A stretch of 64,000 bases of DNA, taken from assembly GCA_934663775.1 (NCBI GenBank), contig CAKUKU010000002.1:131525-195524 (forward strand), written 5' to 3'. Below are positions 1 through 64,000 of this stretch, piece after piece. The notes under the pieces are model-generated. The model did not search any database. It saw only the letters and a list, made by a program, of their open reading frames with translations, and was not told the DNA's origin. Within the stretch, counting starts at the first letter, position 1. The number at the start of each line of letters is the position of its first letter. The DNA is from an uncultured Ellagibacter sp. (GTDB lineage: Bacteria; Actinomycetota; Coriobacteriia; Coriobacteriales; Eggerthellaceae). The translations under genes were made by a program, and so were the position numbers.

Positions 1-2
1 TC

Positions 3-1103
3 ACGGGCGACGGCGCGCGCGAGGCGGGGGTCGCTCCCGTGTTCGCCCAGGCCATCCGCGCGCTCGCAAGCGTTCGCGGCGGGCGAGAGGCGGTTGGGCG
101 CGTGCGCGAGGTCGTGGCGCCGCTCGGCTGCCAGGACGGGCTCGACGATTTGGAGCGCACGCTTGCGCTGCTCGACGAGAAGGGGCTTGGAAGCCGCATC
201 TTCGTCGACTTCTCGGTCATGAGCTCGTTCGACTACTACACAGGCATCGTGTTCGTCGCCTATGCGCCCGCGCTCGGCGCGCCGCTCGGATCGGGTGGGC
301 GCTACGACAACACCATCGGCGCCTACGGCGAGAGCCGCCCCGCCGCGGGATTCGCGTTCTACTTAGACCAAGCGCTCGCCGCGGCAGCCGCCGACGCGAA
401 GGGCGACCGCCCGCTTCGCATCGCGGTGCCCAAAGGCTCGCTCAATCCCGACTCCATCGCGTGCCTTGCGGCGTGCGGCCTTGACACGACGGGGCTTGCC
501 GAACCGGGCCGCCAGCTCATCATTCGCAACCCCGGCGTGGAGTACATCATCGTGCGCCCCTCGGACGCCCCCGTGTTCGTGGAACTCGGCGCGGCGGACT
601 GCGGCATCTGCGGCGAGGACTCGCTGCTTGAGGCTGCGACGGGCACCGTCGAGCTCGCCGACCTCGCGTTCGGCGCCTGCCGCTTCATCGTGGCCGAGCC
701 CGAAGGCGCCGCCGAGCGCGTGGCTGCGCGCTACCGCACGTGCGGGTCGATTCGCGTGGCGACGAAATACCCGCGCATCACCGAGGCGTACTACGCCAAG
801 AAGGGCGAGCAGGTCGAAATCGTGAAGCTGCACGGCAACATCGAGCTCGGGCCTTTGACGGGGCTTTCCGAGCGCATCGTCGACATCACGGCGACGGGCC
901 GCACGCTTCGCGAGAACAACCTGGTCATCGTGGACGAAGTGCTCGCCTCGACGGCGCGTTTCTTCGCGAACCCGTGCGCGTTTCGCACCGACCCGCGCGT
1001 GGTGGAGCTTGCCGACAAGCTGCGCCGCGGTGCTGAAGAGGGCCTGTGGGACGCGACGGTGATCGCGGGAAGCGACCAGCCGGGCGCGAAGGCAAACGTA
1101 TAG
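3..1103 (+). CDS. hisZG: HisZ-HisG fusion, ATP phosphoribosyltransferase (5' partial)
   Basis: Catalyses and regulates the first step of histidine synthesis, ATP plus PRPP to phosphoribosyl-ATP. The frame is open to the left edge, so the N-terminus is missing. The first ~125 visible residues are the end of a class II aaRS-like HisZ domain, with the motif 3-like GGRYDNTIGAYG followed by PAAGFAFYLD. After a short Ala/Asp linker, a short-form HisG begins at LRIAVPKGSL and runs about 210 residues, including the PRPP-loop region VDITATGRTLRENNL. No stop or restart separates the two parts, so they form one polypeptide. Short-form HisG normally needs a separate HisZ, so a fusion fixes them at 1:1. 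hisD follows after 53 bp. A GTG at 39 is only an internal candidate start. The assignment is confident; the full length is unknown. Confidence 0.9.
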   Translation, partial: TGDGAREAGVAPVFAQAIRALASVRGGREAVGRVREVVAPLGCQDGLDDLERTLALLDEKGLGSRIFVDFSVMSSFDYYTGIVFVAYAPALGAPLGSGGRYDNTIGAYGESRPAAGFAFYLDQALAAAAADAKGDRPLRIAVPKGSLNPDSIACLAACGLDTTGLAEPGRQLIIRNPGVEYIIVRPSDAPVFVELGAADCGICGEDSLLEAATGTVELADLAFGACRFIVAEPEGAAERVAARYRTCGSIRVATKYPRITEAYYAKKGEQVEIVKLHGNIELGPLTGLSERIVDITATGRTLRENNLVIVDEVLASTARFFANPCAFRTDPRVVELADKLRRGAEEGLWDATVIAGSDQPGAKANV

Positions 1104-1156
1104 AAACCTTACCGATACCGACAAAACGACCTACCATATAAGAAGGGAAGCACATC

Positions 1157-2482
1157 ATGCGTCGAGTTATTTTGAAGGAAGGCGAGCAGTTCAAAAGCTC
1201 GCAGATCAACCGCACGGGCGCGTTCAACGCGGGCGCGATTGCGGCTGCCACCTCGATCATCGAGGAGGTGCGCGAGCGGGGCGACGCGGCCCTGCGCGAC
1301 TTCACGCGCAAGTTCGACGGGGTCGAGGTGGCGGACTTCCGAGTGCCGCAGGAGACGATCGACGAGGCCGCAAGCAGGTGCGATGCGAAGACGGTCGCCG
1401 CGCTCGAGCACGCCGCCGCGCAGATCCGCGAGTTCCATGAGCGCCAGAAGCAGCAGAGCTGGATCGCCACGCGCGAGAACGGCGCCATCGTCGGTGCGAA
1501 GGTGACCCCGCTTGAATCGGTAGGCATCTACGTGCCCGGCGGGCGCGCGCTCTACCCGTCCACCGTGCTCATGAACGCCATTCCCGCCTCCGTCGCAGGC
1601 GTCGAGCGCATCGCCTGCGTGACACCGCCCGCCAAAGACGGCTCGCTCGACTGCGCCATCCTCGCTGCCTGCAAGATCGCCGGCGTGACCGAAATCTACT
1701 CGGTCGGCGGCGCGCAGGCCATCGCCGCGCTCGCTTACGGCACCGAGACCATCGAGCCGGTCGCCAAGATCACGGGCCCCGGCAACGCCTATGTCGCCGC
1801 CGCGAAGAAGATCGTGTCGGGAGATGTGGGAATCGACATGATCGCAGGCCCTTCCGAGGTATGCGTCGTAGCCGATGAGACGGCAGATCCCGCGCTTGTC
1901 GCCATCGACCTTATGGCGCAAGCCGAACACGACCCCTTGGCCGCGTGCTACCTTGTCACCTTCTCCGAGGAATACGCCGACAAGATCGAGGCCGCCATCG
2001 CCCGCCACGTGGAGCACTCCACTCGCGCAGAGATCACCATGGCCTCTCTTAACGACCACGGCCTCATCACCATCTGCGCCGATCGCAAAGCCGCGGTGCA
2101 GGCGGTGAACGTGATCGCGCCCGAGCACCTCGAGCTGCACGTGGAAAACGCCATGGACCTGCTCGGATCCATCAAGAACGCGGGCGCGATCTTCCTGGGC
2201 GAATGGACCCCGGAGGCCGTCGGCGACTACGTGGCCGGCCCCAACCACACGCTTCCCACGGGCGGCACGGCGCGCTATGCGAGCCCGCTTTCGACCGAGG
2301 AATTCGTGAAGAAGTCCTCCATCATCCAATACACCCCCGAAGCGCTCGCGGCCGACGCCGATTCGGTCATGCGGATCGCGCGCCACGAGGGGCTTTGGGC
2401 GCACGCGATGTCCGTCGAGCTCCGCTGCAACGAGCTTGCCGGCAAGCCGACCGAAGTCGATGCAGGTGAGAGCCTTGAATAG
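1157..2482 (+). CDS. hisD: Histidinol dehydrogenase
   Basis: Zinc- and NAD-dependent enzyme that oxidises L-histidinol in two steps to L-histidine, the last reaction of the pathway, in the cytoplasm. The 441 residues match the usual length. Recognisable blocks are YVPGGRALYPS, the glycine-rich TGPGNAYVAAAKK, IAGPSEV, the catalytic-region AQAEHDPLAACYL and the C-terminal GPNHTLPTGGTARY. The ATG is preceded by an AAGGGAAG ribosome site. The 3' end overlaps the start of hisC, which suggests translational coupling inside the his operon. Nothing is unusual in the sequence. Confidence 0.97.
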   Translation: MRRVILKEGEQFKSSQINRTGAFNAGAIAAATSIIEEVRERGDAALRDFTRKFDGVEVADFRVPQETIDEAASRCDAKTVAALEHAAAQIREFHERQKQQSWIATRENGAIVGAKVTPLESVGIYVPGGRALYPSTVLMNAIPASVAGVERIACVTPPAKDGSLDCAILAACKIAGVTEIYSVGGAQAIAALAYGTETIEPVAKITGPGNAYVAAAKKIVSGDVGIDMIAGPSEVCVVADETADPALVAIDLMAQAEHDPLAACYLVTFSEEYADKIEAAIARHVEHSTRAEITMASLNDHGLITICADRKAAVQAVNVIAPEHLELHVENAMDLLGSIKNAGAIFLGEWTPEAVGDYVAGPNHTLPTGGTARYASPLSTEEFVKKSSIIQYTPEALAADADSVMRIARHEGLWAHAMSVELRCNELAGKPTEVDAGESLE

Positions 2483-3539
2483 CGTCCGGCAATCCGCGCC
2501 GCAGCTACAGGGGCTCGTGCCCTACGACCCGAAGTACCTGCCCGCGAAAGCGTATCTTTCGGCGAATGAGAACCCGCGCGACGTCGAGGGCGAAATCAGG
2601 CAGAAGATTATCAGCGCCATTCGCAAGGTGCCTTTGAATCGCTACCCCGACCCTCTGGCCAACGACCTGCGCGACATGATCGCCGAGGCGAACGGGCTCG
2701 ACCGTGACCAGGTGCTTTTGGGCAACGGCGGCGACGAGCTTCTGTTCAACATCGCGCTCGCCTGGGGCGGGCCGGGGCGCAAGTTTCTAAACCTGCCGCC
2801 GACGTTTTCGGTGTACGCGGCAAACGCGCGCCTCACGGGCACCGAGGTCGTCGACGTGGTGCGCCTGCCCGACTACTCCATCGATGAGGAGACGGTGCTC
2901 GCGCGCGTGGCCGAAGGCGACATCGACTACGTCATCGTGGCAAGCCCCAACAATCCCACGGGCAAGCTCGCGAACGAGGAGTTCCTCGTGAAGCTTCTGA
3001 ACGCGACCGACGCGCTCGTCATGGTCGACGAGGCGTACTTCGAGTTCTCGCGCACGACGATGCGCCCCTACCTCGCGACGCACAAAAACCTGCTCATCCT
3101 GCGCACGTTCTCGAAGGCGTTCTCGCTTGCGGGCGCGCGCATGGGCTACATTTTGGGAAATGCCGACGTCATCCGCGAGTTCTTGAAGGTGCGTCAGCCG
3201 TATTCGGTCGACGCCGTCTCGCAGGCCATCGCGCGCGAGGTGTATTCCGAGCGCCAGAAGTTCGAGCACGGCATCATGGCGATCATCGCCGAGCGCGACC
3301 GCATGCTCGAGGAGCTGGCGAAGATCCCGGGCGTGACCGTGTATCCTTCGGATTCTAACTATATCCTCTTCAAGATAGACGGCGCCGACAAGGTGTGGGA
3401 GGCGCTCTACGCGCGCGGCATCCTTGTGCGCGACTTCTCCCATGCGCCGATGCTCGAGAACCGCCTGCGCGTTTCAGTAGGCACTGAAGAGGAAAACGAC
3501 GAGTTCGTCGCCGCGCTGCGCGAAATCGCGACGAAGTAG
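2460..3539 (+). CDS. hisC: Histidinol-phosphate aminotransferase
   Basis: PLP-dependent class I/II aminotransferase that converts imidazole-acetol phosphate and glutamate to histidinol phosphate. Fold landmarks are GNGGDELLFN near the N-terminus, ASPNNPTGKL, VDEAYFEF and the PLP lysine in TFSKAFSLAGARMGY (about Lys219). Length is about 359 residues, normal for HisC. The start is uncertain: ATG 2460, GTG 2466 and TTG 2475 are in frame, and AGGTGAG at 2464-2470 would best serve TTG 2475. All lie inside the 3' end of hisD, so translation is probably coupled. The longer in-frame extension upstream has no better ribosome site. Confidence 0.95.
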   Translation: MQVRALNSVRQSAPQLQGLVPYDPKYLPAKAYLSANENPRDVEGEIRQKIISAIRKVPLNRYPDPLANDLRDMIAEANGLDRDQVLLGNGGDELLFNIALAWGGPGRKFLNLPPTFSVYAANARLTGTEVVDVVRLPDYSIDEETVLARVAEGDIDYVIVASPNNPTGKLANEEFLVKLLNATDALVMVDEAYFEFSRTTMRPYLATHKNLLILRTFSKAFSLAGARMGYILGNADVIREFLKVRQPYSVDAVSQAIAREVYSERQKFEHGIMAIIAERDRMLEELAKIPGVTVYPSDSNYILFKIDGADKVWEALYARGILVRDFSHAPMLENRLRVSVGTEEENDEFVAALREIATK

Positions 3540-3560
3540 AACGACGGGGAAGGAGACCCC

Positions 3561-4154
3561 ATGGGCGAACGAACCGCGCGCATCGCGCGCACGACGAAGG
3601 AAACAGACATCGAGCTTTCGATCGACCTCGACGGCACGGGCGCGACCGACGTCGACACGGGCATCGGCTTTTTCGACCACATGCTCACCGCCTTCGGGCG
3701 ACACGGGCTGTTCGACTTGTCGGTGCGCGCGGAGGGCGACCTGGAGGTCGACGGCCACCACACGGTGGAAGATGTCGGCATCGTCGCAGGTCAGGCCTTC
3801 GCACGTGCACTCGGCGACAAGCGCGGCATCAGGCGCTTCGGCTCAATCGCCCTGCCCATGGACGAGGCCCTCATCCTGGCAGCCGTCGACATCTCGGGCC
3901 GTGGCCAACTCTTCTGGGAAGCCGACGTCCCGCCCGTCATGGTGGGGTTCTTCGACGCGACGCTCGCGAAGGAGTTCTTCATCGCCTTCGCCGCGAACGC
4001 GGGCGTGACGCTGCATATCCGCGAGCTCGCGGGCGAGAACACCCATCACGTGATCGAGGGCATGTTCAAGGCGGTGGCGCGCGCGATGCGCCAGGCGGTC
4101 GAGGGTGACCCGCGCATGGGCGATGCGCTGCCGACGACCAAGGGCGCCCTGTAG
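3561..4154 (+). CDS. hisB: Imidazoleglycerol-phosphate dehydratase
   Basis: Monofunctional dehydratase that forms imidazole-acetol phosphate from IGP using a di-manganese centre. The 197-residue length fits the monofunctional family without the phosphatase domain. The metal-binding signatures are GIGFFDHMLTAFGRH and DGHHTVEDVGI in the first half, and NTHHVIEGMFKA in the second. A GGGGAAGGAG ribosome site sits just upstream of the ATG, and hisH begins within 10 bp of the stop. Ordinary member of the operon. Confidence 0.97.
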   Translation: MGERTARIARTTKETDIELSIDLDGTGATDVDTGIGFFDHMLTAFGRHGLFDLSVRAEGDLEVDGHHTVEDVGIVAGQAFARALGDKRGIRRFGSIALPMDEALILAAVDISGRGQLFWEADVPPVMVGFFDATLAKEFFIAFAANAGVTLHIRELAGENTHHVIEGMFKAVARAMRQAVEGDPRMGDALPTTKGAL

Positions 4155-4163
4155 GAGATGCGA

Positions 4164-5024
4164 ATGATTGCGGTAGTCGATTACCAGAAGGGCAATTTGA
4201 AGTCGGTCGAGCGCGGTCTTATCGCAGCAGGTGGCGAGGCCTTCATCACGGCAGACGCGTCCGAGATAGCCAAGGCGGACGCCATCGTCTTGCCGGGAGT
4301 CGGGGCCTTCGCCGATGCGGCCGCCACAATGCGCGAGCTCGGGCAGATGGAGGTCATTCACGACCGCGTGCGCGCAGGTGTCCCGTTTTTGGGAATCTGC
4401 CTCGGCGAGCACCTGATGTTCGAGCACGGTGTCGAGGGCGCGCCTGAGGGAAACCCCGCGTGCGGACTGGGGCTTTTGCCAGGCACCGTCGTCGCCATGC
4501 CGCGCTGCGATGGGCAGGGGAAAGCGTTCAAGGTTCCGCACGTCGGGTGGAACACGATCGAGGTTCCTACATGCGCAGGGGGTGCTGCACTCCCTCCGTG
4601 CGGCGGAGCCGGGGAAGGCGCCGTGCTCAAACAGTCCTCGCTTCGCTGCGGAACTGCGCGCGGCACCTCCCCCGGCTCCGCCGCACTGCTCGATGGGGGA
4701 CAGGCTGAACCCGAACTTTCATCGCTTCACTCGGAAAATGCGGGCGGTGCCTTCCCCGACCCCACCACGCAACCAGGGAGCGAGCTCGCCTTCGCCTGCC
4801 CGCTCTTCGACGGCATAGCGCCTGGCGAATACTTCTACTTCACGCACTCCTACATCGCGCCGACGGGTTCCCACACCATCGCCGAGACCGCCCACAGCGT
4901 GCGGTTCACGAGCGCTGTCCAATTTGGCGAACGCGCCTTCGGCGTGCAGTTCCATCCCGAGAAAAGCTCCGACGCCGGCGCGCGCGTGCTCGCGAACTTC
5001 GTGGCGATAGCTGCCCGCGGCTAA
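4164..5024 (+). CDS. hisH: HisH, glutaminase subunit of IGP synthase, with a ~75-residue insertion
   Basis: Class I glutamine amidotransferase that feeds ammonia to HisF for IGP and AICAR formation. The nucleophile is Cys79 in GICLGEHLMFEHG, and the His/Glu pair lies in GVQFHPEKS (about His264 and Glu266). Length is about 286 residues against ~200 usual. The excess is a low-complexity segment rich in Gly, Ala, Ser and Pro, encoded by roughly 4570-4797, between WNTIEVP and LFDGIAPGEY. It coincides with a palindromic DNA repeat listed separately and keeps the frame open. ATG 4164 gives the standard MIAVVDY start with TAGGAG in front; ATG 4158 is too close to that site. Catalytic residues are intact, so the protein is probably functional despite the insertion. 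Confidence 0.92.
   Translation: MIAVVDYQKGNLKSVERGLIAAGGEAFITADASEIAKADAIVLPGVGAFADAAATMRELGQMEVIHDRVRAGVPFLGICLGEHLMFEHGVEGAPEGNPACGLGLLPGTVVAMPRCDGQGKAFKVPHVGWNTIEVPTCAGGAALPPCGGAGEGAVLKQSSLRCGTARGTSPGSAALLDGGQAEPELSSLHSENAGGAFPDPTTQPGSELAFACPLFDGIAPGEYFYFTHSYIAPTGSHTIAETAHSVRFTSAVQFGERAFGVQFHPEKSSDAGARVLANFVAIAARG
4598..4686. repeat. Imperfect palindromic repeat inside hisH
   Basis: Arms of 29 bp at 4598-4626 and 4658-4686 are reverse complements at 26 of 29 positions, with a 31-bp spacer. Each arm contains GTGCGGCGGAGCCGGGG or its complement. The repeat lies inside the extra segment of HisH and is read in frame. It resembles mobile palindromic elements that insert in genes without breaking the frame. 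Other genomic copies are not visible in this window. Confidence 0.7.
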
Positions 5025-5057
5025 GCGCCCGCCGTATTGAGAAAGGAACGCAGAGAC

Positions 5058-5795
5058 ATGTACCTTCTCCCTGCAATCGATATCCTGGAAGGCCGTGCCG
5101 TGCGTCTTGCCAAGGGCGACTATTCCCAGGTCACGGTTTACAACGACGATCCGGTCGACCAGGCGCTCCGCTTCGAGGCTCAAGGCGCCACCTGGATTCA
5201 CGTGGTCGACTTGGACGGTGCGCGCACGGGTGTGCCCGAAAACATCGCCATCGTTGAGCGCATCGTACGAGAGACCTCGCTTTCTGTGGAAATCGGCGGC
5301 GGCATCCGCACGCTTAAAACCCTCGAGCGCCTTGCGGACGTGGGCGCGGCGCGCATGGTGCTCGGCACCGCGCTCGTGAACGACCCCGAGCTTGCGCGAG
5401 CAGCTGTCGAGAGCGTCGGCGGCGACAGGCTCACCGCCGGCATCGACGCGAAGGGCGGGGAAGTCGCCGTCTCCGGATGGATCGAGGGCTCGGGCGTGGC
5501 CGCTACCGACCTCGCGCGCGCGATGGGCGCCGCCGGCTTCAAGCACATTGTCTATACCGACATCGCACGCGACGGAATGCAAACGGGCCTCGACGTGCAG
5601 GCATATGTCCAGATGGCGGAGGCGTTCGGGCATCCTGTCATCGCCAGCGGCGGCGTGGCGAGCGTAGCCGACATCGAACGACTCGCGCCCGTCGCCGCAT
5701 CCATCGAGGGCGTCATCACCGGCCGCGCCGTATACGAAGGAACCTTAACGGTTGAGGAAGGCGTCGCGGCCTGCGCGGCGGCTACGAAGGAGTAG
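5058..5795 (+). CDS. hisA: ProFAR isomerase
   Basis: Phosphoribosylformimino-AICAR-phosphate ribotide isomerase, a (beta/alpha)8 barrel acting fourth in histidine synthesis. It begins MYLLPAIDILEGRAVRL, with the catalytic Asp in AIDI, and has the phosphate-binding ends EIGGGIR and ASGGVAS plus the second catalytic Asp in YTDIARDGM. The length of 245 residues is normal. ATG 5058 is chosen over an upstream in-frame TTG because it gives the conserved N-terminus behind an AAAGGA site. hisF follows after 3 bp. Confidence 0.96.
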   Translation: MYLLPAIDILEGRAVRLAKGDYSQVTVYNDDPVDQALRFEAQGATWIHVVDLDGARTGVPENIAIVERIVRETSLSVEIGGGIRTLKTLERLADVGAARMVLGTALVNDPELARAAVESVGGDRLTAGIDAKGGEVAVSGWIEGSGVAATDLARAMGAAGFKHIVYTDIARDGMQTGLDVQAYVQMAEAFGHPVIASGGVASVADIERLAPVAASIEGVITGRAVYEGTLTVEEGVAACAAATKE

Positions 5796-5798
5796 GCC

Positions 5799-6563
5799 AT
5801 GCTAGCCAAGCGAGTCATCCCCTGCATGGACGTGAAGGACGGGCGCGTTGTCAAGGGCGTGAACTTCGTGAACCTGCGCGACGCGGGCGACCCGATTGAG
5901 CTCGCGCAGCGCTACGACGAGCAGCGCGCCGACGAGGTCGTCTTCCTCGACATCACGGCGACGAGCGACGAGCGCGCCACCACCGTCGAGCTCGCGAGCC
6001 ACGCGTCCGAGAACCTGCATCTGCCGTACTGCGTCGGTGGTGGGTTTCGAAGCGTCGCCGACATCCGCAAGATGATCGCGGCGGGTGCCGACAAGGTGTC
6101 GGTGAACTCGGCCGCTGTTGCGAACCCCGAGCTCATCACGCAGGCGGCGACCGCGTTCGGCACGCAGGCGATCCTCTGTGCGATCGACGCGAAGCGGCGG
6201 GCAGACAACCCCAACAAGTGGGAAGTCTATGTCCACGGCGGCCGCAAGGCAACGGGAATCGACGCCGTCGAGTGGGCGCAAGAGGCGGCGCAGCGCGGCG
6301 CGGGCGAGATTTTGCTCACCAGCATGGACCGCGACGGCAGCCGCGACGGGTTCGACTGCGCCCTGACGCGGGCCGTGGCGCGGGCGGTCAACATCCCCAT
6401 CATCGCGAGCGGCGGCGTCGGCAAGATCGAGCACTTCGCCGAGGGCATTTTGGAGGGCGAGGCCGATGCCGTGCTGGCCGCAAGCGTGTTCCACTTCGGC
6501 GAGATGACTGTGCGCCAGGTGAAGGAATATATGCGCGCGCAGGGCATCCCCGTGCGCCTTTAG
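5799..6563 (+). CDS. hisF: IGP synthase cyclase subunit
   Basis: Barrel partner of HisH that closes the imidazole ring and releases AICAR. Key features are [16 protein letters not shown] at the start with the catalytic Asp, the GGGFRS and [10 protein letters not shown] phosphate loops, and [14 protein letters not shown] carrying the second catalytic Asp. The length of 254 residues is standard. AAGGAG precedes the ATG, only 3 bp after hisA. It pairs functionally with the enlarged HisH; the HisH insertion lies away from the catalytic triad segments. Confidence 0.97.
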
Positions 6564-6600
6564 GGCGTGCGGACTCCCAATCGAAAGGAACCTTATCGTT

Positions 6601-6930
6601 ATGGGAACGACCGTCGACATCCCCAACCTCACTTACAACGACGCGGGACTCATTCCCTGCATCGTGCAGGACGCAAAGACCCGCGAGGTGCTCATGATGG
6701 CGTGGATGAACGAGGAATCCGTGCGTCTGACGCTCGATGAGCGCACGACCTGGTTTTTCTCCCGCAGTAGGCAAGAACTTTGGCACAAGGGCGCCACCTC
6801 GGGCAATACCCAGGCGCTCGTCGAGCTGCGCTACGATTGCGACGCCGACTGCCTGCTCGCGCAGGTGGAGCCCGCAGGCCCCGCCTGCCACACGGGCAAC
6901 ACCACCTGCTTCTACCGCGTAATGGGGTAG
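6601..6930 (+). CDS. hisI: Phosphoribosyl-AMP cyclohydrolase
   Basis: Zinc enzyme that opens the adenine ring of PR-AMP. At 109 residues it is the single-domain HisI; there is no HisE pyrophosphatase domain and no hisE gene follows in this window. Signatures are [14 protein letters not shown], the [15 protein letters not shown] block, and metal cysteines in YDCDADCLL and [12 protein letters not shown]. The start has AAAGGA 11 bp upstream. It is the last his gene in the run. The PR-ATP pyrophosphatase step must be encoded elsewhere. Confidence 0.96.
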
Positions 6931-7120
6931 AGCCCCGGGGCTCGCTCGCCGTCATCCGTTTCGTTAGCGTCGCCCCTTCTCGCTGCTGTCGCACGCCCGG
7001 GGACTTGCCAGTGTGTGCCCTTCTTGCTGTTTCGCCGCGCGGCGGGCAACCTTCGGTAGAATCGATAGGTCCTATCCGAGCGCGACAAACAGCGCATCGC
7101 GCATGCACGAAAGCTCATAC

Positions 7121-8086
7121 ATGATTATCGAAATCCTGAAAGCCCTGCTCGAGGGCATTGTCGAAGGCATCACCGAATGGCTGCCCATCTCATCGACCGG
7201 ACATATGATCCTCATCGACGAGTTCGTGAAACTGCAGGTATCAGACCAGTTTCTCGCCCTGTTCCTCGTGGTCATCCAAATCGGCGCGATCCTCGCCGTC
7301 ATCATCATGTACTTCCACAAGCTCAACCCCTTCAGCTTCAAGAAGACGCCGGCACAGCGCAAAAGCACCTGGCGGCTGTGGGGCATGGTCGTCATCGGGT
7401 GCATTCCGGCGGCGGTGTTCGGCTTCGCGCTCGACGATTGGGTGAACGAGCATTTTTACAACAAAGTCTGCGTCGCCGCGATGCTCATCCTGTACGGCGT
7501 CATCTTCATCGCGCTCGAGCGCCGCAACCATCGCCGCTTCCAGGAGGCCCGCGCAGGGCTTGCGCTCTCCGGCCCTCGCCCGCGCGGCAAGCATGCGCGC
7601 GTTGACACCCAGGCGCACGCAACGCGCGAGCAGCTCGACGCCCGCGCGGAGGAGCAGCTGTTCAAGATCACCGACGTCGACGACATCGACTGGAAGACCG
7701 CGCTCAAGATCGGCCTCTTCCAGGTGCTCGCCATCATCCCGGGAACAAGCCGCTCGGGCGCCACGATTATCGGCGGCATGCTCGCCGGCTGCTCGCGCAC
7801 CGCGGCGGCCGAGTTCACATTTTTCCTGGCCATCCCCGTGATGCTTGGCTGGGGCGCGGTGAAGGCTGCGAAGTTCGTTCTCGCAGGCGTCGCCATGACC
7901 ACGACCGAGATCGCCGTGCTCGCCACAGGCGTCGTGTCCGCGTTCGTCATGTCGATTATCTCGATCAAGTTCCTCATGGGCTACATCAAGAAGAACGACT
8001 TCACCGCCTTCGGCATCTACCGCATCATCGTGGGCGTGCTCGTCCTTGCTTACTTCGCCTTCGAGACCATGGGCATGCTTCCGTAG
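7121..8086 (+). CDS. uppP: Undecaprenyl-diphosphatase (UppP/BacA)
   Basis: Integral membrane enzyme that dephosphorylates undecaprenyl diphosphate to recycle the cell-wall lipid carrier. The family motifs are visible: EGIVEGITEWLPISSTGH near the N-terminus and PGTSRSGATIIGG in the second half. At about 321 residues it is longer than the usual ~270. The extra part is a charged loop of about 45 residues (roughly 7530-7680, rich in Arg, Ala and Glu) between membrane segments. ATG 7121 gives the conserved start; ATG 7103 is an alternative in the same frame. It follows hisI after 190 bp with no obvious operon link. Confidence 0.93.
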   Translation: MIIEILKALLEGIVEGITEWLPISSTGHMILIDEFVKLQVSDQFLALFLVVIQIGAILAVIIMYFHKLNPFSFKKTPAQRKSTWRLWGMVVIGCIPAAVFGFALDDWVNEHFYNKVCVAAMLILYGVIFIALERRNHRRFQEARAGLALSGPRPRGKHARVDTQAHATREQLDARAEEQLFKITDVDDIDWKTALKIGLFQVLAIIPGTSRSGATIIGGMLAGCSRTAAAEFTFFLAIPVMLGWGAVKAAKFVLAGVAMTTTEIAVLATGVVSAFVMSIISIKFLMGYIKKNDFTAFGIYRIIVGVLVLAYFAFETMGMLP

Positions 8087-8095
8087 GCGCCCGGC

Positions 8096-8422
8096 GTGCA
8101 ATCCCAGCCGAACATTCCTCGAGTCGCTTATACGCCCAAGCTTGCGGCGTACATGCGCAAGAAGGGCTGGCGCCATATCGCCATCGAACACGCAAGCGCA
8201 TGCGGCTGCTGCGTCGATCTGTCGGAGGTGGCCACGCGCTTCGTCGATGACACGGCGGCGGACAAGTTGCGCGCGAAGGGCTGCGTCGAACTTCACGGCG
8301 AGCTGGGAAGCGTCCTCGTGGCGCGCGGGATGGAATACGACGACGAGGTGGAACTAGGGCTTCGCAGCTTCTTCGGCGCGAAGGACATCACCGTGCGCGG
8401 CATCAGGTCGTGGAGCTTGTAG
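8096..8422 (+). CDS. Uncharacterised 108-residue protein with CGCC motif
   Basis: Short protein beginning at GTG 8096, 10 bp after uppP, so the two may be cotranscribed. It has no membrane segment or signal peptide. The only notable feature is ASACGCCVDL near residue 36, three cysteines that could bind a metal or Fe-S cluster, followed by alternating charged and hydrophobic stretches. Codon use matches the neighbours. I do not recognise a family. The upstream gene and intact 327-bp frame argue that it is real. Confidence 0.6.
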   Translation: MQSQPNIPRVAYTPKLAAYMRKKGWRHIAIEHASACGCCVDLSEVATRFVDDTAADKLRAKGCVELHGELGSVLVARGMEYDDEVELGLRSFFGAKDITVRGIRSWSL

Positions 8423-8440
8423 GACACCCTTAGTTGGCGC

Positions 8441-8606
8441 AGGATGGAGCGAAACCGCTAGTTGGGGCTGTGGGGATGGAGCTCAGCTGGGAGAGCATCA
8501 CGTTCGCAACGTGGAAGCCGAGGGGCGGAGCGAAACCCTGATTGGGGCCGAGGGACAGAGCCAAAACCTGGTTGGGGGCTGTTGGATGGAGTCAAACCCC
8601 AAGTCG
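8441..8606 (+). repeat. Degenerate ~31-bp tandem repeats
   Basis: Four imperfect units at about 8441-8471, 8521-8550, 8551-8582 and 8583-8606 share the pattern GGAtGGAGcgAAACC then TTGGGGctg. A partial unit (TTAGTTGGCGC) precedes them at 8430. A tRNA-like stretch of 49 bp separates units one and two. No open frame here looks coding. Confidence 0.65.
8472..8524 (+). pseudogene. tRNA-Ala(CGC)-like remnant, 5' part only
   Basis: The 5' two thirds of a tRNA can be folded: acceptor strand GGGGATG 8472-8478, D-arm GCTC/GAGC 8481-8496, anticodon arm TCACG-TTCGCAA-CGTGG at 8498-8514 with anticodon CGC, variable AAGCC, and the first T-stem strand GAGGG at 8520-8524. There is no T-loop (TTCGA) and no 3' acceptor strand; the sequence changes into a tandem repeat unit. 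The conserved U8 is G. It is therefore a truncated relic, not a working tRNA. Confidence 0.6.
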
Positions 8607-8608
8607 AT

Positions 8609-8757
8609 GGTCAACTGAGCGAGTTGTGCGACGTTTTTTCGCTCGATAGAGCCCTTCACGACCGTCTGGAACACCTTCTAAAATTAAAACACCAGGTCAG
8701 CGAAAAGCGAATCGAATTATTCTCGAAAATGGCAGCGCACAACTCTCTCAGTTGACC
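8609..8757. mobile_element. 149-bp MITE-like element with 22-bp terminal inverted repeats
   Basis: GGTCAACTGAGCGAGTTGTG at 8609 pairs with its complement ending at 8757. The arms 8609-8630 and 8736-8757 match at 21 of 22 positions, and the TTTTCG that follows inward also pairs loosely. The interior is AT-richer than its surroundings and noncoding. No target-site duplication is obvious. Size and termini fit a non-autonomous insertion element; a large regulatory hairpin is the alternative. Confidence 0.6.
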
Positions 8758-8883
8758 ACCAACGAGGGGGTGTGTTCCATTCTGCCGCCCGCGACCGCCC
8801 GCTCCGGACGTCTTCTTACCCGGAATCGACTCTTCACGGACAAAATCGTCGATATGTGAGGCGGAAAGAGGCGGTGGGTGTAT

Positions 8884-8915
8884 TGCTCCTTGCGTGCGAC
8901 CACGAACAAGGAGCA
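8884..8915. other. 9-bp stem-loop upstream of the radical SAM gene
   Basis: TGCTCCTTG at 8884-8892 pairs with CAAGGAGCA at 8907-8915 around a 14-nt loop. No T-run follows. The right arm contains an AGGAG-like sequence, so the hairpin could hide a ribosome site, but the likely start of the next gene is at 9081. The role is unknown. Confidence 0.35.
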
Positions 8916-9080
8916 CAATGAAGCATGACGGCCATAGTGGACCGGAGGGCCGAAAAGCCGAAAGGGCCATGGGCCGGCCGCGGAAAACCGAGGGCCGATC
9001 GGGAAACCCAAGGTTCATCTGGGGAAACTGCGCGCCGCCGCAGGAAACCACAGGACTACCTCAAGAGCTGGGAGGACCTT

Positions 9081-9968
9081 ATGCATTACGTCGAATCGCC
9101 GCATCGTTTGCCCTACGAGATGGCATCGGGAATCCTTCAGGCGGAAATCGGCTGCTCGTATAACCGCTGCCGCTTCTGCTCGCTGTGCCGCAAGCCGGGG
9201 AAGGACTATCGACCCGCACCGCTCGAAGAGGTGGAGGCCGACCTCGACGAGCTCGCTTCCTACGTGCGCAGGCCCTCGCGTATCTACCTCTACGGCGGCA
9301 ACCCCTTCGGCATGCCGCGCGGCGTGCTCATTCCGCTGCTCGAGCGAATTCACGAGAAGCTGCCCGAGGTGAAGACAATCGGCGGCTTTTGCCGCGTGGC
9401 GGACGTGAAGGCCGCGACCGACGAGGACCTTGCAACCTGGGCACGGCTCGGGGTGCAGGGGCTCTCCATCGGCGCCGAGAGCGCCTACGATCCCGCGCTC
9501 AAGTTCATGCGCAAGCCACATACCGCAGCTGACCTGGAGCAGCAATGCGCGCGGCTCGACAAGGTCGGCATCGGCTACACGCTCTTCTACCTGGCGGGCA
9601 TCGCAGGCGCTGAGAAGTGCTCCGAGGCGGCGCGCGCGTCTGCCGAGGTCTTCTCGCGCATCAACCCACTACGCATCAACATCATGACGCTCACCGTGTT
9701 CGACAATGCTGACCTCGCGCGAGATGTGGCATCGGGCGCCTTCGTCCCGGCAGCCGAACGCGAGATCGTGCTCGAGATTCGCGATTTCATCGCAGGCCTT
9801 TCGGAATGCACATCCTTCATCGAGGCCGGGCACGACACCAACATGGTGCATTTCGACGGCGTCCTCCCGCGCGACCAGGAAAAGATGGTCCTTTACCTGG
9901 AGCAACGCGCTGAGATCATGAACGAAGAGCACATGAGGCTCCTTCGAAGCCGCTTCCGCACGCTGTAG
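9081..9968 (+). CDS. Radical SAM protein
   Basis: The N-terminal cluster motif GCSYNRCRFCSLC (Cys25-x4-Cys30-x2-Cys33) is the CX4CX2C form seen in a group of radical SAM enzymes, and would bind a [4Fe-4S] cluster and S-adenosylmethionine. Further landmarks are YLYGGNPFGMP, GGFCRVADVK and GLSIGAESAYDPALKFM, typical of the barrel. Length is about 295 residues with no B12 or SPASM extension. GGGAGG five bases before ATG 9081 decides the start; the frame continues upstream to 8925 but that part is low-complexity Arg/Lys. Substrate unknown. It stands alone between a repeat patch and chorismate mutase. Confidence 0.85.
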   Translation: MHYVESPHRLPYEMASGILQAEIGCSYNRCRFCSLCRKPGKDYRPAPLEEVEADLDELASYVRRPSRIYLYGGNPFGMPRGVLIPLLERIHEKLPEVKTIGGFCRVADVKAATDEDLATWARLGVQGLSIGAESAYDPALKFMRKPHTAADLEQQCARLDKVGIGYTLFYLAGIAGAEKCSEAARASAEVFSRINPLRINIMTLTVFDNADLARDVASGAFVPAAEREIVLEIRDFIAGLSECTSFIEAGHDTNMVHFDGVLPRDQEKMVLYLEQRAEIMNEEHMRLLRSRFRTL

Positions 9969-10194
9969 CAGAAGCACGCGGGAAGACTGCGAGCCTGCAT
10001 GCGGCCGCAGGCGGCGGGCTGCCGAGAGCGGGCGGCGCGAGACCTATCCAAATGCTAGGATTTTCTACTCGCCGCTCCATTTCACCCGCTTTCGGGTTAG
10101 CCGCGGCTTCTCTTTTGCTATCATGTCAAGCACACGAGTGGCCCCATCAGGGCAGATTCTCGTTAAAGTTATTGAGGCATGAGAGGAACCATCA

Positions 10195-10476
10195 ATGCCA
10201 GAAGAAAGCAAGTCGCTTGCGGAAATCGAAGCGCACCGCGCGAAGATCGACGAGATCGACCAGCAAATCGTCGCGCTGCTGAACAAGCGCGCAGGTCATT
10301 CGCTCGTGATCCGCGGTCTCAAACCCGACGCCCACATGGGGCTCTACGATCCCAAGCGCGAGGAGGAAATCTTCGCTCGCGTGAACTCCTATAACGAGGG
10401 ACCTTTGTATAACGAGAACCTGCGCGAGATTTACGAGGCGATTCTCAAGGTTATGAAGGAGACCCCGTCCGTATGA
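10195..10476 (+). CDS. Chorismate mutase (AroQ type)
   Basis: All-helical 93-residue enzyme that converts chorismate to prephenate, the branch towards phenylalanine and tyrosine. The AroQ pattern is clear: IDEIDQQIVALLNKRAGHSL in helix 1, the DPKREEEIFARV block in the middle, and YEAILKVMKE at the end. GAGAGGAA precedes the ATG. The stop overlaps the DAHP synthase start by 4 bp, so the two aromatic-pathway genes are translationally coupled and may form a complex, as in other bacteria where mutase and DAHP synthase interact. Confidence 0.93.
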   Translation: MPEESKSLAEIEAHRAKIDEIDQQIVALLNKRAGHSLVIRGLKPDAHMGLYDPKREEEIFARVNSYNEGPLYNENLREIYEAILKVMKETPSV

Positions 10477-11279
10477 GCGAAGTGAAACCCGTATCCCAAA
10501 AGCTTCCCGATTACGGCACGCGCACCGACGAGATCGCGATCTTCGCCGGCCCGTGCTCCGTCGAGAGCGAAGAGCAGTTCAACGAAGTCGCCGAATGCAT
10601 CGCGGGCCTCGGCCTGCACTGGATTCGCGGCGGCGCTTTCAAACCGCGCACGAATCCGCACAGCTTCCAGGGCCTTGGTGAGGAAGCGCTGCAGATCATG
10701 AAGGCCGGGGGAGAGAAATACGGCCTGAAAACGCTCACGGAAGTCATGGACTCCGAGCACTGCGAGATGGTCCATTCCTACGTCGACGGCCTGCAGGTGG
10801 GCGCGCGCAACTTCCAGAACTTCAGCCTGCTGAAGAACATCGGTAAGGTGACGAAGGATTCGCACAAGATGGTGCTGTTCAAGCGCGGTTTCGCGGGCAC
10901 CATCGCCGAGTGGCTCGCCGCGACCGACTACATCACCATGGCGGGCAACGACAACGTCGTGCTTTGCGAGCGCGGCCTGCGCACGTTCGAGACGGCGACG
11001 CGCTTCACGCTCGACATCTCGGCCGTGCCCGTTATCCACAAGCAGAGCCTCTATCCCATCTGCGTGGACGTGTCTCACCCGGCCGGAGTGCGCGATCTTG
11101 TGCCCTCGCTCGCGAAGGCAGCGGTGGCGGTCGGAGCTGATTCCATCATGATCGAGGTGCATCCCAACCCGCCGGCAGCACTCTCCGATGGCCCGCAGCA
11201 GCTCACGCCCGCCCAGTTCACCGACCTGGTGGCGGAACTGCGCGAGATTGCGGCGGTCTTCGGGAAGAAAATCGTTTAG
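10473..11279 (+). CDS. 3-deoxy-7-phosphoheptulonate synthase (DAHP synthase)
   Basis: First enzyme of the shikimate pathway, condensing PEP and erythrose 4-phosphate. The 268-residue protein is of the short AroA/KDO8P-synthase-like group. Motifs in order are IFAGPCSVES, RGGAFKPRTNPHSFQG, QVGARNFQN, VLFKRGFAGTIAEW and ICVDVSHPAGVRDL, with the C-terminal MIEVHPNPPAALSDGPQQL metal and PEP contacts. There is no fused regulatory ACT domain; control may come from the coupled chorismate mutase (inference). It overlaps the mutase gene by 4 bp. A hairpin terminator follows at 11315. Confidence 0.95.
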   Translation: MSEVKPVSQKLPDYGTRTDEIAIFAGPCSVESEEQFNEVAECIAGLGLHWIRGGAFKPRTNPHSFQGLGEEALQIMKAGGEKYGLKTLTEVMDSEHCEMVHSYVDGLQVGARNFQNFSLLKNIGKVTKDSHKMVLFKRGFAGTIAEWLAATDYITMAGNDNVVLCERGLRTFETATRFTLDISAVPVIHKQSLYPICVDVSHPAGVRDLVPSLAKAAVAVGADSIMIEVHPNPPAALSDGPQQLTPAQFTDLVAELREIAAVFGKKIV

Positions 11280-11314
11280 TGCGTCCGCGCCGAGAGAGTT
11301 GAACACGTGCAACG

Positions 11315-11343
11315 GGAGGTCGCCCCACCAGGCGGCCTCCTTT
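11315..11343 (+). terminator. Probable terminator after DAHP synthase
   Basis: GGAGGTCGCC 11315-11324 pairs with GGCGGCCTCC 11331-11340 (one G-T wobble) around CCACCA, followed by TTT. It lies 36 bp past the DAHP synthase stop. Confidence 0.65.
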
Positions 11344-11369
11344 GCGTTTGGGAGCGGGGTACTCGGCGG

Positions 11370-11597
11370 TCGAGCGCTTCGCGGCGCTTATGCATGGCTC
11401 TACGTGCAGGGCAAGGGCAGGGAGCAGAAAGGCGACTTCGTCGTGCTGACGGACTCCGCGGCGCGCCCGATCTACGCCTACCTGTCGATGCACAGGGAAC
11501 TGGGACAGAGGGGCCGCTCTTCGCGTCGCTGTCGAACAAGACCATGGGGCGGCGGCTGAAGACCCGCTCGCTCAGGGAAGTCGTTAAACGGGCGAAG
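11370..11597 (+). pseudogene. Internal fragment of a tyrosine recombinase, frameshifted
   Basis: One frame reads LYVQGKGREQKGDFVVLTD; the next reads TEGPLFASLSNKTMG and TRSLREVVKR. Together they match the middle of the recombinase at 57882-58330, nearly base for base over about 225 bp, but in the opposite orientation. The catalytic His-x-x-Arg and Tyr parts are absent. The frame break at about 11513 (CTGGGACAG, apparently one G short) occurs identically in both copies. This is a relic with no function of its own. Confidence 0.75.
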
Positions 11598-11616
11598 GGC
11601 GAGAAGTTTCCTTCAT

Positions 11617-12918
11617 TCACCTGATGAGAGTATGAGTGGTATCGAAACTGGCGGAGCTTTTCCTTCTGGCCACGCGGGCAATCGCCGCCAGGGAGGATGC
11701 GATGGCTATCCCCAGCATAGTAAAGCCGAACACCTGATAGGCGTCCAGACAGCTTCCCCCCGTCGCCGCAATCGTCCCGGTCAGCAAGAATGAGCTTGCG
11801 GTGACCGCAAGACCGTCGGCCGCGGCGACGATGCTCGTGGCCGTGCTCTGCTTCGTGGAGGGCACGATTTCTGTGCAGCGGGTGTAGAAGTAGCAGAAGT
11901 AGAACGGCCAGGCGAGTCCCGCGATCGCGAGGGCTGCTACGATTACGGGCGCGATGGGGAACTTCGCGAGTGCGAGGAAAACGAATGAGATCGCAAATAG
12001 CGCGGGGATATAGACGCTGTTTCTGAACCTCTTGTAGAAGAACCCGAAAACAAGGGAGCTCAATGCCGTCCCTATCGTCATGATCGACATGAGCATGCCG
12101 GAGAACGCCTCGTTGCCCACGCCCACATCGGCGACGTAGAGCGCCACCAAGTAGAGGATGACGAAATAGAGCGTCGCGACGAGGAACACCTGGATCGACA
12201 ATGCGGCGAGCCTCTTCCACCATCCCCGCGGCGCGACGTCTCGTTCTTGGAAAGGGAACAGCCCCCGGGCGAGCGCGGCGACCGAGCTCGCCGACGCGCC
12301 CTTGACCTCCTGAACCGAGGTCGCAACGCTTCGCGTGGGAGGGAAGCTCGGCAGAAACACCGCCAGCATGACAAGGACTGGGATCGCGATGAGGTACATC
12401 GCGTAGGCGTTCTGCCACGATCCTGCGGCCAAGACGCCTGCGCCGTATGCGAGCAGGGCGCCAATGGCCGACATCGCCGAGTTGTACCAGCCGACGTATT
12501 TGCCGTGCTCTGCTTCGTCGGAGAACAGGTCGGCGAGGATGGAGAGGGCTGCTGTGTTCGTGATGCCCCAGCCGACCCCTGTCGCGAGAAGGCGCATCGT
12601 CACGAAGAAGTAGACGTTCTCGCATGCCGCGCCGAAAACCGCCGAGAGCGTGAACACGGCGAACCCGATGACCATGATCTTCTTCTTGTCGAGCTTGTCG
12701 CAGAGGACACCCGTTGCAAGTCCGAAAGGGAGCCCGAAGAGCGCGGGTCCTGTGACCCCGAGGTTGACGAGCCACTCTGGGGAGTCCGCGAACGCCTGGT
12801 AGACGTCGGCGGCGACGGGGCTCACCACGAGGTCGCCCATCGTGCACATGGACGAGAGGAAGAGCGCGGCGAGGGAGAGGGCAAGCCGCCACTTCGGCAG
12901 GTCTGAGGATTCGGTCAT
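11617..12918 (-). CDS. MFS transporter
   Basis: Twelve-segment major facilitator of 434 residues in the cytoplasmic membrane. Visible features are the N-terminal SMCTMGDLVVSP, the loop 2-3 region LPFGLATGVLCDKLDKKK, TGVGWGITNTAALS in segment 4 and a central loop at about residues 195-230. It is clearly paralogous to the carrier at 14937-16136, sharing GVGWGITNTAALSI and CYFYTRCTE. ATG 12918 is preceded by AAAGG; the frame extends upstream but that part is low-complexity. Substrate unknown; it may move the substrate or product of the amidohydrolase encoded just upstream on the same strand, 275 bp away. Confidence 0.88.
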   Translation of the reverse strand: MTESSDLPKWRLALSLAALFLSSMCTMGDLVVSPVAADVYQAFADSPEWLVNLGVTGPALFGLPFGLATGVLCDKLDKKKIMVIGFAVFTLSAVFGAACENVYFFVTMRLLATGVGWGITNTAALSILADLFSDEAEHGKYVGWYNSAMSAIGALLAYGAGVLAAGSWQNAYAMYLIAIPVLVMLAVFLPSFPPTRSVATSVQEVKGASASSVAALARGLFPFQERDVAPRGWWKRLAALSIQVFLVATLYFVILYLVALYVADVGVGNEAFSGMLMSIMTIGTALSSLVFGFFYKRFRNSVYIPALFAISFVFLALAKFPIAPVIVAALAIAGLAWPFYFCYFYTRCTEIVPSTKQSTATSIVAAADGLAVTASSFLLTGTIAATGGSCLDAYQVFGFTMLGIAIASSLAAIARVARRKSSASFDTTHTLIR

Positions 12919-13193
12919 GGGTGCGCCTTTCAGTTCGCGGGGGCTTCCGGCCCCCTTGCAACTGGCCTTTTGGTCAGAGCGGTTCCAAGGCTCCGCTCCT
13001 GGGGTGACCGCGCCGCGCATCGAGGGAGGCGCGGCGCGGAAGGGGGGTCCCCGGCTCCTCCCAAGGGGATAGGCGGAAGAGCCGGATAGCGCTCCACGGC
13101 GCTTCGCCGCCGATGGAGGAGAGGCTGCGAAGCGCCCGCGCGCGATCGGAGGCGACGGCCGCAGGGAAGATGCGGCCAGCGCCGTTTCAAAAG

Positions 13194-14825
13194 CTACTTG
13201 CTCAAGTCGACGCCTTCGGCCTGGTAGGCGACCTTGCCGTCGATGAGGGTGTAGAGCGCCTTGGCGTGGAGAATCTCGTCGGGCGACGCGTCGAGTAGGT
13301 TTTTGTCCATCACGACGACGTCGGCGAGCTTGCCTGCGTGCAGCGTGCCGATGCGGCCCTCGAAGGACTCTGCGTACGCAGAGCCGTAGGTGTAGGCTTG
13401 CAGCGCCTGCGCCACCGTGATGCGCTGCTCGGGGACGAACCCGCCCTCCGGATAGCCGTCCCACGGTTGCCGGCGCGTGACGGCGGCGTAGATCCCCTCC
13501 ATGGGGTTGAGGTTCCAGACCGGTGCGTCGGTGCCAAAGGCCATGACCGCACCAGTGTCGACGATCGATTTGATCGGCCACATGGAGGGGCGCCACTTCT
13601 CGCCGAGAAGCTTGGGATACCCGTCCACGTTGAGGACGGAGTGGATCGGCTGCATGGAGGGAACGACGCCGAGCTCCGCGAACCTGCCGATGTCCTCGGG
13701 GCGACAGCTCTCGATATGCTCGATGGTGTTGCGCAAGCGCTTCGGCCCGTTTTTCTTCTGCACCGCTTCGAACACGTCGAGCGCCTGCTTCACGGCTCCG
13801 TTGCCGATGGCGTGCAGGCGGACGGGATAGCCGTTCGCGTCGGCCTCCTCGACCATGGCGTACAGGTCGTCGTACTTGATGGCCGGCTCGCCGCAGGTCG
13901 TTGGATCGTCGGCGTAGGGCTCGGTGAGGTATCCGGTATGGGCCTCGCAGACGCCGTCCGTGATCTGCTTGAGGCCGGCGAAGCGCAGGTGCTCCGAGCG
14001 CATGAGCGGTTCGTACTTCTTCGGGTTGGCGAGACCCGGCTCCATCTTGAGGAAGCAGCTCACGCGAATGGGGAGCTTCCCCTCCTTCTCAAACGTCTGG
14101 AATACCCTGATGTTGTCGTCTTCCGGTATGCCGCCGTAAGGCCACACGCAGCCCGTCGCGGTGACGCCGTAGCTCAGCGCTTCCGAAATCACGTTGTCGA
14201 GCGCTCGGTCCATGTTCGCGGCAAGGTTCGCCATGCCCCAAACGGGGTCGTTTACCGGCGGCTCCTTACCGATGCCCGTTGGATTGCCGTCCTCGTCGCG
14301 AACGATGACGCCGCCTTCTGGATCGGGGGTGTCTTTCGTGTACCCTATGGCTTCGAGAGCCTTGGAATTCATCCAGCCGACGTGCATGTCCCACGAGGCG
14401 AAGTAGGCGGGCCGGTCGGGCACGGCTTCATCGAGCATTTCCTTCGTGGGCTGCTCTTCCCATTCGTCGAAGTTGAAGTCGCACCCCGCGATCCACTTGT
14501 TGTCCGGATGCTCGTCGGCGAACTTCCGGATTGCCGAGAGGGCGTCCTCCTTGGAGGTGATCCCCTCGAGCGAAAGCGTGTAGCTGGCGTCCTTCGTGAC
14601 GCCGTTCTGGATGAAATGGGTGTGGGCGTCGTTGAAGCCCGGGCAGACGAGCCTGTCGCCGCATTCGAGGACCTGCGTGTTAGGTCCGACGAATCGCTGG
14701 GCCTCTTCGGCGGAGCAAACCCTTTCAATTTCCTTCCCGCTGATGACGACGGCGCCCTCGATGGTGTCCAGGGTCTCGGCGGTGAAGATGGATGAGCTTT
14801 TGATGACGATGTCTGCGTAGCGCAT
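13194..14825 (-). CDS. Amidohydrolase, YtcJ-like
   Basis: Member of the metal-dependent amidohydrolase superfamily, 543 residues. The metal HxH is in FNDAHTHFIQNG, after an N-terminal beta-sandwich. Later metal-ligand regions are VRLHAIGNGAV, NTIEHIESCRPED and the Asp in AFGTDAPVWNLNP. The C-terminus closes the sandwich with HAGKLADVVVMD. TAGGAGA precedes the ATG. It is flanked on both sides by paralogous MFS carriers on the same strand, suggesting a transport and hydrolysis unit. YtcJ-like enzymes are mostly of unknown substrate. The 275 bp downstream (12919-13193) hold only GC-rich hairpins, such as GGGGGC/GCCCCC at 12939-12955. Confidence 0.88.
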   Translation of the reverse strand: MRYADIVIKSSSIFTAETLDTIEGAVVISGKEIERVCSAEEAQRFVGPNTQVLECGDRLVCPGFNDAHTHFIQNGVTKDASYTLSLEGITSKEDALSAIRKFADEHPDNKWIAGCDFNFDEWEEQPTKEMLDEAVPDRPAYFASWDMHVGWMNSKALEAIGYTKDTPDPEGGVIVRDEDGNPTGIGKEPPVNDPVWGMANLAANMDRALDNVISEALSYGVTATGCVWPYGGIPEDDNIRVFQTFEKEGKLPIRVSCFLKMEPGLANPKKYEPLMRSEHLRFAGLKQITDGVCEAHTGYLTEPYADDPTTCGEPAIKYDDLYAMVEEADANGYPVRLHAIGNGAVKQALDVFEAVQKKNGPKRLRNTIEHIESCRPEDIGRFAELGVVPSMQPIHSVLNVDGYPKLLGEKWRPSMWPIKSIVDTGAVMAFGTDAPVWNLNPMEGIYAAVTRRQPWDGYPEGGFVPEQRITVAQALQAYTYGSAYAESFEGRIGTLHAGKLADVVVMDKNLLDASPDEILHAKALYTLIDGKVAYQAEGVDLSK

Positions 14826-14881
14826 GGTGTTCTCCTAAGGAACCGGGACCGGCAGTTAGAGCCGACCCCTTCGAGGTCTAC

Positions 14882-14909
14882 CGGGCCTTGAGCGACGGCT
14901 CAAGGCCCG
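14882..14909 (-). terminator. Hairpin downstream of the MFS gene
   Basis: CGGGCCTTGAGC 14882-14893 and GCTCAAGGCCCG 14898-14909 form a perfect 12-bp stem with a 4-nt loop. It lies 28 bp past the stop of the minus-strand carrier. No clear U-run follows. Confidence 0.6.
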
Positions 14910-14936
14910 ATTCGGGTTCAGCAAGCTGGAATGCCC

Positions 14937-16136
14937 CTAGGCGTTCTTCTTGCCCTTGGAACCCATGTAGGCGACGAGCGAGACGACGCCGGCGGCGAGC
15001 AAGATGATGCCCGGGACGATCCAGGCGCCGACGGCATTGGTGCCCATGAGGCCCATGCAGCCGGTGATCAGGTAGGAGCAGGCGGTCGCGGCGAGGCCGT
15101 CGGAGAGGGCGACGATCGAGGTCGCGGTGCCGGCCTTCGCTGCGGGGACGAGCTCGGTGCAGCGGGTGTAGAAGTAGCAGAAGTAGGTGGGCCACATGAG
15201 GCCGAGCAGCGCGATGCACACGATTGCCGTCATCTGGCTGGGGAAGAGGCTCATGACGATGTAGCACGCGCCCATGACGAACACGCCGGGCAGGTAGACG
15301 GCGTTCTTGAACTTGGCGTACAGAACACCGAACGCGAGGGACATGATCCCCGTCGCAATCGTGGAGATGGAGCTCAGGACGCCGATGAACGCTTCGTCGC
15401 CGATTCCCGCGTCGGTAACGTAGAGGGCGGGCATGTAGAGCGAGACGAAGAAGCCGAGCGCGATGAAGAACACCTGAACCGTCAACGGGATGAGGGGCTT
15501 CCACCAACCGGCTTCGACGGTCTCCTCCTTCGAGCCGCTCTCGGCGTTTTCGGACTTGGCGACTGGCTTCATGCTGGGGAGAAAGACGATCAGCATGACG
15601 AGGACGGGGATGGAGATGTAATACGTCCAGAAGGCGTGCTGCCAGCCGCTGACGGCGAGGATGCCGGCGACGGCGGCCATGATGGCGCCCATGACGGACA
15701 TGACCATGCTGTACCAGCCGACGAACTTGCCGTGCTCGGCCTCGTCGGTGTACATGACCGCGAGGATGGAGAGCGCGGCGGTGTTGGTGATGCCCCAGCC
15801 CACGCCGGTGGCGAAGCAGCGCAGAGTCACGAACAGGGGAAGGTTGTCCACGGCGCCGAAGCAGGCGGAGACGACGAAAATGGCGAAGCCGACAATCATG
15901 ACCGTCTTCTTGTTCATCTTGTCGCACAGGATGCCGGCGAGGATGCCGAAGGGCAGGCCCACGAGTGCGGGGCCGGTGATGGCGAAGTTGATGAGCGCCT
16001 CGGACTGCCCGGCGAACGCCTCGTAGAGCGCTGCGGCGATGGGGTTGATTACCATATCGCCCAAGGTGCACATGGAGGACAGGGCCAGGGCGATGAATGC
16101 CAGCCATTTCCTCCCGTTGCTGATGTTGAGTTCCAT
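14937..16136 (-). CDS. MFS transporter, paralogue of the 11.6-kb carrier
   Basis: Twelve-segment carrier of 399 residues starting MELNISNGRKW behind a strong AAAAGGAGGG site. The loop 2-3 region reads VGLPFGILAGILCDKMNKKT, and TGVGWGITNTAALSILAV matches the other paralogue. The central loop carries SENAESGSKEETVE. It is transcribed in the same direction as the amidohydrolase downstream (111 bp), with a hairpin between. The divergent regulator at 16434 probably senses its substrate, following the pattern of LuxR-type membrane regulators beside transporter/enzyme pairs in Eggerthellaceae (inference). Confidence 0.88.
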   Translation of the reverse strand: MELNISNGRKWLAFIALALSSMCTLGDMVINPIAAALYEAFAGQSEALINFAITGPALVGLPFGILAGILCDKMNKKTVMIVGFAIFVVSACFGAVDNLPLFVTLRCFATGVGWGITNTAALSILAVMYTDEAEHGKFVGWYSMVMSVMGAIMAAVAGILAVSGWQHAFWTYYISIPVLVMLIVFLPSMKPVAKSENAESGSKEETVEAGWWKPLIPLTVQVFFIALGFFVSLYMPALYVTDAGIGDEAFIGVLSSISTIATGIMSLAFGVLYAKFKNAVYLPGVFVMGACYIVMSLFPSQMTAIVCIALLGLMWPTYFCYFYTRCTELVPAAKAGTATSIVALSDGLAATACSYLITGCMGLMGTNAVGAWIVPGIILLAAGVVSLVAYMGSKGKKNA

Positions 16137-16433
16137 GACGGATCCCTCCTTTTCGCGCCGGCCCCTCCTTGAGGCCGGCTTTTACGTCTGGGAGGCTACT
16201 CTCGCCGGGGGCGCGCTGCCCCGCTCGAAATATACGGATTGGTATGGTTTGCCCCCTCAACGATGCGTGTTTCGCCCGTAAGCATTTCAGCCGCTGTTAT
16301 TGAACTGCCCATAAGGTGCTTATGGTTTCAAGTATTTGAACAGGTATTTCGACTCTTCCAGGCTCATAATGGGAGTTGGCTTGATTGAGGGGAATCGAGA
16401 CCGAAGGCCAGAGCTACGTCAAAGGGGATCGAT

Positions 16434-17953
16434 ATGCAGAGCAGGGCGTTTATCGGCGTTCCGCCGGTCTACACGGGCGTCATTTTCCTGGTCTCCTGGA
16501 TATACTTGCTCTTCTACGCGCAAACGGCGGGAATCGAGGCGGCTGCCCCCGTCTCCCTCATGAGCGGTTCGTACACGATAAGCGCCTTCGTTATGTGCGC
16601 AACGCTTGTGGCCATTGCCTTTCTCCCTTTCGACCGGGTACGCTTTCTTACCTCGGTTTCTGTAAAAATCGCATCTCCGCTACTCATGACGGTTGGACCC
16701 GTCATCCTCATGGCCGATATCCCCGATTCCCTTGTTTTCGTCTCTGTCGGTATAGGGGGCGTCCTTACTGGACTTGGTTCCGGGGTTGCGACCCAGCAAT
16801 GGGCTGTGGCGTACCGAAGGGTGGGCCTGAGCGTCGCCATAAGCAGCTTCCCCCTGTTGATGGCGATGGCCATCGGCGTTTGCGCGACGCTAATGTATCT
16901 GCCGGGAGACGTGCTTCGCGCTGCCACGATTGTCGCGCCGGCCGTGGCGGGGATGATGTTTCATATGGTGCGGCTCAAACCGTGGCCGCAGGACGATCTT
17001 GGGCAAGGTCCGCGCGATCGACCGTTCAACTTCTTCATCCTCCTGCTCCCGTTCGCAGTGTTCTACCTTGCCTCGGGGTTCCTCGATTACTTTTCCCTCG
17101 TCAGTAACTACACGTTCGTTTTCTACGCTTTAGCCGCGTTTATTCCGCTCCTTATAAGTGGGGTGTCGATTTTCCGGACGGCGCGCCAAGGTTTCGTCTC
17201 GGCGTTTTTGGTGCCCATCTGCTTCCTCGTTGTCGTCGCCGTGCCCTTCTTCGCGCTCGGAAGCATCGCCCCGATGGCGCAGTTCGTATCGATCGGCGAG
17301 CTAGGCATCGAGGTGCTCCTGTTCATCGTCGCGGTCGGCTTTGCGGACTTCTTCTCGCTCGACGCCCTGAAGACCTACTGTCTCGTGCGCGTTGTGGCGA
17401 CTATTTTCAACAGCATCGGATGGTACGCTGCGTCCTATGCGGGCTTCGCGTACGGTGCGCTCTTCAATTCCCAGGCGTCGCTCTTCGTCGTCTTGATCGG
17501 CATCGAGGTGCTCACCATCGCTTTGTCCGTGGTCATCGTCCAGGTGCAAAAGGCGGTTCGGGCACCACGTCTTCCGGTGAGGCGCCGGACAGCGCTGTGG
17601 ACGGGGTGCAATCCGACGATGACGTGGCGGGCGATGTGCTGAGGGGGAGTGAAGGAGAAACGTCGCTGGCTGGCGAGAGCGGTTCAGCCGAGCCCACGCT
17701 CGAGGAGAAATGCGATGCCGTCGCCGAGCACCATGGCCTCTCGAAGCGAGAGCGCGACGTCCTTCGCCTACTTGCCCGCGGCTACTCGTCGGCTCGCATT
17801 CAGTCGGAGCTCTATATTGCTCCCGGCACGGTGAACTACCATGCCCGAAACATCTACGCGAAACTTGGAGTGCATTCCAAGCAAAGCCTTATCGACCTGG
17901 TTCTCGGCTATCGAAATGCGCCCAGGCGCAATCACGTGCAGGGCAAGGATTAG
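16434..17953 (+). pseudogene. LuxR-type regulator with membrane sensor domain, frameshifted
   Basis: The first frame (16434-17642) encodes about 11-12 hydrophobic segments, then runs into RRRTALWTGC and stops. The -1 frame continues as GGSGTTSSGEAPDS and then a LuxR-type helix-turn-helix: LSKRERDVLRLLARGYSS, YIAPGTVNYHARNIYAKLGV, HSKQSLIDLV. Joining them at the AAAA run 17548-17551 (one A lost) restores a ~505-residue protein of the same build as the intact regulator at 23333-24868. AAAGGGGA precedes the ATG. It is divergent from the MFS/amidohydrolase genes it probably controlled. If the frameshift is real, it makes a sensor without a DNA-binding domain. Confidence 0.82.
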
Positions 17954-18100
17954 AGAGTGTTCGCGGCAAAGGTGTGACGAATACCACCCTCGGCTATTTT
18001 TATGCATGCTTGCCGTTTGAGCCAGCCGCAGCAACTTAGAGGGGTTCGCATTCGATGCGGACGACGCCGCGTGCCACGCCGTCTTCGTCCCAGAGCCTTG

Positions 18101-18802
18101 CTATCCTTCCACTCTGGGCAGCTTCGCGACATACCGGTCGTCGTAGCGAAAGTCCACGTAGTATCGGTTGTCTATGGGCAGCCGGTCGAAAATCTCTTTC
18201 CCGTCTTCGATGCAGGCCTCGATCTTCCCGTCGCTCATCCCGACCTGCCGCAGGAAGAATCGGGTAGCGAAGTGCGCCACTTCCTCGTAGGTGAACCTCT
18301 CCGGCTCTGCCGACGTTCGGCCGACGAGGGCGTCGGAGAGGCCAAGCTGCGCGGCCACGATGAGGTCGAGCTCGTTTTGCGCGATGCCCTCGATGCCCTG
18401 GTCCTCCATCACGCACCTGTAGTAGTACTCGACGACGTCGTGCACCGACTTCGACGGGATGCGCTCGCTCGTGATCTCCCAGAGGAAGCGCCTGATGTTG
18501 CCGTCCTCGTAAATGCGCTTCCACATGTGGTAGTTCTCGATGACGGCGAGCTGCGTCTTCGAGAACAGGTCGCCGCACATCTTCTCGATGTATATCTTGT
18601 TCTGCGCTTCGTACTCCACCTCGATCGCGGTGGCGATTCCCGCCTTCCCGTCGAAGTGGTATGTGATCGTTCCCGGAGGGATGTCCGCCTCTCGGCAGAT
18701 GTCCTCGTAGGTCGTGCCGACGTACCCGTTGCGGTAGAACAGTTTCTTGCATACCCCGATGATGAGCCGTTTTTTCTTCTCACCTGCGCTTAAACGGACC
18801 AT
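18101..18802 (-). CDS. TetR/AcrR-family regulator
   Basis: Protein of 233 residues. The N-terminal helix-turn-helix covers about residues 10-60: KKLFYRNGYVGTTYEDICREA then IPPGTITYHFDGKAGI, the TetR signature. The C-terminal ligand domain is unassigned. GAGAGGGG lies before ATG 18802. It is divergent from the nitrilase gene, with 169 bp between, and most likely represses the nitrilase/membrane-protein/MFS group, itself, or both. Palindromes in the intergenic region are candidate operators. Confidence 0.9.
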   Translation of the reverse strand: MVRLSAGEKKKRLIIGVCKKLFYRNGYVGTTYEDICREADIPPGTITYHFDGKAGIATAIEVEYEAQNKIYIEKMCGDLFSKTQLAVIENYHMWKRIYEDGNIRRFLWEITSERIPSKSVHDVVEYYYRCVMEDQGIEGIAQNELDLIVAAQLGLSDALVGRTSAEPERFTYEEVAHFATRFFLRQVGMSDGKIEACIEDGKEIFDRLPIDNRYYVDFRYDDRYVAKLPRVEG

Positions 18803-18887
18803 GGGGCGCCCCTCTCGTGTTCGACTTCGCGCTTTCGCTCAGTTTCTGAGCTCGCACTGCTTTTAATTGCCGATTTGATTATATCGG

Positions 18888-18919
18888 AATATATTCTTCT
18901 CATCGAATTAGTGCGCACT
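18888..18919. promoter_or_regulatory. Candidate operator palindromes between TetR and nitrilase genes
   Basis: Two perfect 10-bp palindromes, GAATATATTC at 18888-18897 and AGTGCGCACT at 18910-18919, sit in an AT-rich stretch between divergent start codons. Either could be the TetR-family operator. This is position-based inference only. Confidence 0.4.
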
Positions 18920-18971
18920 CACATTTGGTTATCTACACAATTATAGGAAATAATGCAACAAGGAGGGCACT

Positions 18972-19874
18972 ATGGCAGTACTCGCAAGCGTCGCGATGGA
19001 CCTCGTCAACGACAAGGCGGCGAACCGCGCGAAGATGGACTCCTACGTCGAGAAGGCGGCGGCGCAAAACGCCGACTTCGTCCTCTTCCCGGAGCTCGCG
19101 CTCGGGGGAGTGCCGAAGAACCCAATGTTCATCTTCAATCCCGACGACGCGAAATACCAGCATGATGTCGCGGAGCTCATCCCAGAGGGCGACAGCACGC
19201 AGCACTTCATCGAAATGGCGAAGAAGCTCGACATCTACATCGGGTGGGGCATGGCGGAGCAGAGCCACGAGCGCTTCGACGCCCTCTACAACACGCTCGT
19301 CGTCGTGGGGCCGGAGGGGTTCGTGGGCAAGTACCGCAAGGTGCACCAGCCGCTCACGGAGCGCATCATGTTCTACTCGGGCTCGGGCGACTACCCCGTG
19401 TTCGACACCCGCTTCGGCAAGATCGGCCTCATGATCTGCTTCGACAAAGCGTACCCCGAGGTGTCCCGCACGCTCGCGCTCAAGGGCGCGCAGATCCTCC
19501 TCTGCCCGACAGCGTGGCCCTCGATCGAGCCGTCTGAGGACGACAACGACTTCCGCGCCGGCAACGTGTTTTCGTTCGCCCGAGCGCTCGAGAACATGTG
19601 TTTCTTCATGGACTCGTGCGTGAGCGGCAAGTTCGAGATGGGGCACAGCCGCATCATCGGCCCAAATCCCATGCAGATCTGCGCGACGACCGGTTTCGAG
19701 GAGGGGATGGCGGTCGCCGACGTAGACGTCGAGGGGGAGATCCTGAAGTCCCGCCTCTACGCCATGGCGGGCTCGGACCTGCTCAAAGACCGCAAGCCGG
19801 CAACCTACGGCGAGCTCGCCAAGCCGAACCGCTACAACCCGATATCGGGCGACCTCGGGCAGTTCGCCGAATAG
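18972..19874 (+). CDS. Carbon-nitrogen hydrolase (nitrilase superfamily)
   Basis: Cytoplasmic amidase/nitrilase-type enzyme of 300 residues. The catalytic triad is visible: Glu41 in LFPELALGG, Lys123 in GKYRKVHQP and Cys156 in LMICFDKAYPE. The rest follows the alpha-beta-beta-alpha fold, including ILLCPTAWP. AAGGAGGGC precedes the ATG. It is followed after 33 bp by a small membrane protein and then an MFS carrier, and is divergent from a TetR regulator. Family members cleave amides, carbamoyl groups or nitriles; the substrate here is not known. Confidence 0.92.
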   Translation: MAVLASVAMDLVNDKAANRAKMDSYVEKAAAQNADFVLFPELALGGVPKNPMFIFNPDDAKYQHDVAELIPEGDSTQHFIEMAKKLDIYIGWGMAEQSHERFDALYNTLVVVGPEGFVGKYRKVHQPLTERIMFYSGSGDYPVFDTRFGKIGLMICFDKAYPEVSRTLALKGAQILLCPTAWPSIEPSEDDNDFRAGNVFSFARALENMCFFMDSCVSGKFEMGHSRIIGPNPMQICATTGFEEGMAVADVDVEGEILKSRLYAMAGSDLLKDRKPATYGELAKPNRYNPISGDLGQFAE

Positions 19875-19907
19875 CAGCCCCTATAATCGTTCGACCAAGG
19901 AGATATC

Positions 19908-20417
19908 ATGACTTTCAAGGGCCCCGGCGGCTTCGGCCGCATCGTGAACTGCATCATGAACGTCATCATGTGCGCGATCCTGAGCTTCTACGTCCTCTTG
20001 ACCGTGCAGCACATCCCGGGGAACGAGGCGCTCCCCATCCTCACGCCGCTCGGCTTCTTCGTCTCGCTCGTCGAGAGCTTCTGCGTCGGCATGTTCATCG
20101 GAGACTTCGTCCCCGCGCTCGCGTGGGGCAACAAGCTTGCCGCCGCGCTGCACATCAAGAACAAGGTCGGCGCTCATTTCGTGAGCGTCGCCGTCCTCGC
20201 GCTCGTGATGGTCACCTCCATCAGCTTCATCTGCACGTGGCTCAACAACGTCCAGACGGGCGGCATGGCGGGCACCATTGCATCGTGGACCATGGTGTAC
20301 CCGTTCCTCATCGCGAGCGGCTACATCGTCGAGCTCATAAGCCTTCCGCTGGCCATGAAAGCCGCCACCGCAATCAGCGGCTTCGACCCGAAGGCAGCCC
20401 CCGCGCCGGAGGCGTAG
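19908..20417 (+). CDS. Four-segment membrane protein, DUF2798-like
   Basis: Protein of 169 residues with four hydrophobic segments and two related halves, each beginning near IVNCIMNVIMCAILS or FVSVAVLALVMV and ending in a conserved-looking short loop. The arrangement resembles the DUF2798 family of small bacterial membrane proteins of unknown function; I am not certain of the family. CAAGGAG precedes the ATG, 33 bp after the nitrilase gene, so cotranscription is likely. A hairpin terminator follows at 20481. Confidence 0.7.
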   Translation: MTFKGPGGFGRIVNCIMNVIMCAILSFYVLLTVQHIPGNEALPILTPLGFFVSLVESFCVGMFIGDFVPALAWGNKLAAALHIKNKVGAHFVSVAVLALVMVTSISFICTWLNNVQTGGMAGTIASWTMVYPFLIASGYIVELISLPLAMKAATAISGFDPKAAPAPEA

Positions 20418-20480
20418 GACCGGAGTCCCTGCGGCGCTCGCTCTCGGCTCGGAGTGCGGGCGCCCCGATGATCGATTGCC

Positions 20481-20510
20481 ATGCGCCCGCCGCGAAGGCG
20501 GGCGCATTTC
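20481..20510 (+). terminator. Rho-independent terminator
   Basis: ATGCGCCCGCC 20481-20491 and GGCGGGCGCAT 20497-20507 form a perfect 11-bp stem with loop GCGAA, followed by TTTC. It ends the nitrilase/membrane-protein unit, only 17 bp before the next start codon. Confidence 0.75.
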
Positions 20511-20526
20511 TATGGACGGAGAGAAG

Positions 20527-21741
20527 ATGGAAAAGAAGGCCAAGAGCGGCGAGTCCGTTTCCCACCCCGAAAGGTATCTCGCTTTCAGCATCTTGCTGCT
20601 TGCGATGGGCACGACGATCACCATCGTCCAGTACAAGGTGCCGAGCATTCTCGGCCCGCTGATGGAGAGTTACGGAATGTCGTCCTCGACCGGCTCTTGG
20701 CTCATGTCCGTGTTCACCGCGGTCGGGATCTTCCTCTCCATCCCCGCTGGGTCGCTCGCGAAGAAGATGGGGCCGAAGCGCGTTCTGCTGCTCGGCTGCG
20801 GCGTCATCGTGTTCGGCAGCGCCATCGGCGCGGCGGCGGGGAGCTCTCTCGCCCTGATCGCGTCGCGGCTCATCGAGGGCATCGCGTTCGTGCTCGTCAC
20901 CGTTGCGGCACCTCTTGCAATCGAGAAGTACGTCTCGCCCGACAACCAAGGAACCGCGAACGGAATCTGGGCCCTCTGGATCTGCCTGGGTTCAGTCATC
21001 GGGTCCACGGCGACCCCGGCCGTATTCGAGGCCCTAGGGATGAGGGGAACGTGGCTTCTCTACGCCGCGCTCGTCGCCATCGCCGCCGTGGCCCTTGCCA
21101 TATTCATGCGGAAGATGAGGCCCGTTGCCGCTCCGACATTCGAGGAGGTCGGCGGCGAGAAGGCGAGTCTCAGGGCGTACCTGTCGCTCCTGGCGCCGCG
21201 CCCTGCGCTCTTCCTCTTTGCCTACCTGGTGTTCAACATCGAGATTCTCGCCGTTCTGAGCTACACGCCGACGTTTCTGCAGCAATCGGGGATGGACGCG
21301 TCCCTTTCCGGGTTCGCAAGCTCGCTGCCCGGTCTTCTGGCCATCGCCTCGTCGCCCCTGTTCGGCAAGATTGCCGACAGGACGGGCAAGACCAAGCCGC
21401 TCTACCTGGTCGCTCTCGCCGCATCCATCCCGGCGACGTTTCTCATGATGACGCAGTCAGGGCCGCTTCTGTGGGTCGGTGCGCTCCTCATGGGCCTCGT
21501 CGGCTACGGCGTCCCCGTCCTGTCGCTCACGGCATTGCCGCAGATTGCGGGCAGCAAGGCGCTCATGCCGGCGATGGTGGGCCTTTTCATGCTCGTGCAG
21601 AGCCTGGGGGAGTTCTTGGGATCGTTTCTCGTCCCCATCCTGCTTGGTCCGGCGATGGCGGAATGGATTTTCTGCGCGGCTGTCGTGTCGGCGACGAGCG
21701 CACTCGGCGTCGTCGCGCTTGCGCTCTGCAGGTTCAAATAG
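20527..21741 (+). CDS. MFS transporter (CynX/NimT-like)
   Basis: Carrier of 404 residues with 12 hydrophobic segments. The loop 2-3 motif reads GSLAKKMGPKRVLLLGC, and the segment 2 region SSTGSWLMSVFTAVG resembles the cyanate/nitrate-type MFS group. The second half contains FGKIADRTGKTKPLY. ATG 20527 is preceded by GGAGAG; ATG 20512 lies closer to the terminator stem and is less likely. The gene is separated from the nitrilase operon by a terminator, so it has its own promoter or is reached by readthrough. Substrate unknown. Confidence 0.87.
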   Translation: MEKKAKSGESVSHPERYLAFSILLLAMGTTITIVQYKVPSILGPLMESYGMSSSTGSWLMSVFTAVGIFLSIPAGSLAKKMGPKRVLLLGCGVIVFGSAIGAAAGSSLALIASRLIEGIAFVLVTVAAPLAIEKYVSPDNQGTANGIWALWICLGSVIGSTATPAVFEALGMRGTWLLYAALVAIAAVALAIFMRKMRPVAAPTFEEVGGEKASLRAYLSLLAPRPALFLFAYLVFNIEILAVLSYTPTFLQQSGMDASLSGFASSLPGLLAIASSPLFGKIADRTGKTKPLYLVALAASIPATFLMMTQSGPLLWVGALLMGLVGYGVPVLSLTALPQIAGSKALMPAMVGLFMLVQSLGEFLGSFLVPILLGPAMAEWIFCAAVVSATSALGVVALALCRFK

Positions 21742-21896
21742 CGATCGCGCGGGCCGCTTCGCTCGCCTCCTGCGCTTTCGTGCACCTCAAAAGCGATGGG
21801 CGGATTGCGCCGATTGGGCAAACTGATCCGTGTTAAGTTTTCGGGCACGAAAGCTTGAGGGCCCCTTGGCCTTCCGCGACGAAGGGAATAGGAAAA

Positions 21897-21941
21897 CTCC
21901 CGGACTTTTCTCAAAGCGGATGGGAAAAGTCCGGGAGCTTT
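21897..21941. terminator. Bidirectional terminator between convergent genes
   Basis: CTCCCGGACTTTT 21897-21909 pairs perfectly with AAAAGTCCGGGAG 21925-21937 around 15 nt. A and T runs at the stem base serve both directions. It lies between the rightward MFS gene and the leftward hydrolase. Confidence 0.7.
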
Positions 21942-22131
21942 CTCGTTGCTGCACGGTTGTTTTTACGCTCACGATTTCTCGCAGAGGAAATCTAAGCGGG
22001 CATCTTCTTCTTTTTGCCGTCGCCTCACGTTGGCAAAAGGCAGTCCCCGTGGACGGTGAAATCGATGGCTCGCAGGCGCAAGGCGACGGCGGCTCGCAGT
22101 AGCAGCTGGCTTGCATGAACTGTCTAGGCTG

Positions 22132-23208
22132 CTAGGCCTTCAGGTGTTTATCGAGGAAGTTGACCATGATATCAATCACCTGGGGCTGGTTGAACAGCGG
22201 CCCACCGTGCGATGCGCCGGCAACGACGTAGCGGTCAGCCTCGACGCCGGCATCGGTCAAGCGCTTGTACAGCTCCATGCTGGCAACGGGGGAGACGAGC
22301 GTGTCCTTGTCGCCATGCAAGATGAGAAACGCGGGGTCGGTCCCATCAATGTAGGTGAAGGGGCTCGCGGGCGCCGCGGTGTCGGGCGTGTCGAACACGG
22401 ACGCCCCCTTGTTGTCGCCGAACGCCGTCCCGTTCACAAACATCGCCTCGGTGGTCGCAGGGGAATGGTGCCCTTGCTCGAGCTCATCGGAAAGCCCGGC
22501 GCCAATGAGCGTCAAGTCGGACACGCCGTATAGATCGATAACGGCGCTGACTTTCGAGTCTTCGGAACCGTTGTCGCCCTTGTCGAAATCGGCGATATCG
22601 CCCGTTACGCCGAGCATCGTCGCGAAGTACCCGCCCGAGGAGTTGCCCACAGCGGCGACGCGGCTCTTGTCGATCTTGTATGTGCCAGCGTTCGCTTTGA
22701 GCCAACGCACCGCCGCTTTCACGTCGAGCAGGGGTTCGGGGAATTTGACGGTCGGTACAACACGATGCTGCACCGATGCTACGGCGTAGCCCGCCTTCGC
22801 AAAGGCCATGCGGTGGACAATGTTGCCCTGAGGGTTCGAGCTCGTAAAGCCGCCGCCATTCACAAACACGACGAGCGGAAGCGTCTCTCCTTCGCCCGCT
22901 GAGGGTAGGAGAAGATCAAGCTTGAGGTTGGTGGTGGTGCTTGCATTGTTGACCGTCTTATAGACGATTCCCTGAATCTCGCTGATGGTGGGGTCGGTTA
23001 CCTGAACGTCGAGGACGTTGTCGCTCGTCGCCTCGGCGAGGGAAGCGGATGCAACCCCTGCTGCCGCCTTGCTCGTGTCGTTAAAAGGTTCCGCCGCTGC
23101 CGCCGTATTTGTTTGCGTCGCGCAACCGACCATGCCAGCCCCGACAGCTGCCATTCCCATGAAGGCGCCGGCTTTGAGCAAATCCCTTCGAGTCATTGTG
23201 TTTTCCAT
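22132..23208 (-). CDS. Exported alpha/beta hydrolase (esterase-like lipoprotein)
   Basis: Serine hydrolase of 358 residues. The N-terminus has twin arginines (MTRRDLLKAG), a hydrophobic stretch and a lipobox ending MVGC, so it is probably Tat-exported and lipid-anchored outside the cell. The nucleophile elbow is GNSSGG, preceded by the oxyanion region FVNGGGFTS. The acid is in LHGDKDTL and the His in GASHGG near the C-terminus, as in BD-FAE or dienelactone-type esterases. Cys26-type lipobox spacing fits a start at MENTM or the MTRRD methionine. CGAAAGGGGAA precedes ATG 23208. It lies downstream of a LuxR-type membrane regulator on the same strand. Confidence 0.88.
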   Translation of the reverse strand: MENTMTRRDLLKAGAFMGMAAVGAGMVGCATQTNTAAAAEPFNDTSKAAAGVASASLAEATSDNVLDVQVTDPTISEIQGIVYKTVNNASTTTNLKLDLLLPSAGEGETLPLVVFVNGGGFTSSNPQGNIVHRMAFAKAGYAVASVQHRVVPTVKFPEPLLDVKAAVRWLKANAGTYKIDKSRVAAVGNSSGGYFATMLGVTGDIADFDKGDNGSEDSKVSAVIDLYGVSDLTLIGAGLSDELEQGHHSPATTEAMFVNGTAFGDNKGASVFDTPDTAAPASPFTYIDGTDPAFLILHGDKDTLVSPVASMELYKRLTDAGVEADRYVVAGASHGGPLFNQPQVIDIMVNFLDKHLKA

Positions 23209-23332
23209 GATGTTCCCCTTTCGATTTCGTTTTGTGCGTATCCCCTCGCACGAAACGAAAGGTAGGAAAACGGGGGCGAACGGTCTACCCATAAAATATG
23301 GTAATTTACTTAAGCCCCAGGTCAACGAAAGA

Positions 23333-24868
23333 TTAATGATTGACCGATTGCGATTGAACGAGATCGATCACTTCTTGCTTCGAATGAACATCGAGCTTGC
23401 GGTAGATGCTCTTCATATGGCTTTGCACCGTTCCGCTCGCCAAGCACAGATTTTCAGCGATACGATTGACGGTGTACCCGCGCGCCACGAGAAGCGCAAT
23501 GTCCGTCTCGCGCGGCGAAAGGGGGAAAGCGTCTTCCAGCCAAGCGCGCAGCGCCTCGTCGACCCCCTGTGTCCCAGGCTGAGTCGAGGCATCCGACAAT
23601 ACGGTGAAGGGCGCTTTCGGTTCGCCGATTACGAAGGGAGTTAGCTCTCGGGACTTCGCGTCGGCATCCGTTGCCGACATGCCGTCCTTAATCGACGGCA
23701 GACGCAATATTGCGGAAAGAGCAAGGCACATTCCTGCTATGGACAGGATGACGATCGACGCCATTCCAAGCATCGCAGAGATGGTTTCAGACGAGCCCTT
23801 GGGAAACGCGATGGGAAGCAGGTACCGAGAAACTATCGCGAGCAAGGATGTAATCGCGAGGAACGTAGACGCCCCGCCAAGTCCACCGTTTTGCTTTTCT
23901 CGCCAAAACGAGAGAAGAGCGAGAAACAGGGCAAACTGGAGACAGGTGTGGGCAGTCGCTGCGACCGGCATCGCATTATCGGTTGAGGCAAGGGCGAGCG
24001 AGCCCACAATGAGAATCGCACTCAGGATAATCAAAACGATGCCCTGTTTGACCGGAAACGGCTTGTGCAGTTTCATAACCTCCGCCATTGCGACAGATAC
24101 GAGCACTGAGAAAATGTACGTTTTCGGCGTTTCCGACGTGGGCATGTACCCGGAAGTCGGCGCGAACAGGCAGAGTGATGGCACGCTTGCAATGAGGCAG
24201 AAGCACGTTGCTGCGAGAACGATGCCGTCAACGCCTGGGATAGAAGGAGAGTAGGGTGCAGAAACGCGATTCCGTTTGGGCTGTTTTGCGAGACGATTCG
24301 CAATCATGAGGAACAGGGAAGTAGCGAGGGGGAACACGACAAGCGACGCCTGGACTGCGCCATTGGGAAGATACTCGATACCCACCGACGCGAAGGAGGC
24401 AGCGAAAGACACCGCGACGACGAAACCCCAGTTTCTGCAGCTGGCAAGCAGCAGGGAGAACCATCCAAAGGTGATTGCTGAAAAGCTGACGGCGAACAAG
24501 GCGATTCCCGCAAGTTTTATGGCGAAAGCGAGCGACGACGTAAGCTGCGCGGAGACCAGAAGCAGCACGGCGGCGATTGCGCAAGTAAAACCGGCAAGAA
24601 ACGTGAATGCCGAAGGCACTGGCTGCATCGGGCGGCGCGAAGAACGACGTGCTCCGCCCAATGCGATAACCGCGATACCCGCTATGAGGATATTAGCTAC
24701 GGCATACGCCTCGCGCCCAGCGAAGGAAGTCGAAGCTGAGGCGAAAAACAGATTCTGAAAATAGGGCGAACGCAGCATTGGCCAGTACAGCATAAGGCCC
24801 ATGGCCACAGCGGTAGTCTCTCGCACTTCGCCCCCCAATCCCAATCTCAGTTTCTGATTGTAGCGCAT
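23333..24868 (-). CDS. LuxR-type transcriptional regulator with polytopic membrane domain
   Basis: Protein of up to 511 residues: about 12 hydrophobic segments over residues 15-385, then a soluble linker and a LuxR-type helix-turn-helix. The latter reads FPLSPRETDIALLVARGYTV, then LASGTVQSHMKSIYRKLDV and HSKQEVIDLVQS. The fusion of a membrane sensor to a DNA-binding domain is characteristic of Eggerthellaceae and suggests direct sensing of a substrate in the membrane. It lies 124 bp upstream of the exported hydrolase and probably controls it. The start is uncertain: no good ribosome site precedes ATG 24868, and a methionine about 24 residues in (MGLMLYWPML) is possible. Confidence 0.88.
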   Translation of the reverse strand: MRYNQKLRLGLGGEVRETTAVAMGLMLYWPMLRSPYFQNLFFASASTSFAGREAYAVANILIAGIAVIALGGARRSSRRPMQPVPSAFTFLAGFTCAIAAVLLLVSAQLTSSLAFAIKLAGIALFAVSFSAITFGWFSLLLASCRNWGFVVAVSFAASFASVGIEYLPNGAVQASLVVFPLATSLFLMIANRLAKQPKRNRVSAPYSPSIPGVDGIVLAATCFCLIASVPSLCLFAPTSGYMPTSETPKTYIFSVLVSVAMAEVMKLHKPFPVKQGIVLIILSAILIVGSLALASTDNAMPVAATAHTCLQFALFLALLSFWREKQNGGLGGASTFLAITSLLAIVSRYLLPIAFPKGSSETISAMLGMASIVILSIAGMCLALSAILRLPSIKDGMSATDADAKSRELTPFVIGEPKAPFTVLSDASTQPGTQGVDEALRAWLEDAFPLSPRETDIALLVARGYTVNRIAENLCLASGTVQSHMKSIYRKLDVHSKQEVIDLVQSQSVNH

Positions 24869-25277
24869 GAACGGAAATGGTGCGGTCTATGTACTGGTAG
24901 CGCTCACCGACGACTCAGGGAAGAAGCTGTCGCTTCTGAGCAAGGGTAACCTCATCGTGATGTCGCCGATGCGCCACATGCGCTGCAAGCCATTTGCTCG
25001 ACGCCGAGCGCGTATCAATTTGACGTCACGGCATGAGATAACGTTACAGCTTGAATTCAAGGCATTCATGGATTAGTTATCGTCGTTAGTGATAACTATA
25101 TTATATAGTTCATTGATAATCGGCATTATGTCGCTTTCAATCGTACATTTGTACGTTATACAAGAGGGGTTATGCAAGAGGGTTAAATGAAATCTCAAAA
25201 GCTGCGAATTATGAAGGAGTACGGGATATACAGATGTCAGAGCTTATGCCGACGTCCAGAACAAGGAGCAAGCTGCA
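24869..25277. other. AT-rich intergenic region at the edge of the defence island
   Basis: About 410 bp with no supported gene. From about 25070 the base composition drops sharply (runs such as TAACTATATTATATAG at 25093), marking the entry into foreign-looking DNA. A weak symmetrical ATCGTACATTTGTACGTTAT lies near 25140. No integrase, tRNA or clear attachment repeat was seen. Confidence 0.5.
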
Positions 25278-25463
25278 GTGATGTTTGAGGACCTGGCAAA
25301 CGTTCTCGTATCTGGAAAGGACAGGGATAATATCGCCAAGGACGTGGAGAGCATCAAAACGTCATCTACGAGCAACCCAAATTTGTATCCCGGCACCGAG
25401 TACTCTGCTTCGTATCTCTATGATGAAGTCTATATCGAGGCAAAGAATGTCAAGTTCGAGTAG
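25278..25463 (+). CDS. Small hypothetical protein or remnant
   Basis: 61-residue frame starting MMFEDLANVLVSGKDRD and ending EAKNVKFE. The open frame continues upstream without a stop to about 25220 (AYADVQNKEQAAV), so the true start may be earlier or lost. AAGGAG lies at 25262, rather far from the ATG. The composition is AT-rich like the next gene. I do not recognise it; it may be the tail of a truncated gene. Confidence 0.4.
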   Translation: MMFEDLANVLVSGKDRDNIAKDVESIKTSSTSNPNLYPGTEYSASYLYDEVYIEAKNVKFE

Positions 25464-25534
25464 GGTTATCTTAATAATGTGTCAATATAGCAATTTGTGA
25501 ATCAATAGACTTCGGTAACAAGAATGGCTTGAAG

Positions 25535-27277
25535 ATGTCAGGGAAAACAAATAACCAAATTCTAATCCAACAAATGATTCTAGAGGAATTTAAAGAGCAG
25601 TCTTCATTTGATTCCGAAGGAGCATACTTCGAATATGCAGCTGCATCTAGATATATGGCTTCTTACAATCTCGATGACGACGAAATCCTTCTTGGCATAG
25701 TTGGAGGATCCAGGGATGGCGGATGCGATGCCGTCTATATTCTGTGTAACGAGCTTTTAGTGGGCGAAGATGTTGACGTTGAAAAAGCCATAAAGCGCTC
25801 ATCGAAGATTGAAATCATAGTTATCCAAAGCAAAAAGACCCCATCGTTTGCGGAGGACGTTTTCCTAAAGTGGAAGGATGTAAGCAGCGATCTCCTTACG
25901 TTTGACAACGACATCACTGATTTCAAGAACAAGTACTCTCCTCGGTTGTTGGAGGCATTTTCCCGAATTCGAGAGGTAATATCGCATGCGGCTCGAAAGG
26001 GCGCGACGACCAATATGAAGTATGTGTACATTGCAAATGCTGACCAAGTTGCTGATGGCGTTCGCATTCAGCAGGAAAGCCTACCATCTTACGTCGAGTC
26101 GATTGTAAACGCCGGGCTATTCACTTGCGAGTGTGAGCTTGTCGGCGCAGATAAGCTTATGGAGATGTGGTTTCCCCCGGACGAAGCAGAGCTGCTGATT
26201 CGCTTCTCGTGCGCGTATGCTCCCGTTCCTAAACGGCAGGACGTATTCGGACTTGTCGCTCTTGACGACTATTACTCCTTTTTAACGGACGACAACGGAA
26301 GGCTTCGCGGATATCTGTTTGAAGCTAATATCCGCGACTATGAGGGAAAAGTCGAAGTCAACAAAGCCATCAGAGGAACTCTTGAATCGCCGCAGAGGCA
26401 AGACTTTTGGTGGCTCAATAACGGCGTGACAATACTAGCATCAAAAGCCGTTCAAGCAACTGGTGGCGAAATTCGGATGGAGCAACCGAGAATCGTCAAT
26501 GGACTGCAAACATCCTATGAAATCTATAACTACCTCTCTGAAGTCACGCCGCCGGAAAAGGACAATCGCAATGTTATGGTGAAAATTCTCGTTCCGGAGG
26601 ATGATGAAACAAGAAACAAAGTAATCATGGCAACCAATAGCCAAACAAAGGTAAAAAAGACTTCCCTGCGAGCTACGGATCCGATTCATTTGCAGATCGA
26701 GATGTACATGAAGTCCCAAAATCTGTTCTATGAGAGGCGTAAGAATTTCTATAAGAACCAAGGTAAGAAACCCGAAGAAATTGTGAGCATATCATTCCTG
26801 GCGCAGTGCCTAATGTCTACGATTCTTCTTCAGCCCGACCAAGCGAGGGCTAGACCTTCGACCCTGCTTTCCGAAGACAAGAAATACAATCAACTTTTTA
26901 AGAAGAATGGTAATCTTGAAGCTTATCTTAAAGCTGCGCAATTGGGAAAGAAAGTTAATTCACGCCTTACGAAAGTTCGTCCTGGACTGAGCAGGGCCCA
27001 GATAAGCGACATAAGATTCTATGTGGTGATGGGTGCCGCTATTCTGCTGTGTCAAAAGGTTGACATATCATTCGGGGATTTAGCAAACATGAGAGTTGAT
27101 TCATTGACGGATGAAGACATCGGAATTGCCATCGACGAGTCCTTAGTGGTATATGAGCGGCTTGGCGGTACATCAAGGGTTGCAAAGTCTGCAATAATGG
27201 CAAATGAGGTGGCGAAAGGAATTTTTCTTCATGTTGCCAATGGCCAGCTTGAGTCTTCTGGGTGTCCGTCCGCATGA
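25535..27277 (+). CDS. AIPR-family protein (abortive-infection type)
   Basis: About 580 residues. The middle carries the AIPR signature: FWWLNNGVTIL, then PRIVNGLQTSYEIYN, and ATNSQTKVKKTSLRATD, with FYERRKNFYKNQG after it. The N-terminal ~200 residues include GGSRDGGCDAVYI and IIVIQSKK, a PD-(D/E)xK-like arrangement (D, then QxK) that may be nucleolytic (inference). AIPR proteins are named for abortive-infection phage resistance and often sit beside methyltransferases. Here it faces, tail to tail, a DUF4928-like gene and a cytosine methyltransferase. Start is TTG 25529 or ATG 25535; no strong ribosome site. The AT-rich composition indicates transfer. Confidence 0.85.
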   Translation: MSGKTNNQILIQQMILEEFKEQSSFDSEGAYFEYAAASRYMASYNLDDDEILLGIVGGSRDGGCDAVYILCNELLVGEDVDVEKAIKRSSKIEIIVIQSKKTPSFAEDVFLKWKDVSSDLLTFDNDITDFKNKYSPRLLEAFSRIREVISHAARKGATTNMKYVYIANADQVADGVRIQQESLPSYVESIVNAGLFTCECELVGADKLMEMWFPPDEAELLIRFSCAYAPVPKRQDVFGLVALDDYYSFLTDDNGRLRGYLFEANIRDYEGKVEVNKAIRGTLESPQRQDFWWLNNGVTILASKAVQATGGEIRMEQPRIVNGLQTSYEIYNYLSEVTPPEKDNRNVMVKILVPEDDETRNKVIMATNSQTKVKKTSLRATDPIHLQIEMYMKSQNLFYERRKNFYKNQGKKPEEIVSISFLAQCLMSTILLQPDQARARPSTLLSEDKKYNQLFKKNGNLEAYLKAAQLGKKVNSRLTKVRPGLSRAQISDIRFYVVMGAAILLCQKVDISFGDLANMRVDSLTDEDIGIAIDESLVVYERLGGTSRVAKSAIMANEVAKGIFLHVANGQLESSGCPSA

Positions 27278-27313
27278 TTGCTTTAATCATTGGGCGAAGC
27301 CAGCGGCTAAATC

Positions 27314-27365
27314 GGCTAAGGTTGCTAGCGATATCTACCATAACCGCCAGCAACCTTAGCCTTGC
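27314..27365. terminator. Bidirectional terminator between AIPR and DUF4928-like genes
   Basis: GGCTAAGGTTGCT 27314-27326 pairs perfectly with AGCAACCTTAGCC 27349-27361 around 22 nt, with T-rich sequence after. It separates two convergent genes of the defence island. Confidence 0.7.
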
Positions 27366-27431
27366 TTTGCTTTATCCTTGATGAGGAGCAAGCCATACTA
27401 GTGCGCGAAAGAATATGCCCTGGACGGTCTG

Positions 27432-28490
27432 TTAGTCGCCAGCATCACATTCGCTGAAGGAGATGAGAGCATAACATCTTTTGGAAGCGTCCCATTCTCC
27501 TACGATTCCAATCATCCATTCAGGCTCTTCGACCATAAGCGACTTGTCAGTTTCGCAATAATAGATGCGCTCGTTATACCGTCGGACTAAACGGGCAATG
27601 CACTCACGTATACTGCTTGAGCTAAATTCGCCCATTTCTTCGATATTTGTTCCAACAAACGATTCGATGCTTTGAACGCCAACGCGGCTGTCTAGTCCTT
27701 CGGATTCAAAAAGGCCAGTGGCAAACTGCACCTTTTCGTATGGCACAAGCATGACTGGCCGGTAGCCTTCCCGGATGTTCTCCTGCGCCCGAGCTACCAG
27801 CTTTTGCATCGGCGACACCGTTACATGGAATGCTGTGCTGCCTAGTTGGAAGTCCCCCTGACGGTTCGTCTGCTGATCTGCGGCGTTGGCCTTGTCGCGA
27901 CCGATATCCAGATTCGGAAAACGTAGCTCTAGCTTTGCACCCACGAGATGCTGTGCCACAATTCCGGTTGGCTGATCAGGACGAATATACGCTGCACGCA
28001 AGATATCTGCAACGATAGCCGAAACTGGCTTACTTGGGTCGATGTCTATCTTCATGCGCTGCTTAGCGAAGTAGTCTATTTGGATGCACCGCACGAAATA
28101 GTTCTGCAGTTCCTTGGCCACTGCGATGCGGTCTTTCTCCATCAGCCCTTCAGCAAACAGTCCATTAAGAATGCCCGCCAGCTCCTGCGCCGCAGGAAGT
28201 GATCCTCGGGACGTTCTTCCACCTTCAGACGTGAATTCCTGCTCCACACCGTAATCTTTCAAGATACGCGACACCATAGATCCGCTTAGCCCGCGAACCT
28301 GACTATCGTTTTCGGATTTTACAATCTTGTCCGTTAAGGGAAAGCTGTTCTTTAGAAGCTCCGCCACAGCAAGCCCAACACACATAATATTTGTGTTGAC
28401 ATTACCCTTCTTGCTACGCTTTCCTTCATACCAATCCACAGCTGCATTGAGAGCCAAGTCGACAACATCATTTTTATCATTATTGATCAC
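27432..28490 (-). CDS. DUF4928-like protein, probable restriction-type partner of the methyltransferase
   Basis: Protein of 352 residues, no signal peptide or membrane segment. The central part has GAKLELRFP followed by RQGDFQLGSTAFHVTVSP, a GDF...HVT pattern I associate with DUF4928 proteins found next to C5-methyltransferases. The spacing resembles a PD-(D/E)xK nuclease core (inference). It begins 4 bp after the methyltransferase stop, so the two are one operon with the methyltransferase first. The likely role is restriction paired with protection. An alternative is a regulator or specificity factor; no catalytic residue is proven. Confidence 0.7.
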   Translation of the reverse strand: MINNDKNDVVDLALNAAVDWYEGKRSKKGNVNTNIMCVGLAVAELLKNSFPLTDKIVKSENDSQVRGLSGSMVSRILKDYGVEQEFTSEGGRTSRGSLPAAQELAGILNGLFAEGLMEKDRIAVAKELQNYFVRCIQIDYFAKQRMKIDIDPSKPVSAIVADILRAAYIRPDQPTGIVAQHLVGAKLELRFPNLDIGRDKANAADQQTNRQGDFQLGSTAFHVTVSPMQKLVARAQENIREGYRPVMLVPYEKVQFATGLFESEGLDSRVGVQSIESFVGTNIEEMGEFSSSSIRECIARLVRRYNERIYYCETDKSLMVEEPEWMIGIVGEWDASKRCYALISFSECDAGD

Positions 28491-28494
28491 GGGA

Positions 28495-29592
28495 TCAGCC
28501 CTTCTTCAATGCAGGCAATATGGCTTGCTCCATGATCCACGTCACCGCTGGAACCGCAACGGCATCGCCAAAAGCATACTGAATCTGCGACTCTTTAAAA
28601 CCCTTCAGGTTAAAGTTGTTTGCGCCTTGCAATCGTGCGTATTCCAGCCCGGTCATCCAGCGCATACGTACTTTCCCCTTGCCGATAAACACGACAGCCT
28701 GCTTGGAGGAACCGCCTCGGGCGGTACGCAGGCAGCCGGAAATATCGTCTTCGCGCATCTCCCAGACAGGCTTTCCCGCTCTAGTACGACGATATGCCGT
28801 CCGAGCAACCAGTTCATTCGCATTCCTCAGATACTCAAATCGCTCTCGCTGAATGCTGCTCAGAGAATCAATGAATGCCTCGCAGCGCTTCTCGTCCCAC
28901 CAACGAGGGTCAGAATCAGCTAGCTTTTCCGTTATGTCCGTAAAACCACTCGAAAGAAGTGCCGGTGCCTTCTCGACTGGCGTGACATGTGTCTTTAATT
29001 CGGGGTCAGCATGAATCCAAGCAACCCGATCAGGACGTATAGAGGTATCAATCTCGCCGCCGCTGATAGGATCCTTAACGCCGACAATGAACAAACGCGG
29101 GCGCGACTGTGGAACCCACCTTCGAGCATTTAGTTCAAATGCGTCAACTGAATATCCAAGTCGATTGAACTCCATAACGACAGTGCGAAAATCACTGCCT
29201 TCATGAGATGATGAAAGTCCGCAAACGTTTTCAAGAACCACTGCACGGGGGGAGCGATTTCCCATGTGCTCGATAACATCAACAAATCCGAAAAAAGCCC
29301 TTGATTCTGGCCCGTCAACAAGACCGCCGCGCTTGCCTGCAAGCGAGAGATCGGTGCAGGGACTCGATGCCCAAGCGACATCGGCCTCAGGGACCGTATC
29401 AGCATCTACGTCGAACACATCGCCGAAAGCCAGGTCATCTTCGCCCCACTGAGCAGCATATAATCTGCGTTTAATTTCATCGATGTCGTTGGCCCACACG
29501 GTTTTTATCCCAGCAGCGCTCATTCCAGCACGAGCTAGTCCAATACCAGAAAAAAACTCAAGAGCCCGAATTTGTCCGCTTTGCTTAGCCAT
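28495..29592 (-). CDS. dcm: DNA C5-cytosine methyltransferase
   Basis: Protein of 365 residues with the ordered motifs of the family: motif I FFSGIGLARAG for SAM binding, motif IV SSPCTDLSLAGKRGG with catalytic Cys79, motif VI ENVCGL (Glu121), motif VIII QSRPRLFIVG, and C-terminal motifs IX-X around RWMTGLEYARLQG and YAFGDAVAVP. The target-recognition region lies at about residues 190-290. Cytosine methylation here probably protects self DNA from the DUF4928-like partner. It is an AT-richer gene than its surroundings. The gene symbol is generic; no recognition site can be read. Confidence 0.92.
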   Translation of the reverse strand: MAKQSGQIRALEFFSGIGLARAGMSAAGIKTVWANDIDEIKRRLYAAQWGEDDLAFGDVFDVDADTVPEADVAWASSPCTDLSLAGKRGGLVDGPESRAFFGFVDVIEHMGNRSPRAVVLENVCGLSSSHEGSDFRTVVMEFNRLGYSVDAFELNARRWVPQSRPRLFIVGVKDPISGGEIDTSIRPDRVAWIHADPELKTHVTPVEKAPALLSSGFTDITEKLADSDPRWWDEKRCEAFIDSLSSIQRERFEYLRNANELVARTAYRRTRAGKPVWEMREDDISGCLRTARGGSSKQAVVFIGKGKVRMRWMTGLEYARLQGANNFNLKGFKESQIQYAFGDAVAVPAVTWIMEQAILPALKKG

Positions 29593-29829
29593 GAAAACCC
29601 TAATATCGCCTTAAACCTAACGCAGATATGATAGCCGATAAAGCGCCTATTGACGAATACGCTTCTTATCAACAGACTCATCAACCGCTTTTCATGTTGT
29701 CACCCAAAGAGCGCACCAAGCATAATCCTCGAAACCTGAATAACACTCAGCAGGACTTGGCTATGCAACGAAACAACCCTCTGCCAACTAAAATGATCCA
29801 TAGCAGAGATAAGTCTTCCCTACATTCAC

Positions 29830-30594
29830 TTACCAATCAATCTCGTCGGGCCAGCCTCCATCATCGACCGACACGTGCTCGACGGGGCAGTCGTGCTCGG
29901 CAGCAAATGCACGAATATCGCGGCAGAACTCGTCGTAGTCCTCCCCGCCCTCGAGAATACGCTTCATCGTCGGGCCCAGCAGCTTGCGGCGCTTTTCCTC
30001 GTCGGAGCGAGCGAACTCCGCGTCGAACTGCTCGAGGTACTGCGTGCAGTAGCTCCGGAAAATCGAGTCCGCCTCGGTCACGAGCCTCATGATGCGCGAG
30101 TGGAGGTTCGGGGACACCGCCTGCGCGAGAGCGTCGTAGACCAGCGACTGGTACAGCACCACGTGGTTGACGGGCACGTCGTACCTCGCCTGGGCGCTGA
30201 CGCCGTCGCTTCTGCGCCTGCCCTTGGTCAACTCGCGCTGGCGCCGCTCGCACAGGACCCTCAGCATCGCGCAGTCGAAGAGCGCCTCCGTCCATAGAAT
30301 GCTCACGCCGTACCGGACGTTCTTCGTCGGGATCGCCTTGCCCTCAAGCCGCGCGCCGGGCCTGACCCCGTTCTCATGCAGCATGACCTCCCTGTCCCCC
30401 ATGTAGCAATGGCGCAGGTCATAGCAAAGCCCCAGCACATTCACGGCAGCGAAGTGCAGCGGGTCGCTATACCCGTCGTCGCCCGCGATCGGGGCGGCAA
30501 CCTCCCACACCGCATCGTAGAGCTTGTCGATGTCGTCGAAATCGCCTGACACGAAGATGCCCCCGAAATGGGGCGTCGCCTCGACTTTGAGCAT
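29830..30594 (-). CDS. Uncharacterised 254-residue protein
   Basis: Soluble, acidic protein starting MLKVEATPHFGGIFVSGDFDD, with a run near VNVLGLCYDLRHCYMGDRE and a basic stretch CERRQRELTKGRRRS. The last third is charged and helical. I recognise no catalytic motif; a family of unknown function is likely (possibly DUF6904, unsure). It is the last of four consecutive minus-strand genes that start with the SLH/metallo-beta-lactamase gene. GC content is again high, unlike the adjacent methyltransferase island. Confidence 0.65.
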   Translation of the reverse strand: MLKVEATPHFGGIFVSGDFDDIDKLYDAVWEVAAPIAGDDGYSDPLHFAAVNVLGLCYDLRHCYMGDREVMLHENGVRPGARLEGKAIPTKNVRYGVSILWTEALFDCAMLRVLCERRQRELTKGRRRSDGVSAQARYDVPVNHVVLYQSLVYDALAQAVSPNLHSRIMRLVTEADSIFRSYCTQYLEQFDAEFARSDEEKRRKLLGPTMKRILEGGEDYDEFCRDIRAFAAEHDCPVEHVSVDDGGWPDEIDW

Positions 30595-30644
30595 GGTGGC
30601 CTTCTTTCTCTATCGCCTGAGCAGAAACTGGAACCTACGCCTTC

Positions 30645-30962
30645 TCATTCGAGGCAGCGTTGAACGTAGCGCTTGAGGTCTTCGGTGAAGCCGTCGAGGT
30701 CGGCGGGGGCGATGACACCGTCCTGCGCCAGGCGGGCGATCTCATAGTGCATCGTGCTGCGACGCACATCGCGGATCATCACGCCCAGGCGCCCCTTGTC
30801 CTCGTTGACGCGCTTCTCCAGCGCCCAGAACCTCTCGGAAGCAAGACCCTCGCCGCTCGGCATCCCCATGTACTCGCCGACGAGCTTCTCCATGTAGCTT
30901 TCCCGCCACCCGGGAAGCCCCTTGCGGAACAGCTTCCAATCGATCTCCGCCACATCGCCCAT
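30645..30962 (-). CDS. Uncharacterised 105-residue protein
   Basis: Starts MGDVAEIDWKLFRKGLPGW at ATG 30962 behind a strong GGAGGGG site; the longer frame upstream is low-complexity and discarded. The protein is charged, probably helical, and lacks Cys clusters or membrane segments. It sits 50 bp before the 254-residue gene and 68 bp after the DUF3006-like gene, all on the minus strand, so it belongs to the same transcription unit. I do not recognise the family. Confidence 0.65.
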   Translation of the reverse strand: MGDVAEIDWKLFRKGLPGWRESYMEKLVGEYMGMPSGEGLASERFWALEKRVNEDKGRLGVMIRDVRRSTMHYEIARLAQDGVIAPADLDGFTEDLKRYVQRCLE

Positions 30963-31030
30963 GCTTCCCCTCCGTTCGCTTATTTTCAATCGCTCGTTGC
31001 AATAGGCAAGCCGAGCCGATTTTTCCGCCG

Positions 31031-31255
31031 CTAATCGACGAAGAGCGAGTTGAGCTTGCGCTCGATTCGCCGCTTGCGGGCGGCTTCCTCGTCTTCGTCG
31101 AGGGCGAATCCCCGCCCATGCGGCCGCAGGCACGAGCCCTCAAGCGCGCCTGAGGGCAAGTCTGCAAGAGGGACCTCCGCCTTCTCGCCCGAGTCGCCCA
31201 CGAGGACGGCGATGCCCCCCTCTATGCGGTCGATGACGCGAATCGAGCCGTCCAT
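31031..31255 (-). CDS. DUF3006-like small protein
   Basis: 74 residues, beginning MDGSIRVIDRIEGGIAVLVG and continuing with a short beta-rich half and a basic end (EEAARKRRIERKLNSLF). This is the usual shape of DUF3006 proteins, which commonly stand next to ComEC-like metallo-beta-lactamase genes, as here (12 bp downstream of one). Function unknown; the context suggests an accessory of the MBL protein. Confidence 0.75.
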   Translation of the reverse strand: MDGSIRVIDRIEGGIAVLVGDSGEKAEVPLADLPSGALEGSCLRPHGRGFALDEDEEAARKRRIERKLNSLFVD

Positions 31256-31267
31256 GCCTCCCCTTCC

Positions 31268-32005
31268 CTACGCCGCCCGGCGTATCGTCTCGCCGTCGCA
31301 GCTGAGCGCCACCGTGCCGTCGAGGTCCGTTCGGAGCAGGTGGGCGACCCCCGAGAGCGCCGAGAGCGTCTCTTTGGACGGGTGGCCGTACGAGTTGCCC
31401 GCCCCCACCGAGATGACCGCCCAGCCCGGCGAGAGCGCCCCTGCGAGCTGCTGCGTCGTCGAGGTCCTCGACCCGTGGTGCCCGACCTTAAGCACGTCGA
31501 TGTGGCGGTTGCATGCCCTCCCGATGACGCTGGATGAGGCGTCGCCCGTGAAGAGGAAGGACCTCACCCCCACGTCGAGCTCGAGGATGACCGACCAGTC
31601 GTTGAGATCGGAATACGACGTCTCGGAAGGCGAGAGGACCGTCGCCGAGGCGCCGCCGCCCGAGAAGATGATCCTCCCCTTCTCGGCCGCGTGGACGGGG
31701 ATGCCCTTGTCGGCGATCGCGTCGAGCAGCCCCTCGAAGGTGGCGGTGCTCGACGTCGCGCACGGCATCCAGATCTCGCCGACGTCGAAGCTGCCGAGCA
31801 CGCGCGCCATCCCGCCGATGTGGTCCTCGTGGGGGTGCGTGGCGACGATGTAATCGATGCGCGAGTAGCCGAGCCCGGCGATGTAGCTCGCGACCTTGTC
31901 CCCGCTCTCGACCGGCCCCGCGTCTATGAGCATCGTCTTGCCGTCAGGCAGCTCGATGAACTCGCTGTCGCCCTGCCCGACGTCGATGAAGTGGACCCGG
32001 GCCCT
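31268..32005 (-). pseudogene. ComEC-like metallo-beta-lactamase domain, cut from its N-terminal partner by TGA
   Basis: Metallo-beta-lactamase fold of the extracellular ComEC/Rec2 type: HFIDVGQGDSEFIE, then THPHEDHIGGM (the HxHxDH metal motif), FTGDAS and VGHHGSRTST. The frame is open from directly after the TGA that ends the SLH gene (32006-32008) and is in the same phase, but no usable start codon precedes HFIDVGQGD; the first ATG (31933) would delete the first strand. The natural product is therefore one protein: signal peptide, SLH repeats, MBL. It is either a nonsense mutant or made by readthrough. DUF3006-like gene follows. Confidence 0.8.
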
Positions 32006-32998
32006 TCAATCGCTTCCGCTCTCACCCTTGACGATCTTGTGGGCGAGGGAGAACATCTTGCACCCCTGGCAGCGGGTGGCCGTGCCCTGGGGGTCGATGG
32101 TCGCCGCTCCGCCGAGGATGCCCTCGTCGACCGACCAGGCGACCGCGTCGTGTGCCCAGGCGCTCACGGAGGCCGCATCGGGCTTCGCCGAGAGGGCGGC
32201 GCCCGTGCTCGAGACGTCGACGTGCGAGATCGAGCTCGCGGACCCCGCGATCATCACGGCGAGCTGCTCGCGCGTGACGGGGTCGTTCGGGCCGAAGTTG
32301 TTCGTGCCCGCGTAGCCCTTGACTATTTCGTTCGCCCGCGCCCAGCGGACGGCGTCCTTGTACCACGAGCCCGCCGAGTAGTCGACGTCGTCGAAATCGG
32401 CCGCCTGGCATGAGGACTCGCCCGCCATCCTCCACAGCACGGTGACGGCCATCGCGCGGGTGATCGAGTCGTCGGGCCCGAACCTGTTCGAGCCGTCGCC
32501 GTACCCCTTCATGAGCCCGTTGTCGAGCGCGTAGTCGAACACGCCGCTCTCGACGTACCACGAGCCTGCGGGGACGTCGACGAACCCGCGGTACTGGGGC
32601 TGCGGCTCGGGGGCCGGGGCCGGCGTCGGGTCGGGCTCAGGAGCCGGCGCGGGATCGGGCGTGGGCGCCTCGCGCACGCACTTCGAGCAGGGCTGCCTCC
32701 CGGAGTCGATCGCCTGCTGCAGGGTCATCTCGGTGGGGTTCTTCATCCTCGAGCAGGAAGGGATGTAATGGTACTTGCTCCCCGTCCGCGAGCACCAGAC
32801 GGTCCGGTTCATGTCGGCCTGAAGCTCGACGCCGCCCTGCTGCAGCGACTCCGTCGAGGCGCCCTCGGCCGCGAACGCGGCCTGCACGTTGAACGCCGCC
32901 TGCGCGGAGGCGCAGACCGTCATCCCGAGGAGGATGGCGATCATCGCGGCGACGAGGCGCGAGCCGCACCTCCTTACGACGTGTTCCCCGGTGTTCAT
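32006..32998 (-). CDS. Secreted SLH-domain protein, N-terminal part of a split SLH-MBL protein
   Basis: Residues 1-45 are a Sec signal peptide (basic start, MIAILLGMTVCASAQA). A Cys motif follows (WCSRTGSKYHYIPSCSRM then GRQPCSKC), a likely metal-binding module seen in exported nucleases of Gram-positives. A Pro/Glu linker PDPAPAPEPDPTPAP leads to three SLH repeats (YRGFVDVPAGSWYVE, FDDVDYSAGSWYKDAV, ISHVDVS...SAWAHDAV) that would anchor it to the cell wall. The frame ends at TGA 32006-32008, and the same frame continues into an MBL domain. The start has only a weak ribosome site. Divergent from the zinc-ribbon gene at 33222. Confidence 0.82.
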   Translation of the reverse strand: MNTGEHVVRRCGSRLVAAMIAILLGMTVCASAQAAFNVQAAFAAEGASTESLQQGGVELQADMNRTVWCSRTGSKYHYIPSCSRMKNPTEMTLQQAIDSGRQPCSKCVREAPTPDPAPAPEPDPTPAPAPEPQPQYRGFVDVPAGSWYVESGVFDYALDNGLMKGYGDGSNRFGPDDSITRAMAVTVLWRMAGESSCQAADFDDVDYSAGSWYKDAVRWARANEIVKGYAGTNNFGPNDPVTREQLAVMIAGSASSISHVDVSSTGAALSAKPDAASVSAWAHDAVAWSVDEGILGGAATIDPQGTATRCQGCKMFSLAHKIVKGESGSD

Positions 32999-33221
32999 GT
33001 CGCTCCCTTCCCGCTTGCGGTGTTTCCGCTATTTTACTACCGGAATGGGCGCGGGGACACAGTCAGTCGCTGCATCCTGGCGCATTCGGCGCGCCCGAGA
33101 GCCGAGGGCGAGCATCCGCCTCGCAAGCCACATCGTTAGATGCCTTGGTTGTGATACATTGCTTACTGACTGGTTAACGGTTCGGAACCATAAAGCCGAT
33201 CGGATCGCGGAGAGGAGCGCT

Positions 33222-33482
33222 GTGAAACTGATCGCATGCGAGAGATGCGGCGGGAACGAGTTCGACTACGAGGGCAAGACGGCGATATGCCGCTACTGCG
33301 GGTCGAGGTACGCCTTGGAGAAGGACGATGCGGCAGGGCAGGGAGACACGCGCATCGCCCTTGGCGACGACGTCGCCAGGCTGCTCGCGAAATGCGAGGC
33401 GGAGCCCGCCCGAGCCCGAAAGTACGCCAACCTGGTGCTCGACATCGACCCCGGAAACACGCAAGCGTTGAAGTATCTCTAA
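33222..33482 (+). CDS. Zinc-ribbon protein, 86 residues
   Basis: GTG 33222 follows GAGAGGAG. The first 30 residues hold two CxxC pairs, CERCGG and CRYCGS, a TFIIB-like zinc ribbon. The rest is helical, ending NLVLDIDPGNTQALKYL, which looks like the edge of a TPR-like unit. It is followed after 22 bp by the YbjQ-domain gene, so the two form an operon. Function unknown. Confidence 0.75.
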   Translation: MKLIACERCGGNEFDYEGKTAICRYCGSRYALEKDDAAGQGDTRIALGDDVARLLAKCEAEPARARKYANLVLDIDPGNTQALKYL

Positions 33483-33504
33483 GCTGCGACGGAAGGAGAC
33501 TGGC

Positions 33505-34116
33505 ATGAAGTTGAGCCAAATCGCATGGCGCTACCATGTGCCCGAGGCGGACCTGAAGGAGTTCGTGAAGAGGAACGACATATCCTATAAAGGGTTCATG
33601 GACATCGACATCGACGACGATTACGACTTCGACGATCTGATACGGGTCTTCAAGGAAGACTGCGCCGAGCGCGAAGAGTCGAAGGCCGCGAAAGAGAGGG
33701 CGGAAGCCGAGAAGAAGCGGACCGAGGAGCAATACGAAGCCGAGAAGAATGCCGCCATGGCGCAGATGCTCATCACCTCCGGTTTCAGCTTCGACGGGTA
33801 CCGAATCACGAAATACTCCGGATACATCTCAGGCGACGACGTGATCGAGATCCCCCGCGGGCGCGAGGGCATCTTCGCAACCGCGACGAACGTCGGCGAC
33901 GCCCTGAGCGCGTCGCTCGTGAAGATCCGCCGCCAAGCGCTGAAGGAGCTCAAGGAGGCCGCCTACGACCTCGGCTGCAACGCCGTCATCGGCGTGGACT
34001 TCGACTACATCACGCTCGAGCCCGAGACCGTAAACGCCGGCGGCGGAACGCTTTACCTCCCCTACGTCTTCTGCGTCACAGCAAACGGCAACGCCGTGAT
34101 CATCGAGAAGGAGTGA
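33505..34116 (+). CDS. Protein with coiled coil and C-terminal YbjQ/UPF0145 domain
   Basis: 203 residues. The N-terminus (MKLSQIAWRYHVPEADLKEF) may be a small helical domain, followed by a charged coiled coil (residues about 55-90, REESKAAKERAEAEKK). The C-terminal ~100 residues match the YbjQ-type pentamer fold: GYISGDDVIEIPRG, LKELKEAAYDLGCNAVIGVD and NAVIIEKE. Family role is unknown, with heavy-metal binding suggested in old annotation. AAGGAG precedes the ATG. Likely cotranscribed with the zinc ribbon. Confidence 0.82.
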   Translation: MKLSQIAWRYHVPEADLKEFVKRNDISYKGFMDIDIDDDYDFDDLIRVFKEDCAEREESKAAKERAEAEKKRTEEQYEAEKNAAMAQMLITSGFSFDGYRITKYSGYISGDDVIEIPRGREGIFATATNVGDALSASLVKIRRQALKELKEAAYDLGCNAVIGVDFDYITLEPETVNAGGGTLYLPYVFCVTANGNAVIIEKE

Positions 34117-34241
34117 CACGAAGAAAGCAAAAGCTGGTTAATCGCAAAGCGGGATTGCTTTGAAAGAGATGTCCCTTTACTTTGCATGGACAGATGATGT
34201 CGGGGCGGTGGAGCGAATGGCTATAAACCTATAACGACGCG

Positions 34242-34385
34242 GTGAAGCTGAAGAACGGCAAGAAGGCCGTTATCGTAGAGGTGCTGGAGGCCGGCAAGGC
34301 ATATATCGCCGATGTTTCAATCGCCGTCGGATGGGGCGAGGACGACACGATCTTCATCCCGCAAGACGATATAGCGGGCGAATAA
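34242..34385 (+). CDS. Short DUF4926-like protein, possibly 5'-degraded
   Basis: Frame of 47 residues: VKLKNGKKAVIVEVLEAGKA, then AYIADVSIAVGWGEDD and an acidic end. It resembles DUF4926, whose members begin with a YDxVxLKxG segment. In phase upstream lies TYNDAVKLKNG, but a TAA at 34224 blocks a longer start, so GTG 34242 is the best remaining codon. No clear ribosome site, so it may be a relic. DUF4926 genes often accompany restriction or toxin-type loci. Confidence 0.5.
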   Translation: MKLKNGKKAVIVEVLEAGKAYIADVSIAVGWGEDDTIFIPQDDIAGE

Positions 34386-34560
34386 CTGAGGCCCTTCGGC
34401 AACGTTCGTAGGCGACCTCCCCCGCCGATGCCGCCCTCGTCGCTCGCCACGGGCACGAATGCGCGCCCACTTCGCCGGCGAGCGTTTCAGAAGCGCCGAT
34501 GCTGCCGATAAGTATGCAACGCTCAAGGGCGCCTATCGATGAACGGAGAGGCGGCATCAG

Positions 34561-35670
34561 ATGGAAGACACTCAGGCAAGGCGGGACCAGGGCCGGCTGA
34601 AGCGCAGCTACGAGAACTCGCCCTGGATTAACGTGCACGATTGGCAGGTCACGAAGCACACCAACGGCAAGACGAACGAGGATTTCTGGGATATCAAGCT
34701 CGCCAAAGGCACTTTCATCGAGGTCGAGGGCAAGCGGGTCGATGTGTCGGGCTATCACTTCCACACGAATTACGAGCCCTCCGTCTCCTTCGGCGAGCCG
34801 GGCACGCCCCGCTGCAAGCGCGACATCCACTTCCCCGAGGGATGGGACATCACGCTGAAGCGCTTCGAGAACACCGCGCCCGCAGGTGAGCCCCCTGTGT
34901 TCGTGGAAGCCGGCCGGATCGAGAACGTAACGCCGCAGCAAATCGCCGACGGGCTGAGAGACCGGCGCGACCGATGGAAGGCGAGCAGGGAGACGGCCAC
35001 CCCCGAGCAGGCGCGCAGCAACAGCCGGGAAGGCGGGGCACCAAGCGGCAACGGCGAGCCGGGCAAGCCGCCAGCCAACGCAGGCCAAACGCTGACGCCC
35101 TACATCCATCGCGAGGGCACCGAGCCGGACCTCGACTGCATCTACGAGAACGACATGTCCGCCACCCTCGTCTCCATGGGCTTCTCAAGCTCGTTCAACC
35201 CGCTGGGGCCGGACTACGGCGACCAGGCCACCGTCATATTCCGCGACAAGGGCTCGGAAGCGCAGGTCCACGTGTCGACGATCCTGTTCGAGAAGGACGG
35301 CAGGCCGTTCCTCGACTTCGATGCGCCGGGCAGGACGGCGCTCATCGCCACCGACCTGTCAGGGAAAGACGTCCTCTTCATCCAGAGGGACGGCACGCTC
35401 GGCGAGAAGTTCGAGGCCATGGAGAAGGCACTGGACATCACGCCCCAAGGGGAGAAAAGGGAGCCGCTCGACCCGCCATTCAGCTTCGACGCCGCCGTGC
35501 AGGCCTTCAAGGAATGGGCGCCCAGTGAGACGAGCAAAGGCGATGCGGAGCTTGACCCCATCGCGGCGATGAACCGCAAACATCTTTCGAGGCTCAACCG
35601 CCCCAGCACCGAGATCGTGCCCGCCGATCACGAAATCCCGAAGCGGCGCGACCGCTCTCCCGAAAGGTAA
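34561..35670 (+). CDS. Uncharacterised 369-residue protein
   Basis: Soluble protein starting MEDTQARRDQGRLKRSYENS. The first ~100 residues (WINVHDWQVTKHTNG through HFPEGWDITLKRF) look like a single-stranded-DNA-binding or OB-like domain of conjugative-element proteins (inference). The middle is a Ser/Gly/Pro linker. The C-terminal half (YIHREGTEPDLDCIYENDMS onwards) is alpha/beta with no motif I know. GGAGAGGCGG lies about 10 bp upstream. It is flanked by remnants and a broken restriction-modification pair, consistent with an integrative-element origin. Confidence 0.6.
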   Translation: MEDTQARRDQGRLKRSYENSPWINVHDWQVTKHTNGKTNEDFWDIKLAKGTFIEVEGKRVDVSGYHFHTNYEPSVSFGEPGTPRCKRDIHFPEGWDITLKRFENTAPAGEPPVFVEAGRIENVTPQQIADGLRDRRDRWKASRETATPEQARSNSREGGAPSGNGEPGKPPANAGQTLTPYIHREGTEPDLDCIYENDMSATLVSMGFSSSFNPLGPDYGDQATVIFRDKGSEAQVHVSTILFEKDGRPFLDFDAPGRTALIATDLSGKDVLFIQRDGTLGEKFEAMEKALDITPQGEKREPLDPPFSFDAAVQAFKEWAPSETSKGDAELDPIAAMNRKHLSRLNRPSTEIVPADHEIPKRRDRSPER

Positions 35671-35861
35671 GAATGGGCATTCGATCGAGCATCCGCCCAC
35701 GTCTCGGAGAATCGACCCACATTCGCCTATTCGTGCCCCATAGACTGCGGAAGGAACCTCGAGCTCGCACGAAGGGCTTGTTGGTACAGGAAAACGATAC
35801 CGCCCCAATTCGGCCAAGAAAATACAGCCAATCCACTTCCCGCTCGGCGACACACTGGGCT

Positions 35862-36713
35862 TCACCGCTCTAAACACGGGTTGCGAGCGATGATTGGGAC
35901 CGGCTTTCCCTCATGCGTGTAGCGCGAAGCCTCTTCGGCCATATGAGCCAATCGTTGACAAGGCGCTTTCCCCTCGTGGTAGAAGAGCCTCTTCGGCGTC
36001 ACCTTCGCGATCGTCGCCAAGCCGTAAAGGCGACGCTCCCCGCTCTTCTCGAATGTCATCAGATGCAGAGGGACGCCCAACTGACGCGCGAGCTGAGCGC
36101 ATGGAGTCCATGTATGGCAGTCTGCCTTGAAGTATCGGGGGGGTCGTACGTCTCGATCGGTTCGGCGCTCGTGTTGAGGATTTCCACCACGGCTCCTATA
36201 GCCCCGTTTTTGTCGAACCAGATTCCGTCGATATTCCCGCCGCCGCTCAAGCCGTTCTCCCTGAAGAGCCGCTCGAAGTAGCTGTCGCGAAGACGTTCTT
36301 GCCATGCAGGGCGCCTGCCCTTCGTTTGGCGCACCCCCTTGTTCTTGCGCCACCACTCGATGAAATCCCCTTCGCCGACGAACCGCCCGTACGGCACGAA
36401 TCTGTCACGCGCCCCGTCCGACCCAGGGATCCGCTCGATCAGGTAGCGCAGGATGCCCCCCCTCCCGATGCGCGAACAGGTAGAATGGGATGCCGAGCCC
36501 CTCCGCCATCAGGCACTTTCCCCGCAGCTTATCGTCATCGAAGTAGGCCTTGAACGGGACCGACACGCCCAACCGCAGCTCGATCGTCTCGACGAGCGCC
36601 GAGAACGTCTTGCGGTCCTTCATGAGGATGCACTGGAGGTCGACCAGCCCGAGCCGCTGGCATACGGATTAGCTGAAGGGAGTGTGCGGGTCTTCGCCGT
36701 ACGGCCTTTTCAC
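35862..36713 (-). pseudogene. Broken restriction-endonuclease-like gene next to the methyltransferase
   Basis: Read from GTG 36713: KRPYGEDPHTPFS, then an in-frame TAA (36669-36671), then LGLVDLQCILMKDRKTFSAL and KAYFDDDKLRGKCLM. A break at the C7 tract 36456-36462 shifts to LIERIPG...GEGDFIEWWRKN and NIDGIWFDKNGAIGAVVEIL. A second at the G7 tract 36137-36143 shifts to RYFKADCHTWTPCAQL and the C-terminus ending IARNPCLER. The IDGIWF...AVVEI stretch resembles a PD-(D/E)xK core. Spliced together it is about 280 residues. It begins 7 bp after the methyltransferase stop, so it is probably the cognate nuclease. Confidence 0.7.
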
Positions 36714-36719
36714 TTCAGG

Positions 36720-37983
36720 TCACCCCTCACTCGAAAACGGCGAAGGGCCCGCGCCGTCCTCCACGCGCAGGTAGCGGAGGCTCTCGGGGAGCCCCTGACG
36801 CTCGATGACCCTTCGGCAACGCTCGTAGGCGACATCGCGGCAGATGCCGTTCTCGTTGCTCGTCACGAGCACGAAGCGCCGATCGCCGGAGTGGACGACG
36901 TTGTGCTCCATAACGGCCTGACCCGTCGTGCCGCTGCCGGCTAAGAAGTCGAGAACGAGGCTGTTGGGCTTCGTTGCTAGTTCGATGATCCGCTCGATCA
37001 GCCTGACGGGCTTCGGGCTGGCGAACACGAGGTCGCCGTCGAAAAGTTTTTTCAGGTCGCGCGTCCCCTCCCCCGTGTCCCCGACCTCGTCCTTGCGCCA
37101 CACGGTCTTGCATACCGCTCCTGGGCGCACTTCCGACAGGAACCTCTTCAGCCTCGGGACGTTGTTGCCGGAAGGCCCGAACCAGATGCGCCCGTCCGCG
37201 ACTAGCTCGCGGAATCGAGCCTCCGACACCCTCCAGCACAGCCCCTTGGGAGGGGAAACGACGCGCCCGGACGTCAGCTCGATGGGATAGTCGCCCGCGG
37301 GGCTGTAAGTCTTGGCGAGCAGGTTGTCGTCGCGCCATGCGCCACGCGGGTCGCCGTCGGGGTTGCGGTAGCCCGCGTCCATCTCCGCGGTGCGGGGGAG
37401 AAAGTTCGGGCGCCATGTACGCTTGTCCTTGGCGTAGACGAGGATGCTCTCGTGATTGACGGAGAGCCAGCGGGCGTCGTTTTGCGCATGGGCCTTCTTC
37501 TCCCACACGATGCTCGCCACGAAGTTGCGCTCGCCAAGCAGCTCGTCGCAGAGGAGCCTCAGGGCCGCCGCCTCGCGATCGTCGATGGAGATGAATATCG
37601 ATCCGCTGTCGGACATCAGAGTGCAGGCGAGGCGGAGCCGGCGCTCCATGAAGGCGAGCCACTTCGCATGGGGGGAAGGCGTCGCCCGCGCGGGTAAAAT
37701 CGTCCGAGTAGGTGAGCGCCCTGCTGCGGGTGTTGTGCGGCGGATCGATGTAGATCAAGTCGAAAGCGCCCTCGTGCGTCCCCTGCAGCAGCATGAGGGC
37801 GGCGAGGTTGTCGCCCTCGATCAGGTAGTTGGGGCTCGATTCCCCGTCGTCGCCGACGCGCAGCGGCTCGACCTCTCGAAGGCGGAAGTCGGACCACGAC
37901 AAGAGTGACTCGGCGGGCTCTGGCAAGCTCTCGAACACGAGCCCCTGGGGGTCGCCCGGTTTTATCGTCGGGAACGAGGACAT
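36720..37983 (-). pseudogene. DNA methyltransferase (N6-adenine/N4-cytosine, beta class), frameshifted at a G6 tract
   Basis: The N-terminal frame starts MSSFPTIKPGDPQGL behind AGGAGG and includes LIEGDNLAALMLLQG and the motif IV region LIYIDPPHNTRSR. It shifts at GGGGGG (37670-37675 on the + strand): the second frame resumes HAKWLAFMERRLRLA and runs through IFISIDDREAAAL to motif I, VLDFLAGSGTTGQAVME. The order IV before I is the beta class, as in Type III Mod and many Type II enzymes. Motif IV is DPPH rather than the usual DPPY, which may impair catalysis. One base removed from the tract restores a ~420-residue protein. Confidence 0.82.
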
Positions 37984-38094
37984 GCGAGCCTCCTTGCAAG
38001 TTGGACGGTTCGTTGCCCGCTTATCGGCAAATACGCAGGTGTGCAAACAATCGGCACCTATCGCCGCATGCGTTTTAAGATCGCCGACTTCCTT

Positions 38095-38439
38095 CTATCC
38101 CCTCCTCGGTTTCGGCTTGCGATCGAAGGCGAACACCCACCACCTCAGCGTTTCGGGCTCCCCGCTCATCGGGCGCGCCTCGTGCCGCTCCAGGTAGAGC
38201 TCCGTCTCGTGGTCGCCGAAGCTTATCCGGTACTTCAAGTCCTCCTTCCCGTGCTTCAGCGGGCCAAAGACCCCCGTCTCCACGATCTCGTCGATGGGGA
38301 AGGTCCGGCCATCCTTCCAGCACACGGCGATGGGCTCGAAGCTGCCGCCTTTCGTGAAATGGGCGACCACATCCACGTACTCCTTGTGGATGCGCCGCTG
38401 TACCCCATCTCTGACTCGATAATGCTCCATACGGCTCAT
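38095..38439 (-). CDS. Uncharacterised ~111-residue protein
   Basis: Begins MSRMEHYRVRDGVQRRIHKE; ATG 38439 or 38430 could serve, neither with a strong ribosome site. It contains VVAHFTKGGSFEPIAVCWKDGRTFPIDEI and ends in basic RKPKPRRG. The strand-rich core with an HF...GRxFPIDEI pattern resembles small Firmicutes and Actinomycetota proteins of unknown function found beside DNA-repair or mobile genes. No membrane segment. It is upstream of the methyltransferase on the same strand. Confidence 0.6.
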   Translation of the reverse strand: MSRMEHYRVRDGVQRRIHKEYVDVVAHFTKGGSFEPIAVCWKDGRTFPIDEIVETGVFGPLKHGKEDLKYRISFGDHETELYLERHEARPMSGEPETLRWWVFAFDRKPKPRRG

Positions 38440-38665
38440 TATCGAACAAAAGTTCTTGTTTGAATAGCGAACAAGCGCCGTTATTTCACCGAATATCGCC
38501 CACACGAGGATGCAACCCTGTCGAAATGAGCGAAAATGAATCGAGGGAACTCAAGATGCGAGGAGGGTTTCTGCAAGCAGCAGGAGCTCAATCCTGGCTA
38601 GGAGCTCGGACCTCGGCGTCGCGCGCCTCGCTCGCGCGCATCACACGTATTCATAGGAGAACAGA

Positions 38666-38950
38666 ATGGAACAACCGGCACCGCTCGACGGGACCGAATG
38701 GCAGGAAGTGACCGAAGGCAGCTGGTTTTGCGGCGTCTATCGCTACCGCTTTGACTTCGAGGCCATCATCCGACTGAATGAAAACGGCCGCTACGAATGG
38801 GCAACCCGGCTTGTCACCGAGGCGAGCGGCGAACCCGATTGCGAAGATTCCGGCGACTACGCCACCCTCCCCCGCGCCGAGAAGAAGGTGCGGGGTATCT
38901 TCGAAGAACTCATGGCGCTTCCGTCTTTGCAAGGGGATATACTTCATTAG
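38666..38950 (+). CDS. Uncharacterised 94-residue protein
   Basis: ATG 38666 follows AGGAGA. The protein (MEQPAPLDGTEWQEVTEGSW) is acidic, with FCGVYRYRFDFEAIIRLNENG in the middle and FEELMALPSLQGDILH at the end. I recognise no family. Its 3' end is duplicated imperfectly 115 bp downstream. The good ribosome site supports expression. Confidence 0.6.
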   Translation: MEQPAPLDGTEWQEVTEGSWFCGVYRYRFDFEAIIRLNENGRYEWATRLVTEASGEPDCEDSGDYATLPRAEKKVRGIFEELMALPSLQGDILH

Positions 38951-39067
38951 AAATCGTGGCTGTCGCAAGCCGGAGCATGATACCGCCCAAAAAAATGAGC
39001 AGGAGAACCGTTGTGGCATCTTCGACGAGCTTATGACGCCGTCTTTACAGGGAGGTATACCATTAAA
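38894..39067 (+). repeat. Imperfect duplication of the 3' end of the 94-residue gene
   Basis: The segments at 38894-38950 and about 39015-39067 both read GGYATCTTCGAMGARCTYATG, then CGTCTTTRCARGGRGRTATA. They encode FEELMALPSLQGDI and FDELMTPSLQGGIP. Roughly 75 percent identity. It could be a fossil insertion junction or an old tandem duplication. Confidence 0.55.
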
Positions 39068-39121
39068 AACAACAATTATCGAGTGTGAGTTAGACTTGGC
39101 AAAATAAAGTGAAACCATAAT

Positions 39122-39163
39122 AAAAGTGGCCGATTCAATAACTATATCGAATCGGCCACTTTT
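39122..39163. terminator. Strong bidirectional terminator
   Basis: AAAAGTGGCCGATTC 39122-39136 and GAATCGGCCACTTTT 39149-39163 form a perfect 15-bp stem with a 12-nt loop, bounded by A and T runs. It separates the small rightward gene from the leftward SDR gene. Confidence 0.85.
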
Positions 39164-39192
39164 CTAGTATGTCATCGTTAAGCTGTTGAAGC

Positions 39193-39993
39193 TTACGGGC
39201 GCTGCCCCATGCCTCCCTCGAGCGTGATCGTCTCGCCGCTCATGAACTGGAAGTCGGGGCCGCACAGCTGCACGACCGCGCGCCCAATTTCGGTTTCCAC
39301 GTTGCCGTAGTGGCCCATCGGCGGCATATGCACGTTGGCCTTGTATGCGTCGGGGTACTGGTCCTTGAAGTTCTCGAGCGCCGCGGTCCAGGCGAGCGGG
39401 CACACGACGTTCACGTTGATGCCGTCCGAGCCCCATTCGGTGGCGGCCACGCGGCTTAAACCCCGGATGCCCTCCTTGGCGGCAGCGTAGGCGCATTGCC
39501 CGTAGTTGCCGAACAGCCCCGCGCCACTCGCGAAGTTGACAACGGACCCTTTTGTCTCCTTCAAGTGCGGGTAGCACGCTTGCATATAGAAGAACGCGGC
39601 ATAGAGGCCAGAATAGATAGCAAGGTCGAACTGCTCGGGAGTGTGGTCGGCGAGCGTCACGCCCGAAGCGGATGCCTGCGCGTTGTTGACGAGCGCATCG
39701 ATGCGCCCGAACTTCTCGATCGCGGCGTTCACGACGCCCTGCGCCACGGCCTTGTTGTCGGCTTGGGCGTTTACGTCGGCCTGCGCCGTCAGCACCTCGA
39801 TGCCGAATTCGGCCTCTAGTCTTTCCTTTGCGGCGTCGAGCTTCTTTACGTTTCGTCCCGTGATGACGAGGTTCGCGCCTTCCTTCGCGAACGCGGTCGC
39901 GATGCCGTACCCAATGGATCCGGCCGACCCGTCCTTAAGCGTGGCGAAACCTGCGCCTGTGATGATGATGGTTTTGCCCGTGAAGTAACCCAT
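39193..39993 (-). CDS. Short-chain dehydrogenase/reductase
   Basis: NAD(P)-dependent oxidoreductase of 266 residues. The nucleotide loop is TGAGFATLKDGSAGSIGYG, a longer variant of TGxxxGxG. The triad is visible: Ser156 in NFASGAG, Tyr169 and Lys173 in YAAAKEG; NNAQ replaces the usual NNAG. The C-terminus ITLEGGMGQRP is a standard SDR ending. GGAAAGGGCGG precedes the ATG. It follows the decayed UroD-like gene on the same strand and probably belonged to the same catabolic unit. Substrate unknown. Confidence 0.9.
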   Translation of the reverse strand: MGYFTGKTIIITGAGFATLKDGSAGSIGYGIATAFAKEGANLVITGRNVKKLDAAKERLEAEFGIEVLTAQADVNAQADNKAVAQGVVNAAIEKFGRIDALVNNAQASASGVTLADHTPEQFDLAIYSGLYAAFFYMQACYPHLKETKGSVVNFASGAGLFGNYGQCAYAAAKEGIRGLSRVAATEWGSDGINVNVVCPLAWTAALENFKDQYPDAYKANVHMPPMGHYGNVETEIGRAVVQLCGPDFQFMSGETITLEGGMGQRP

Positions 39994-40113
39994 ATCCGCC
40001 CTTTCCGCTGTCTGCTTGCAGCATTTTAGTAGCTCCATATCGAGTCAGTCATAATGCAATACAAATACCGGTTGAATAGGTAAGCTACCCAGAGCAACAT
40101 CCCGAGATTGAGC

Positions 40114-40783
40114 TTATCTTTTACGAAAATCGATTACCCCCCATACCGCATTTGCTTTACGGAACTCTTTATACGGCTCTTCGTGGTAAGCGTCGGACAG
40201 AAGCGCGCCATCGTACTTGAAGAAGCCATCGGTCATGCCGGGCTTCCTGCAGTGCGCACCGACGAACGCTGCTCGTCTTCGGATACGTTCTCGGATACGG
40301 CGCGCCCAGGTCCAATTCATGGATGCGGTCAGTCACCTTGCGCATCGTCAGAACGATATGATTTCAGACAACATCGGGATGGAAGAAGCCGTCCTTCTGG
40401 CCGCCCCAGTCATCGTACAAATAGAACCCGTCAACCTTCCCGTCATTGTATTCGCAGATATGATTGATGGTGTCGATGCACGCGTCCGGCAAAGCCATGA
40501 GATGTTCATCGATGGCGTCCGTCAAATCCTCGTCGACCATGGCGACATCGACGTTTTCTTCAGTGCTTCCCACCCATTCTCAGGGGTCGACATCGGGGAA
40601 CGTGACCAGGTCGCGCCAATCGTTCGCATCCTCCATGAACTTCGAGCCGCGCACCTCCATTGACCCGCCAGCTTCGAGGTTCCAAATCCACTCGACGCCA
40701 AAGTTGTCGGCGGCACCCGCCATATCGTCCTTGTCGAATAGCTTGGCTTTATTGATCAAGCCTCGTACAATAAGGTCGGGCAT
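40114..40783 (-). pseudogene. UroD-like methyltransferase pseudogene
   Basis: The fragments match the uroporphyrinogen-decarboxylase-like group that includes corrinoid-dependent O-demethylase methyltransferases. In order they read NFGVEWIWNLEAGGSMEVRG, TFPDVDP then in-frame TGA, GSTEENVDVAMVDEDL, GFYLYDDWGGQKDGFFHPDV then another in-frame TGA, KVTDRIHELDLG, and in a shifted frame YHEEPYKEFRKAN at the end. About 220 residues survive of a normal 330-380, with an internal deletion around the Cys-rich metal site (only GAHCRKPG remains). It is dead. Confidence 0.8.
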
Positions 40784-40979
40784 GATAAATAGATGCGCTC
40801 CGTTTCCAGAATGGCCCGTATGAGTTTATGACAGAATACGCTTTCGTGACCCCTTTTCCACCACTGGGTATCGATAAGCGACGATGTCCGGGTTTCCATG
40901 ACCTTGGACATGCTTCCCCACCACTGTTAATTCCTCTTCTAAAAACGAGATTCCCATCTCTTCATTCAAACAGCAGGAG

Positions 40980-41012
40980 GTGCTCCGCAAAAAACAGGCA
41001 TCTGCGGAGCAC
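40980..41012 (-). terminator. Hairpin after the MmgE/PrpD gene
   Basis: GTGCTCCGCA 40980-40989 and TGCGGAGCAC 41003-41012 form a perfect 10-bp stem with a 13-nt loop, 38 bp past the minus-strand stop. No clear U-run follows. The 266 bp from 40784 to 41049 hold nothing else recognisable. Confidence 0.5.
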
Positions 41013-41049
41013 TGTCGATTAGCTTCTAACGGCCCCAAAAACGCAAGGA

Positions 41050-42477
41050 CTATTCCCAGGTCATAAGGTCATTTAGGATTCGAACGTCCTCGCATTCATC
41101 AAGCTTGGAACAAATTTCGATCATCTTCTCTACGCTCCCGGCAGAAGGCGTCGAATCAGCATAGTCGACATTGCCTCGAAATTTCTTGATTACATCATCG
41201 TACGACTGCGGCATCTCCTCGGACCCCATCGCTTCGGCAAAGTACTTCTCGTAAACTGTGCCATCGTTCATGGTAACGATCACGACGGCTCCTTCGTAAG
41301 GCGATTTCTTGACATCCTTGGGGTCGCAGCGCGGATCGTACTCGAATGTCTTGATCTTGTCGGCAACTTCTCGAAGCATCGGGTTCCAGATGCCAGTCTC
41401 GCTGTCGGCGTACTCTGCCAAAGTCGCGCGACCGTAAACCAACCCGCAGACCGCGCCCCAGGATGAGCTGAATTGGACGTCGACGGGGGTCTTGGGATGG
41501 GCCTTGACCTCGAGCGGGAGGCCAAGCAGGTTCAACGTGCCCTTGCCCGATTTGATATCGATTCTCTCTATTTCGTGCGGGTCGATATTGTAGTTGTCGT
41601 GTAGATAGATGCCGCAGTCGATAAAGTCATGCGTTCCACGGCAGCACGGATACGGCTTGCAGAGAACGCCTTCCGCGAACCAGAAGTCCCCCAATCGTTC
41701 GATGACTAGATCGCGGTCGTAATCGTTGCGATGATACTGCCTAAAATAGCCTTCCTTGCCCTCGAGCGCATGGTAGCCGGCAGTGACGCCCGCTTGCGCG
41801 AGCTGTGCCGAGATGATTCCATTGCGGACGGCGAATCCAGGGCCAACGCGCTTTGCGCAGCCGCCATCTTTGGTGACCTGCCCCGTGCCGGAAGCCTGAT
41901 GCAGGCCTAGTCCCATTGCGTTCACTTGTTGCATGAAATCGAGGCCAAGCGTGTTCGCCGCTAGGTTCGCAGCGACCAAGTTCCCGTTCAGCGTCGTCGT
42001 ATGCCATCCTTGGTCGGGGATGGGCGTCCCCGGCTCGGACCCGCGGTTCATACGAAGCAGCATCTCCGCACCGAGGGCCACATTCAGCATCAGCTGCTTG
42101 CCCGTCATGCCGCCCATGTAGTCAGCGAGAGCCAGGGACGTCGAAACAGAGATGACACCCGGATGCATGACGAGGTCGTGGACGTCGTCGAAATCTAGCG
42201 CATGGCCCGCTGTCGCGTTGGACTGCGCAGCGTAAGCCACGGGAATCTTCGTTCCAGAACCCCACACATGCGCCTCGGGCGTACCGCCGTTGCGCAGATT
42301 GAATTCGCGGACCTGCTTAGGTCCAGGGTAGTTGTAGCCGGCCATGGCACAGCCAAGAAAATCGATGACCTGCTGTTTGATTTTCTCAGTATGCTTTTCC
42401 GAAAGGTCTTCGTATTTCGCGTCCCTGAAGAAATTCGCGAAAACGAAGGCCAAATCCTCGTTGTAGTCGATTGTCAT
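41050..42477 (-). CDS. MmgE/PrpD-family dehydratase-like protein
   Basis: 475 residues of the family that contains 2-methylcitrate dehydratase and cis-aconitate decarboxylase. Typical blocks are QQVIDFLGCAMAGYNYPG, GHALDFDDVHDLVMHPG (conserved active-site region), QGWHTTTLNGNLVAA, KPYPCCRGTHDFIDCG and the C-terminal PYEGAVVIVTMNDG. The family handles small tri- and dicarboxylates. It lies 89 bp downstream of a DcuC-type carrier on the same strand, suggesting uptake and conversion of a dicarboxylic or tricarboxylic acid. The ribosome site is GGAGGAGC before the ATG. The exact substrate cannot be assigned. Confidence 0.92.
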   Translation of the reverse strand: MTIDYNEDLAFVFANFFRDAKYEDLSEKHTEKIKQQVIDFLGCAMAGYNYPGPKQVREFNLRNGGTPEAHVWGSGTKIPVAYAAQSNATAGHALDFDDVHDLVMHPGVISVSTSLALADYMGGMTGKQLMLNVALGAEMLLRMNRGSEPGTPIPDQGWHTTTLNGNLVAANLAANTLGLDFMQQVNAMGLGLHQASGTGQVTKDGGCAKRVGPGFAVRNGIISAQLAQAGVTAGYHALEGKEGYFRQYHRNDYDRDLVIERLGDFWFAEGVLCKPYPCCRGTHDFIDCGIYLHDNYNIDPHEIERIDIKSGKGTLNLLGLPLEVKAHPKTPVDVQFSSSWGAVCGLVYGRATLAEYADSETGIWNPMLREVADKIKTFEYDPRCDPKDVKKSPYEGAVVIVTMNDGTVYEKYFAEAMGSEEMPQSYDDVIKKFRGNVDYADSTPSAGSVEKMIEICSKLDECEDVRILNDLMTWE

Positions 42478-42565
42478 GTGTTGCTCCTCCGATCAAAATC
42501 GCTCGAAACGACCTGCTCCCCCTCCAGGACAATGGAAAACGGGCGTCTTGGCAGATGTCGTAGCC

Positions 42566-43957
42566 TTAGCAGAGAATGAAGCAGCCGATAATGCCCGCAG
42601 CGATAACCATGCACGCGATCGGCGCGTTGCGCTTGATCAGCGTCATCAAATCGACACCGGCTGCCGTGCTGACCATGATCGTCTGCGGATGAACCGGGCA
42701 CATACAGGACGAGACACCGAGCATCACGAGAACAGCCATGAAGCAGACGTTGACGTCCATGCCTGTTACGGCGGCGATGCTCGTCATCAAAGGAGCAGCA
42801 ATCGCAATCGTCGCGGTGACTGACCCGCAGCAAATGATGATCGGCATGCAAAGTACACAGCCGACGGCGCAGATAAGATAGCCGTTCCCGCCCGCGTTCG
42901 ACAAGAGCTGGGCGATAGCCTGGAGGCCGCCCATGGAGCTGAGCACAGTAGCGAACATCGCGGCCGGAATGATGAGCCAGCCGCCATTGCGCATGAAGTC
43001 AGCCATGGCGAGGAAGAAGTTGTTCGCATTTTCGAAGCATGTCTTGAAGCTCTTAGTGTGGATGAGGTCGATGATCATGGTCAGTATAATCGATACGAAG
43101 ACCGCGCCGATAACGCTGAGAACGATCGTACCGAGGACGAGCTTCGAGAAGACGACCACGAAAACAAGCGGGAAAATCGGGAACAATGCATAGTAGGCGG
43201 GGCAATCGGGGACAGCGATCTCGACGTCGGTGCTGGCGTTACCTTCGACGGTGAGGCCTTTCTTCGCCGCACGCTTATCGCAGATCATGGAGTAAATCGG
43301 GAAGGCGATCATCGCGAAGGGGACCATGACAGCCATGGTCGGAACGTGGTACGCCGCGAAGAACTCGGGCACAGACATCGCCTGAATACCCGACACAGAG
43401 AAAATCTGCGCAGTCATCGTGTCTGCGGGGCCCCAGATGAAGCCGGTCGCTATCATGATGCAGGAACCCGACGTGAGAGCGGAGCAACCTGCGGCGCGGA
43501 GTACCGGATACATAGTCGCCAACATAAGCGCAGCGAGAGAGGTGGCGCTCGGGATACAGAGCTTCAAGATGAAGACGAGCAAGATGACGCCCGAGCAAAG
43601 GATGTACGGGTTCTTCAGCTTGGTGAAGGGCTTGGCGCAGATCAACGCGAAGCGATCGGATGCGCCGATTTTGTTCATGTAGCCGACGTAGCCGAGAACG
43701 GCAAGAATCGTCAGAAGGGCACCTGACATCTGCTTGGTGAACGTGCTTTGGAATAACTCGAAGCAATCAAGGAACGCATTGCCCGTCCCCTTGTCCCCTA
43801 GGAGGCTCTGCCCCCCGCTGAAGACGGTAAACAAGATTGCGCCGAGCAAGGCGGTGAGCATCAGAACGATGATTGTCGGCTTCACATTCTTGACCAGGCA
43901 AACGATGAAGATTGCCAGAAGGACAAGGGTAAGCGCGATGGAGATTGCGGTACTCAT
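42566..43957 (-). CDS. C4-dicarboxylate carrier, DcuC type
   Basis: Polytopic membrane protein of 463 residues with about 12 segments, of the DcuC anaerobic dicarboxylate family. Features are an N-terminal segment LVLLAIFIVCLVKNVKPTII, an early GYVGYMNKIGASDRFA loop, the IPSATSLAALMLATMYPVL region and a late FILC end. ATG 43957 with AAGGGGAC upstream is preferred over the in-frame extension to 44011. It precedes the MmgE/PrpD gene and is presumed to import its substrate. DcuC members exchange or export C4-dicarboxylates under anaerobic conditions. Confidence 0.88.
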   Translation of the reverse strand: MSTAISIALTLVLLAIFIVCLVKNVKPTIIVLMLTALLGAILFTVFSGGQSLLGDKGTGNAFLDCFELFQSTFTKQMSGALLTILAVLGYVGYMNKIGASDRFALICAKPFTKLKNPYILCSGVILLVFILKLCIPSATSLAALMLATMYPVLRAAGCSALTSGSCIMIATGFIWGPADTMTAQIFSVSGIQAMSVPEFFAAYHVPTMAVMVPFAMIAFPIYSMICDKRAAKKGLTVEGNASTDVEIAVPDCPAYYALFPIFPLVFVVVFSKLVLGTIVLSVIGAVFVSIILTMIIDLIHTKSFKTCFENANNFFLAMADFMRNGGWLIIPAAMFATVLSSMGGLQAIAQLLSNAGGNGYLICAVGCVLCMPIIICCGSVTATIAIAAPLMTSIAAVTGMDVNVCFMAVLVMLGVSSCMCPVHPQTIMVSTAAGVDLMTLIKRNAPIACMVIAAGIIGCFILC

Positions 43958-44169
43958 ATTCGTCCCCTTATGATTGACATGAACAGAGAGCGCACACGCC
44001 CACTTCCCCATAAGGACGCATGCAAAGAAGGGTAAGTGAAAATAGATTCCTGGCTAACTACGTTTAATCAGTTTGAGCAGCCTCGATGAAGAGGACCGTG
44101 GAGACGGTTGAGCGAGCGTTATCTGCTATCGGAGCCCGCGCGCCTGCTTTTCGAGGATTGGTGCCGTCA

Positions 44170-44436
44170 TCAAGAGGGCATGCCGGGAATCTTCGGTTTG
44201 GGCTTGGCGACTGGCGCGCCCGGCACGGTCGGCACTGCGGGCATGCCGGGAACGCTCGGCGCTTCCGGAGCTCCGGGAGCCGAAGGGGCTTTGGGAGCGG
44301 GGGCCTCTCCAAGCCCCTCGAATGAAGTCTTGCAGAAAGGGCATTTCTTCGGCAGCACGCCGTTGGTGGAGTTGATCTTCTTGCCGCAGTTGGGGCATTC
44401 CAATCCGCCGCTTGCATCTGGTGGTCTAAAACACAT
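44170..44436 (-). CDS. Zinc-ribbon protein with Pro/Ala-rich tail
   Basis: 88 residues beginning MCFRPPDASGGLECPNCG. Two CxxC knuckles (CPNC, CPFC) make a zinc ribbon in the first 40 residues. The rest is a flexible Pro-Gly-Ala tail with repeats of APxAPG and VPG. TAGGAG precedes the ATG. It is the last gene of the molybdoenzyme operon, 25 bp after the previous zinc ribbon. Function unknown; possibly a small electron carrier or maturation/scaffold factor (inference). Confidence 0.75.
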   Translation of the reverse strand: MCFRPPDASGGLECPNCGKKINSTNGVLPKKCPFCKTSFEGLGEAPAPKAPSAPGAPEAPSVPGMPAVPTVPGAPVAKPKPKIPGMPS

Positions 44437-44461
44437 ATCGGACTCCTAATCGCATTGAATA

Positions 44462-44683
44462 TCACTTTGGAGAGCGAGGCAACGCCGAATAACATGCAAC
44501 AGTCGGCCTATCCTTAGCCTTCCTTTGCCATTCGGCAATCGCCTCATCTTTGGCTTCGGCTGTTAATTCCGCGCCGCATTTCTTGCATTTGCCCATAACC
44601 AGGAAATTCCGAGTGCCGCAGTTCGGGCAATCGACGTATTTCGGTCTGCAGTTGTCACACGTGCTTCGACATCCGTAAGCCAT
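44462..44683 (-). CDS. Cys-rich zinc-ribbon protein, 73 residues
   Basis: MAYGCRSTCDNCRPKYVDCPNCG and KCKKCGAEL contain seven cysteines in the first half, more than a single zinc ribbon needs, so two sites are possible. The C-terminus (AIAEWQRKAKDRP) is helical and basic. GAGGCGAGG precedes ATG 44683. It lies between two other small zinc-ribbon genes, with 39 and 25 bp gaps. No family known to me. Confidence 0.75.
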   Translation of the reverse strand: MAYGCRSTCDNCRPKYVDCPNCGTRNFLVMGKCKKCGAELTAEAKDEAIAEWQRKAKDRPTVACYSALPRSPK

Positions 44684-44722
44684 GGATCCTCGCCTCTCCA
44701 ACATCGAAGAACCGCTTAAAGG

Positions 44723-44908
44723 CTATTCCTCGTCGGATTTGAACTCGAACTTCGTCTTGCACCAAGGGCACTTCGTCGTGAAGCTGCCGAATTCGCGGCT
44801 CGTCACGATCTTGCGAAGAGGCTTGCCGCAGTTCGGGCACACCTTCGGCGCCTGGTCTTTGAGCTCGTTGATCCCCTCGACGTCTTTTTGGTCAGGACTG
44901 TAGGCCAT
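44723..44908 (-). CDS. Zinc-ribbon protein, 61 residues
   Basis: MAYSPDQKDVEGINELKDQA leads into VCPNCGKPLRKIV and TTKCPWCKTKFEF, a plain two-knuckle zinc ribbon, with an acidic end. AAGGGAGA precedes ATG 44908; longer in-frame extension is low-complexity. It starts 80 bp after the Fe-S subunit gene. Its MAY start and CPNC context resemble the next protein, so they may have arisen by duplication. Confidence 0.75.
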   Translation of the reverse strand: MAYSPDQKDVEGINELKDQAPKVCPNCGKPLRKIVTSREFGSFTTKCPWCKTKFEFKSDEE

Positions 44909-44988
44909 GGTGGTCTCCCTTCTTGCGTAAACTGAAACGACGCCTCGGGCGAGATCGGGGAGCGACCGCCCGAGGCGTTTGCCGACGA

Positions 44989-45324
44989 TTACGGCAGGAA
45001 AACGGCGACGCCCTTGCCGCCGAGCTCGGCCATGCGCTTGCCGGCGTCCTCGAGGGGAACGGCCTCCATGCACTTTGCCAAACAGTGGTGCACGCATGCG
45101 GGCTTCTTCCCCGCCTCAATCCGCTCCGCGCACAGGTCACAAAGCGAAGACGGGACGGGCACGTAGTCCCAATACCATTCGCCGTCAAGCTTCTGGGGAC
45201 CGAACTCGGCGAATTTGATTCCCCACTCATCGAGGTTCTTGATTCCCTTTTCCTGACGACAGGCAATCTCGCAAGTGTGGCAACCGGTGCAGTACTTGTA
45301 GTCAATCAGCAGTGCGTAATCCAT
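44989..45324 (-). CDS. Small 4Fe-4S ferredoxin subunit of the molybdoenzyme
   Basis: 111 residues. The first cluster is CTGCHTCEIAC (Cys12, 15, 18, 22); a second is suggested by CDLC and CVHHCLAKC. This is a shortened form of the DmsB/PhsB-type electron-transfer subunit, which normally has four clusters and ~200 residues. It lies 29 bp after the catalytic subunit gene, with AGGAGGCAG before the ATG. It should pass electrons to or from the Mo enzyme. No membrane anchor is present in the operon, so the complex is probably soluble and cytoplasmic. Confidence 0.9.
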   Translation of the reverse strand: MDYALLIDYKYCTGCHTCEIACRQEKGIKNLDEWGIKFAEFGPQKLDGEWYWDYVPVPSSLCDLCAERIEAGKKPACVHHCLAKCMEAVPLEDAGKRMAELGGKGVAVFLP

Positions 45325-45353
45325 AACCCTGCCTCCTTTCGAATGTGTTGGGG

Positions 45354-47711
45354 TTACTCACCCGGATGGATGTTCTCGTAGATGTAAGGAGACTTCTCAC
45401 CAGCATCGGGCCAGCTGTTTGGCCCGCGGTCGTCGCGGGGCACGTAACCCGCCGGATCCTCCATCGCGGCGTTAGGGTCGTCGACCTTGTAGATCTTGCA
45501 CAGCACGTTCTTGTACGGAGCCCCGTAGCCGAGCTTGCCGACCTTGTACATGGGAATAAGGCGGTTAATGTTCGACTTCCAGACTCCGAACAGGTTCGGC
45601 GCCTCGCCCTCTTGCTCGGGGAACCACCAACCGTGCGTCGCATGGACGACGCGCTCGTCGACTTCGTTGGAGACACGCGCGCGCTCGCAGCACTTGCCGA
45701 GGGGGTTCTCAATCATGACCCAATCGCCGCTGTTGATGCCGAGCTCCTTGGCGGTCTTCGGGTTGATGGTTACCAACGGGTCGGGCGTGCATGCCCGAAG
45801 CGCAGGGAGCTGGCGGTGCTCGGAATGGAACGAAACGAAGTCGCGCCCTCCCGTGGTAAGGACGAGCGGGTATTCCTTGTAGAGCTCTGGCGTCGAGTAA
45901 GGGCTCATGGCGGGCTCCATGAAGAACGGCAGGTCCTGCTCACCGAAGTCGTCGTAGATGGAGGAAGCGACCTCTATCATGCCGGTCGGCGTGTTGAAGC
46001 CAGGCTCGCCGTCGGGGCGCAGCAGGCCCTTCTCATACTTGCGGTAGACCTGATGTTGCTGGTGGCATCCCTCCTCACGAAGCTCATTGAATCCCCACTC
46101 GTACTGGGTGTGGATCTGCGCGTCGAAGAACTCCTCGACAGTCTCCCACGGCCACGCCTCGGGATTGAGTTTCTTTCCGATGAGCATGTCAATCTCGATA
46201 TCCGACTTGCACTCGCCCTTCTGAATTGCCTTGTTGATGGCGCCGATGAAATGCGTGTTGCGGCCGAAATGCGGAAGTACGACCGAATCCTGCTCGGCGA
46301 AACCCGCCAGAGGCAGCACGAGGTCGCACACGCCCATGACAGTCGGCGTCATGAAGACCTCGTGGGCGGCGTTGAAGTCGCACTTCATGAGCGCGTTGTA
46401 CCAGCGCTCAGGCTCCGCGTAACACGTTGGCGAGATCGGGTTGGAACCGTAAAAGTAGGTCATCTTGATCGGATAGGGCTGTTCAGTCTCGAGCGCGGTG
46501 AGGATGGAGTCCGGGTGGCACATGGGGCCGGTCGCGTAGGCGGGATGCGTCTCCTTGGCATCGATGCGCTTCGCGAAGACCTCCTTGTCCACGTACTGAC
46601 TAGTCTCGAAGCGCCAACGTCCCATGAAGGATGACGGTAGCGCGAGGATAATGCCGCCGGGAACGTCCATATAGCCGCAGATTGCGGCGATGGCGAGCAT
46701 GGCCTGGCCAGCCTGGGCGCCGTTCTGCTGCGTGTCGAACGCGAGGCCCCACATGATCGACGAGGGCGCGTTCGTCGCGAACGCCCTTGCCGCCTCACGA
46801 AGCGTGTCGGCGGGAACCCATGTAATCTCCTCGGCCCACTCAGGAGTCGTATCCTTGACGCGCTCAGCGAGCTCATCAAGGCCGAACACCCAGTTCTCGC
46901 AGAAATCATGGTCGTAGAGGTCTTCCCCGATGATAACATTGAGCATTGCAAGAGCCACAGCCGCGTCAGTGCCTGGACGAAGCTGCAAATGATAGGCAGC
47001 ACGGGAGCCGAGCCAAGTCAAGCGGGGGTCGATGGTGATAATCTTGCTACCGCGCTTCATCAAGTCAACGATAGCGTGCCCATAGAAGCCATCGGGATTG
47101 GATTGAAGCGGGCTCTTGCCCCACAGGATGATGTACTTCGGAAGCTCGTATTCGGGGTCATCGTAGCGATCCTCGAAAAATTGAGCGTAGTCAAGCTCGG
47201 GATAGCCCGCGCCCAGAAGGAAGTCGGCGACAACCGTGCGGGGACCGTAGCAAGAAGATCCGGACATCATGAACGAGATGTTCGGAGTCTTGAAGCACGC
47301 GTTGGCCAGCGGGGGACCGTAGATACTCGCCTGACGTCCGGTACCCTGCGACACGAAGATGGATTCCGGTCCATAGTTGTCCCAAATCTTATGGACTTCG
47401 TCGTAGATGATGTCGAGAGCCTCGTCCCAGGTGACGCGCTCCCACTTGTCCTTGCCGCGATCCTCTTTGGCACGCCTCATCGGGTAGAGAATACGGTCGG
47501 GGCTGTTCTCGAACTCGACGAGGTCCATGCACCTTGCGCAAAGGCGACCCTGGGAGATGGGGTGCTCCTCGTCACCCTCGACCTTAACTATCTCCCCATC
47601 CTTGACATGAAGAATCATGCCACACCCAGTGGGATGGCATCCCGGAGGAGACCAGCCACAAGTCCTGATCAAGGTTTCCCCGTTTTCCTCGGTCTTCCAA
47701 CCTTTCTTCAT
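45354..47711 (-). CDS. Molybdopterin oxidoreductase catalytic subunit (DMSO-reductase superfamily)
   Basis: 785 residues. The N-terminal Fe-S motif uses Cys18, 25, 30 and 58 or 61 (RTCGW, PPGCHPTGCGM, RLCARC), followed by DRILYPMRR. Cys154 in SGSSCYGPRT is the likely Mo/W ligand. Cofactor regions include KYIILWGKSPLQSNPDG, ITIDPRLTWLGS and the C-terminal LTTGGRDFVSFHSEHRQ. There is no Tat signal, so it is cytoplasmic, unlike most respiratory reductases. The operon order is carrier, this subunit, Fe-S subunit, three zinc ribbons. Eggerthellaceae carry many such enzymes for dehydroxylating or hydroxylating aromatics; the substrate here is unknown. Confidence 0.93.
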   Translation of the reverse strand: MKKGWKTEENGETLIRTCGWSPPGCHPTGCGMILHVKDGEIVKVEGDEEHPISQGRLCARCMDLVEFENSPDRILYPMRRAKEDRGKDKWERVTWDEALDIIYDEVHKIWDNYGPESIFVSQGTGRQASIYGPPLANACFKTPNISFMMSGSSCYGPRTVVADFLLGAGYPELDYAQFFEDRYDDPEYELPKYIILWGKSPLQSNPDGFYGHAIVDLMKRGSKIITIDPRLTWLGSRAAYHLQLRPGTDAAVALAMLNVIIGEDLYDHDFCENWVFGLDELAERVKDTTPEWAEEITWVPADTLREAARAFATNAPSSIMWGLAFDTQQNGAQAGQAMLAIAAICGYMDVPGGIILALPSSFMGRWRFETSQYVDKEVFAKRIDAKETHPAYATGPMCHPDSILTALETEQPYPIKMTYFYGSNPISPTCYAEPERWYNALMKCDFNAAHEVFMTPTVMGVCDLVLPLAGFAEQDSVVLPHFGRNTHFIGAINKAIQKGECKSDIEIDMLIGKKLNPEAWPWETVEEFFDAQIHTQYEWGFNELREEGCHQQHQVYRKYEKGLLRPDGEPGFNTPTGMIEVASSIYDDFGEQDLPFFMEPAMSPYSTPELYKEYPLVLTTGGRDFVSFHSEHRQLPALRACTPDPLVTINPKTAKELGINSGDWVMIENPLGKCCERARVSNEVDERVVHATHGWWFPEQEGEAPNLFGVWKSNINRLIPMYKVGKLGYGAPYKNVLCKIYKVDDPNAAMEDPAGYVPRDDRGPNSWPDAGEKSPYIYENIHPGE

Positions 47712-47771
47712 TTCCTCTCCTCTCTCTAACGCTCGTTTTCAACTCAAAAGCCCCAACTTAGGCTTAAGATG

Positions 47772-49130
47772 CTATTCATCAAGCTCCTCGATGACGAGTC
47801 CCCTCGTTTCATCGCGAATAAGAACCCTCGTGAAGACCAACGTAAGGAGCAGCGGAACTACGAACACCACCAACACGATGGCGAAAGTCATGCCGGATTG
47901 CATCAATCCCCCGATGAGCATCGGAGTAAGGATGCCCCCTATGCGCGCCACCGTGGTTGTGCAAGCCTGCCCCGTGGCTCGGATCTCAGTCGGGTACACC
48001 TCGATCGTAATCGGCTGGGGCGTGGTGAACGCGTAGTTAATTGCGAACCCCATCACGATCACCGACGGAACCATCAAACCGAGACCGAACCCGCAGAGCA
48101 CGAGGAACAGGACGGCGAAGACGGAGGTCGCGACGGCGATGTACGTGCTCCTGATGCGCCCCACCTTGTCCGCCATGAACCCAGCAAACACGGCGCCCAA
48201 GCAACCGAGCGAGTTCATGAGCGTCGTCAGAGCGTAGCTCGACGAGACGGAGTAGCCGCTATGCACGAGAACCGTCGGCATCCAGTTCGTGAGCCCATAC
48301 GACAGCGCGCACGTACTGAAGGCAACCAGCCAAATGCCCAGCGTTACCCTCAGATACTTCCTCGATACAAGCGCCTTGAGCTGCCCTTGCCGCTCCGCCC
48401 CAGAGCCCTCGGCGGGAACGTGAATCTCACTTGCCGTGTAATCCTTCTCGCGCGGGTCATCGAGGCCGTGGTTGATCTTGTTGAGAATCCGCGCCGCCTC
48501 TTCCATCCTGCCCTTGCGGACGAGCCAATGCACCGACTCGGGAACGAGAAAGTACATGGCGATTGCGTAAGCAAAGGGGAACCCGCCGATCAGATAGCAA
48601 AACCGCCAGCCGAATCGAGGCACCACGTACATGGCCACCAGTCCCGCAAGAACCCAGCCGAACATCATGAACATCTTGGTGAGCGTGACGAACTTTCCTC
48701 GATGCCTAGTCGGCGCGTATTCAGACGCCAGCGTCACACTCAGCGGAATCACCGCCCCCACGCCCATACCAGAGACGATTCGGCAAACCGCGAATGCATC
48801 GAAGGTGTGGACGAAGAAGATCGGGATGGTGAGGAGCGAATAGACCATGATACTCACGTTCAGGACATGCTTTCGTCCGAACCGGTCGGCCAGATATCCA
48901 GCGAAGAACCCTCCGACGAGCATCCCAATGACGCTAAACGACGACAATGACCCCGTTGCGAGAAGACCTAACTCCATTTCAGCCATTATCTGAGGCATGG
49001 TAAACGACACAATCATGAAGTCGAAGCCGTCAAAAATCATCGCAATGCCCACCAGAACCAAGATCCTGATTGAGTACCGTAGCCCGCCCTTATTCTCCAA
49101 AATCTTGGTCACCGTTGTGTTGCCCATCAT
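47772..49130 (-). CDS. MFS carrier, aromatic acid:H+ symporter type
   Basis: About 452 residues and 12 segments. The start of segment 1 has AMIFDGFDFMIVSF, the DGxD signature of the aromatic-acid symporter family. The loop 2-3 motif is GYLADRFGRKHVLN, and loop 8-9 has GFMADKVGRIRSTY. ATG 49130 follows GGGGGGAAG. The next gene, 60 bp downstream, is the molybdoenzyme, so it probably imports that enzyme's aromatic or related acid substrate (inference from family and context). Confidence 0.88.
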   Translation of the reverse strand: MMGNTTVTKILENKGGLRYSIRILVLVGIAMIFDGFDFMIVSFTMPQIMAEMELGLLATGSLSSFSVIGMLVGGFFAGYLADRFGRKHVLNVSIMVYSLLTIPIFFVHTFDAFAVCRIVSGMGVGAVIPLSVTLASEYAPTRHRGKFVTLTKMFMMFGWVLAGLVAMYVVPRFGWRFCYLIGGFPFAYAIAMYFLVPESVHWLVRKGRMEEAARILNKINHGLDDPREKDYTASEIHVPAEGSGAERQGQLKALVSRKYLRVTLGIWLVAFSTCALSYGLTNWMPTVLVHSGYSVSSSYALTTLMNSLGCLGAVFAGFMADKVGRIRSTYIAVATSVFAVLFLVLCGFGLGLMVPSVIVMGFAINYAFTTPQPITIEVYPTEIRATGQACTTTVARIGGILTPMLIGGLMQSGMTFAIVLVVFVVPLLLTLVFTRVLIRDETRGLVIEELDE

Positions 49131-49337
49131 CTTCCCCCCGAACCCGAATGCGCAGCCCAAAGTTTCCGTTCGATGCATTCATGATAAGGGCTGTCCAAAG
49201 GGTCGATAATTGCCCAATCGAACAAAAAACGCGCAAAAATATAGCGCGGCCAACAGTAGCCAGCTCTTTCGCCTCTCACCATAAGAAAGCTACCGAATGC
49301 CGATTGATTGCTCCATGACACGAAAATCGCGCCCTGC

Positions 49338-49361
49338 CCTTGGGCGAGTTCTCGCCCAAGG
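49338..49361 (-). terminator. Terminator after the flavin reductase/cupin operon
   Basis: CCTTGGGCGAG 49338-49348 and CTCGCCCAAGG 49351-49361 form a perfect 11-bp stem with a TT loop, 47 bp past the cupin stop. It separates the operon from the carrier gene at 49130. No long U-run. Confidence 0.6.
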
Positions 49362-49407
49362 ATTCAGAGCGCGACCATCTACTAGAAAGCGCCTTTGGCA
49401 CGACAAG

Positions 49408-49926
49408 CTAATTCGCCTTGAATATTTCCCCGTTTTCGCATTTGAACCCATATTCGCGGTCGAGCAGCAACGAGAAATGGAATATGGGCTTGTCGACTTT
49501 GTTGACGTACAGCGGAAGATGCAACACCCCGGCTGGAATGAGGATCAACGAACTTTTGGTCAAGATGTGCTTCTCCCCCTCCAGCCAAATCTCAACCTCC
49601 CCGCCAAGATCGTAGGGATTGTAGGGGTCCGATCCGTAAAAGCACAGAAGCTCGTCGACATCGTGGACGTGGGGCTTACCTATCATCCCCTTCTCGCCCT
49701 CCTCCACGACCCATTTATCCATGTACTCGTGATTTGCGGAGTAGTACCAGGCAGTGTTTATCTGAAAAGGAGCCGGCAGGACGCTGCCGTCCATCCAGAG
49801 AATCCTTTTCCTGCCAGCCTTCTCGTATTTCGCGATGGCGTCCGGAGTCGCATGTACCGCCGGCAACACTAGTTCTTGGAGGATGTACTTACCGTACTCG
49901 CCTTCGTTGTTCAAACATTCTTTCAC
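49408..49926 (-). CDS. Cupin protein, 172 residues
   Basis: Single-domain cupin with motif 1 PHVHDVDELLCFYG and motif 2 PAGVLHLPLYV, giving metal ligands His, His, Glu and His. An N-terminal extension of about 60 residues contains RKRILWMDGSVLPAPF. It is related to the cupins at 53297 and 53750, all sharing H-x-H-D-x-D-E and the KPI-x-H-F/W end. It starts 11 bp after the flavin reductase stop, so it is cotranscribed. Enzyme (dioxygenase, isomerase, decarboxylase) or ligand-binding protein cannot be decided. Confidence 0.85.
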   Translation of the reverse strand: MKECLNNEGEYGKYILQELVLPAVHATPDAIAKYEKAGRKRILWMDGSVLPAPFQINTAWYYSANHEYMDKWVVEEGEKGMIGKPHVHDVDELLCFYGSDPYNPYDLGGEVEIWLEGEKHILTKSSLILIPAGVLHLPLYVNKVDKPIFHFSLLLDREYGFKCENGEIFKAN

Positions 49927-49937
49927 TGCATCTCCTT

Positions 49938-51893
49938 TTACAGCAGGCTGGCGACGTTGAAGCCGTCATGAACGGCCTTCATGACGTTCGCCACTCTTTC
50001 GCAATCTCCGATTCTGTATAAGTCGGAGGAGATTCCCTCGAATTCGGTGGAGAGCGCGTTATTCGGCGAGAATCCGAGCGAGAGGATGACCGTGTCGGCG
50101 GCAACGGCCTTCCGGCGCCATCTCTTGTCCATGAGGACGACTCCCGATTCAGTCACGCTGTCGAGCTGGTGCTCGAACACGAGCTCGACTCCCGATTCCC
50201 TCAATTCGAGATCGAGGCTCTTGATCCAGCGACCCACCGCTTTTTTCTCCGAGCCCCTGTCGACGAGCGTGACCCGCTTGCCGTCGCGGGCGAGCTGCAA
50301 GGCCGTCTCCGCCCCGCTCGGACCGCCTCCGATGAGCACTACCTCATCGCCTACGGGAACGTCACCTTTGTCTACGTCCCCAAACCAAACGACGTTGTTG
50401 AGCTCTTCGCCGGGAAAATGGGGGATGACGGGCTCGGAGCCAGCTGCCAGGATAACCGCATCGGGATCCACCTCCGCGACGAGATCGCGGGTCGCCTCAG
50501 TATTGAGCCTGACCTCTATAGCCGGATTCTTCTCAACCTGAGAGATCAGCCAGCGAAGGTAGCGGCGGATATCCTGCTTGTACTCGACGGCCGAAGCCAA
50601 GACGAGTTTTCCTCCGAGCTGAGAATCTTTCTCGAATATCACCGACTCGACGCCACGTTCCGCGGCAGAGAGAGCGGCCTGCATGCCCGCAGGTCCCCCG
50701 CCCACAATCGCCACATGCTTGGCCTTGGCCTTCTCGGGGATCCGCAAGAGCATCATCTCTTTCCCGAGTTTCGGGTTCACCGCGCAGCGAACGGGAGCAC
50801 CCTTACCCGAATGCATGTTGCACGTCCAGCAGCGCAGGCACGGGCGCGTGTCCTCCGTTTTCCCATATTTGGCGTTATTGACCGTTTGCCCCCCAGCCAT
50901 AATCGCACGGGCCATGGCGACCATATCGGCCTTCCCAGAGGCAATAACCTCCTCCGCTTCCCTCATCGTCGCAATCGATCCAACGGCAACGACCGGAACG
51001 TCGAGCTCTTCTTTGAACTGTTCCGCGTAATGAACGTTGACGCAATGGGGCATGTACATAGGCTGAATCATGTAGCGCATCGTCTTATCGGAGCTGCACA
51101 TGCCGGCTGAGACATGGAGAAGATCTATCTTGTCTTCTATCATCTTTACGAACTGAATCGTCTCCTCGGGATGCATTCCTCCAGGCGTTAGCTCGTCGGC
51201 GCTGATTCGGTATTCAATGCCAAAGTCGTCGCCGACTTTGTCGCGAATCGCCTCGAGAACCTCGATGGCGAAGCGAGCGCGGTTGCGCAGAGGCCCCCCG
51301 TAGTTGTCGGTTCTCTTGTTCGTGTAGGGTGAGAGGAACTGAGCGAGCAGATGGCCGTGCGCTCCGTGGAGCATCGCCATCTCCATGCCGGCTTTCCTGC
51401 AACGCAGGAAGGCATTTGCGAAACTCTCGATAGTCTCATCAATAAGCCTCTGGTCCATTTCCAGAATGGTTCGCCGCGGACGACACTCAGCTTTTGCAGC
51501 GAACAGCTCGTTCTCGTCGTACAGAGCCGATGGGGCGATGTTCTCGTTCCGCGAGCGAATCGACCTGCCGCCATGCTGAATTTCTATTGACAGTTTCGCC
51601 CCATAGCGGGCGACAGCCTCGTTCACCCGGAAAAGGTAGTGTATGGCATTATCGGAACCAAGGTTGAGGCACGGTCGGAACGTCTGGGAGTAACCGAAGT
51701 CTATAGGAGTTTCCCCTATGGTGATCACCGCCGCCCCGCTTTTCGCGAGTGCCTCGTAGTAGGCGACCATCGACTCCGTGCCCTCGCCTGTGAAGAGCCC
51801 CATGTTATACCCCGTCGGGGCCATTTCCACGCGATTCTTGACGGACACTTTTCCGAACGAGAACGGAGATAAAACATGATCGAAATTTCCCAT
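49938..51893 (-). CDS. NADH:flavin oxidoreductase with Fe-S cluster (2,4-dienoyl-CoA reductase type)
   Basis: 651 residues. The N-terminal ~350 are an old-yellow-enzyme TIM barrel that binds FMN (VEMAPTGYNMGLF, HGGRS, MLHGAHGHLLAQFLSP). A [4Fe-4S] motif follows, CLRCWTCNMHSGKG and RCAVNPKLG. The C-terminal half has an FAD dinucleotide loop IVGGGPAGMQAA and an NAD(P)H loop LIGGGPSGAETA. This FadH/BaiCD-type design reduces enoyl or enone double bonds. AGAGGGGAA places the start at ATG 51893. It lies between an MFS gene (14 bp) and the cupin gene. The likely substrate is an unsaturated acid or cyclic enone carried by the neighbour. Confidence 0.93.
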   Translation of the reverse strand: MGNFDHVLSPFSFGKVSVKNRVEMAPTGYNMGLFTGEGTESMVAYYEALAKSGAAVITIGETPIDFGYSQTFRPCLNLGSDNAIHYLFRVNEAVARYGAKLSIEIQHGGRSIRSRNENIAPSALYDENELFAAKAECRPRRTILEMDQRLIDETIESFANAFLRCRKAGMEMAMLHGAHGHLLAQFLSPYTNKRTDNYGGPLRNRARFAIEVLEAIRDKVGDDFGIEYRISADELTPGGMHPEETIQFVKMIEDKIDLLHVSAGMCSSDKTMRYMIQPMYMPHCVNVHYAEQFKEELDVPVVAVGSIATMREAEEVIASGKADMVAMARAIMAGGQTVNNAKYGKTEDTRPCLRCWTCNMHSGKGAPVRCAVNPKLGKEMMLLRIPEKAKAKHVAIVGGGPAGMQAALSAAERGVESVIFEKDSQLGGKLVLASAVEYKQDIRRYLRWLISQVEKNPAIEVRLNTEATRDLVAEVDPDAVILAAGSEPVIPHFPGEELNNVVWFGDVDKGDVPVGDEVVLIGGGPSGAETALQLARDGKRVTLVDRGSEKKAVGRWIKSLDLELRESGVELVFEHQLDSVTESGVVLMDKRWRRKAVAADTVILSLGFSPNNALSTEFEGISSDLYRIGDCERVANVMKAVHDGFNVASLL

Positions 51894-51907
51894 TTCCCCT
51901 CTTTTCA

Positions 51908-53116
51908 TTATCGTGCGCCTCTGTTATACAAGGCACCATCCCTTTCCTGCTGGAGTGCTCCCAGAATTAACCTGCGCTTGCGCAGCCAGACTGCGAACGC
52001 AAGCGAACCGAGCGACAAAACAAGCGCTCCACTGGCATATGAAGCGCTGTAGCCCCCGAAGGAATGAGCCAGGCAGCCGCCGGCAATCGCGCCCATGCCT
52101 TGGCCGCAATCGACACCAATGTAAAAGGTCGAACTTGCGCGACCGCGATTTTCCGCTGGCGCGTCCTTCAATGCTTGGCTCTGAAGAGATGACTGACCTA
52201 TTCCTTGTCCAAAGACGCGAAAAACAGCGGCTGCGACAATCCCAGCGAAAGACGAGGTCAAAGCAACGGTTGCCATGCAAAGAGTTTCGGAAGAGAAGGC
52301 AACCCAGCCAAGGAGTTTCACGCCATGCCCGTCGGCGTACCTACCCGTAGCGGGTCTGACAAGGACCATGCCAAATGACGCTACGCAGAAAAAGACGGCT
52401 GCGGCGCCGGCAACTCCCCTCTCTTCGCCGACAAGGACCATAAAGCTCGTCGTCAAACCAGCACAATAAGCGAAGGACGCCACAATGACAGACAGCGGAA
52501 GCGTCTTCATGTCGACACATTCCGTCAAAGTGATTCGATCTCCCCATTTGCGGGGCGGCGGAGATTTTGGAAGGATGATCGCCAGCATCGAACCAGTCAA
52601 CATGACTCCAGCCGCAAGGAAGAAGGAGAACTGGTGGTTGAAAACTTGCACTAGGAGGACCCCGAGTGAAGGACCTAACGTCATACCAACCATCGAAGCT
52701 ACACTGACGTATCCGACCGCCTCCGCAGCCCTGTCAGAGGGAACGAACTCAATGGATAGGACCGTTATGATTGTTGTCTGCACGCAAAGCGCAAACGCAT
52801 GGGGCACGCGGAAAACCGCTACGAGAAAAGCCGTCTGGGAAAACCCGTATCCAATAAGGGAAAGAAACCCGGTCAGAATGCCGACTTCAAGAAAGAGCTT
52901 TTTGTCGACCCTGTCCGCAGCATAGCCAACAAGGGGGCGAAAGAGCAGAGCGAGAAAAGAAAACAATCCGGCAATGAGGCCCGCTGTAGCCGCCGATTCG
53001 CCAAGCGAGACGACATATTGAGCGATAAGCGGGGTGATCATGTTGAATGACAGCATGTACAGCGCCTGGAGAGCTAGGCAAGATACGAAGCGCTTGTTCC
53101 AAAACGCCTGACGCAT
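51908..53116 (-). CDS. MFS transporter
   Basis: 402 residues, 12 segments. The start MRQAFWNKRFVSCLALQALY is chosen at ATG 53116 because GGGAGAG lies ahead; the longer in-frame option at 53140 lacks a ribosome site. The loop 2-3 motif is GYAADRVDKKLFLE, and loop 8-9 has GRYADGHGVKLLG. Only 14 bp separate it from the flavin reductase, so they are one operon with the cupin. It is divergent from two cupins. Resembles set/arabinose-efflux-like MFS proteins; substrate unknown. Confidence 0.88.
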   Translation of the reverse strand: MRQAFWNKRFVSCLALQALYMLSFNMITPLIAQYVVSLGESAATAGLIAGLFSFLALLFRPLVGYAADRVDKKLFLEVGILTGFLSLIGYGFSQTAFLVAVFRVPHAFALCVQTTIITVLSIEFVPSDRAAEAVGYVSVASMVGMTLGPSLGVLLVQVFNHQFSFFLAAGVMLTGSMLAIILPKSPPPRKWGDRITLTECVDMKTLPLSVIVASFAYCAGLTTSFMVLVGEERGVAGAAAVFFCVASFGMVLVRPATGRYADGHGVKLLGWVAFSSETLCMATVALTSSFAGIVAAAVFRVFGQGIGQSSLQSQALKDAPAENRGRASSTFYIGVDCGQGMGAIAGGCLAHSFGGYSASYASGALVLSLGSLAFAVWLRKRRLILGALQQERDGALYNRGAR

Positions 53117-53296
53117 AGCATACTCTCCCGACTCACTCATCGACGTATATGAATCAAGTATAGAAGGCAACCTCCATCGCGCTATTGGCTGACGGGGAGA
53201 AATATCGCCCTGTTTTTGGCATTCTCGACAATTGCAGCCCGCCCGCTCTCCTCGGTATATTCCTAGCAAGGATTAAGATGGAAAAGGGAGGGGTTT

Positions 53297-53710
53297 ATGA
53301 GCAATATAGAAAACTATGTCTCGCGGTACTCGAGGCCCAACGGCGTTCAGCTGACAAAGGATGGGTCGATTTTCCGCGAGAATATCCTCCTTCTGAACGG
53401 GGACGTTCTTCCCAATGCTCCGTACTTCACGATTACCTGGTACTGCAGCCCGGGCGACCCGAAGACCGAAACCCATGTCCACGACTTCGATGAGTATCTC
53501 GGCTTTGCCGGGTCCGACCCCGAAGACCCAACGAACCTCAATGGGCTTGTTCGCTTCATGATTGACAACGAATGGGTCATCATCGACAAAAGCACCATCC
53601 TGTTCGTTCCCGCCGGCGTCAAGCATTGCCCCTACGTTATCGAGCGCGTCGACAAACCCATCATCCACTGGTCGGGCGGAAACGCGACCTCATATCAGCA
53701 AATCAGGTAA
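53297..53710 (+). CDS. Cupin protein, 137 residues
   Basis: Small cupin with metal ligands in THVHDFDEYLGFAG and PAGVKHCPYVIE. Starts MSNIENYVSRYSRPNG behind a strong AGGGAGGGG. The repeated pattern WYCSPG-DPKTETHVHDFDE and FVPAGVKHCP is very close to the next gene (about half the residues identical by eye), so the pair is a tandem duplication. 180 bp separate it from the divergent MFS gene. Probably binds a divalent metal; enzymatic role unproven. Confidence 0.88.
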   Translation: MSNIENYVSRYSRPNGVQLTKDGSIFRENILLLNGDVLPNAPYFTITWYCSPGDPKTETHVHDFDEYLGFAGSDPEDPTNLNGLVRFMIDNEWVIIDKSTILFVPAGVKHCPYVIERVDKPIIHWSGGNATSYQQIR

Positions 53711-53749
53711 TTTTCACCGCCTGCCACTTCCAACCGATTGGAGACAAGC

Positions 53750-54166
53750 ATGAGCCAGAGCAAATATCTGTCGTCCTACTCTCTCGACTTCGACAATGTC
53801 GACGAGAACAACGAGGTTGTTCGACGCAATGTCATTTTATTGAATTCTGAAGTCATTCCCGGAGCTCCCTATTTCACTTGCACGTGGTTCTATAAGAGCA
53901 CTGGAATGATGCAGGAGACCCACACGCATGACTTCGATGAACATATCGGCTTCGTTGGATCGAATCCCGACGATCCAACAGATTTGGGAGGCGTTATCAA
54001 ATTCATGGTCAACGGTGAGTGGATTACCATCGATCGAAGTGCGGTGCTCTTTATACCCGCGGGCGTTCCCCATTGCCCTTACGTTATCGAACAGGTAAAT
54101 CGCCCTATCATCCACTGGTCTTCAGGTTCGACAAGTGCCTATTCACAAAAGAAGGAAGCAGAGTAG
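53750..54166 (+). CDS. Cupin protein, 138 residues, tandem paralogue
   Basis: Starts MSQSKYLSSYSLDFDNVDEN at ATG 53750 behind GGAGAC; the upstream in-frame TTG is not needed. Metal motifs are THTHDFDEHIGFVG and PAGVPHCPYVIE, then NRPIIHWSSG. It differs from its neighbour mainly in the N-terminus and loops. It lies 39 bp after the first cupin, with a strong terminator after. The two cupins plus the MFS/flavin reductase/cupin operon form a divergent locus, plausibly under one control region at 53117-53296. Confidence 0.88.
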   Translation: MSQSKYLSSYSLDFDNVDENNEVVRRNVILLNSEVIPGAPYFTCTWFYKSTGMMQETHTHDFDEHIGFVGSNPDDPTDLGGVIKFMVNGEWITIDRSAVLFIPAGVPHCPYVIEQVNRPIIHWSSGSTSAYSQKKEAE

Positions 54167-54223
54167 CCCGCGCACCCCGCCAAAAATCCTCCTTGCGCAC
54201 TCCTCTTCCGCATATTCCCCTAG

Positions 54224-54263
54224 AGCGAAGGCGCCCAGCTCAAGCTGGGCGCCTTCGCTCTTC
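54224..54263. terminator. Very strong bidirectional terminator
   Basis: AGCGAAGGCGCCCAGCT 54224-54240 pairs perfectly with AGCTGGGCGCCTTCGCT 54243-54259, a 17-bp stem with a 2-nt loop, then CTTCTT. It sits between the convergent cupin and regulator genes. Confidence 0.85.
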
Positions 54264-54273
54264 TTGCAAAAAA

Positions 54274-55949
54274 TCAACATATCGCCTCTTGGGCCATATA
54301 ATGCAGACAGTCAGCCATAACACGATGTTTGACCATCGGCAAGTCGAGAGATAGATCGAATCGGCTTTCGAACTTTCTAACGTGGTAAAGAACGGTGTTT
54401 CTATGCATGTCCATCTCTTCGGCTGTTTTGGTAGCGTTGCCATCGTTGCAGATGTATCTCCAAAGAAGACCCAGAACCGTTCTTCTCAGCGCATTGTCGT
54501 CGCCTGCGAATCTCCCCAGAAGGTTATTCTCGAAAGAGAAGCTGAGCAATTCTTCGTCGATGCCCTTCTCGTACACCATTAAGAACAGCGCGTGGTCGAA
54601 TGGAAAGCACGGCCATGCATTCTTGGTAAAAGCGGTGTACCCTGCCGGGTAGGCTTGCTTCATCGCCCCTTTATGTTTGATGGCTTCGCCGCATTGTATA
54701 TAGGCCCATTTGATGTCTTTTATGTCGTCAAACACCTGGGAAACACCGGCCTCTAACGAGCATTCGCCGTAAACACATTCGTCGTATTGCTGGACGATGC
54801 CAGTTAGAGACGACTCGCGCGGAAACTCTTTGCTACCGTAGAAAAGAACGAGGAGATTGCTTTTGTAAACGAACGCATGGTTTCTCCCCTTATTCAAGCC
54901 ATCGACAGCAAACCGAAGACGGTCCATGAACGACTTGCTCACATCGTTTTTCAAGGGAATTGCCATCAATCGATACAGCGCGCCTATCGGAATGCCGCTT
55001 TGTTCTAGCTGCTCTTCGATGCTTGTGCCCTGCTTCGACGCTCTCCCTCAATGACGCTTATCAAGATTTTATGGCAGGCAGACTTCACTGGCAGTTTTTT
55101 GTTCCAAAAGCGCTCGGCAGTGAACCGAACACGGGAGACGAACTTCATGAACCGATCCTCGAGGCAAGCTAAATTGGCATTCGGGGAATCAACCATCGTC
55201 ACATGGAACGTGTACTCCCCGTTGATGAAAAGCGGGCAGTGTACGGATACCGACTCGTTCCACTCTGTTGGCGGGCAGTAGAAAACCTCCCTTTTGATTT
55301 TGCTCTTCAGCACAAGGGCTTTCAACCGTTCGGCCTCTTGATTGCAATATGATCCTGTTTGAACCAACTCCTTGTAGGCAGACGATGGAGGCTCTATTGA
55401 ATGCGAGCAAGCGATTAGATTGAATCCTGTATCGGTAATGCACAGAAACGCACCTCTGAAGGCCATCTCTCCCGCTTCGATGAGCGACTCAAGGCGCGAC
55501 TCCCTAAACACAAGGTAGTCCAGCTTCGTTTCCCATATCATATTCTTCTGGAAAAGAGTGAGAACCTCGCGCTCGACACTCGCTTTGTCTTCAGCTTCGA
55601 CGAAGGCGCATTTCGATTTCCCATCCCCGCTTCGAGTCCTCTCGACCTTCTTTGCCACCACAAGGAAAAAACCATATGGGCAATTTGAAATCGCGTTGGG
55701 CAATTCCAGAGCATCGCAAACCGTCAATACTTTGCTCGAATCGATCATTGACTCCGCGGACGACTCAGACGGATATACTGTAACCCAGTTGAAGCGACGC
55801 GTTACGCTAAGCCCATCACGAGCTATCGTCATGCCTCGTTCCTCAAGCCACCACATTATTTCCGTGATTGACACTTCTGGAAATGACTTGAATTCTGCTT
55901 TATCCAACAACGCGCCTTTATTAAAGTCGCCATTTGGTAAATTGCGCAT
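54274..55949 (-). pseudogene. PucR/CdaR-like regulator split by a frameshift
   Basis: The N-terminal frame (55949-55005) has MRNLPNGDFNKGALLDKAEF, then a sensor-like region (PYGFFLVVAKKVERT, FRGAFLCITDTGFNLI). It ends in SRAQASKSS. The other frame carries on as EEQLEQSGIPIGALYRLMAI to the C-terminus, where TAEEMDMHRNTVLYHVRKFE is the PucR-type helix-turn-helix. Joining them near 55025 gives a normal ~550-residue regulator. If expressed as is, the C-terminal part would start at an internal ATG (54969). It probably controls the adjacent cupin/flavin reductase locus. Confidence 0.8.
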
Positions 55950-56117
55950 GACTTCCCCCGTTTATTGATAGCGTTAAACGCCATTCTTTATTTTACCTCT
56001 ATTATTTCACCTCATTAGCTGTCAAATCACACACATCCTTTGAGCAACCTCTTTATAATCAGCTGCAGGCGCTACCTCCATTTCACTTAGGGGGACATAC
56101 CGAAGGAGTCGATAATC

Positions 56118-56435
56118 ATGGCCGAAAATAAAATCCCGGCGTTGACACCCGAGCAGCGCGCCGCCGCCCTTGAAAAGGCGAGACAGTCGCGCACTATCCG
56201 CAAGGAAGCCAAGGAGAAGCTTGCCGCAGGGAAGATCGCTCTTTCGGACGTGCTCGAGAGCGAAGACGAAGCCGTCCGACGCATGCGAGCGATTGACCTC
56301 ATCCAAGCGATGCCTGGATACGGCAAGGCGAAGGCAGCCAAGGTCATGGAAGAATGCGGCATTGCCGAAAGTCGACGGGTCGGGGGCCTTGGGGAGCGCC
56401 AGAAGGAAAAACTCCTCGAATTATTTTCGGAATAA
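56118..56435 (+). CDS. mihF: Integration host factor, actinobacterial type
   Basis: 105-residue nucleoid protein of the actinobacterial IHF family, unrelated to proteobacterial IHF. It starts MAENKIPALTPEQRAAALEK, continues with the long N-terminal helix, and has the helix-two-turn-helix DNA-binding region IDLIQAMPGYGKAKAAKVMEE followed by RVGGLGERQKEKLLELF. The protein bends DNA and affects replication and recombination. AAGGAG lies before the ATG. It is normally a conserved chromosomal gene, which marks the return to core sequence. Confidence 0.93.
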   Translation: MAENKIPALTPEQRAAALEKARQSRTIRKEAKEKLAAGKIALSDVLESEDEAVRRMRAIDLIQAMPGYGKAKAAKVMEECGIAESRRVGGLGERQKEKLLELFSE

Positions 56436-56953
56436 AGCTGGCCGCTTAAGCGTCGGCGAGGCGCTAGCTCGTATTGCTCTCGAGGCAATCGCGGAATACC
56501 CAACCCATGCCATATAGGCGTTCCGTCCATACAAGGCGGAACACTCATCAATGCAGAAGTTGTCTAGCGTGCAGCGTTCTTTCTTATTGCATGCCCTTTC
56601 CTCATTCGAGGTACCTCCATCGACGCCTTCTCTCGCCGCTTCTGCGAGTCATTCGACGTTAGCTCTTGATTATCTTCGATATCGCAGTTGAATGCGCGAT
56701 TGCGGGCAATTGCAGCCTCCTTAGCCCGATGCAGCATCTGCATAATAGCTACCTAATCGACATAACCACAGTTCAAAATCACTTTCCAGTGAATTTTTCC
56801 TCACTTTTGGGCAAAACTGAATAGAGGCGCATACCCTTCTGAAGCGCCTAATCACGCCATCTTGACAAGACAATCTCTTGTTTCGACCTGGTTCCATGTG
56901 CCTATAGGTGAAGAAGATGGGCTACCGCACAGCAAACACTCGGAGTGATCGTT
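56436..56953. other. 518-bp region with at most one small gene
   Basis: Contains no large gene. A 59-residue minus-strand frame at 56564-56743 is listed separately. AT-rich stretches around 56750-56830 could hold promoters for the DUF4314 gene, but no clear -10/-35 pair was found. No tRNA or rRNA. Confidence 0.5.
56564..56743 (-). CDS. Possible 59-residue basic protein
   Basis: MQMLHRAKEAAIARNRAFNC, then an acidic patch DIEDNQELTSNDSQ and a basic end (REKASMEVPRMRKGHAIRKN). Weak AGGTAG upstream of the ATG. The composition looks protein-like, but there is no known family and no operon neighbour, so it may be chance. Confidence 0.35.
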   Translation of the reverse strand: MQMLHRAKEAAIARNRAFNCDIEDNQELTSNDSQKRREKASMEVPRMRKGHAIRKNAAR

Positions 56954-57715
56954 ATGAAAGAAGAGCATCGCGGCTTCCGCCCCGGCGACCGGGTGCAGAT
57001 GATCGAATGCAAAGACCCTTATACCCCCATATCGCCAGGCGCGAAGGGAACCGTCGCCCACATCGACGACGCCGGCACGCTGCACATGCTGTGGGACAAC
57101 CGAAGAACCCTCGGCGTTTGCCTTGAGGAAGACGTCGTCCGCAAGGTGCCGCCGGAGCAGGAGATGGAACTTTTAAGCGCAGAGCCGCTCCTGCAATGCG
57201 ACGAAAACAGGTGGGGCGTCCACTGCGAGCAATCGGTCGCCTTGATAGGCGCCATGCAGAGCTTCGCTGAGGAGCAAGGATGCGACTGGACAGTGAAGCG
57301 CTCGTACATTGATGAGGCGCATTCGCAGCGGCCACCGAAATACCAATACATCGAAGCCGACGCCCTGAACGACCTGGTCGAGGGCACCTGCGACCTCGAG
57401 AACGGGACGGACGTCGGGTTCACGGCGAAGCGGCCGCCGGGCGAGCAGTCCATGGCGATCATCGCGTACGGCCAGGGCTACACGACGCCGTCGGGCACGC
57501 ATCTCGTGAAGGAGCTGCTCGAGCTCAGGCTCGCCTCCCCCGCCGCCGCGCGCGACTTCAGGGAGCGGGTCGAGGCGGGCTGGGACCCGGGCGGCAGAGC
57601 CGCCATGCAGCTGTTCAACTCGCCGGGCGACCGCGAGCCGCTCGCCCCGCTCGTCCGGGAATGCCGGGAAGCCGCCCGCGCCCGCCGCGATAAAGACCAT
57701 AGTCAAAAGCGTTAG
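56954..57715 (+). CDS. DUF4314-containing protein
   Basis: About 253 residues. The first ~65 (FRPGDRVQMIECKDPYTPIS, then PGAKGTVAHIDDAGTLHMLW and RRTLGVCLEEDVVRKV) match DUF4314, a small SH3-like domain common in mobile-element proteins. The middle and end (DWTVKRSYIDEAHSQRPP; a Pro/Arg-rich tail) are unassigned. GGAG lies 7 bp before ATG 56954. Near an integrase relic, so probably of conjugative or phage origin. A short GC stem (57715-57731) follows the stop. Confidence 0.75.
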   Translation: MKEEHRGFRPGDRVQMIECKDPYTPISPGAKGTVAHIDDAGTLHMLWDNRRTLGVCLEEDVVRKVPPEQEMELLSAEPLLQCDENRWGVHCEQSVALIGAMQSFAEEQGCDWTVKRSYIDEAHSQRPPKYQYIEADALNDLVEGTCDLENGTDVGFTAKRPPGEQSMAIIAYGQGYTTPSGTHLVKELLELRLASPAAARDFRERVEAGWDPGGRAAMQLFNSPGDREPLAPLVRECREAARARRDKDHSQKR

Positions 57716-57881
57716 CGCCGAGCATCGGCGCAACGCGCACGCGAAATAGGCCGACGGATCGAATCCTCGGCCCATTTTCGTTCCACGTTGGCAGGTCCCC
57801 GACCGGCGCGCAGCCGGCATGGTGAAGCCAAAACCCTTCGCGCGCATCCTCGCAGCCTGCGCCTCCGCAGGTCGGGCAACC

Positions 57882-58330
57882 CTACTCGAGCATCCGATCG
57901 ACCGCAAACTCGCCTGCCTGGGAGACGCGGTCTAAATTATGAGAGTACACGAGCGTCGTGTTGATGTTCGTGTGGCGCGCCATCGACTGCGCCTGCTGAA
58001 GGCTCGCCCCGCCTAGGAGAGCCAGCGTGACCGCCGTGTGCCGCAGGCTGTGCGTCGTCAGACGATCGTCGTCGAAGCCCGCCTGGCGCATCGCCCGCTT
58101 GATGATTTCCCGGAGCGAGCGGGTCTTCAGCCGCTGCCCCATGGTCTTGTTCGACAGCGACGCGAAGAGCGGCCCCTCTGTCCCAGTCCCCTGCGCATCG
58201 ACAGGTAGGCGTAGATCGGGCGCGCCGCGGAGTCCGTCAGCGCGACGAAGTCGCCTTTCTGCTCCCTGCCCTTGCCCTGCACGTAGAGACATGCATAAGC
58301 GCCGCGAAGCGCGATGGGCGCCGTCGCAGG
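57882..58330 (-). pseudogene. Tyrosine recombinase (integrase), frameshifted and 5'-truncated
   Basis: The C-terminal catalytic half is present: TRSLREIIKRAMRQAG, then THSLRHTAVTLALLGGASLQ with His-x-x-Arg, MARHTNINTTLVYSHN with the second His-x-x and the nucleophile Tyr. Upstream the reading frame switches (LYVQGKGREQKGDFVALTD, then TEGPLFASLSNKTMG in the -1 frame) at the same CTGGGACAG point as in the 11.4-kb copy. The N-terminal DNA-binding arm is missing. It cannot be active unless the shift is programmed. The nearly identical 225-bp copy at 11370-11597 lies in the opposite orientation. Confidence 0.8.
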
Positions 58331-58620
58331 GTCGCCACAATTGGGGCGCACCTTCGAAGGAAAGAATTGCCGAACGACATCGGGCGGCCGTCGATGTCGT
58401 TCTGAAGGAGGTAAATCCGGCTAACCCCCTCGGCAATTCTGTCATTGATACCGGTTAAGCGGGCAAGGTGCGATCCATTGATAGAACCCCCTTGAAGAAT
58501 GGACTTCGACACATCCATCTTCGCTATGTCTGAGTTTATGGCCGAGCGGCAAGCCCCCGATTCATCTTGAAATCGGGGCTCGCTGCTTTTACGGGACGGC
58601 CAAGCGTCTCGCCCGCCGAA

Positions 58621-58897
58621 CCGGCACGAATTCCGAGTTGTCCCGCGAAATTCGATTGATAATCGGAAGCTATGCCGAGGTGCGAAATGCTGCTGGGAAG
58701 AAACCCCAGTTCACGGCCTCTTCCGCCCCGCCGACGTCCGCGCGCTATCGCACGCCCCGCCGGCTTTCGCGGGACAACTCGGTTTCCGCGCCGGAATCTC
58801 CCTCTCGGCGTGACGCTTGGGGGACAACCCGCGATTTGCGCCACGCCTTGCCTCCAACCATGTCCGCCGTGGCGGGACAACTCGGGCTTCGTGCCGG
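58621..58897. repeat. Dispersed 27-bp repeats, three to four copies
   Basis: CGCGGGACAACTCGGttTC plus GCGCCGG occurs at 58768-58794 and, as GGCGGGACAACTCGGGCTTC..., at 58871-58897. The reverse complement lies at 58621-58647 (CCGGCACGAATTCCGAGTTG). A weaker relative (GGGGGACAACCCGCGATTTG) is at about 58818-58843. Inverted and direct copies could form cruciforms. No coding use is convincing. Confidence 0.6.
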
Positions 58898-58904
58898 AAT
58901 TCGA

Positions 58905-59415
58905 CTTCTGGCACATCCAAGAACCACCAGGACCAGGCCCCGGCGTCATCGTCGGGCACATCCGCCGATGACCAGCCCGCAAAAGCCCAGGCAGATGGCG
59001 GGGATGGTGAAGCTGGCTCTTCGGGAGGCGACGTCTATGCGCTTTCGCTTTCGAACAGCTCGGGGAAGTCGGTCGTGAGCATGGCGGTGAAGCTTCTCGG
59101 CGGCGAGCCATTCTCCGCGAACCGCATGGTCTCCATGCTCGATCTGCAGACGTATTACTACAACCAGGAGGACCCCGCCGCCGCCGCGCGAGACAAGGCC
59201 GAGGAAGAAGAGGAGAAGCGCCGGTTGGAGAAGCTCGAGGAGGACCTGAAGGCGACAGACAAGCAGCAGTCCGCCGACGCGACCGCATCCTCCGACGGCT
59301 CAAAGCCTCAACGGAGGAGAACGCGCAGACCAAGGCGACGACCGACGACACGCAGGGAATGGACATCGAGGACGACCCGCTTGAGGTCAGCCACGACGAC
59401 GCAAGCGAGGACTAA
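58905..59415 (+). pseudogene. C-terminal remnant of an unknown coiled-coil protein
   Basis: The frame reads DVYALSLSNSSGKSVVSMAV, LLGGEPFSANRMVSMLDLQT and a charged helix KAEEEEEKRRLEKLEEDLKA. At about 59300 the sense changes frame to STEENAQTKATTDDTQGMDI and ends at TAA 59413. It lacks a start codon with a ribosome site and its beginning merges into the repeat cluster. Family unknown; a mobile-element protein is likely. Confidence 0.5.
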
Positions 59416-59472
59416 GGCAGGGCAGTTTCCAACAACGCAACATAGCCTCTCAACAATATCGCTCACGGTGTT

Positions 59473-62154
59473 ATGACTGGTAAGCTGCATCATTTGCAAA
59501 CAAGCAGAAAGGTGAACACAATCGACCCCGATGCAAAGAGGCCCCGCTTGACGAGAACCGCAAACGCTGGGCCTCTCCTCGCATACCTCGCCGGGCCAGC
59601 GCTCACGTTGGCAGTGCTGCTCGCTTCTATGGCGTGGTGCGGGATCTTCCCCTTCGGCGACCACGCGTTCCTCTCGCGCGACGGCGCCATTCAGTACGTA
59701 GGGTTCTACGGTTGGTATCACAACGTGCTCGCGGGGCAGGCAAACCTGACCTACTCGCTGTCGAAGGGAATGGGCGGCGCGACCTTCGGCCTGTTCGCAT
59801 ACTACCCCTCAAGCCCGCTCGCCCTGCTGGCGGCATTCTTTGAACCTGCCGACTCGGCGGAGTTGTTCTCGATTTTGGTGCCCATTAAACTCACACTAGC
59901 ATCATTCACCTGCGGATATGCGCTCATCCAACGCGTCGGGAGGCGAAGCGCGGCCCTGTCGCTTCTGGGATGCGCCTATGCGCTTTCCGCGTATAGCTTC
60001 ACCGACGGCTCGAACGTGATGTGGCTCGACGGCATGGCACTCGCCCCGCTAGCGGCGCTCGGCGTATTCCGCTTGGTTCGCGAGGGGCGCCCCATCATGC
60101 TGTTCGCGTCTTGCTCGGCGGCAATCGTATGCAATTGGTACGTCGGCTATATGGTGTGCCTGTTCAGCGTCGTATGGTTTCTCGCTGAGATGCTGTTAAG
60201 GAGCGATTGCGGATCCTCGACGGGAAATCACGCATCAAGCAAGGCGCACAGCGACCCACCGAGAGCCTCGCTGTGCATTGCGCACTTCGCCGCTACGATG
60301 GTGCTCGCCGTCGGCGCCGGCTGCGTTATTCTGCTCCCCGTCGCCATCGAGCAGCTGCAGTCGGCGGGACTCGGCGGCAACTCTGGCTTCCTGGCGACGC
60401 TCGCCGAGGGCGTGGGCTGCCTCGACGCTCGCCAATTCCTGCTCGCATTGGTCGACCCCGACGCGCCTTTTGCGGGCGCCACAAACGCAGTTGCCGTTCC
60501 ATGGGCCCTTATCGTGTTGGCAGTATCCTTCTTCGCTCTGCCAACCGCCGGCGGGCTTCGCCGCAAGATAGTACTTGCAGCCGTATTGCTGGTGTTCGCA
60601 ATATCCTTCCTGGTCAAACCTTTCGACATGGTCTGGACGGGCTTCGTTCGGGCGGATTCGTACAACCCACGCTACTACTTCGCATTCCTATTTGCCACAT
60701 GCCTGTGCGCGGCGTGGGCCGTAGACGGAATAATGCATTACATAAAGCTGAGTGGAAGCCGGATGGGCGAGCAGGACGAAGCGCCATCCCCCTTTGACCC
60801 TTCGGAACCCGCACCCCGCCACCGCACCGCCCGAGAGTCAGCAGTTACCGCCATGCTCGGCGTCGCGCTCGCCGCCGGTGCAGGTTTTTTGGCCGTGCAC
60901 GGCCTTTCCCAAACAGACCTCAACGGCTATTCGTCGAACTCGGTTTCGCAATACCGCGAGTACATGGAGAAGCTCGCTGGGGTCCACAAGGAAGCAGAAA
61001 ACGACGCCAACGCGGACGTCGTGCGCATGGAAAACGCGGCCTCCTCAAGCGTCGCCGCCATACGCACGACCGATCCCGCGTCCTCGGTCGACGCGCTCTC
61101 AGACATGATGACGACCGGAGAGTACCTGGCGCTCGGCGATTCCAGCCTGTCGCACTACAGTTCCACCGCCGACGGGTCGATGAAGGAGCTCCTCGGGAAC
61201 CTGGGGTACTGCCTTTTGCCCGGATCGCGCGGCATCACGACGTACCGCTCGCCCGTGTACCTGACCGACAGCCTGCTTGGGGTGGAGTACGTCCTCGCCA
61301 ACATCGAGCCGGCAGGATGCTCAGCTGTTTCAGACGAGGTCGAGCTCCCATCGCTCAAGGAGAGCTCCTTCCGCCTGTACCGCAACGAAGGATCGCTCGG
61401 CTGGGGCTTTGCTGTTCCCGAGACGGCGGAAAACGTGGAATGGTCGGGCGACCCCTTCGAAAACCAGGAGCGGTTCGTCTCCGCCCTCTCTGGCGAGGAT
61501 GCATCGGGCTTGTACGCCGTCGCGAAAGTCGAAGCCTTGGAGCTTGCGGCCGAAAGCGACAGGACGGTCTGTACATGGAAGGTAACCCCCGAGCGGGACG
61601 GGCCGCTGTATTTATGGATTGCCGCCGCACCCGCCGGAGCGAAGGTAAGCTGCGACGGAAAATTCCTGCAAACGACGCGAAGCTACGAGAGCGATACGAA
61701 TCTCATGTACCTGGGCAACTTCAAGGCGGGGAGCACGGTGATTGTTCAACTCGCATCGTCGCTTTCGTTCGAATGCGACGATGCAGACCTTGACGCTCGC
61801 AGCCTCGACATCGAACGGGCAACGCAGATGCTCGACCACATGCGCGAGGCGCGGTTTGCGCCGGACACGCTTGAAGACGGACGCATCGAGGGCATGTGCG
61901 CAGTCCCAGTCGGCAAGAAGCTGCTGATCAGCATCCCCGCAACCAGCGGGTGGTCCGCCAAGGTGGACGGGGAACCCACGGAAATCGAAAGCCTCAACGG
62001 GCTCATTCTTCTTGATACGGGCGAAGGAGAACATGAAATAGCGCTGTCGTATTCAACACCTGGCCTTTCCGCAGGCATCGCGGTGAGCGTCGCATCATTG
62101 CTCGCATTTGCGCTTTGCTTGGCGGCACAGCGAAAGAAACGCGAGAAGCGCTAG
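59473..62154 (+). CDS. YfhO-family membrane protein
   Basis: Polytopic protein of 893 residues with about 12-13 segments and large extracellular parts. Near the N-terminus after the first segment comes the characteristic SRDGAIQYVGFYGWYHNVLA and SLSKGMGGATFGLFAYY, as in YfhO proteins. A long soluble stretch (about residues 490-830) precedes the last segment and a basic tail KKREKR. YfhO members are GT-C-like and implicated in modifying teichoic acids or other wall glycopolymers. The start is uncertain: no good ribosome site before ATG 59473. Its stop overlaps the convergent neighbour by 4 bp. Confidence 0.88.
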   Translation: MTGKLHHLQTSRKVNTIDPDAKRPRLTRTANAGPLLAYLAGPALTLAVLLASMAWCGIFPFGDHAFLSRDGAIQYVGFYGWYHNVLAGQANLTYSLSKGMGGATFGLFAYYPSSPLALLAAFFEPADSAELFSILVPIKLTLASFTCGYALIQRVGRRSAALSLLGCAYALSAYSFTDGSNVMWLDGMALAPLAALGVFRLVREGRPIMLFASCSAAIVCNWYVGYMVCLFSVVWFLAEMLLRSDCGSSTGNHASSKAHSDPPRASLCIAHFAATMVLAVGAGCVILLPVAIEQLQSAGLGGNSGFLATLAEGVGCLDARQFLLALVDPDAPFAGATNAVAVPWALIVLAVSFFALPTAGGLRRKIVLAAVLLVFAISFLVKPFDMVWTGFVRADSYNPRYYFAFLFATCLCAAWAVDGIMHYIKLSGSRMGEQDEAPSPFDPSEPAPRHRTARESAVTAMLGVALAAGAGFLAVHGLSQTDLNGYSSNSVSQYREYMEKLAGVHKEAENDANADVVRMENAASSSVAAIRTTDPASSVDALSDMMTTGEYLALGDSSLSHYSSTADGSMKELLGNLGYCLLPGSRGITTYRSPVYLTDSLLGVEYVLANIEPAGCSAVSDEVELPSLKESSFRLYRNEGSLGWGFAVPETAENVEWSGDPFENQERFVSALSGEDASGLYAVAKVEALELAAESDRTVCTWKVTPERDGPLYLWIAAAPAGAKVSCDGKFLQTTRSYESDTNLMYLGNFKAGSTVIVQLASSLSFECDDADLDARSLDIERATQMLDHMREARFAPDTLEDGRIEGMCAVPVGKKLLISIPATSGWSAKVDGEPTEIESLNGLILLDTGEGEHEIALSYSTPGLSAGIAVSVASLLAFALCLAAQRKKREKR

Positions 62155-63884
62155 TCTTCGCCCCTCCCCTTGCCCGAGAACGCGAGCGACCACACGAGGG
62201 GCAGGACGGCGATCATCGGCATCACGTAGCGAAGGTGGCCGTTCAGGGGGCCGGCGAGCACGGTGAGCATGAGCATGGCGGGCGGGATGCACACGATAAG
62301 CCCCCACCCCCGGCGAGCATGAATCAAGTACGCCACCGCGACGATGAGCAGCCAAACGTAAGCGCCCGGCGAGTAGAGGTAGTTGAGACCCGGCGCGGAA
62401 AGCGTCGACTGGACGGCGGAGGAGGCGCGCGCGACGAAGCCCGCGGGCGCGGCGTAGAACACGTCGTACGCCTCCGCGATGCTCCCGCCGATCTGCTCCC
62501 CCACCAGAAGCACGGGGCGCGACCCGTCGACGTCGACCACCTCGCCCGGGTAGAAGTACGCGTAGGTGTTGGCCGCCGTCGCGGTGAGCGCGGTTGCGGG
62601 ATGCCGCGACGCCAGGCCGAGCCACGCGCGGAGATAGGACCCCAGCGCCCCGGGGTGCTCGTCGGCGTACTCGAAGCTTCCCTCGATCTTGGAGTTGTGC
62701 AGCTTGTAGGACTCCTTCACGGGGTCCGCGAGGTCAGGGCAGTAGAGCTCGGCCAGCCTGCCGTAGGGAAGCACCGCGTCGATCGCCTCGCGCTCCCCTG
62801 CCGAGACGTCCTCCCCGTGCACGGCGACGATGCGCGCGGTCTGCTGGAAGGGGACTGAGAGCATCTCCTTCTCCTCGCGCATGTCCACCCCGCAGGCGGG
62901 GTAGACGACCCCCGTGAGGGCGACGTAGACCGCGGCGACGGAGACAAGCGCGCACGCGGCGGGCCTCCAAGGGGAGGATCCCGACCCCCTTCCCCTCCGC
63001 ACGAGAAGTGCGATCGCGAGCACGAGCATCGACGGGGCCGCGAGGTAGATGCCGTTGTTGCGGGTGAGCGCGACGAGCGCGCCCGAGAGCGCGAGGAGCG
63101 CCCAATCCCCCGCGCCCACGCACGGCGAGCCCTCCCGCGGCGCGGCCACGCGGGCGAGGCGCAGCATGAACCACGCGAGGACGGCGCAGAAGAGGGTGTC
63201 CTTGATGGCGTCTTGCGCGAGCACCCCCCAGGCGGGGAACAGCGCAAAGTAGAGCGCCGCCGCGGCGACGAGCGCCGAGGGGAGCCCTCGGCGGCGGGAC
63301 TCCGCTAGCACGGCGGCGAGCGCGACGGCGAGCGCGACGGCCTGAAAGACGACGATGAGGAGGACGCCCCAATTGTCCGACCCGATTGCGCGCCCAGCGT
63401 GCATGAGCAGACCGTAGAGCAGGTTCATGAGCACAGGATGGTGGTTCTCGAGCGGTGCGCCCGCGCAGAACTGGTTCAGGCTGCGCGCGCCGTCGTAGGT
63501 GAGCGTGCCCGGAAGGAAGACGGCGATGTAGCCACCCCAGCAGACAGCGAGGAGGGCAAGCGAGAGCCCGAACACGTGGCGGTCCGCAAAGCCCCGCAGA
63601 CGGGACGCAAGCGTCTCCGCGCCGCCGGCGCGCATAGTCAGGCCGCTCCCAAGCCCTCCCCTGCCGTCGAGCCAGAAGAACAGAGCGTCGAGCAGAAACG
63701 AGAAGGCCGCCGCGTACAGAAGGAACTTAGCAGCCGACACGGCGATGCGCCCGGCGCCGCCCGCGACCTGAGAGAAGTCCCCCGCCTCGGCGAGGCTCTG
63801 CCCCGCAACCATGAAGAGCGCGAAGAGACATCCGACGGCAACGGCGGAAGGGAGCATACGGAATTTGAGGGATTTGCTTGGCAT
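62151..63884 (-). CDS. DUF6020-like polytopic membrane protein
   Basis: About 577 residues with roughly 12 segments and extracellular loops, of the large GT-C-like group. Recognisable regions are YIAVFLPGTLTYDGARSLNQ (an Asp in the first loop), ENHHPVLMNLLYGLLMHAG, LAQDAIKDTLFCAVLAWFM and ALTRNNGIYLAAPSMLV. This order fits the DUF6020 family frequent in Coriobacteriia, likely glycosyl- or phosphoglycosyl-transfer at the cell surface. ATG 63884 begins MPSKSLKFRMLPS; a GTG at 63932 in frame is an alternative with no better ribosome site. Convergent with yfhO. Confidence 0.8.
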   Translation of the reverse strand: MPSKSLKFRMLPSAVAVGCLFALFMVAGQSLAEAGDFSQVAGGAGRIAVSAAKFLLYAAAFSFLLDALFFWLDGRGGLGSGLTMRAGGAETLASRLRGFADRHVFGLSLALLAVCWGGYIAVFLPGTLTYDGARSLNQFCAGAPLENHHPVLMNLLYGLLMHAGRAIGSDNWGVLLIVVFQAVALAVALAAVLAESRRRGLPSALVAAAALYFALFPAWGVLAQDAIKDTLFCAVLAWFMLRLARVAAPREGSPCVGAGDWALLALSGALVALTRNNGIYLAAPSMLVLAIALLVRRGRGSGSSPWRPAACALVSVAAVYVALTGVVYPACGVDMREEKEMLSVPFQQTARIVAVHGEDVSAGEREAIDAVLPYGRLAELYCPDLADPVKESYKLHNSKIEGSFEYADEHPGALGSYLRAWLGLASRHPATALTATAANTYAYFYPGEVVDVDGSRPVLLVGEQIGGSIAEAYDVFYAAPAGFVARASSAVQSTLSAPGLNYLYSPGAYVWLLIVAVAYLIHARRGWGLIVCIPPAMLMLTVLAGPLNGHLRYVMPMIAVLPLVWSLAFSGKGRGED

Positions 63885-64000
63885 GGGGGGTATTTTACCA
63901 AAGCGATGCCGCGCAAAGGAAACTCGGCGCACCCGAAGCCTTATGCGACAGCTTGCGATTGATTGCCTAAGGCTGACCCCGGGGCACCGGGGGGCGGCTT

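Follow-up and report, generated by a model that had tools for sequence, protein, structure and literature searches.

Small zinc-ribbon-type proteins encoded beside a cytoplasmic molybdoenzyme in Coriobacteriia: possible maturation factors

Why should a soluble molybdoenzyme be encoded together with three different small cysteine-rich proteins? The question is raised by a six-gene set on the minus strand, at 44170-49139, of a 64,000-nucleotide stretch of DNA from an uncultured Ellagibacter sp. (contig CAKUKU010000002.1; the whole stretch is called the window below). A preliminary description had noted the set and considered electron transfer, enzyme assembly or regulation as possible roles of the three proteins. 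All six genes, including those for the Cys-rich proteins of 61, 73 and 88 residues (ZR61, ZR73 and ZR88), lie where that description placed them and have the lengths it gave. The set and the genes around it are as follows.

49938..51908, minus strand: 656-residue old-yellow-enzyme-like (OYE-like) reductase, upstream of the set; family assigned by eye
47772..49139, minus strand: MFS carrier, aromatic-acid-type; Pfam MFS_1 and Sugar_tr above cut-off
45354..47711, minus strand: 785-residue molybdopterin (DMSO-reductase family) catalytic subunit; Pfam Molybdopterin, Molydop_binding and Molybdop_Fe4S4 above cut-off
44989..45324, minus strand: 111-residue Fe-S protein, the small subunit in enzymes of this kind; Fer4_11 above cut-off
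44723..44908, minus strand: ZR61, 61 residues with two CxxC knuckles, start MAYSPDQKDVEGI; from the ORF and its relatives
44462..44683, minus strand: ZR73, 73 residues, member of a second family, in which a Cys ladder at the N-terminus is joined to a four-Cys ribbon; alignment A3, 24 sequences
44170..44436, minus strand: ZR88, 88 residues, MCFRP family, with an MCFRP N-terminus, a four-Cys ribbon and a Pro/Ala-rich tail; alignment A2, 44 sequences
42566..44011, minus strand: DcuC-type carrier, 158 bp after ZR88; NCBIfam DcuC_1 above cut-off
41050..42477, minus strand: MmgE/PrpD-family enzyme; Pfam

In the order of transcription, from the carrier to ZR88, the genes of the set are separated by 60, 29, 80, 39 and 25 bp, and promoter- or terminator-like sites in 43900-49400 show no excess over shuffled sequence. 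The three small ORFs behave like real genes and are under purifying selection: comparison with orthologous loci (six locus pairs each) gave pN/pS values of 0.08-0.22 for ZR61, 0.35-0.44 for ZR73 and 0.32-0.48 for ZR88, loci L001 and L003 both belonging to a single metagenome-assembled genome and the ZR88 counterpart of another (L012) being a distant subtype. The start of the carrier gene had been placed near 49130, and the longest ORF runs from 49178. As to the nature of this carrier, the MFS family is secured by Pfam, whereas the top NCBIfam match, the aromatic acid/H+ symport subfamily, remains below the cut-off of that family. Orthologues of the carrier with 67-72% identity are present in six of the seven loci compared.

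The enzyme itself is of a known kind and, to judge by sequence, has the layout of the Gordonibacter-type cytoplasmic catechol dehydroxylases. The earlier reading of a signal-less DMSO-reductase-family subunit with an Fe-S subunit holds: the Pfam matches are above cut-off, and the N-terminus of the 785-residue protein, read directly, displays neither a signal peptide nor a Tat signal. No gene of the set encodes a membrane anchor, again as described. The cysteines of the 111-residue protein fall into two groups of four. Among solved structures, the best match of the catalytic subunit is acetylene hydratase 2e7z (E 3.5e-87 with the single sequence, 1.2e-105 with a profile). Like this enzyme, from Pelobacter, the window protein has a cysteine at the position equivalent to Cys141, and its Cys154, within SCYGPR, is invariant across 18 aligned relatives and a candidate Mo ligand. 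The N-terminal cluster motif is odd: 12 of these 18 sequences have Asp at position 25, five have Cys there and one lacks the position, with Cys61 invariant. Acetylene hydratase is a single-subunit tungsten enzyme, unlike the window enzyme with its Fe-S partner, carrier and ribbons. The branch would hold, on sequence grounds, both acetylene hydratase and the Gordonibacter-type catechol dehydroxylases; the family is established at this level and we infer the substrate. The neighbouring genes of the window (OYE-like reductase, cupin, PrpD, DcuC, SDR) do not name it.

In gut bacteria, enzymes of this kind remove hydroxyl groups from plant aromatics. According to PMC7028382 and PMC11887054, the Gordonibacter-type enzymes (Dodh, (-)-Eddh/Cldh, (+)-Eldh1/2, Gs Vadh and Eadh1-3) have no Tat signal, a small Fe-S partner and a nearby MFS carrier. 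The window enzyme resembles them: it is Tat-less, a small 4Fe-4S protein is encoded next to it, and an MFS carrier gene lies nearby. The genes for (+)-Eldh1 and (+)-Eldh2 are described as co-localised, with 74% identity (PMC11887054); because two neighbouring genes of G. pamelaeae 7-10-1-b, with 73.8% identical products, fit this description, they are likely to be this pair, having been matched by position and identity and not via locus tags. The window enzyme shares 44-46% identity with the likely (+)-Eldh1/2, where 45% applies to one of the two and 44% to the other, and 76% with another G. pamelaeae enzyme. In a FastTree tree of 57 G. pamelaeae molybdoenzyme entries and the window enzyme, the latter falls in a group that is sister to the likely pair, which represents the characterised members in this comparison.

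What is new here is the ribbons, the type of enzyme being known already. ZR88 belongs to an apparently undescribed family, in which an MCFRP N-terminus is followed by a single four-Cys ribbon and often by a Pro/Ala/Gly-rich tail. The core, of about 40 residues, contains two CX2C motifs (alignment A2). The MCFRP motif is the true N-terminus of these proteins. The start codon is ATG in 135 of 136 distinct genes, which begin with MCFRP or MCYRP, and GTG in one; a strong Shine-Dalgarno match (at least five of six bases) precedes 100 of the 136 (about 15 in shuffled sequences), and in 73 there is no in-frame start further upstream. Because these genes had been collected by the motif itself, a model of the ribbon alone was used as a check: of 91 matches of at least 25 bits, 84 carry MC[FY]RP (83 by script and one outside the range in which the script looked for the motif), and four of the seven matches that do not are ZR61. 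Tails of at least 20 residues are present in 118 of the 136 proteins, with a median Pro+Ala+Gly content of 75%; other members, such as those of Sporomusa, have no long tail. The protein database lists 82 relatives of ZR88, from sources that name Raoultibacter, Adlercreutzia and an Acidobacteriota genome; one source (JGI) calls seven of them 'phage FluMu protein Com'. The AlphaFold2 models of the MCFRP and ZR73 cores were unfit for fold searches, owing to low mean pLDDT (66 and 67, respectively).

The preliminary description held that zinc ribbons are unusual for such enzymes. They are less odd than was thought, because they are common beside this enzyme clade. We compared 77 loci of the clade; these are the closest relatives and not a random sample, since they come from the 80 best among 573 confirmed matches. 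Within this best-80 set, a small ORF starting with MCF[RK]P is found at 53 of the 77 loci and lies within 6 kb at 50, namely 34 of 50 loci from Actinomycetota, 12 of 19 from Bacillota, 1 of 3 from Thermodesulfobacteriota and 3 of 5 unassigned to a phylum. The MCFRP family therefore accompanies the clade of the window enzyme also in Bacillota and Thermodesulfobacteriota. Of the 40 loci of the set that have 6 kb or more of flanking sequence at each end, MCFRP is present in 26, and either MCFRP or another MC-starting Cys-rich ORF in 30; the 10 loci with neither are all from Coriobacteriia. The genes around the operon have fewer counterparts among the same 77 closest loci: 2 for DcuC (L001 and L015), 12 for PrpD and 5 for the OYE-like gene. 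Among these closest loci, the ribbons track the enzyme more than the remaining cluster genes do. The DcuC-type carrier, the MmgE/PrpD enzyme and the OYE-like reductase perhaps serve the same pathway as the gene set.

The association is also seen when the family is taken as the starting point. The A2 model gave 2-27 matches per genome at E 0.001 in 12 genomes. For 97 distinct MCFRP proteins in the regions fetched from 11 of them (a count that leaves aside G005, whose 19 matches are very like those of G006, and 2 of the 10 matches of G011), a molybdoenzyme ORF on either strand lies within 1 kb in 57 cases, 2.5 kb in 77, 4 kb in 83 and 6 kb in 87, the corresponding same-strand figures being 50, 69, 75 and 80. 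The preliminary description had named independence of the enzyme as the observation that would speak against it; for the family of the 88-residue protein, the association mostly withstands this test, as independence applies to the 10 of 97 proteins without a molybdoenzyme ORF within 6 kb and not to the 87 others. In G. pamelaeae, a PF00384 match is found no further than 4 kb from 10 of 11 MCFRP genes, a range that takes in 14.0% of the chromosome (p 2.8e-8). All seven Cys-ladder matches lie within 5.5 kb of one, a range that takes in 17.3% (p 4.7e-6); two of the seven are within 2.5 kb (p 0.15). Among 296 genomes of the phylum, at least two have matches to the MCFRP model at 1e-6, and among 197 Coriobacteriia genomes the family occurs in at least 13 of 113 with PF00384 versus none of 84 without (Fisher 7e-4), both tallies being lower bounds because the best candidates per genome alone were scored. 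The family was not found in some molybdoenzyme-rich genomes (G283, with 63 candidates, and G419, with 48). The pairing of MCFRP and enzyme holds in Sporomusa too, with 10-11 PF00384 matches per genome, as it does in the searched Coriobacteriia, with 31-94. Co-evolution of ribbon and enzyme was not used as support, because the agreement of their distances is weak within single genomes (608, 63, 122 and 1226 of 2000 permutations at or above the observed value in four genomes); over all 74 pairs, orthologues included, none of 2000 permutations reaches the observed value.

The enzymes linked to MCFRP also appear to be of a particular sort. A TorD gene is found within 5 kb of none of 97 MCFRP matches versus 14 of 62 molybdoenzyme entries, the latter rate coming from G. 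pamelaeae alone and the 97 being here the full-model A2 matches in 11 genomes, including two extra ones of G011, and hence not the set of 97 used for distances. Within G. pamelaeae, MCFRP genes lie within 5.5 kb of 12 of 61 molybdoenzymes (63 matches gave 62 entries after two were merged, one of which had no fetched region). None of these 12 has a Tat motif, versus 16 of the 49 others (Fisher p 0.026); TorD is nearby in 0 versus 14 (p 0.052) and NrfD in 0 versus 16 (p 0.026). Tat was screened for with a simple motif, and one or more of the 16 positives look false. Taken alone, this table is weak evidence. The exclusion of Tat and TorD is moreover partly phylogenetic, because both go by enzyme clade: the Tat label requires 5 changes on the enzyme tree, and the MCFRP label is scattered, with 9 changes, a number that 72 of 500 shuffles equal or undercut. 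Some of the G. pamelaeae enzymes classed as Tat-less have TorD or NrfD nearby.

The correspondence is not strict in either direction. No MCFRP gene lies within 5.5 kb of 33 of the 45 Tat-less molybdoenzymes of G. pamelaeae, including the likely (+)-Eldh1/2 pair; (+)-Eldh enzymes are described as active when expressed in E. lenta (PMC11887054). A Cys-ladder protein is encoded near 6 of these 33 (ORFs read by eye), and 4 of the 16 Tat-motif loci have some small two-knuckle ORF, unclassed. Conversely, 3 of 81 MCFRP-linked enzymes carry a Tat flag, one of which looks real. In Raoultibacter timonensis, a Tat-like enzyme ORF adjoins an MCFRP gene, and an enzyme of the window clade is 4.1 kb away.

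Which known small proteins do the ribbons resemble? The Pfam matches of ZR61, ZR73 and ZR88 are solely of zinc-ribbon type and all below cut-off. The rubredoxin family PF00301 has no match at E 0.1 for ZR73 and ZR88, none among the best 25 of 35 matches for ZR61 and none at E 0.01 for the core of ZR88, and it is absent from the 25 most frequent of the 78 families matching A2. On these matches, the window ribbons do not qualify as rubredoxins and show at most sub-threshold rubredoxin-like domains: RUBY_RBDX, the rubredoxin-like domain of rubrerythrin, matches ZR61 and 16 of 44 MCFRP cores below threshold. The general zinc-ribbon families match more of these cores (DZR 34 of 44, Zn_ribbon_3 28 of 44). 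No DNA- or RNA-binding family is above cut-off for ZR88.

In its build, the MCFRP family is most reminiscent of HypA, in which, as described in PMC5557546, an invariant MHE N-terminus binds nickel and a two-CxxC site holds zinc. Both combine invariant residues at the very N-terminus with a four-Cys, two-CxxC site; in contrast to HypA, the MCFRP proteins have MCFRP in place of MHE, a core of some 40 residues and different client enzymes. They do not qualify as HypA proteins, as the cut-off of PF01155 is not reached (sub-threshold in 8 of 44 cores, best E 0.0013, the window member giving no match) and the N-terminus is MCFRP or MCYRP. FdhE, a metal-binding accessory protein of the bis-MGD-containing periplasmic formate dehydrogenases, has four CX2C motifs in the account given in PMC10609526. 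The MCFRP proteins, too, bear CX2C motifs and go with bis-MGD enzymes; however, they have two such motifs in the core and go mostly with Tat-less enzymes, nearly all of those linked to them being without a Tat motif, and so fall outside the FdhE family. With TorD (PF02613) they share the position of a small gene beside that of a bis-MGD enzyme, but the families are unrelated, their genome positions do not coincide, and the window ribbons give no Pfam match to TorD (for ZR61, among the best 25 of 35). HypA is the closest working model and FdhE, albeit associated with periplasmic enzymes, the closest precedent from a molybdoenzyme. In the open-access literature, as distinct from subscription papers and supplements, we found no zinc ribbons connected with acetylene hydratase, catechol dehydroxylases, Gordonibacter or molybdoenzyme chaperones; the word zinc is absent from the main texts of PMC12771579, PMC11887054, PMC11585353, PMC11574389 and PMC9734109, and zinc ribbon from that of PMC7028382.

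Their linkage makes the ribbons look like dedicated helpers of the enzyme, not chance neighbours. It might be argued that molybdoenzyme-rich genomes would place any small gene family near such an enzyme, given the 31-94 PF00384 matches in a Coriobacteriia genome and the 10 of 97 MCFRP proteins with no molybdoenzyme ORF within 6 kb. This is very hard to reconcile with 10 of 11 genes near PF00384 against 14.0% of the G. pamelaeae chromosome, with none of 97 near TorD, with a family present in at least 13 of 113 Coriobacteriia genomes with PF00384 and in 0 of 84 without, or with a pairing that persists in Sporomusa at 10-11 PF00384 matches per genome; on the distances, the class-wide tally and the TorD exclusion, chance was rejected. 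As to what the helpers do, our best guess, a tentative one, is that they may be dedicated maturation factors for the two-subunit cytoplasmic molybdoenzyme, of HypA-like build and in the place of TorD. Assembly, one of the roles considered at the outset, is among the best. In its favour are the linkage to molybdoenzymes, also in other phyla, the absence of TorD near MCFRP genes, the Tat-less state of the linked enzymes in G. pamelaeae, the true and invariant N-terminus, the conservation of ZR61 beyond that of the catalytic subunit, and the HypA precedent. In this scheme, the aromatic-acid-type carrier would feed the enzyme, and the ribbons would bind its catalytic subunit and assist in loading or checking the metal cofactor, thereby taking, with cytoplasmic enzymes, the part played by TorD with Tat-exported ones. 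Removal of the initiator Met, which is expected, would leave MCFRP proteins with a free N-terminal Cys as a possible metal or sulfur ligand, and the ribbon would hold a Zn(Cys)4-type site; that the proteins bind zinc, lose the Met, contact the catalytic subunit and act in cofactor loading is in each case what we infer. The 33 of 45 Tat-less G. pamelaeae enzymes with no MCFRP gene nearby count against a strict need for it. Also unfavourable to the maturation role are the 10 of 97 MCFRP proteins without a molybdoenzyme ORF within 6 kb, the molybdoenzyme-rich genomes in which the family was not found, the Tat-like ORF of R. timonensis and the weak agreement of ribbon and enzyme distances. With still more reserve, one may speculate that MCFRP, Cys-ladder and ZR61 proteins form a new class of proteins dedicated to maturing cytoplasmic bis-MGD molybdoenzymes. 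As minimal metallochaperones, they would use a free N-terminal Cys to handle metal or sulfur for the cofactor, would be TorD-like for soluble dehydroxylases and hydratases, and would have multiplied to more than 20 copies per genome in some Coriobacteriia.

Alternatively, the ribbons may be structural or docking subunits that stay in the mature enzyme and stabilise or tether it, with the tail as a flexible linker. The small size, the tight operon, the strong conservation of ZR61 and the long Pro/Ala/Gly tails (at least 20 residues in 118 of 136, median 75%) would suit such subunits, but genes of this kind are absent from the vicinity of many related enzymes and some members, as in Sporomusa, have no long tail, so that we regard this role as unlikely. 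Less likely again is that they act as rubredoxin-like iron proteins passing electrons to the Fe-S subunit in place of the missing quinol-linked membrane anchor. This would be in line with NrfD being near 0 of 12 MCFRP-linked versus 16 of 49 other G. pamelaeae enzymes, and with the sub-threshold RUBY_RBDX matches of ZR61 and 16 of 44 cores. The rubredoxin-like carrier of the preliminary description nevertheless loses ground, as neither the window proteins (for ZR61, the best 25 of 35 matches) nor the 25 commonest of the 78 families matching A2 include a rubredoxin, DZR (34 of 44) and Zn_ribbon_3 (28 of 44) match more members, and the invariant N-terminus would be left without explanation. A regulatory role, in which the ribbons would respond to metal or to the redox state, or bind mRNA, and so tune expression of the enzyme, appears improbable. 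Zinc ribbons are frequent in nucleic-acid-binding proteins, and the Com whose name JGI gives to seven relatives is a zinc-finger translation activator; against this, ZR88 matches no DNA- or RNA-binding family above cut-off, and the matches, up to 27 in a genome, go with the loci of a single enzyme superfamily.

Gut Coriobacteriia possess, according to published accounts, dozens of molybdoenzymes, and those characterised act on dietary polyphenols and host catechols and are highly specific. Since the MCFRP family marks a subset of the cytoplasmic ones, it offers a direct handle that can be deleted or co-expressed, as well as a genomic mark by which the many uncharacterised molybdoenzymes could be sorted. 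It could also aid the production of such enzymes in other hosts, a setting in which accessory genes are described as mattering for Eggerthella-type enzymes (PMC11887054).

Of the other two ribbons, ZR61 is the most conserved product of the six genes (82-93% identity in six locus pairs, the catalytic subunit having 74-86% in seven) and is known from close relatives alone, with 13 at E 0.01. The Cys-ladder family of ZR73, in which the window member has Ala in place of Cys2, accompanies the enzyme clade at loci of Eggerthellaceae and, within Bacillota, at those of Sporomusa and others. ZR61, ZR73 and ZR88 are found together, in differing gene orders, at L001, L004 and L042, and at L012, ZR61 and ZR73 are joined by an MCFRP protein that is of a different subtype, again in another order. 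One long relative, P0077, viewed as a possible fusion of ribbon and enzyme, has no ribbon but contains repeated internal stretches.

In one molybdoenzyme subclade, encoded at five loci (L110, L121, L139, L168 and L190), all the Fe-S cysteines of the N-terminal region are replaced, the N-terminal sequence reading TWSPPGSHPVGYG ... GRVNAMNLA. Each of these enzymes is paired with its own subtype of MCFRP protein (the small four-Cys ribbon family to which ZR88 belongs), and this subtype has CPFCKCDF or a similar sequence at the C-terminus. Among the relatives of the 785-aa molybdopterin subunit of the window (P0001–P0120 and A1, residues 18–61), most have aspartate at the second Fe-S cysteine position (12 of 17 readable rows). 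They also share an additional, invariant cysteine two residues past the last ligand (Cys58, Cys61).

L109, L120 and L138 each contain a back-to-back pair of MCFRP genes. Either gene of the pair shares its strand with a molybdoenzyme gene of its own, and the two enzymes belong to different clades. Downstream of the enzyme, L049 and L058 carry a second kind of triple of small Cys-rich genes, different from the run of the window and composed of an MCFRP protein, a protein with the C-terminus ISYP..GPGFQEGYD and a Cys-ladder protein of the ZR73 type.

No molybdoenzyme ORF was found within 6 kb of the MCFRP genes of L166 (Desulfosporosinus), L126 and L180 (Adlercreutzia faecimuris and Enterorhabdus P55) and L152 (Raoultibacter). 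As judged by eye, one of these four genes adjoins apparent methyltransferase genes, two have a Tat-type protein nearby, possibly a flavoprotein, and one adjoins a membrane-regulator-like ORF.

Three small cupin-like proteins are encoded on the flanks of the gene set, and a further ORF pair lies elsewhere in the window:

49408–49926, cupin-like small protein, sub-threshold Cupin_2 match
53297–53710, cupin-like small protein, recognized by eye
53738–54166, cupin-like small protein, recognized by eye
27432–29592, cytosine DNA methyltransferase-like ORF and adjacent partner ORF, recognized by eye

The latter pair, on visual inspection, possibly represents a restriction-modification system.
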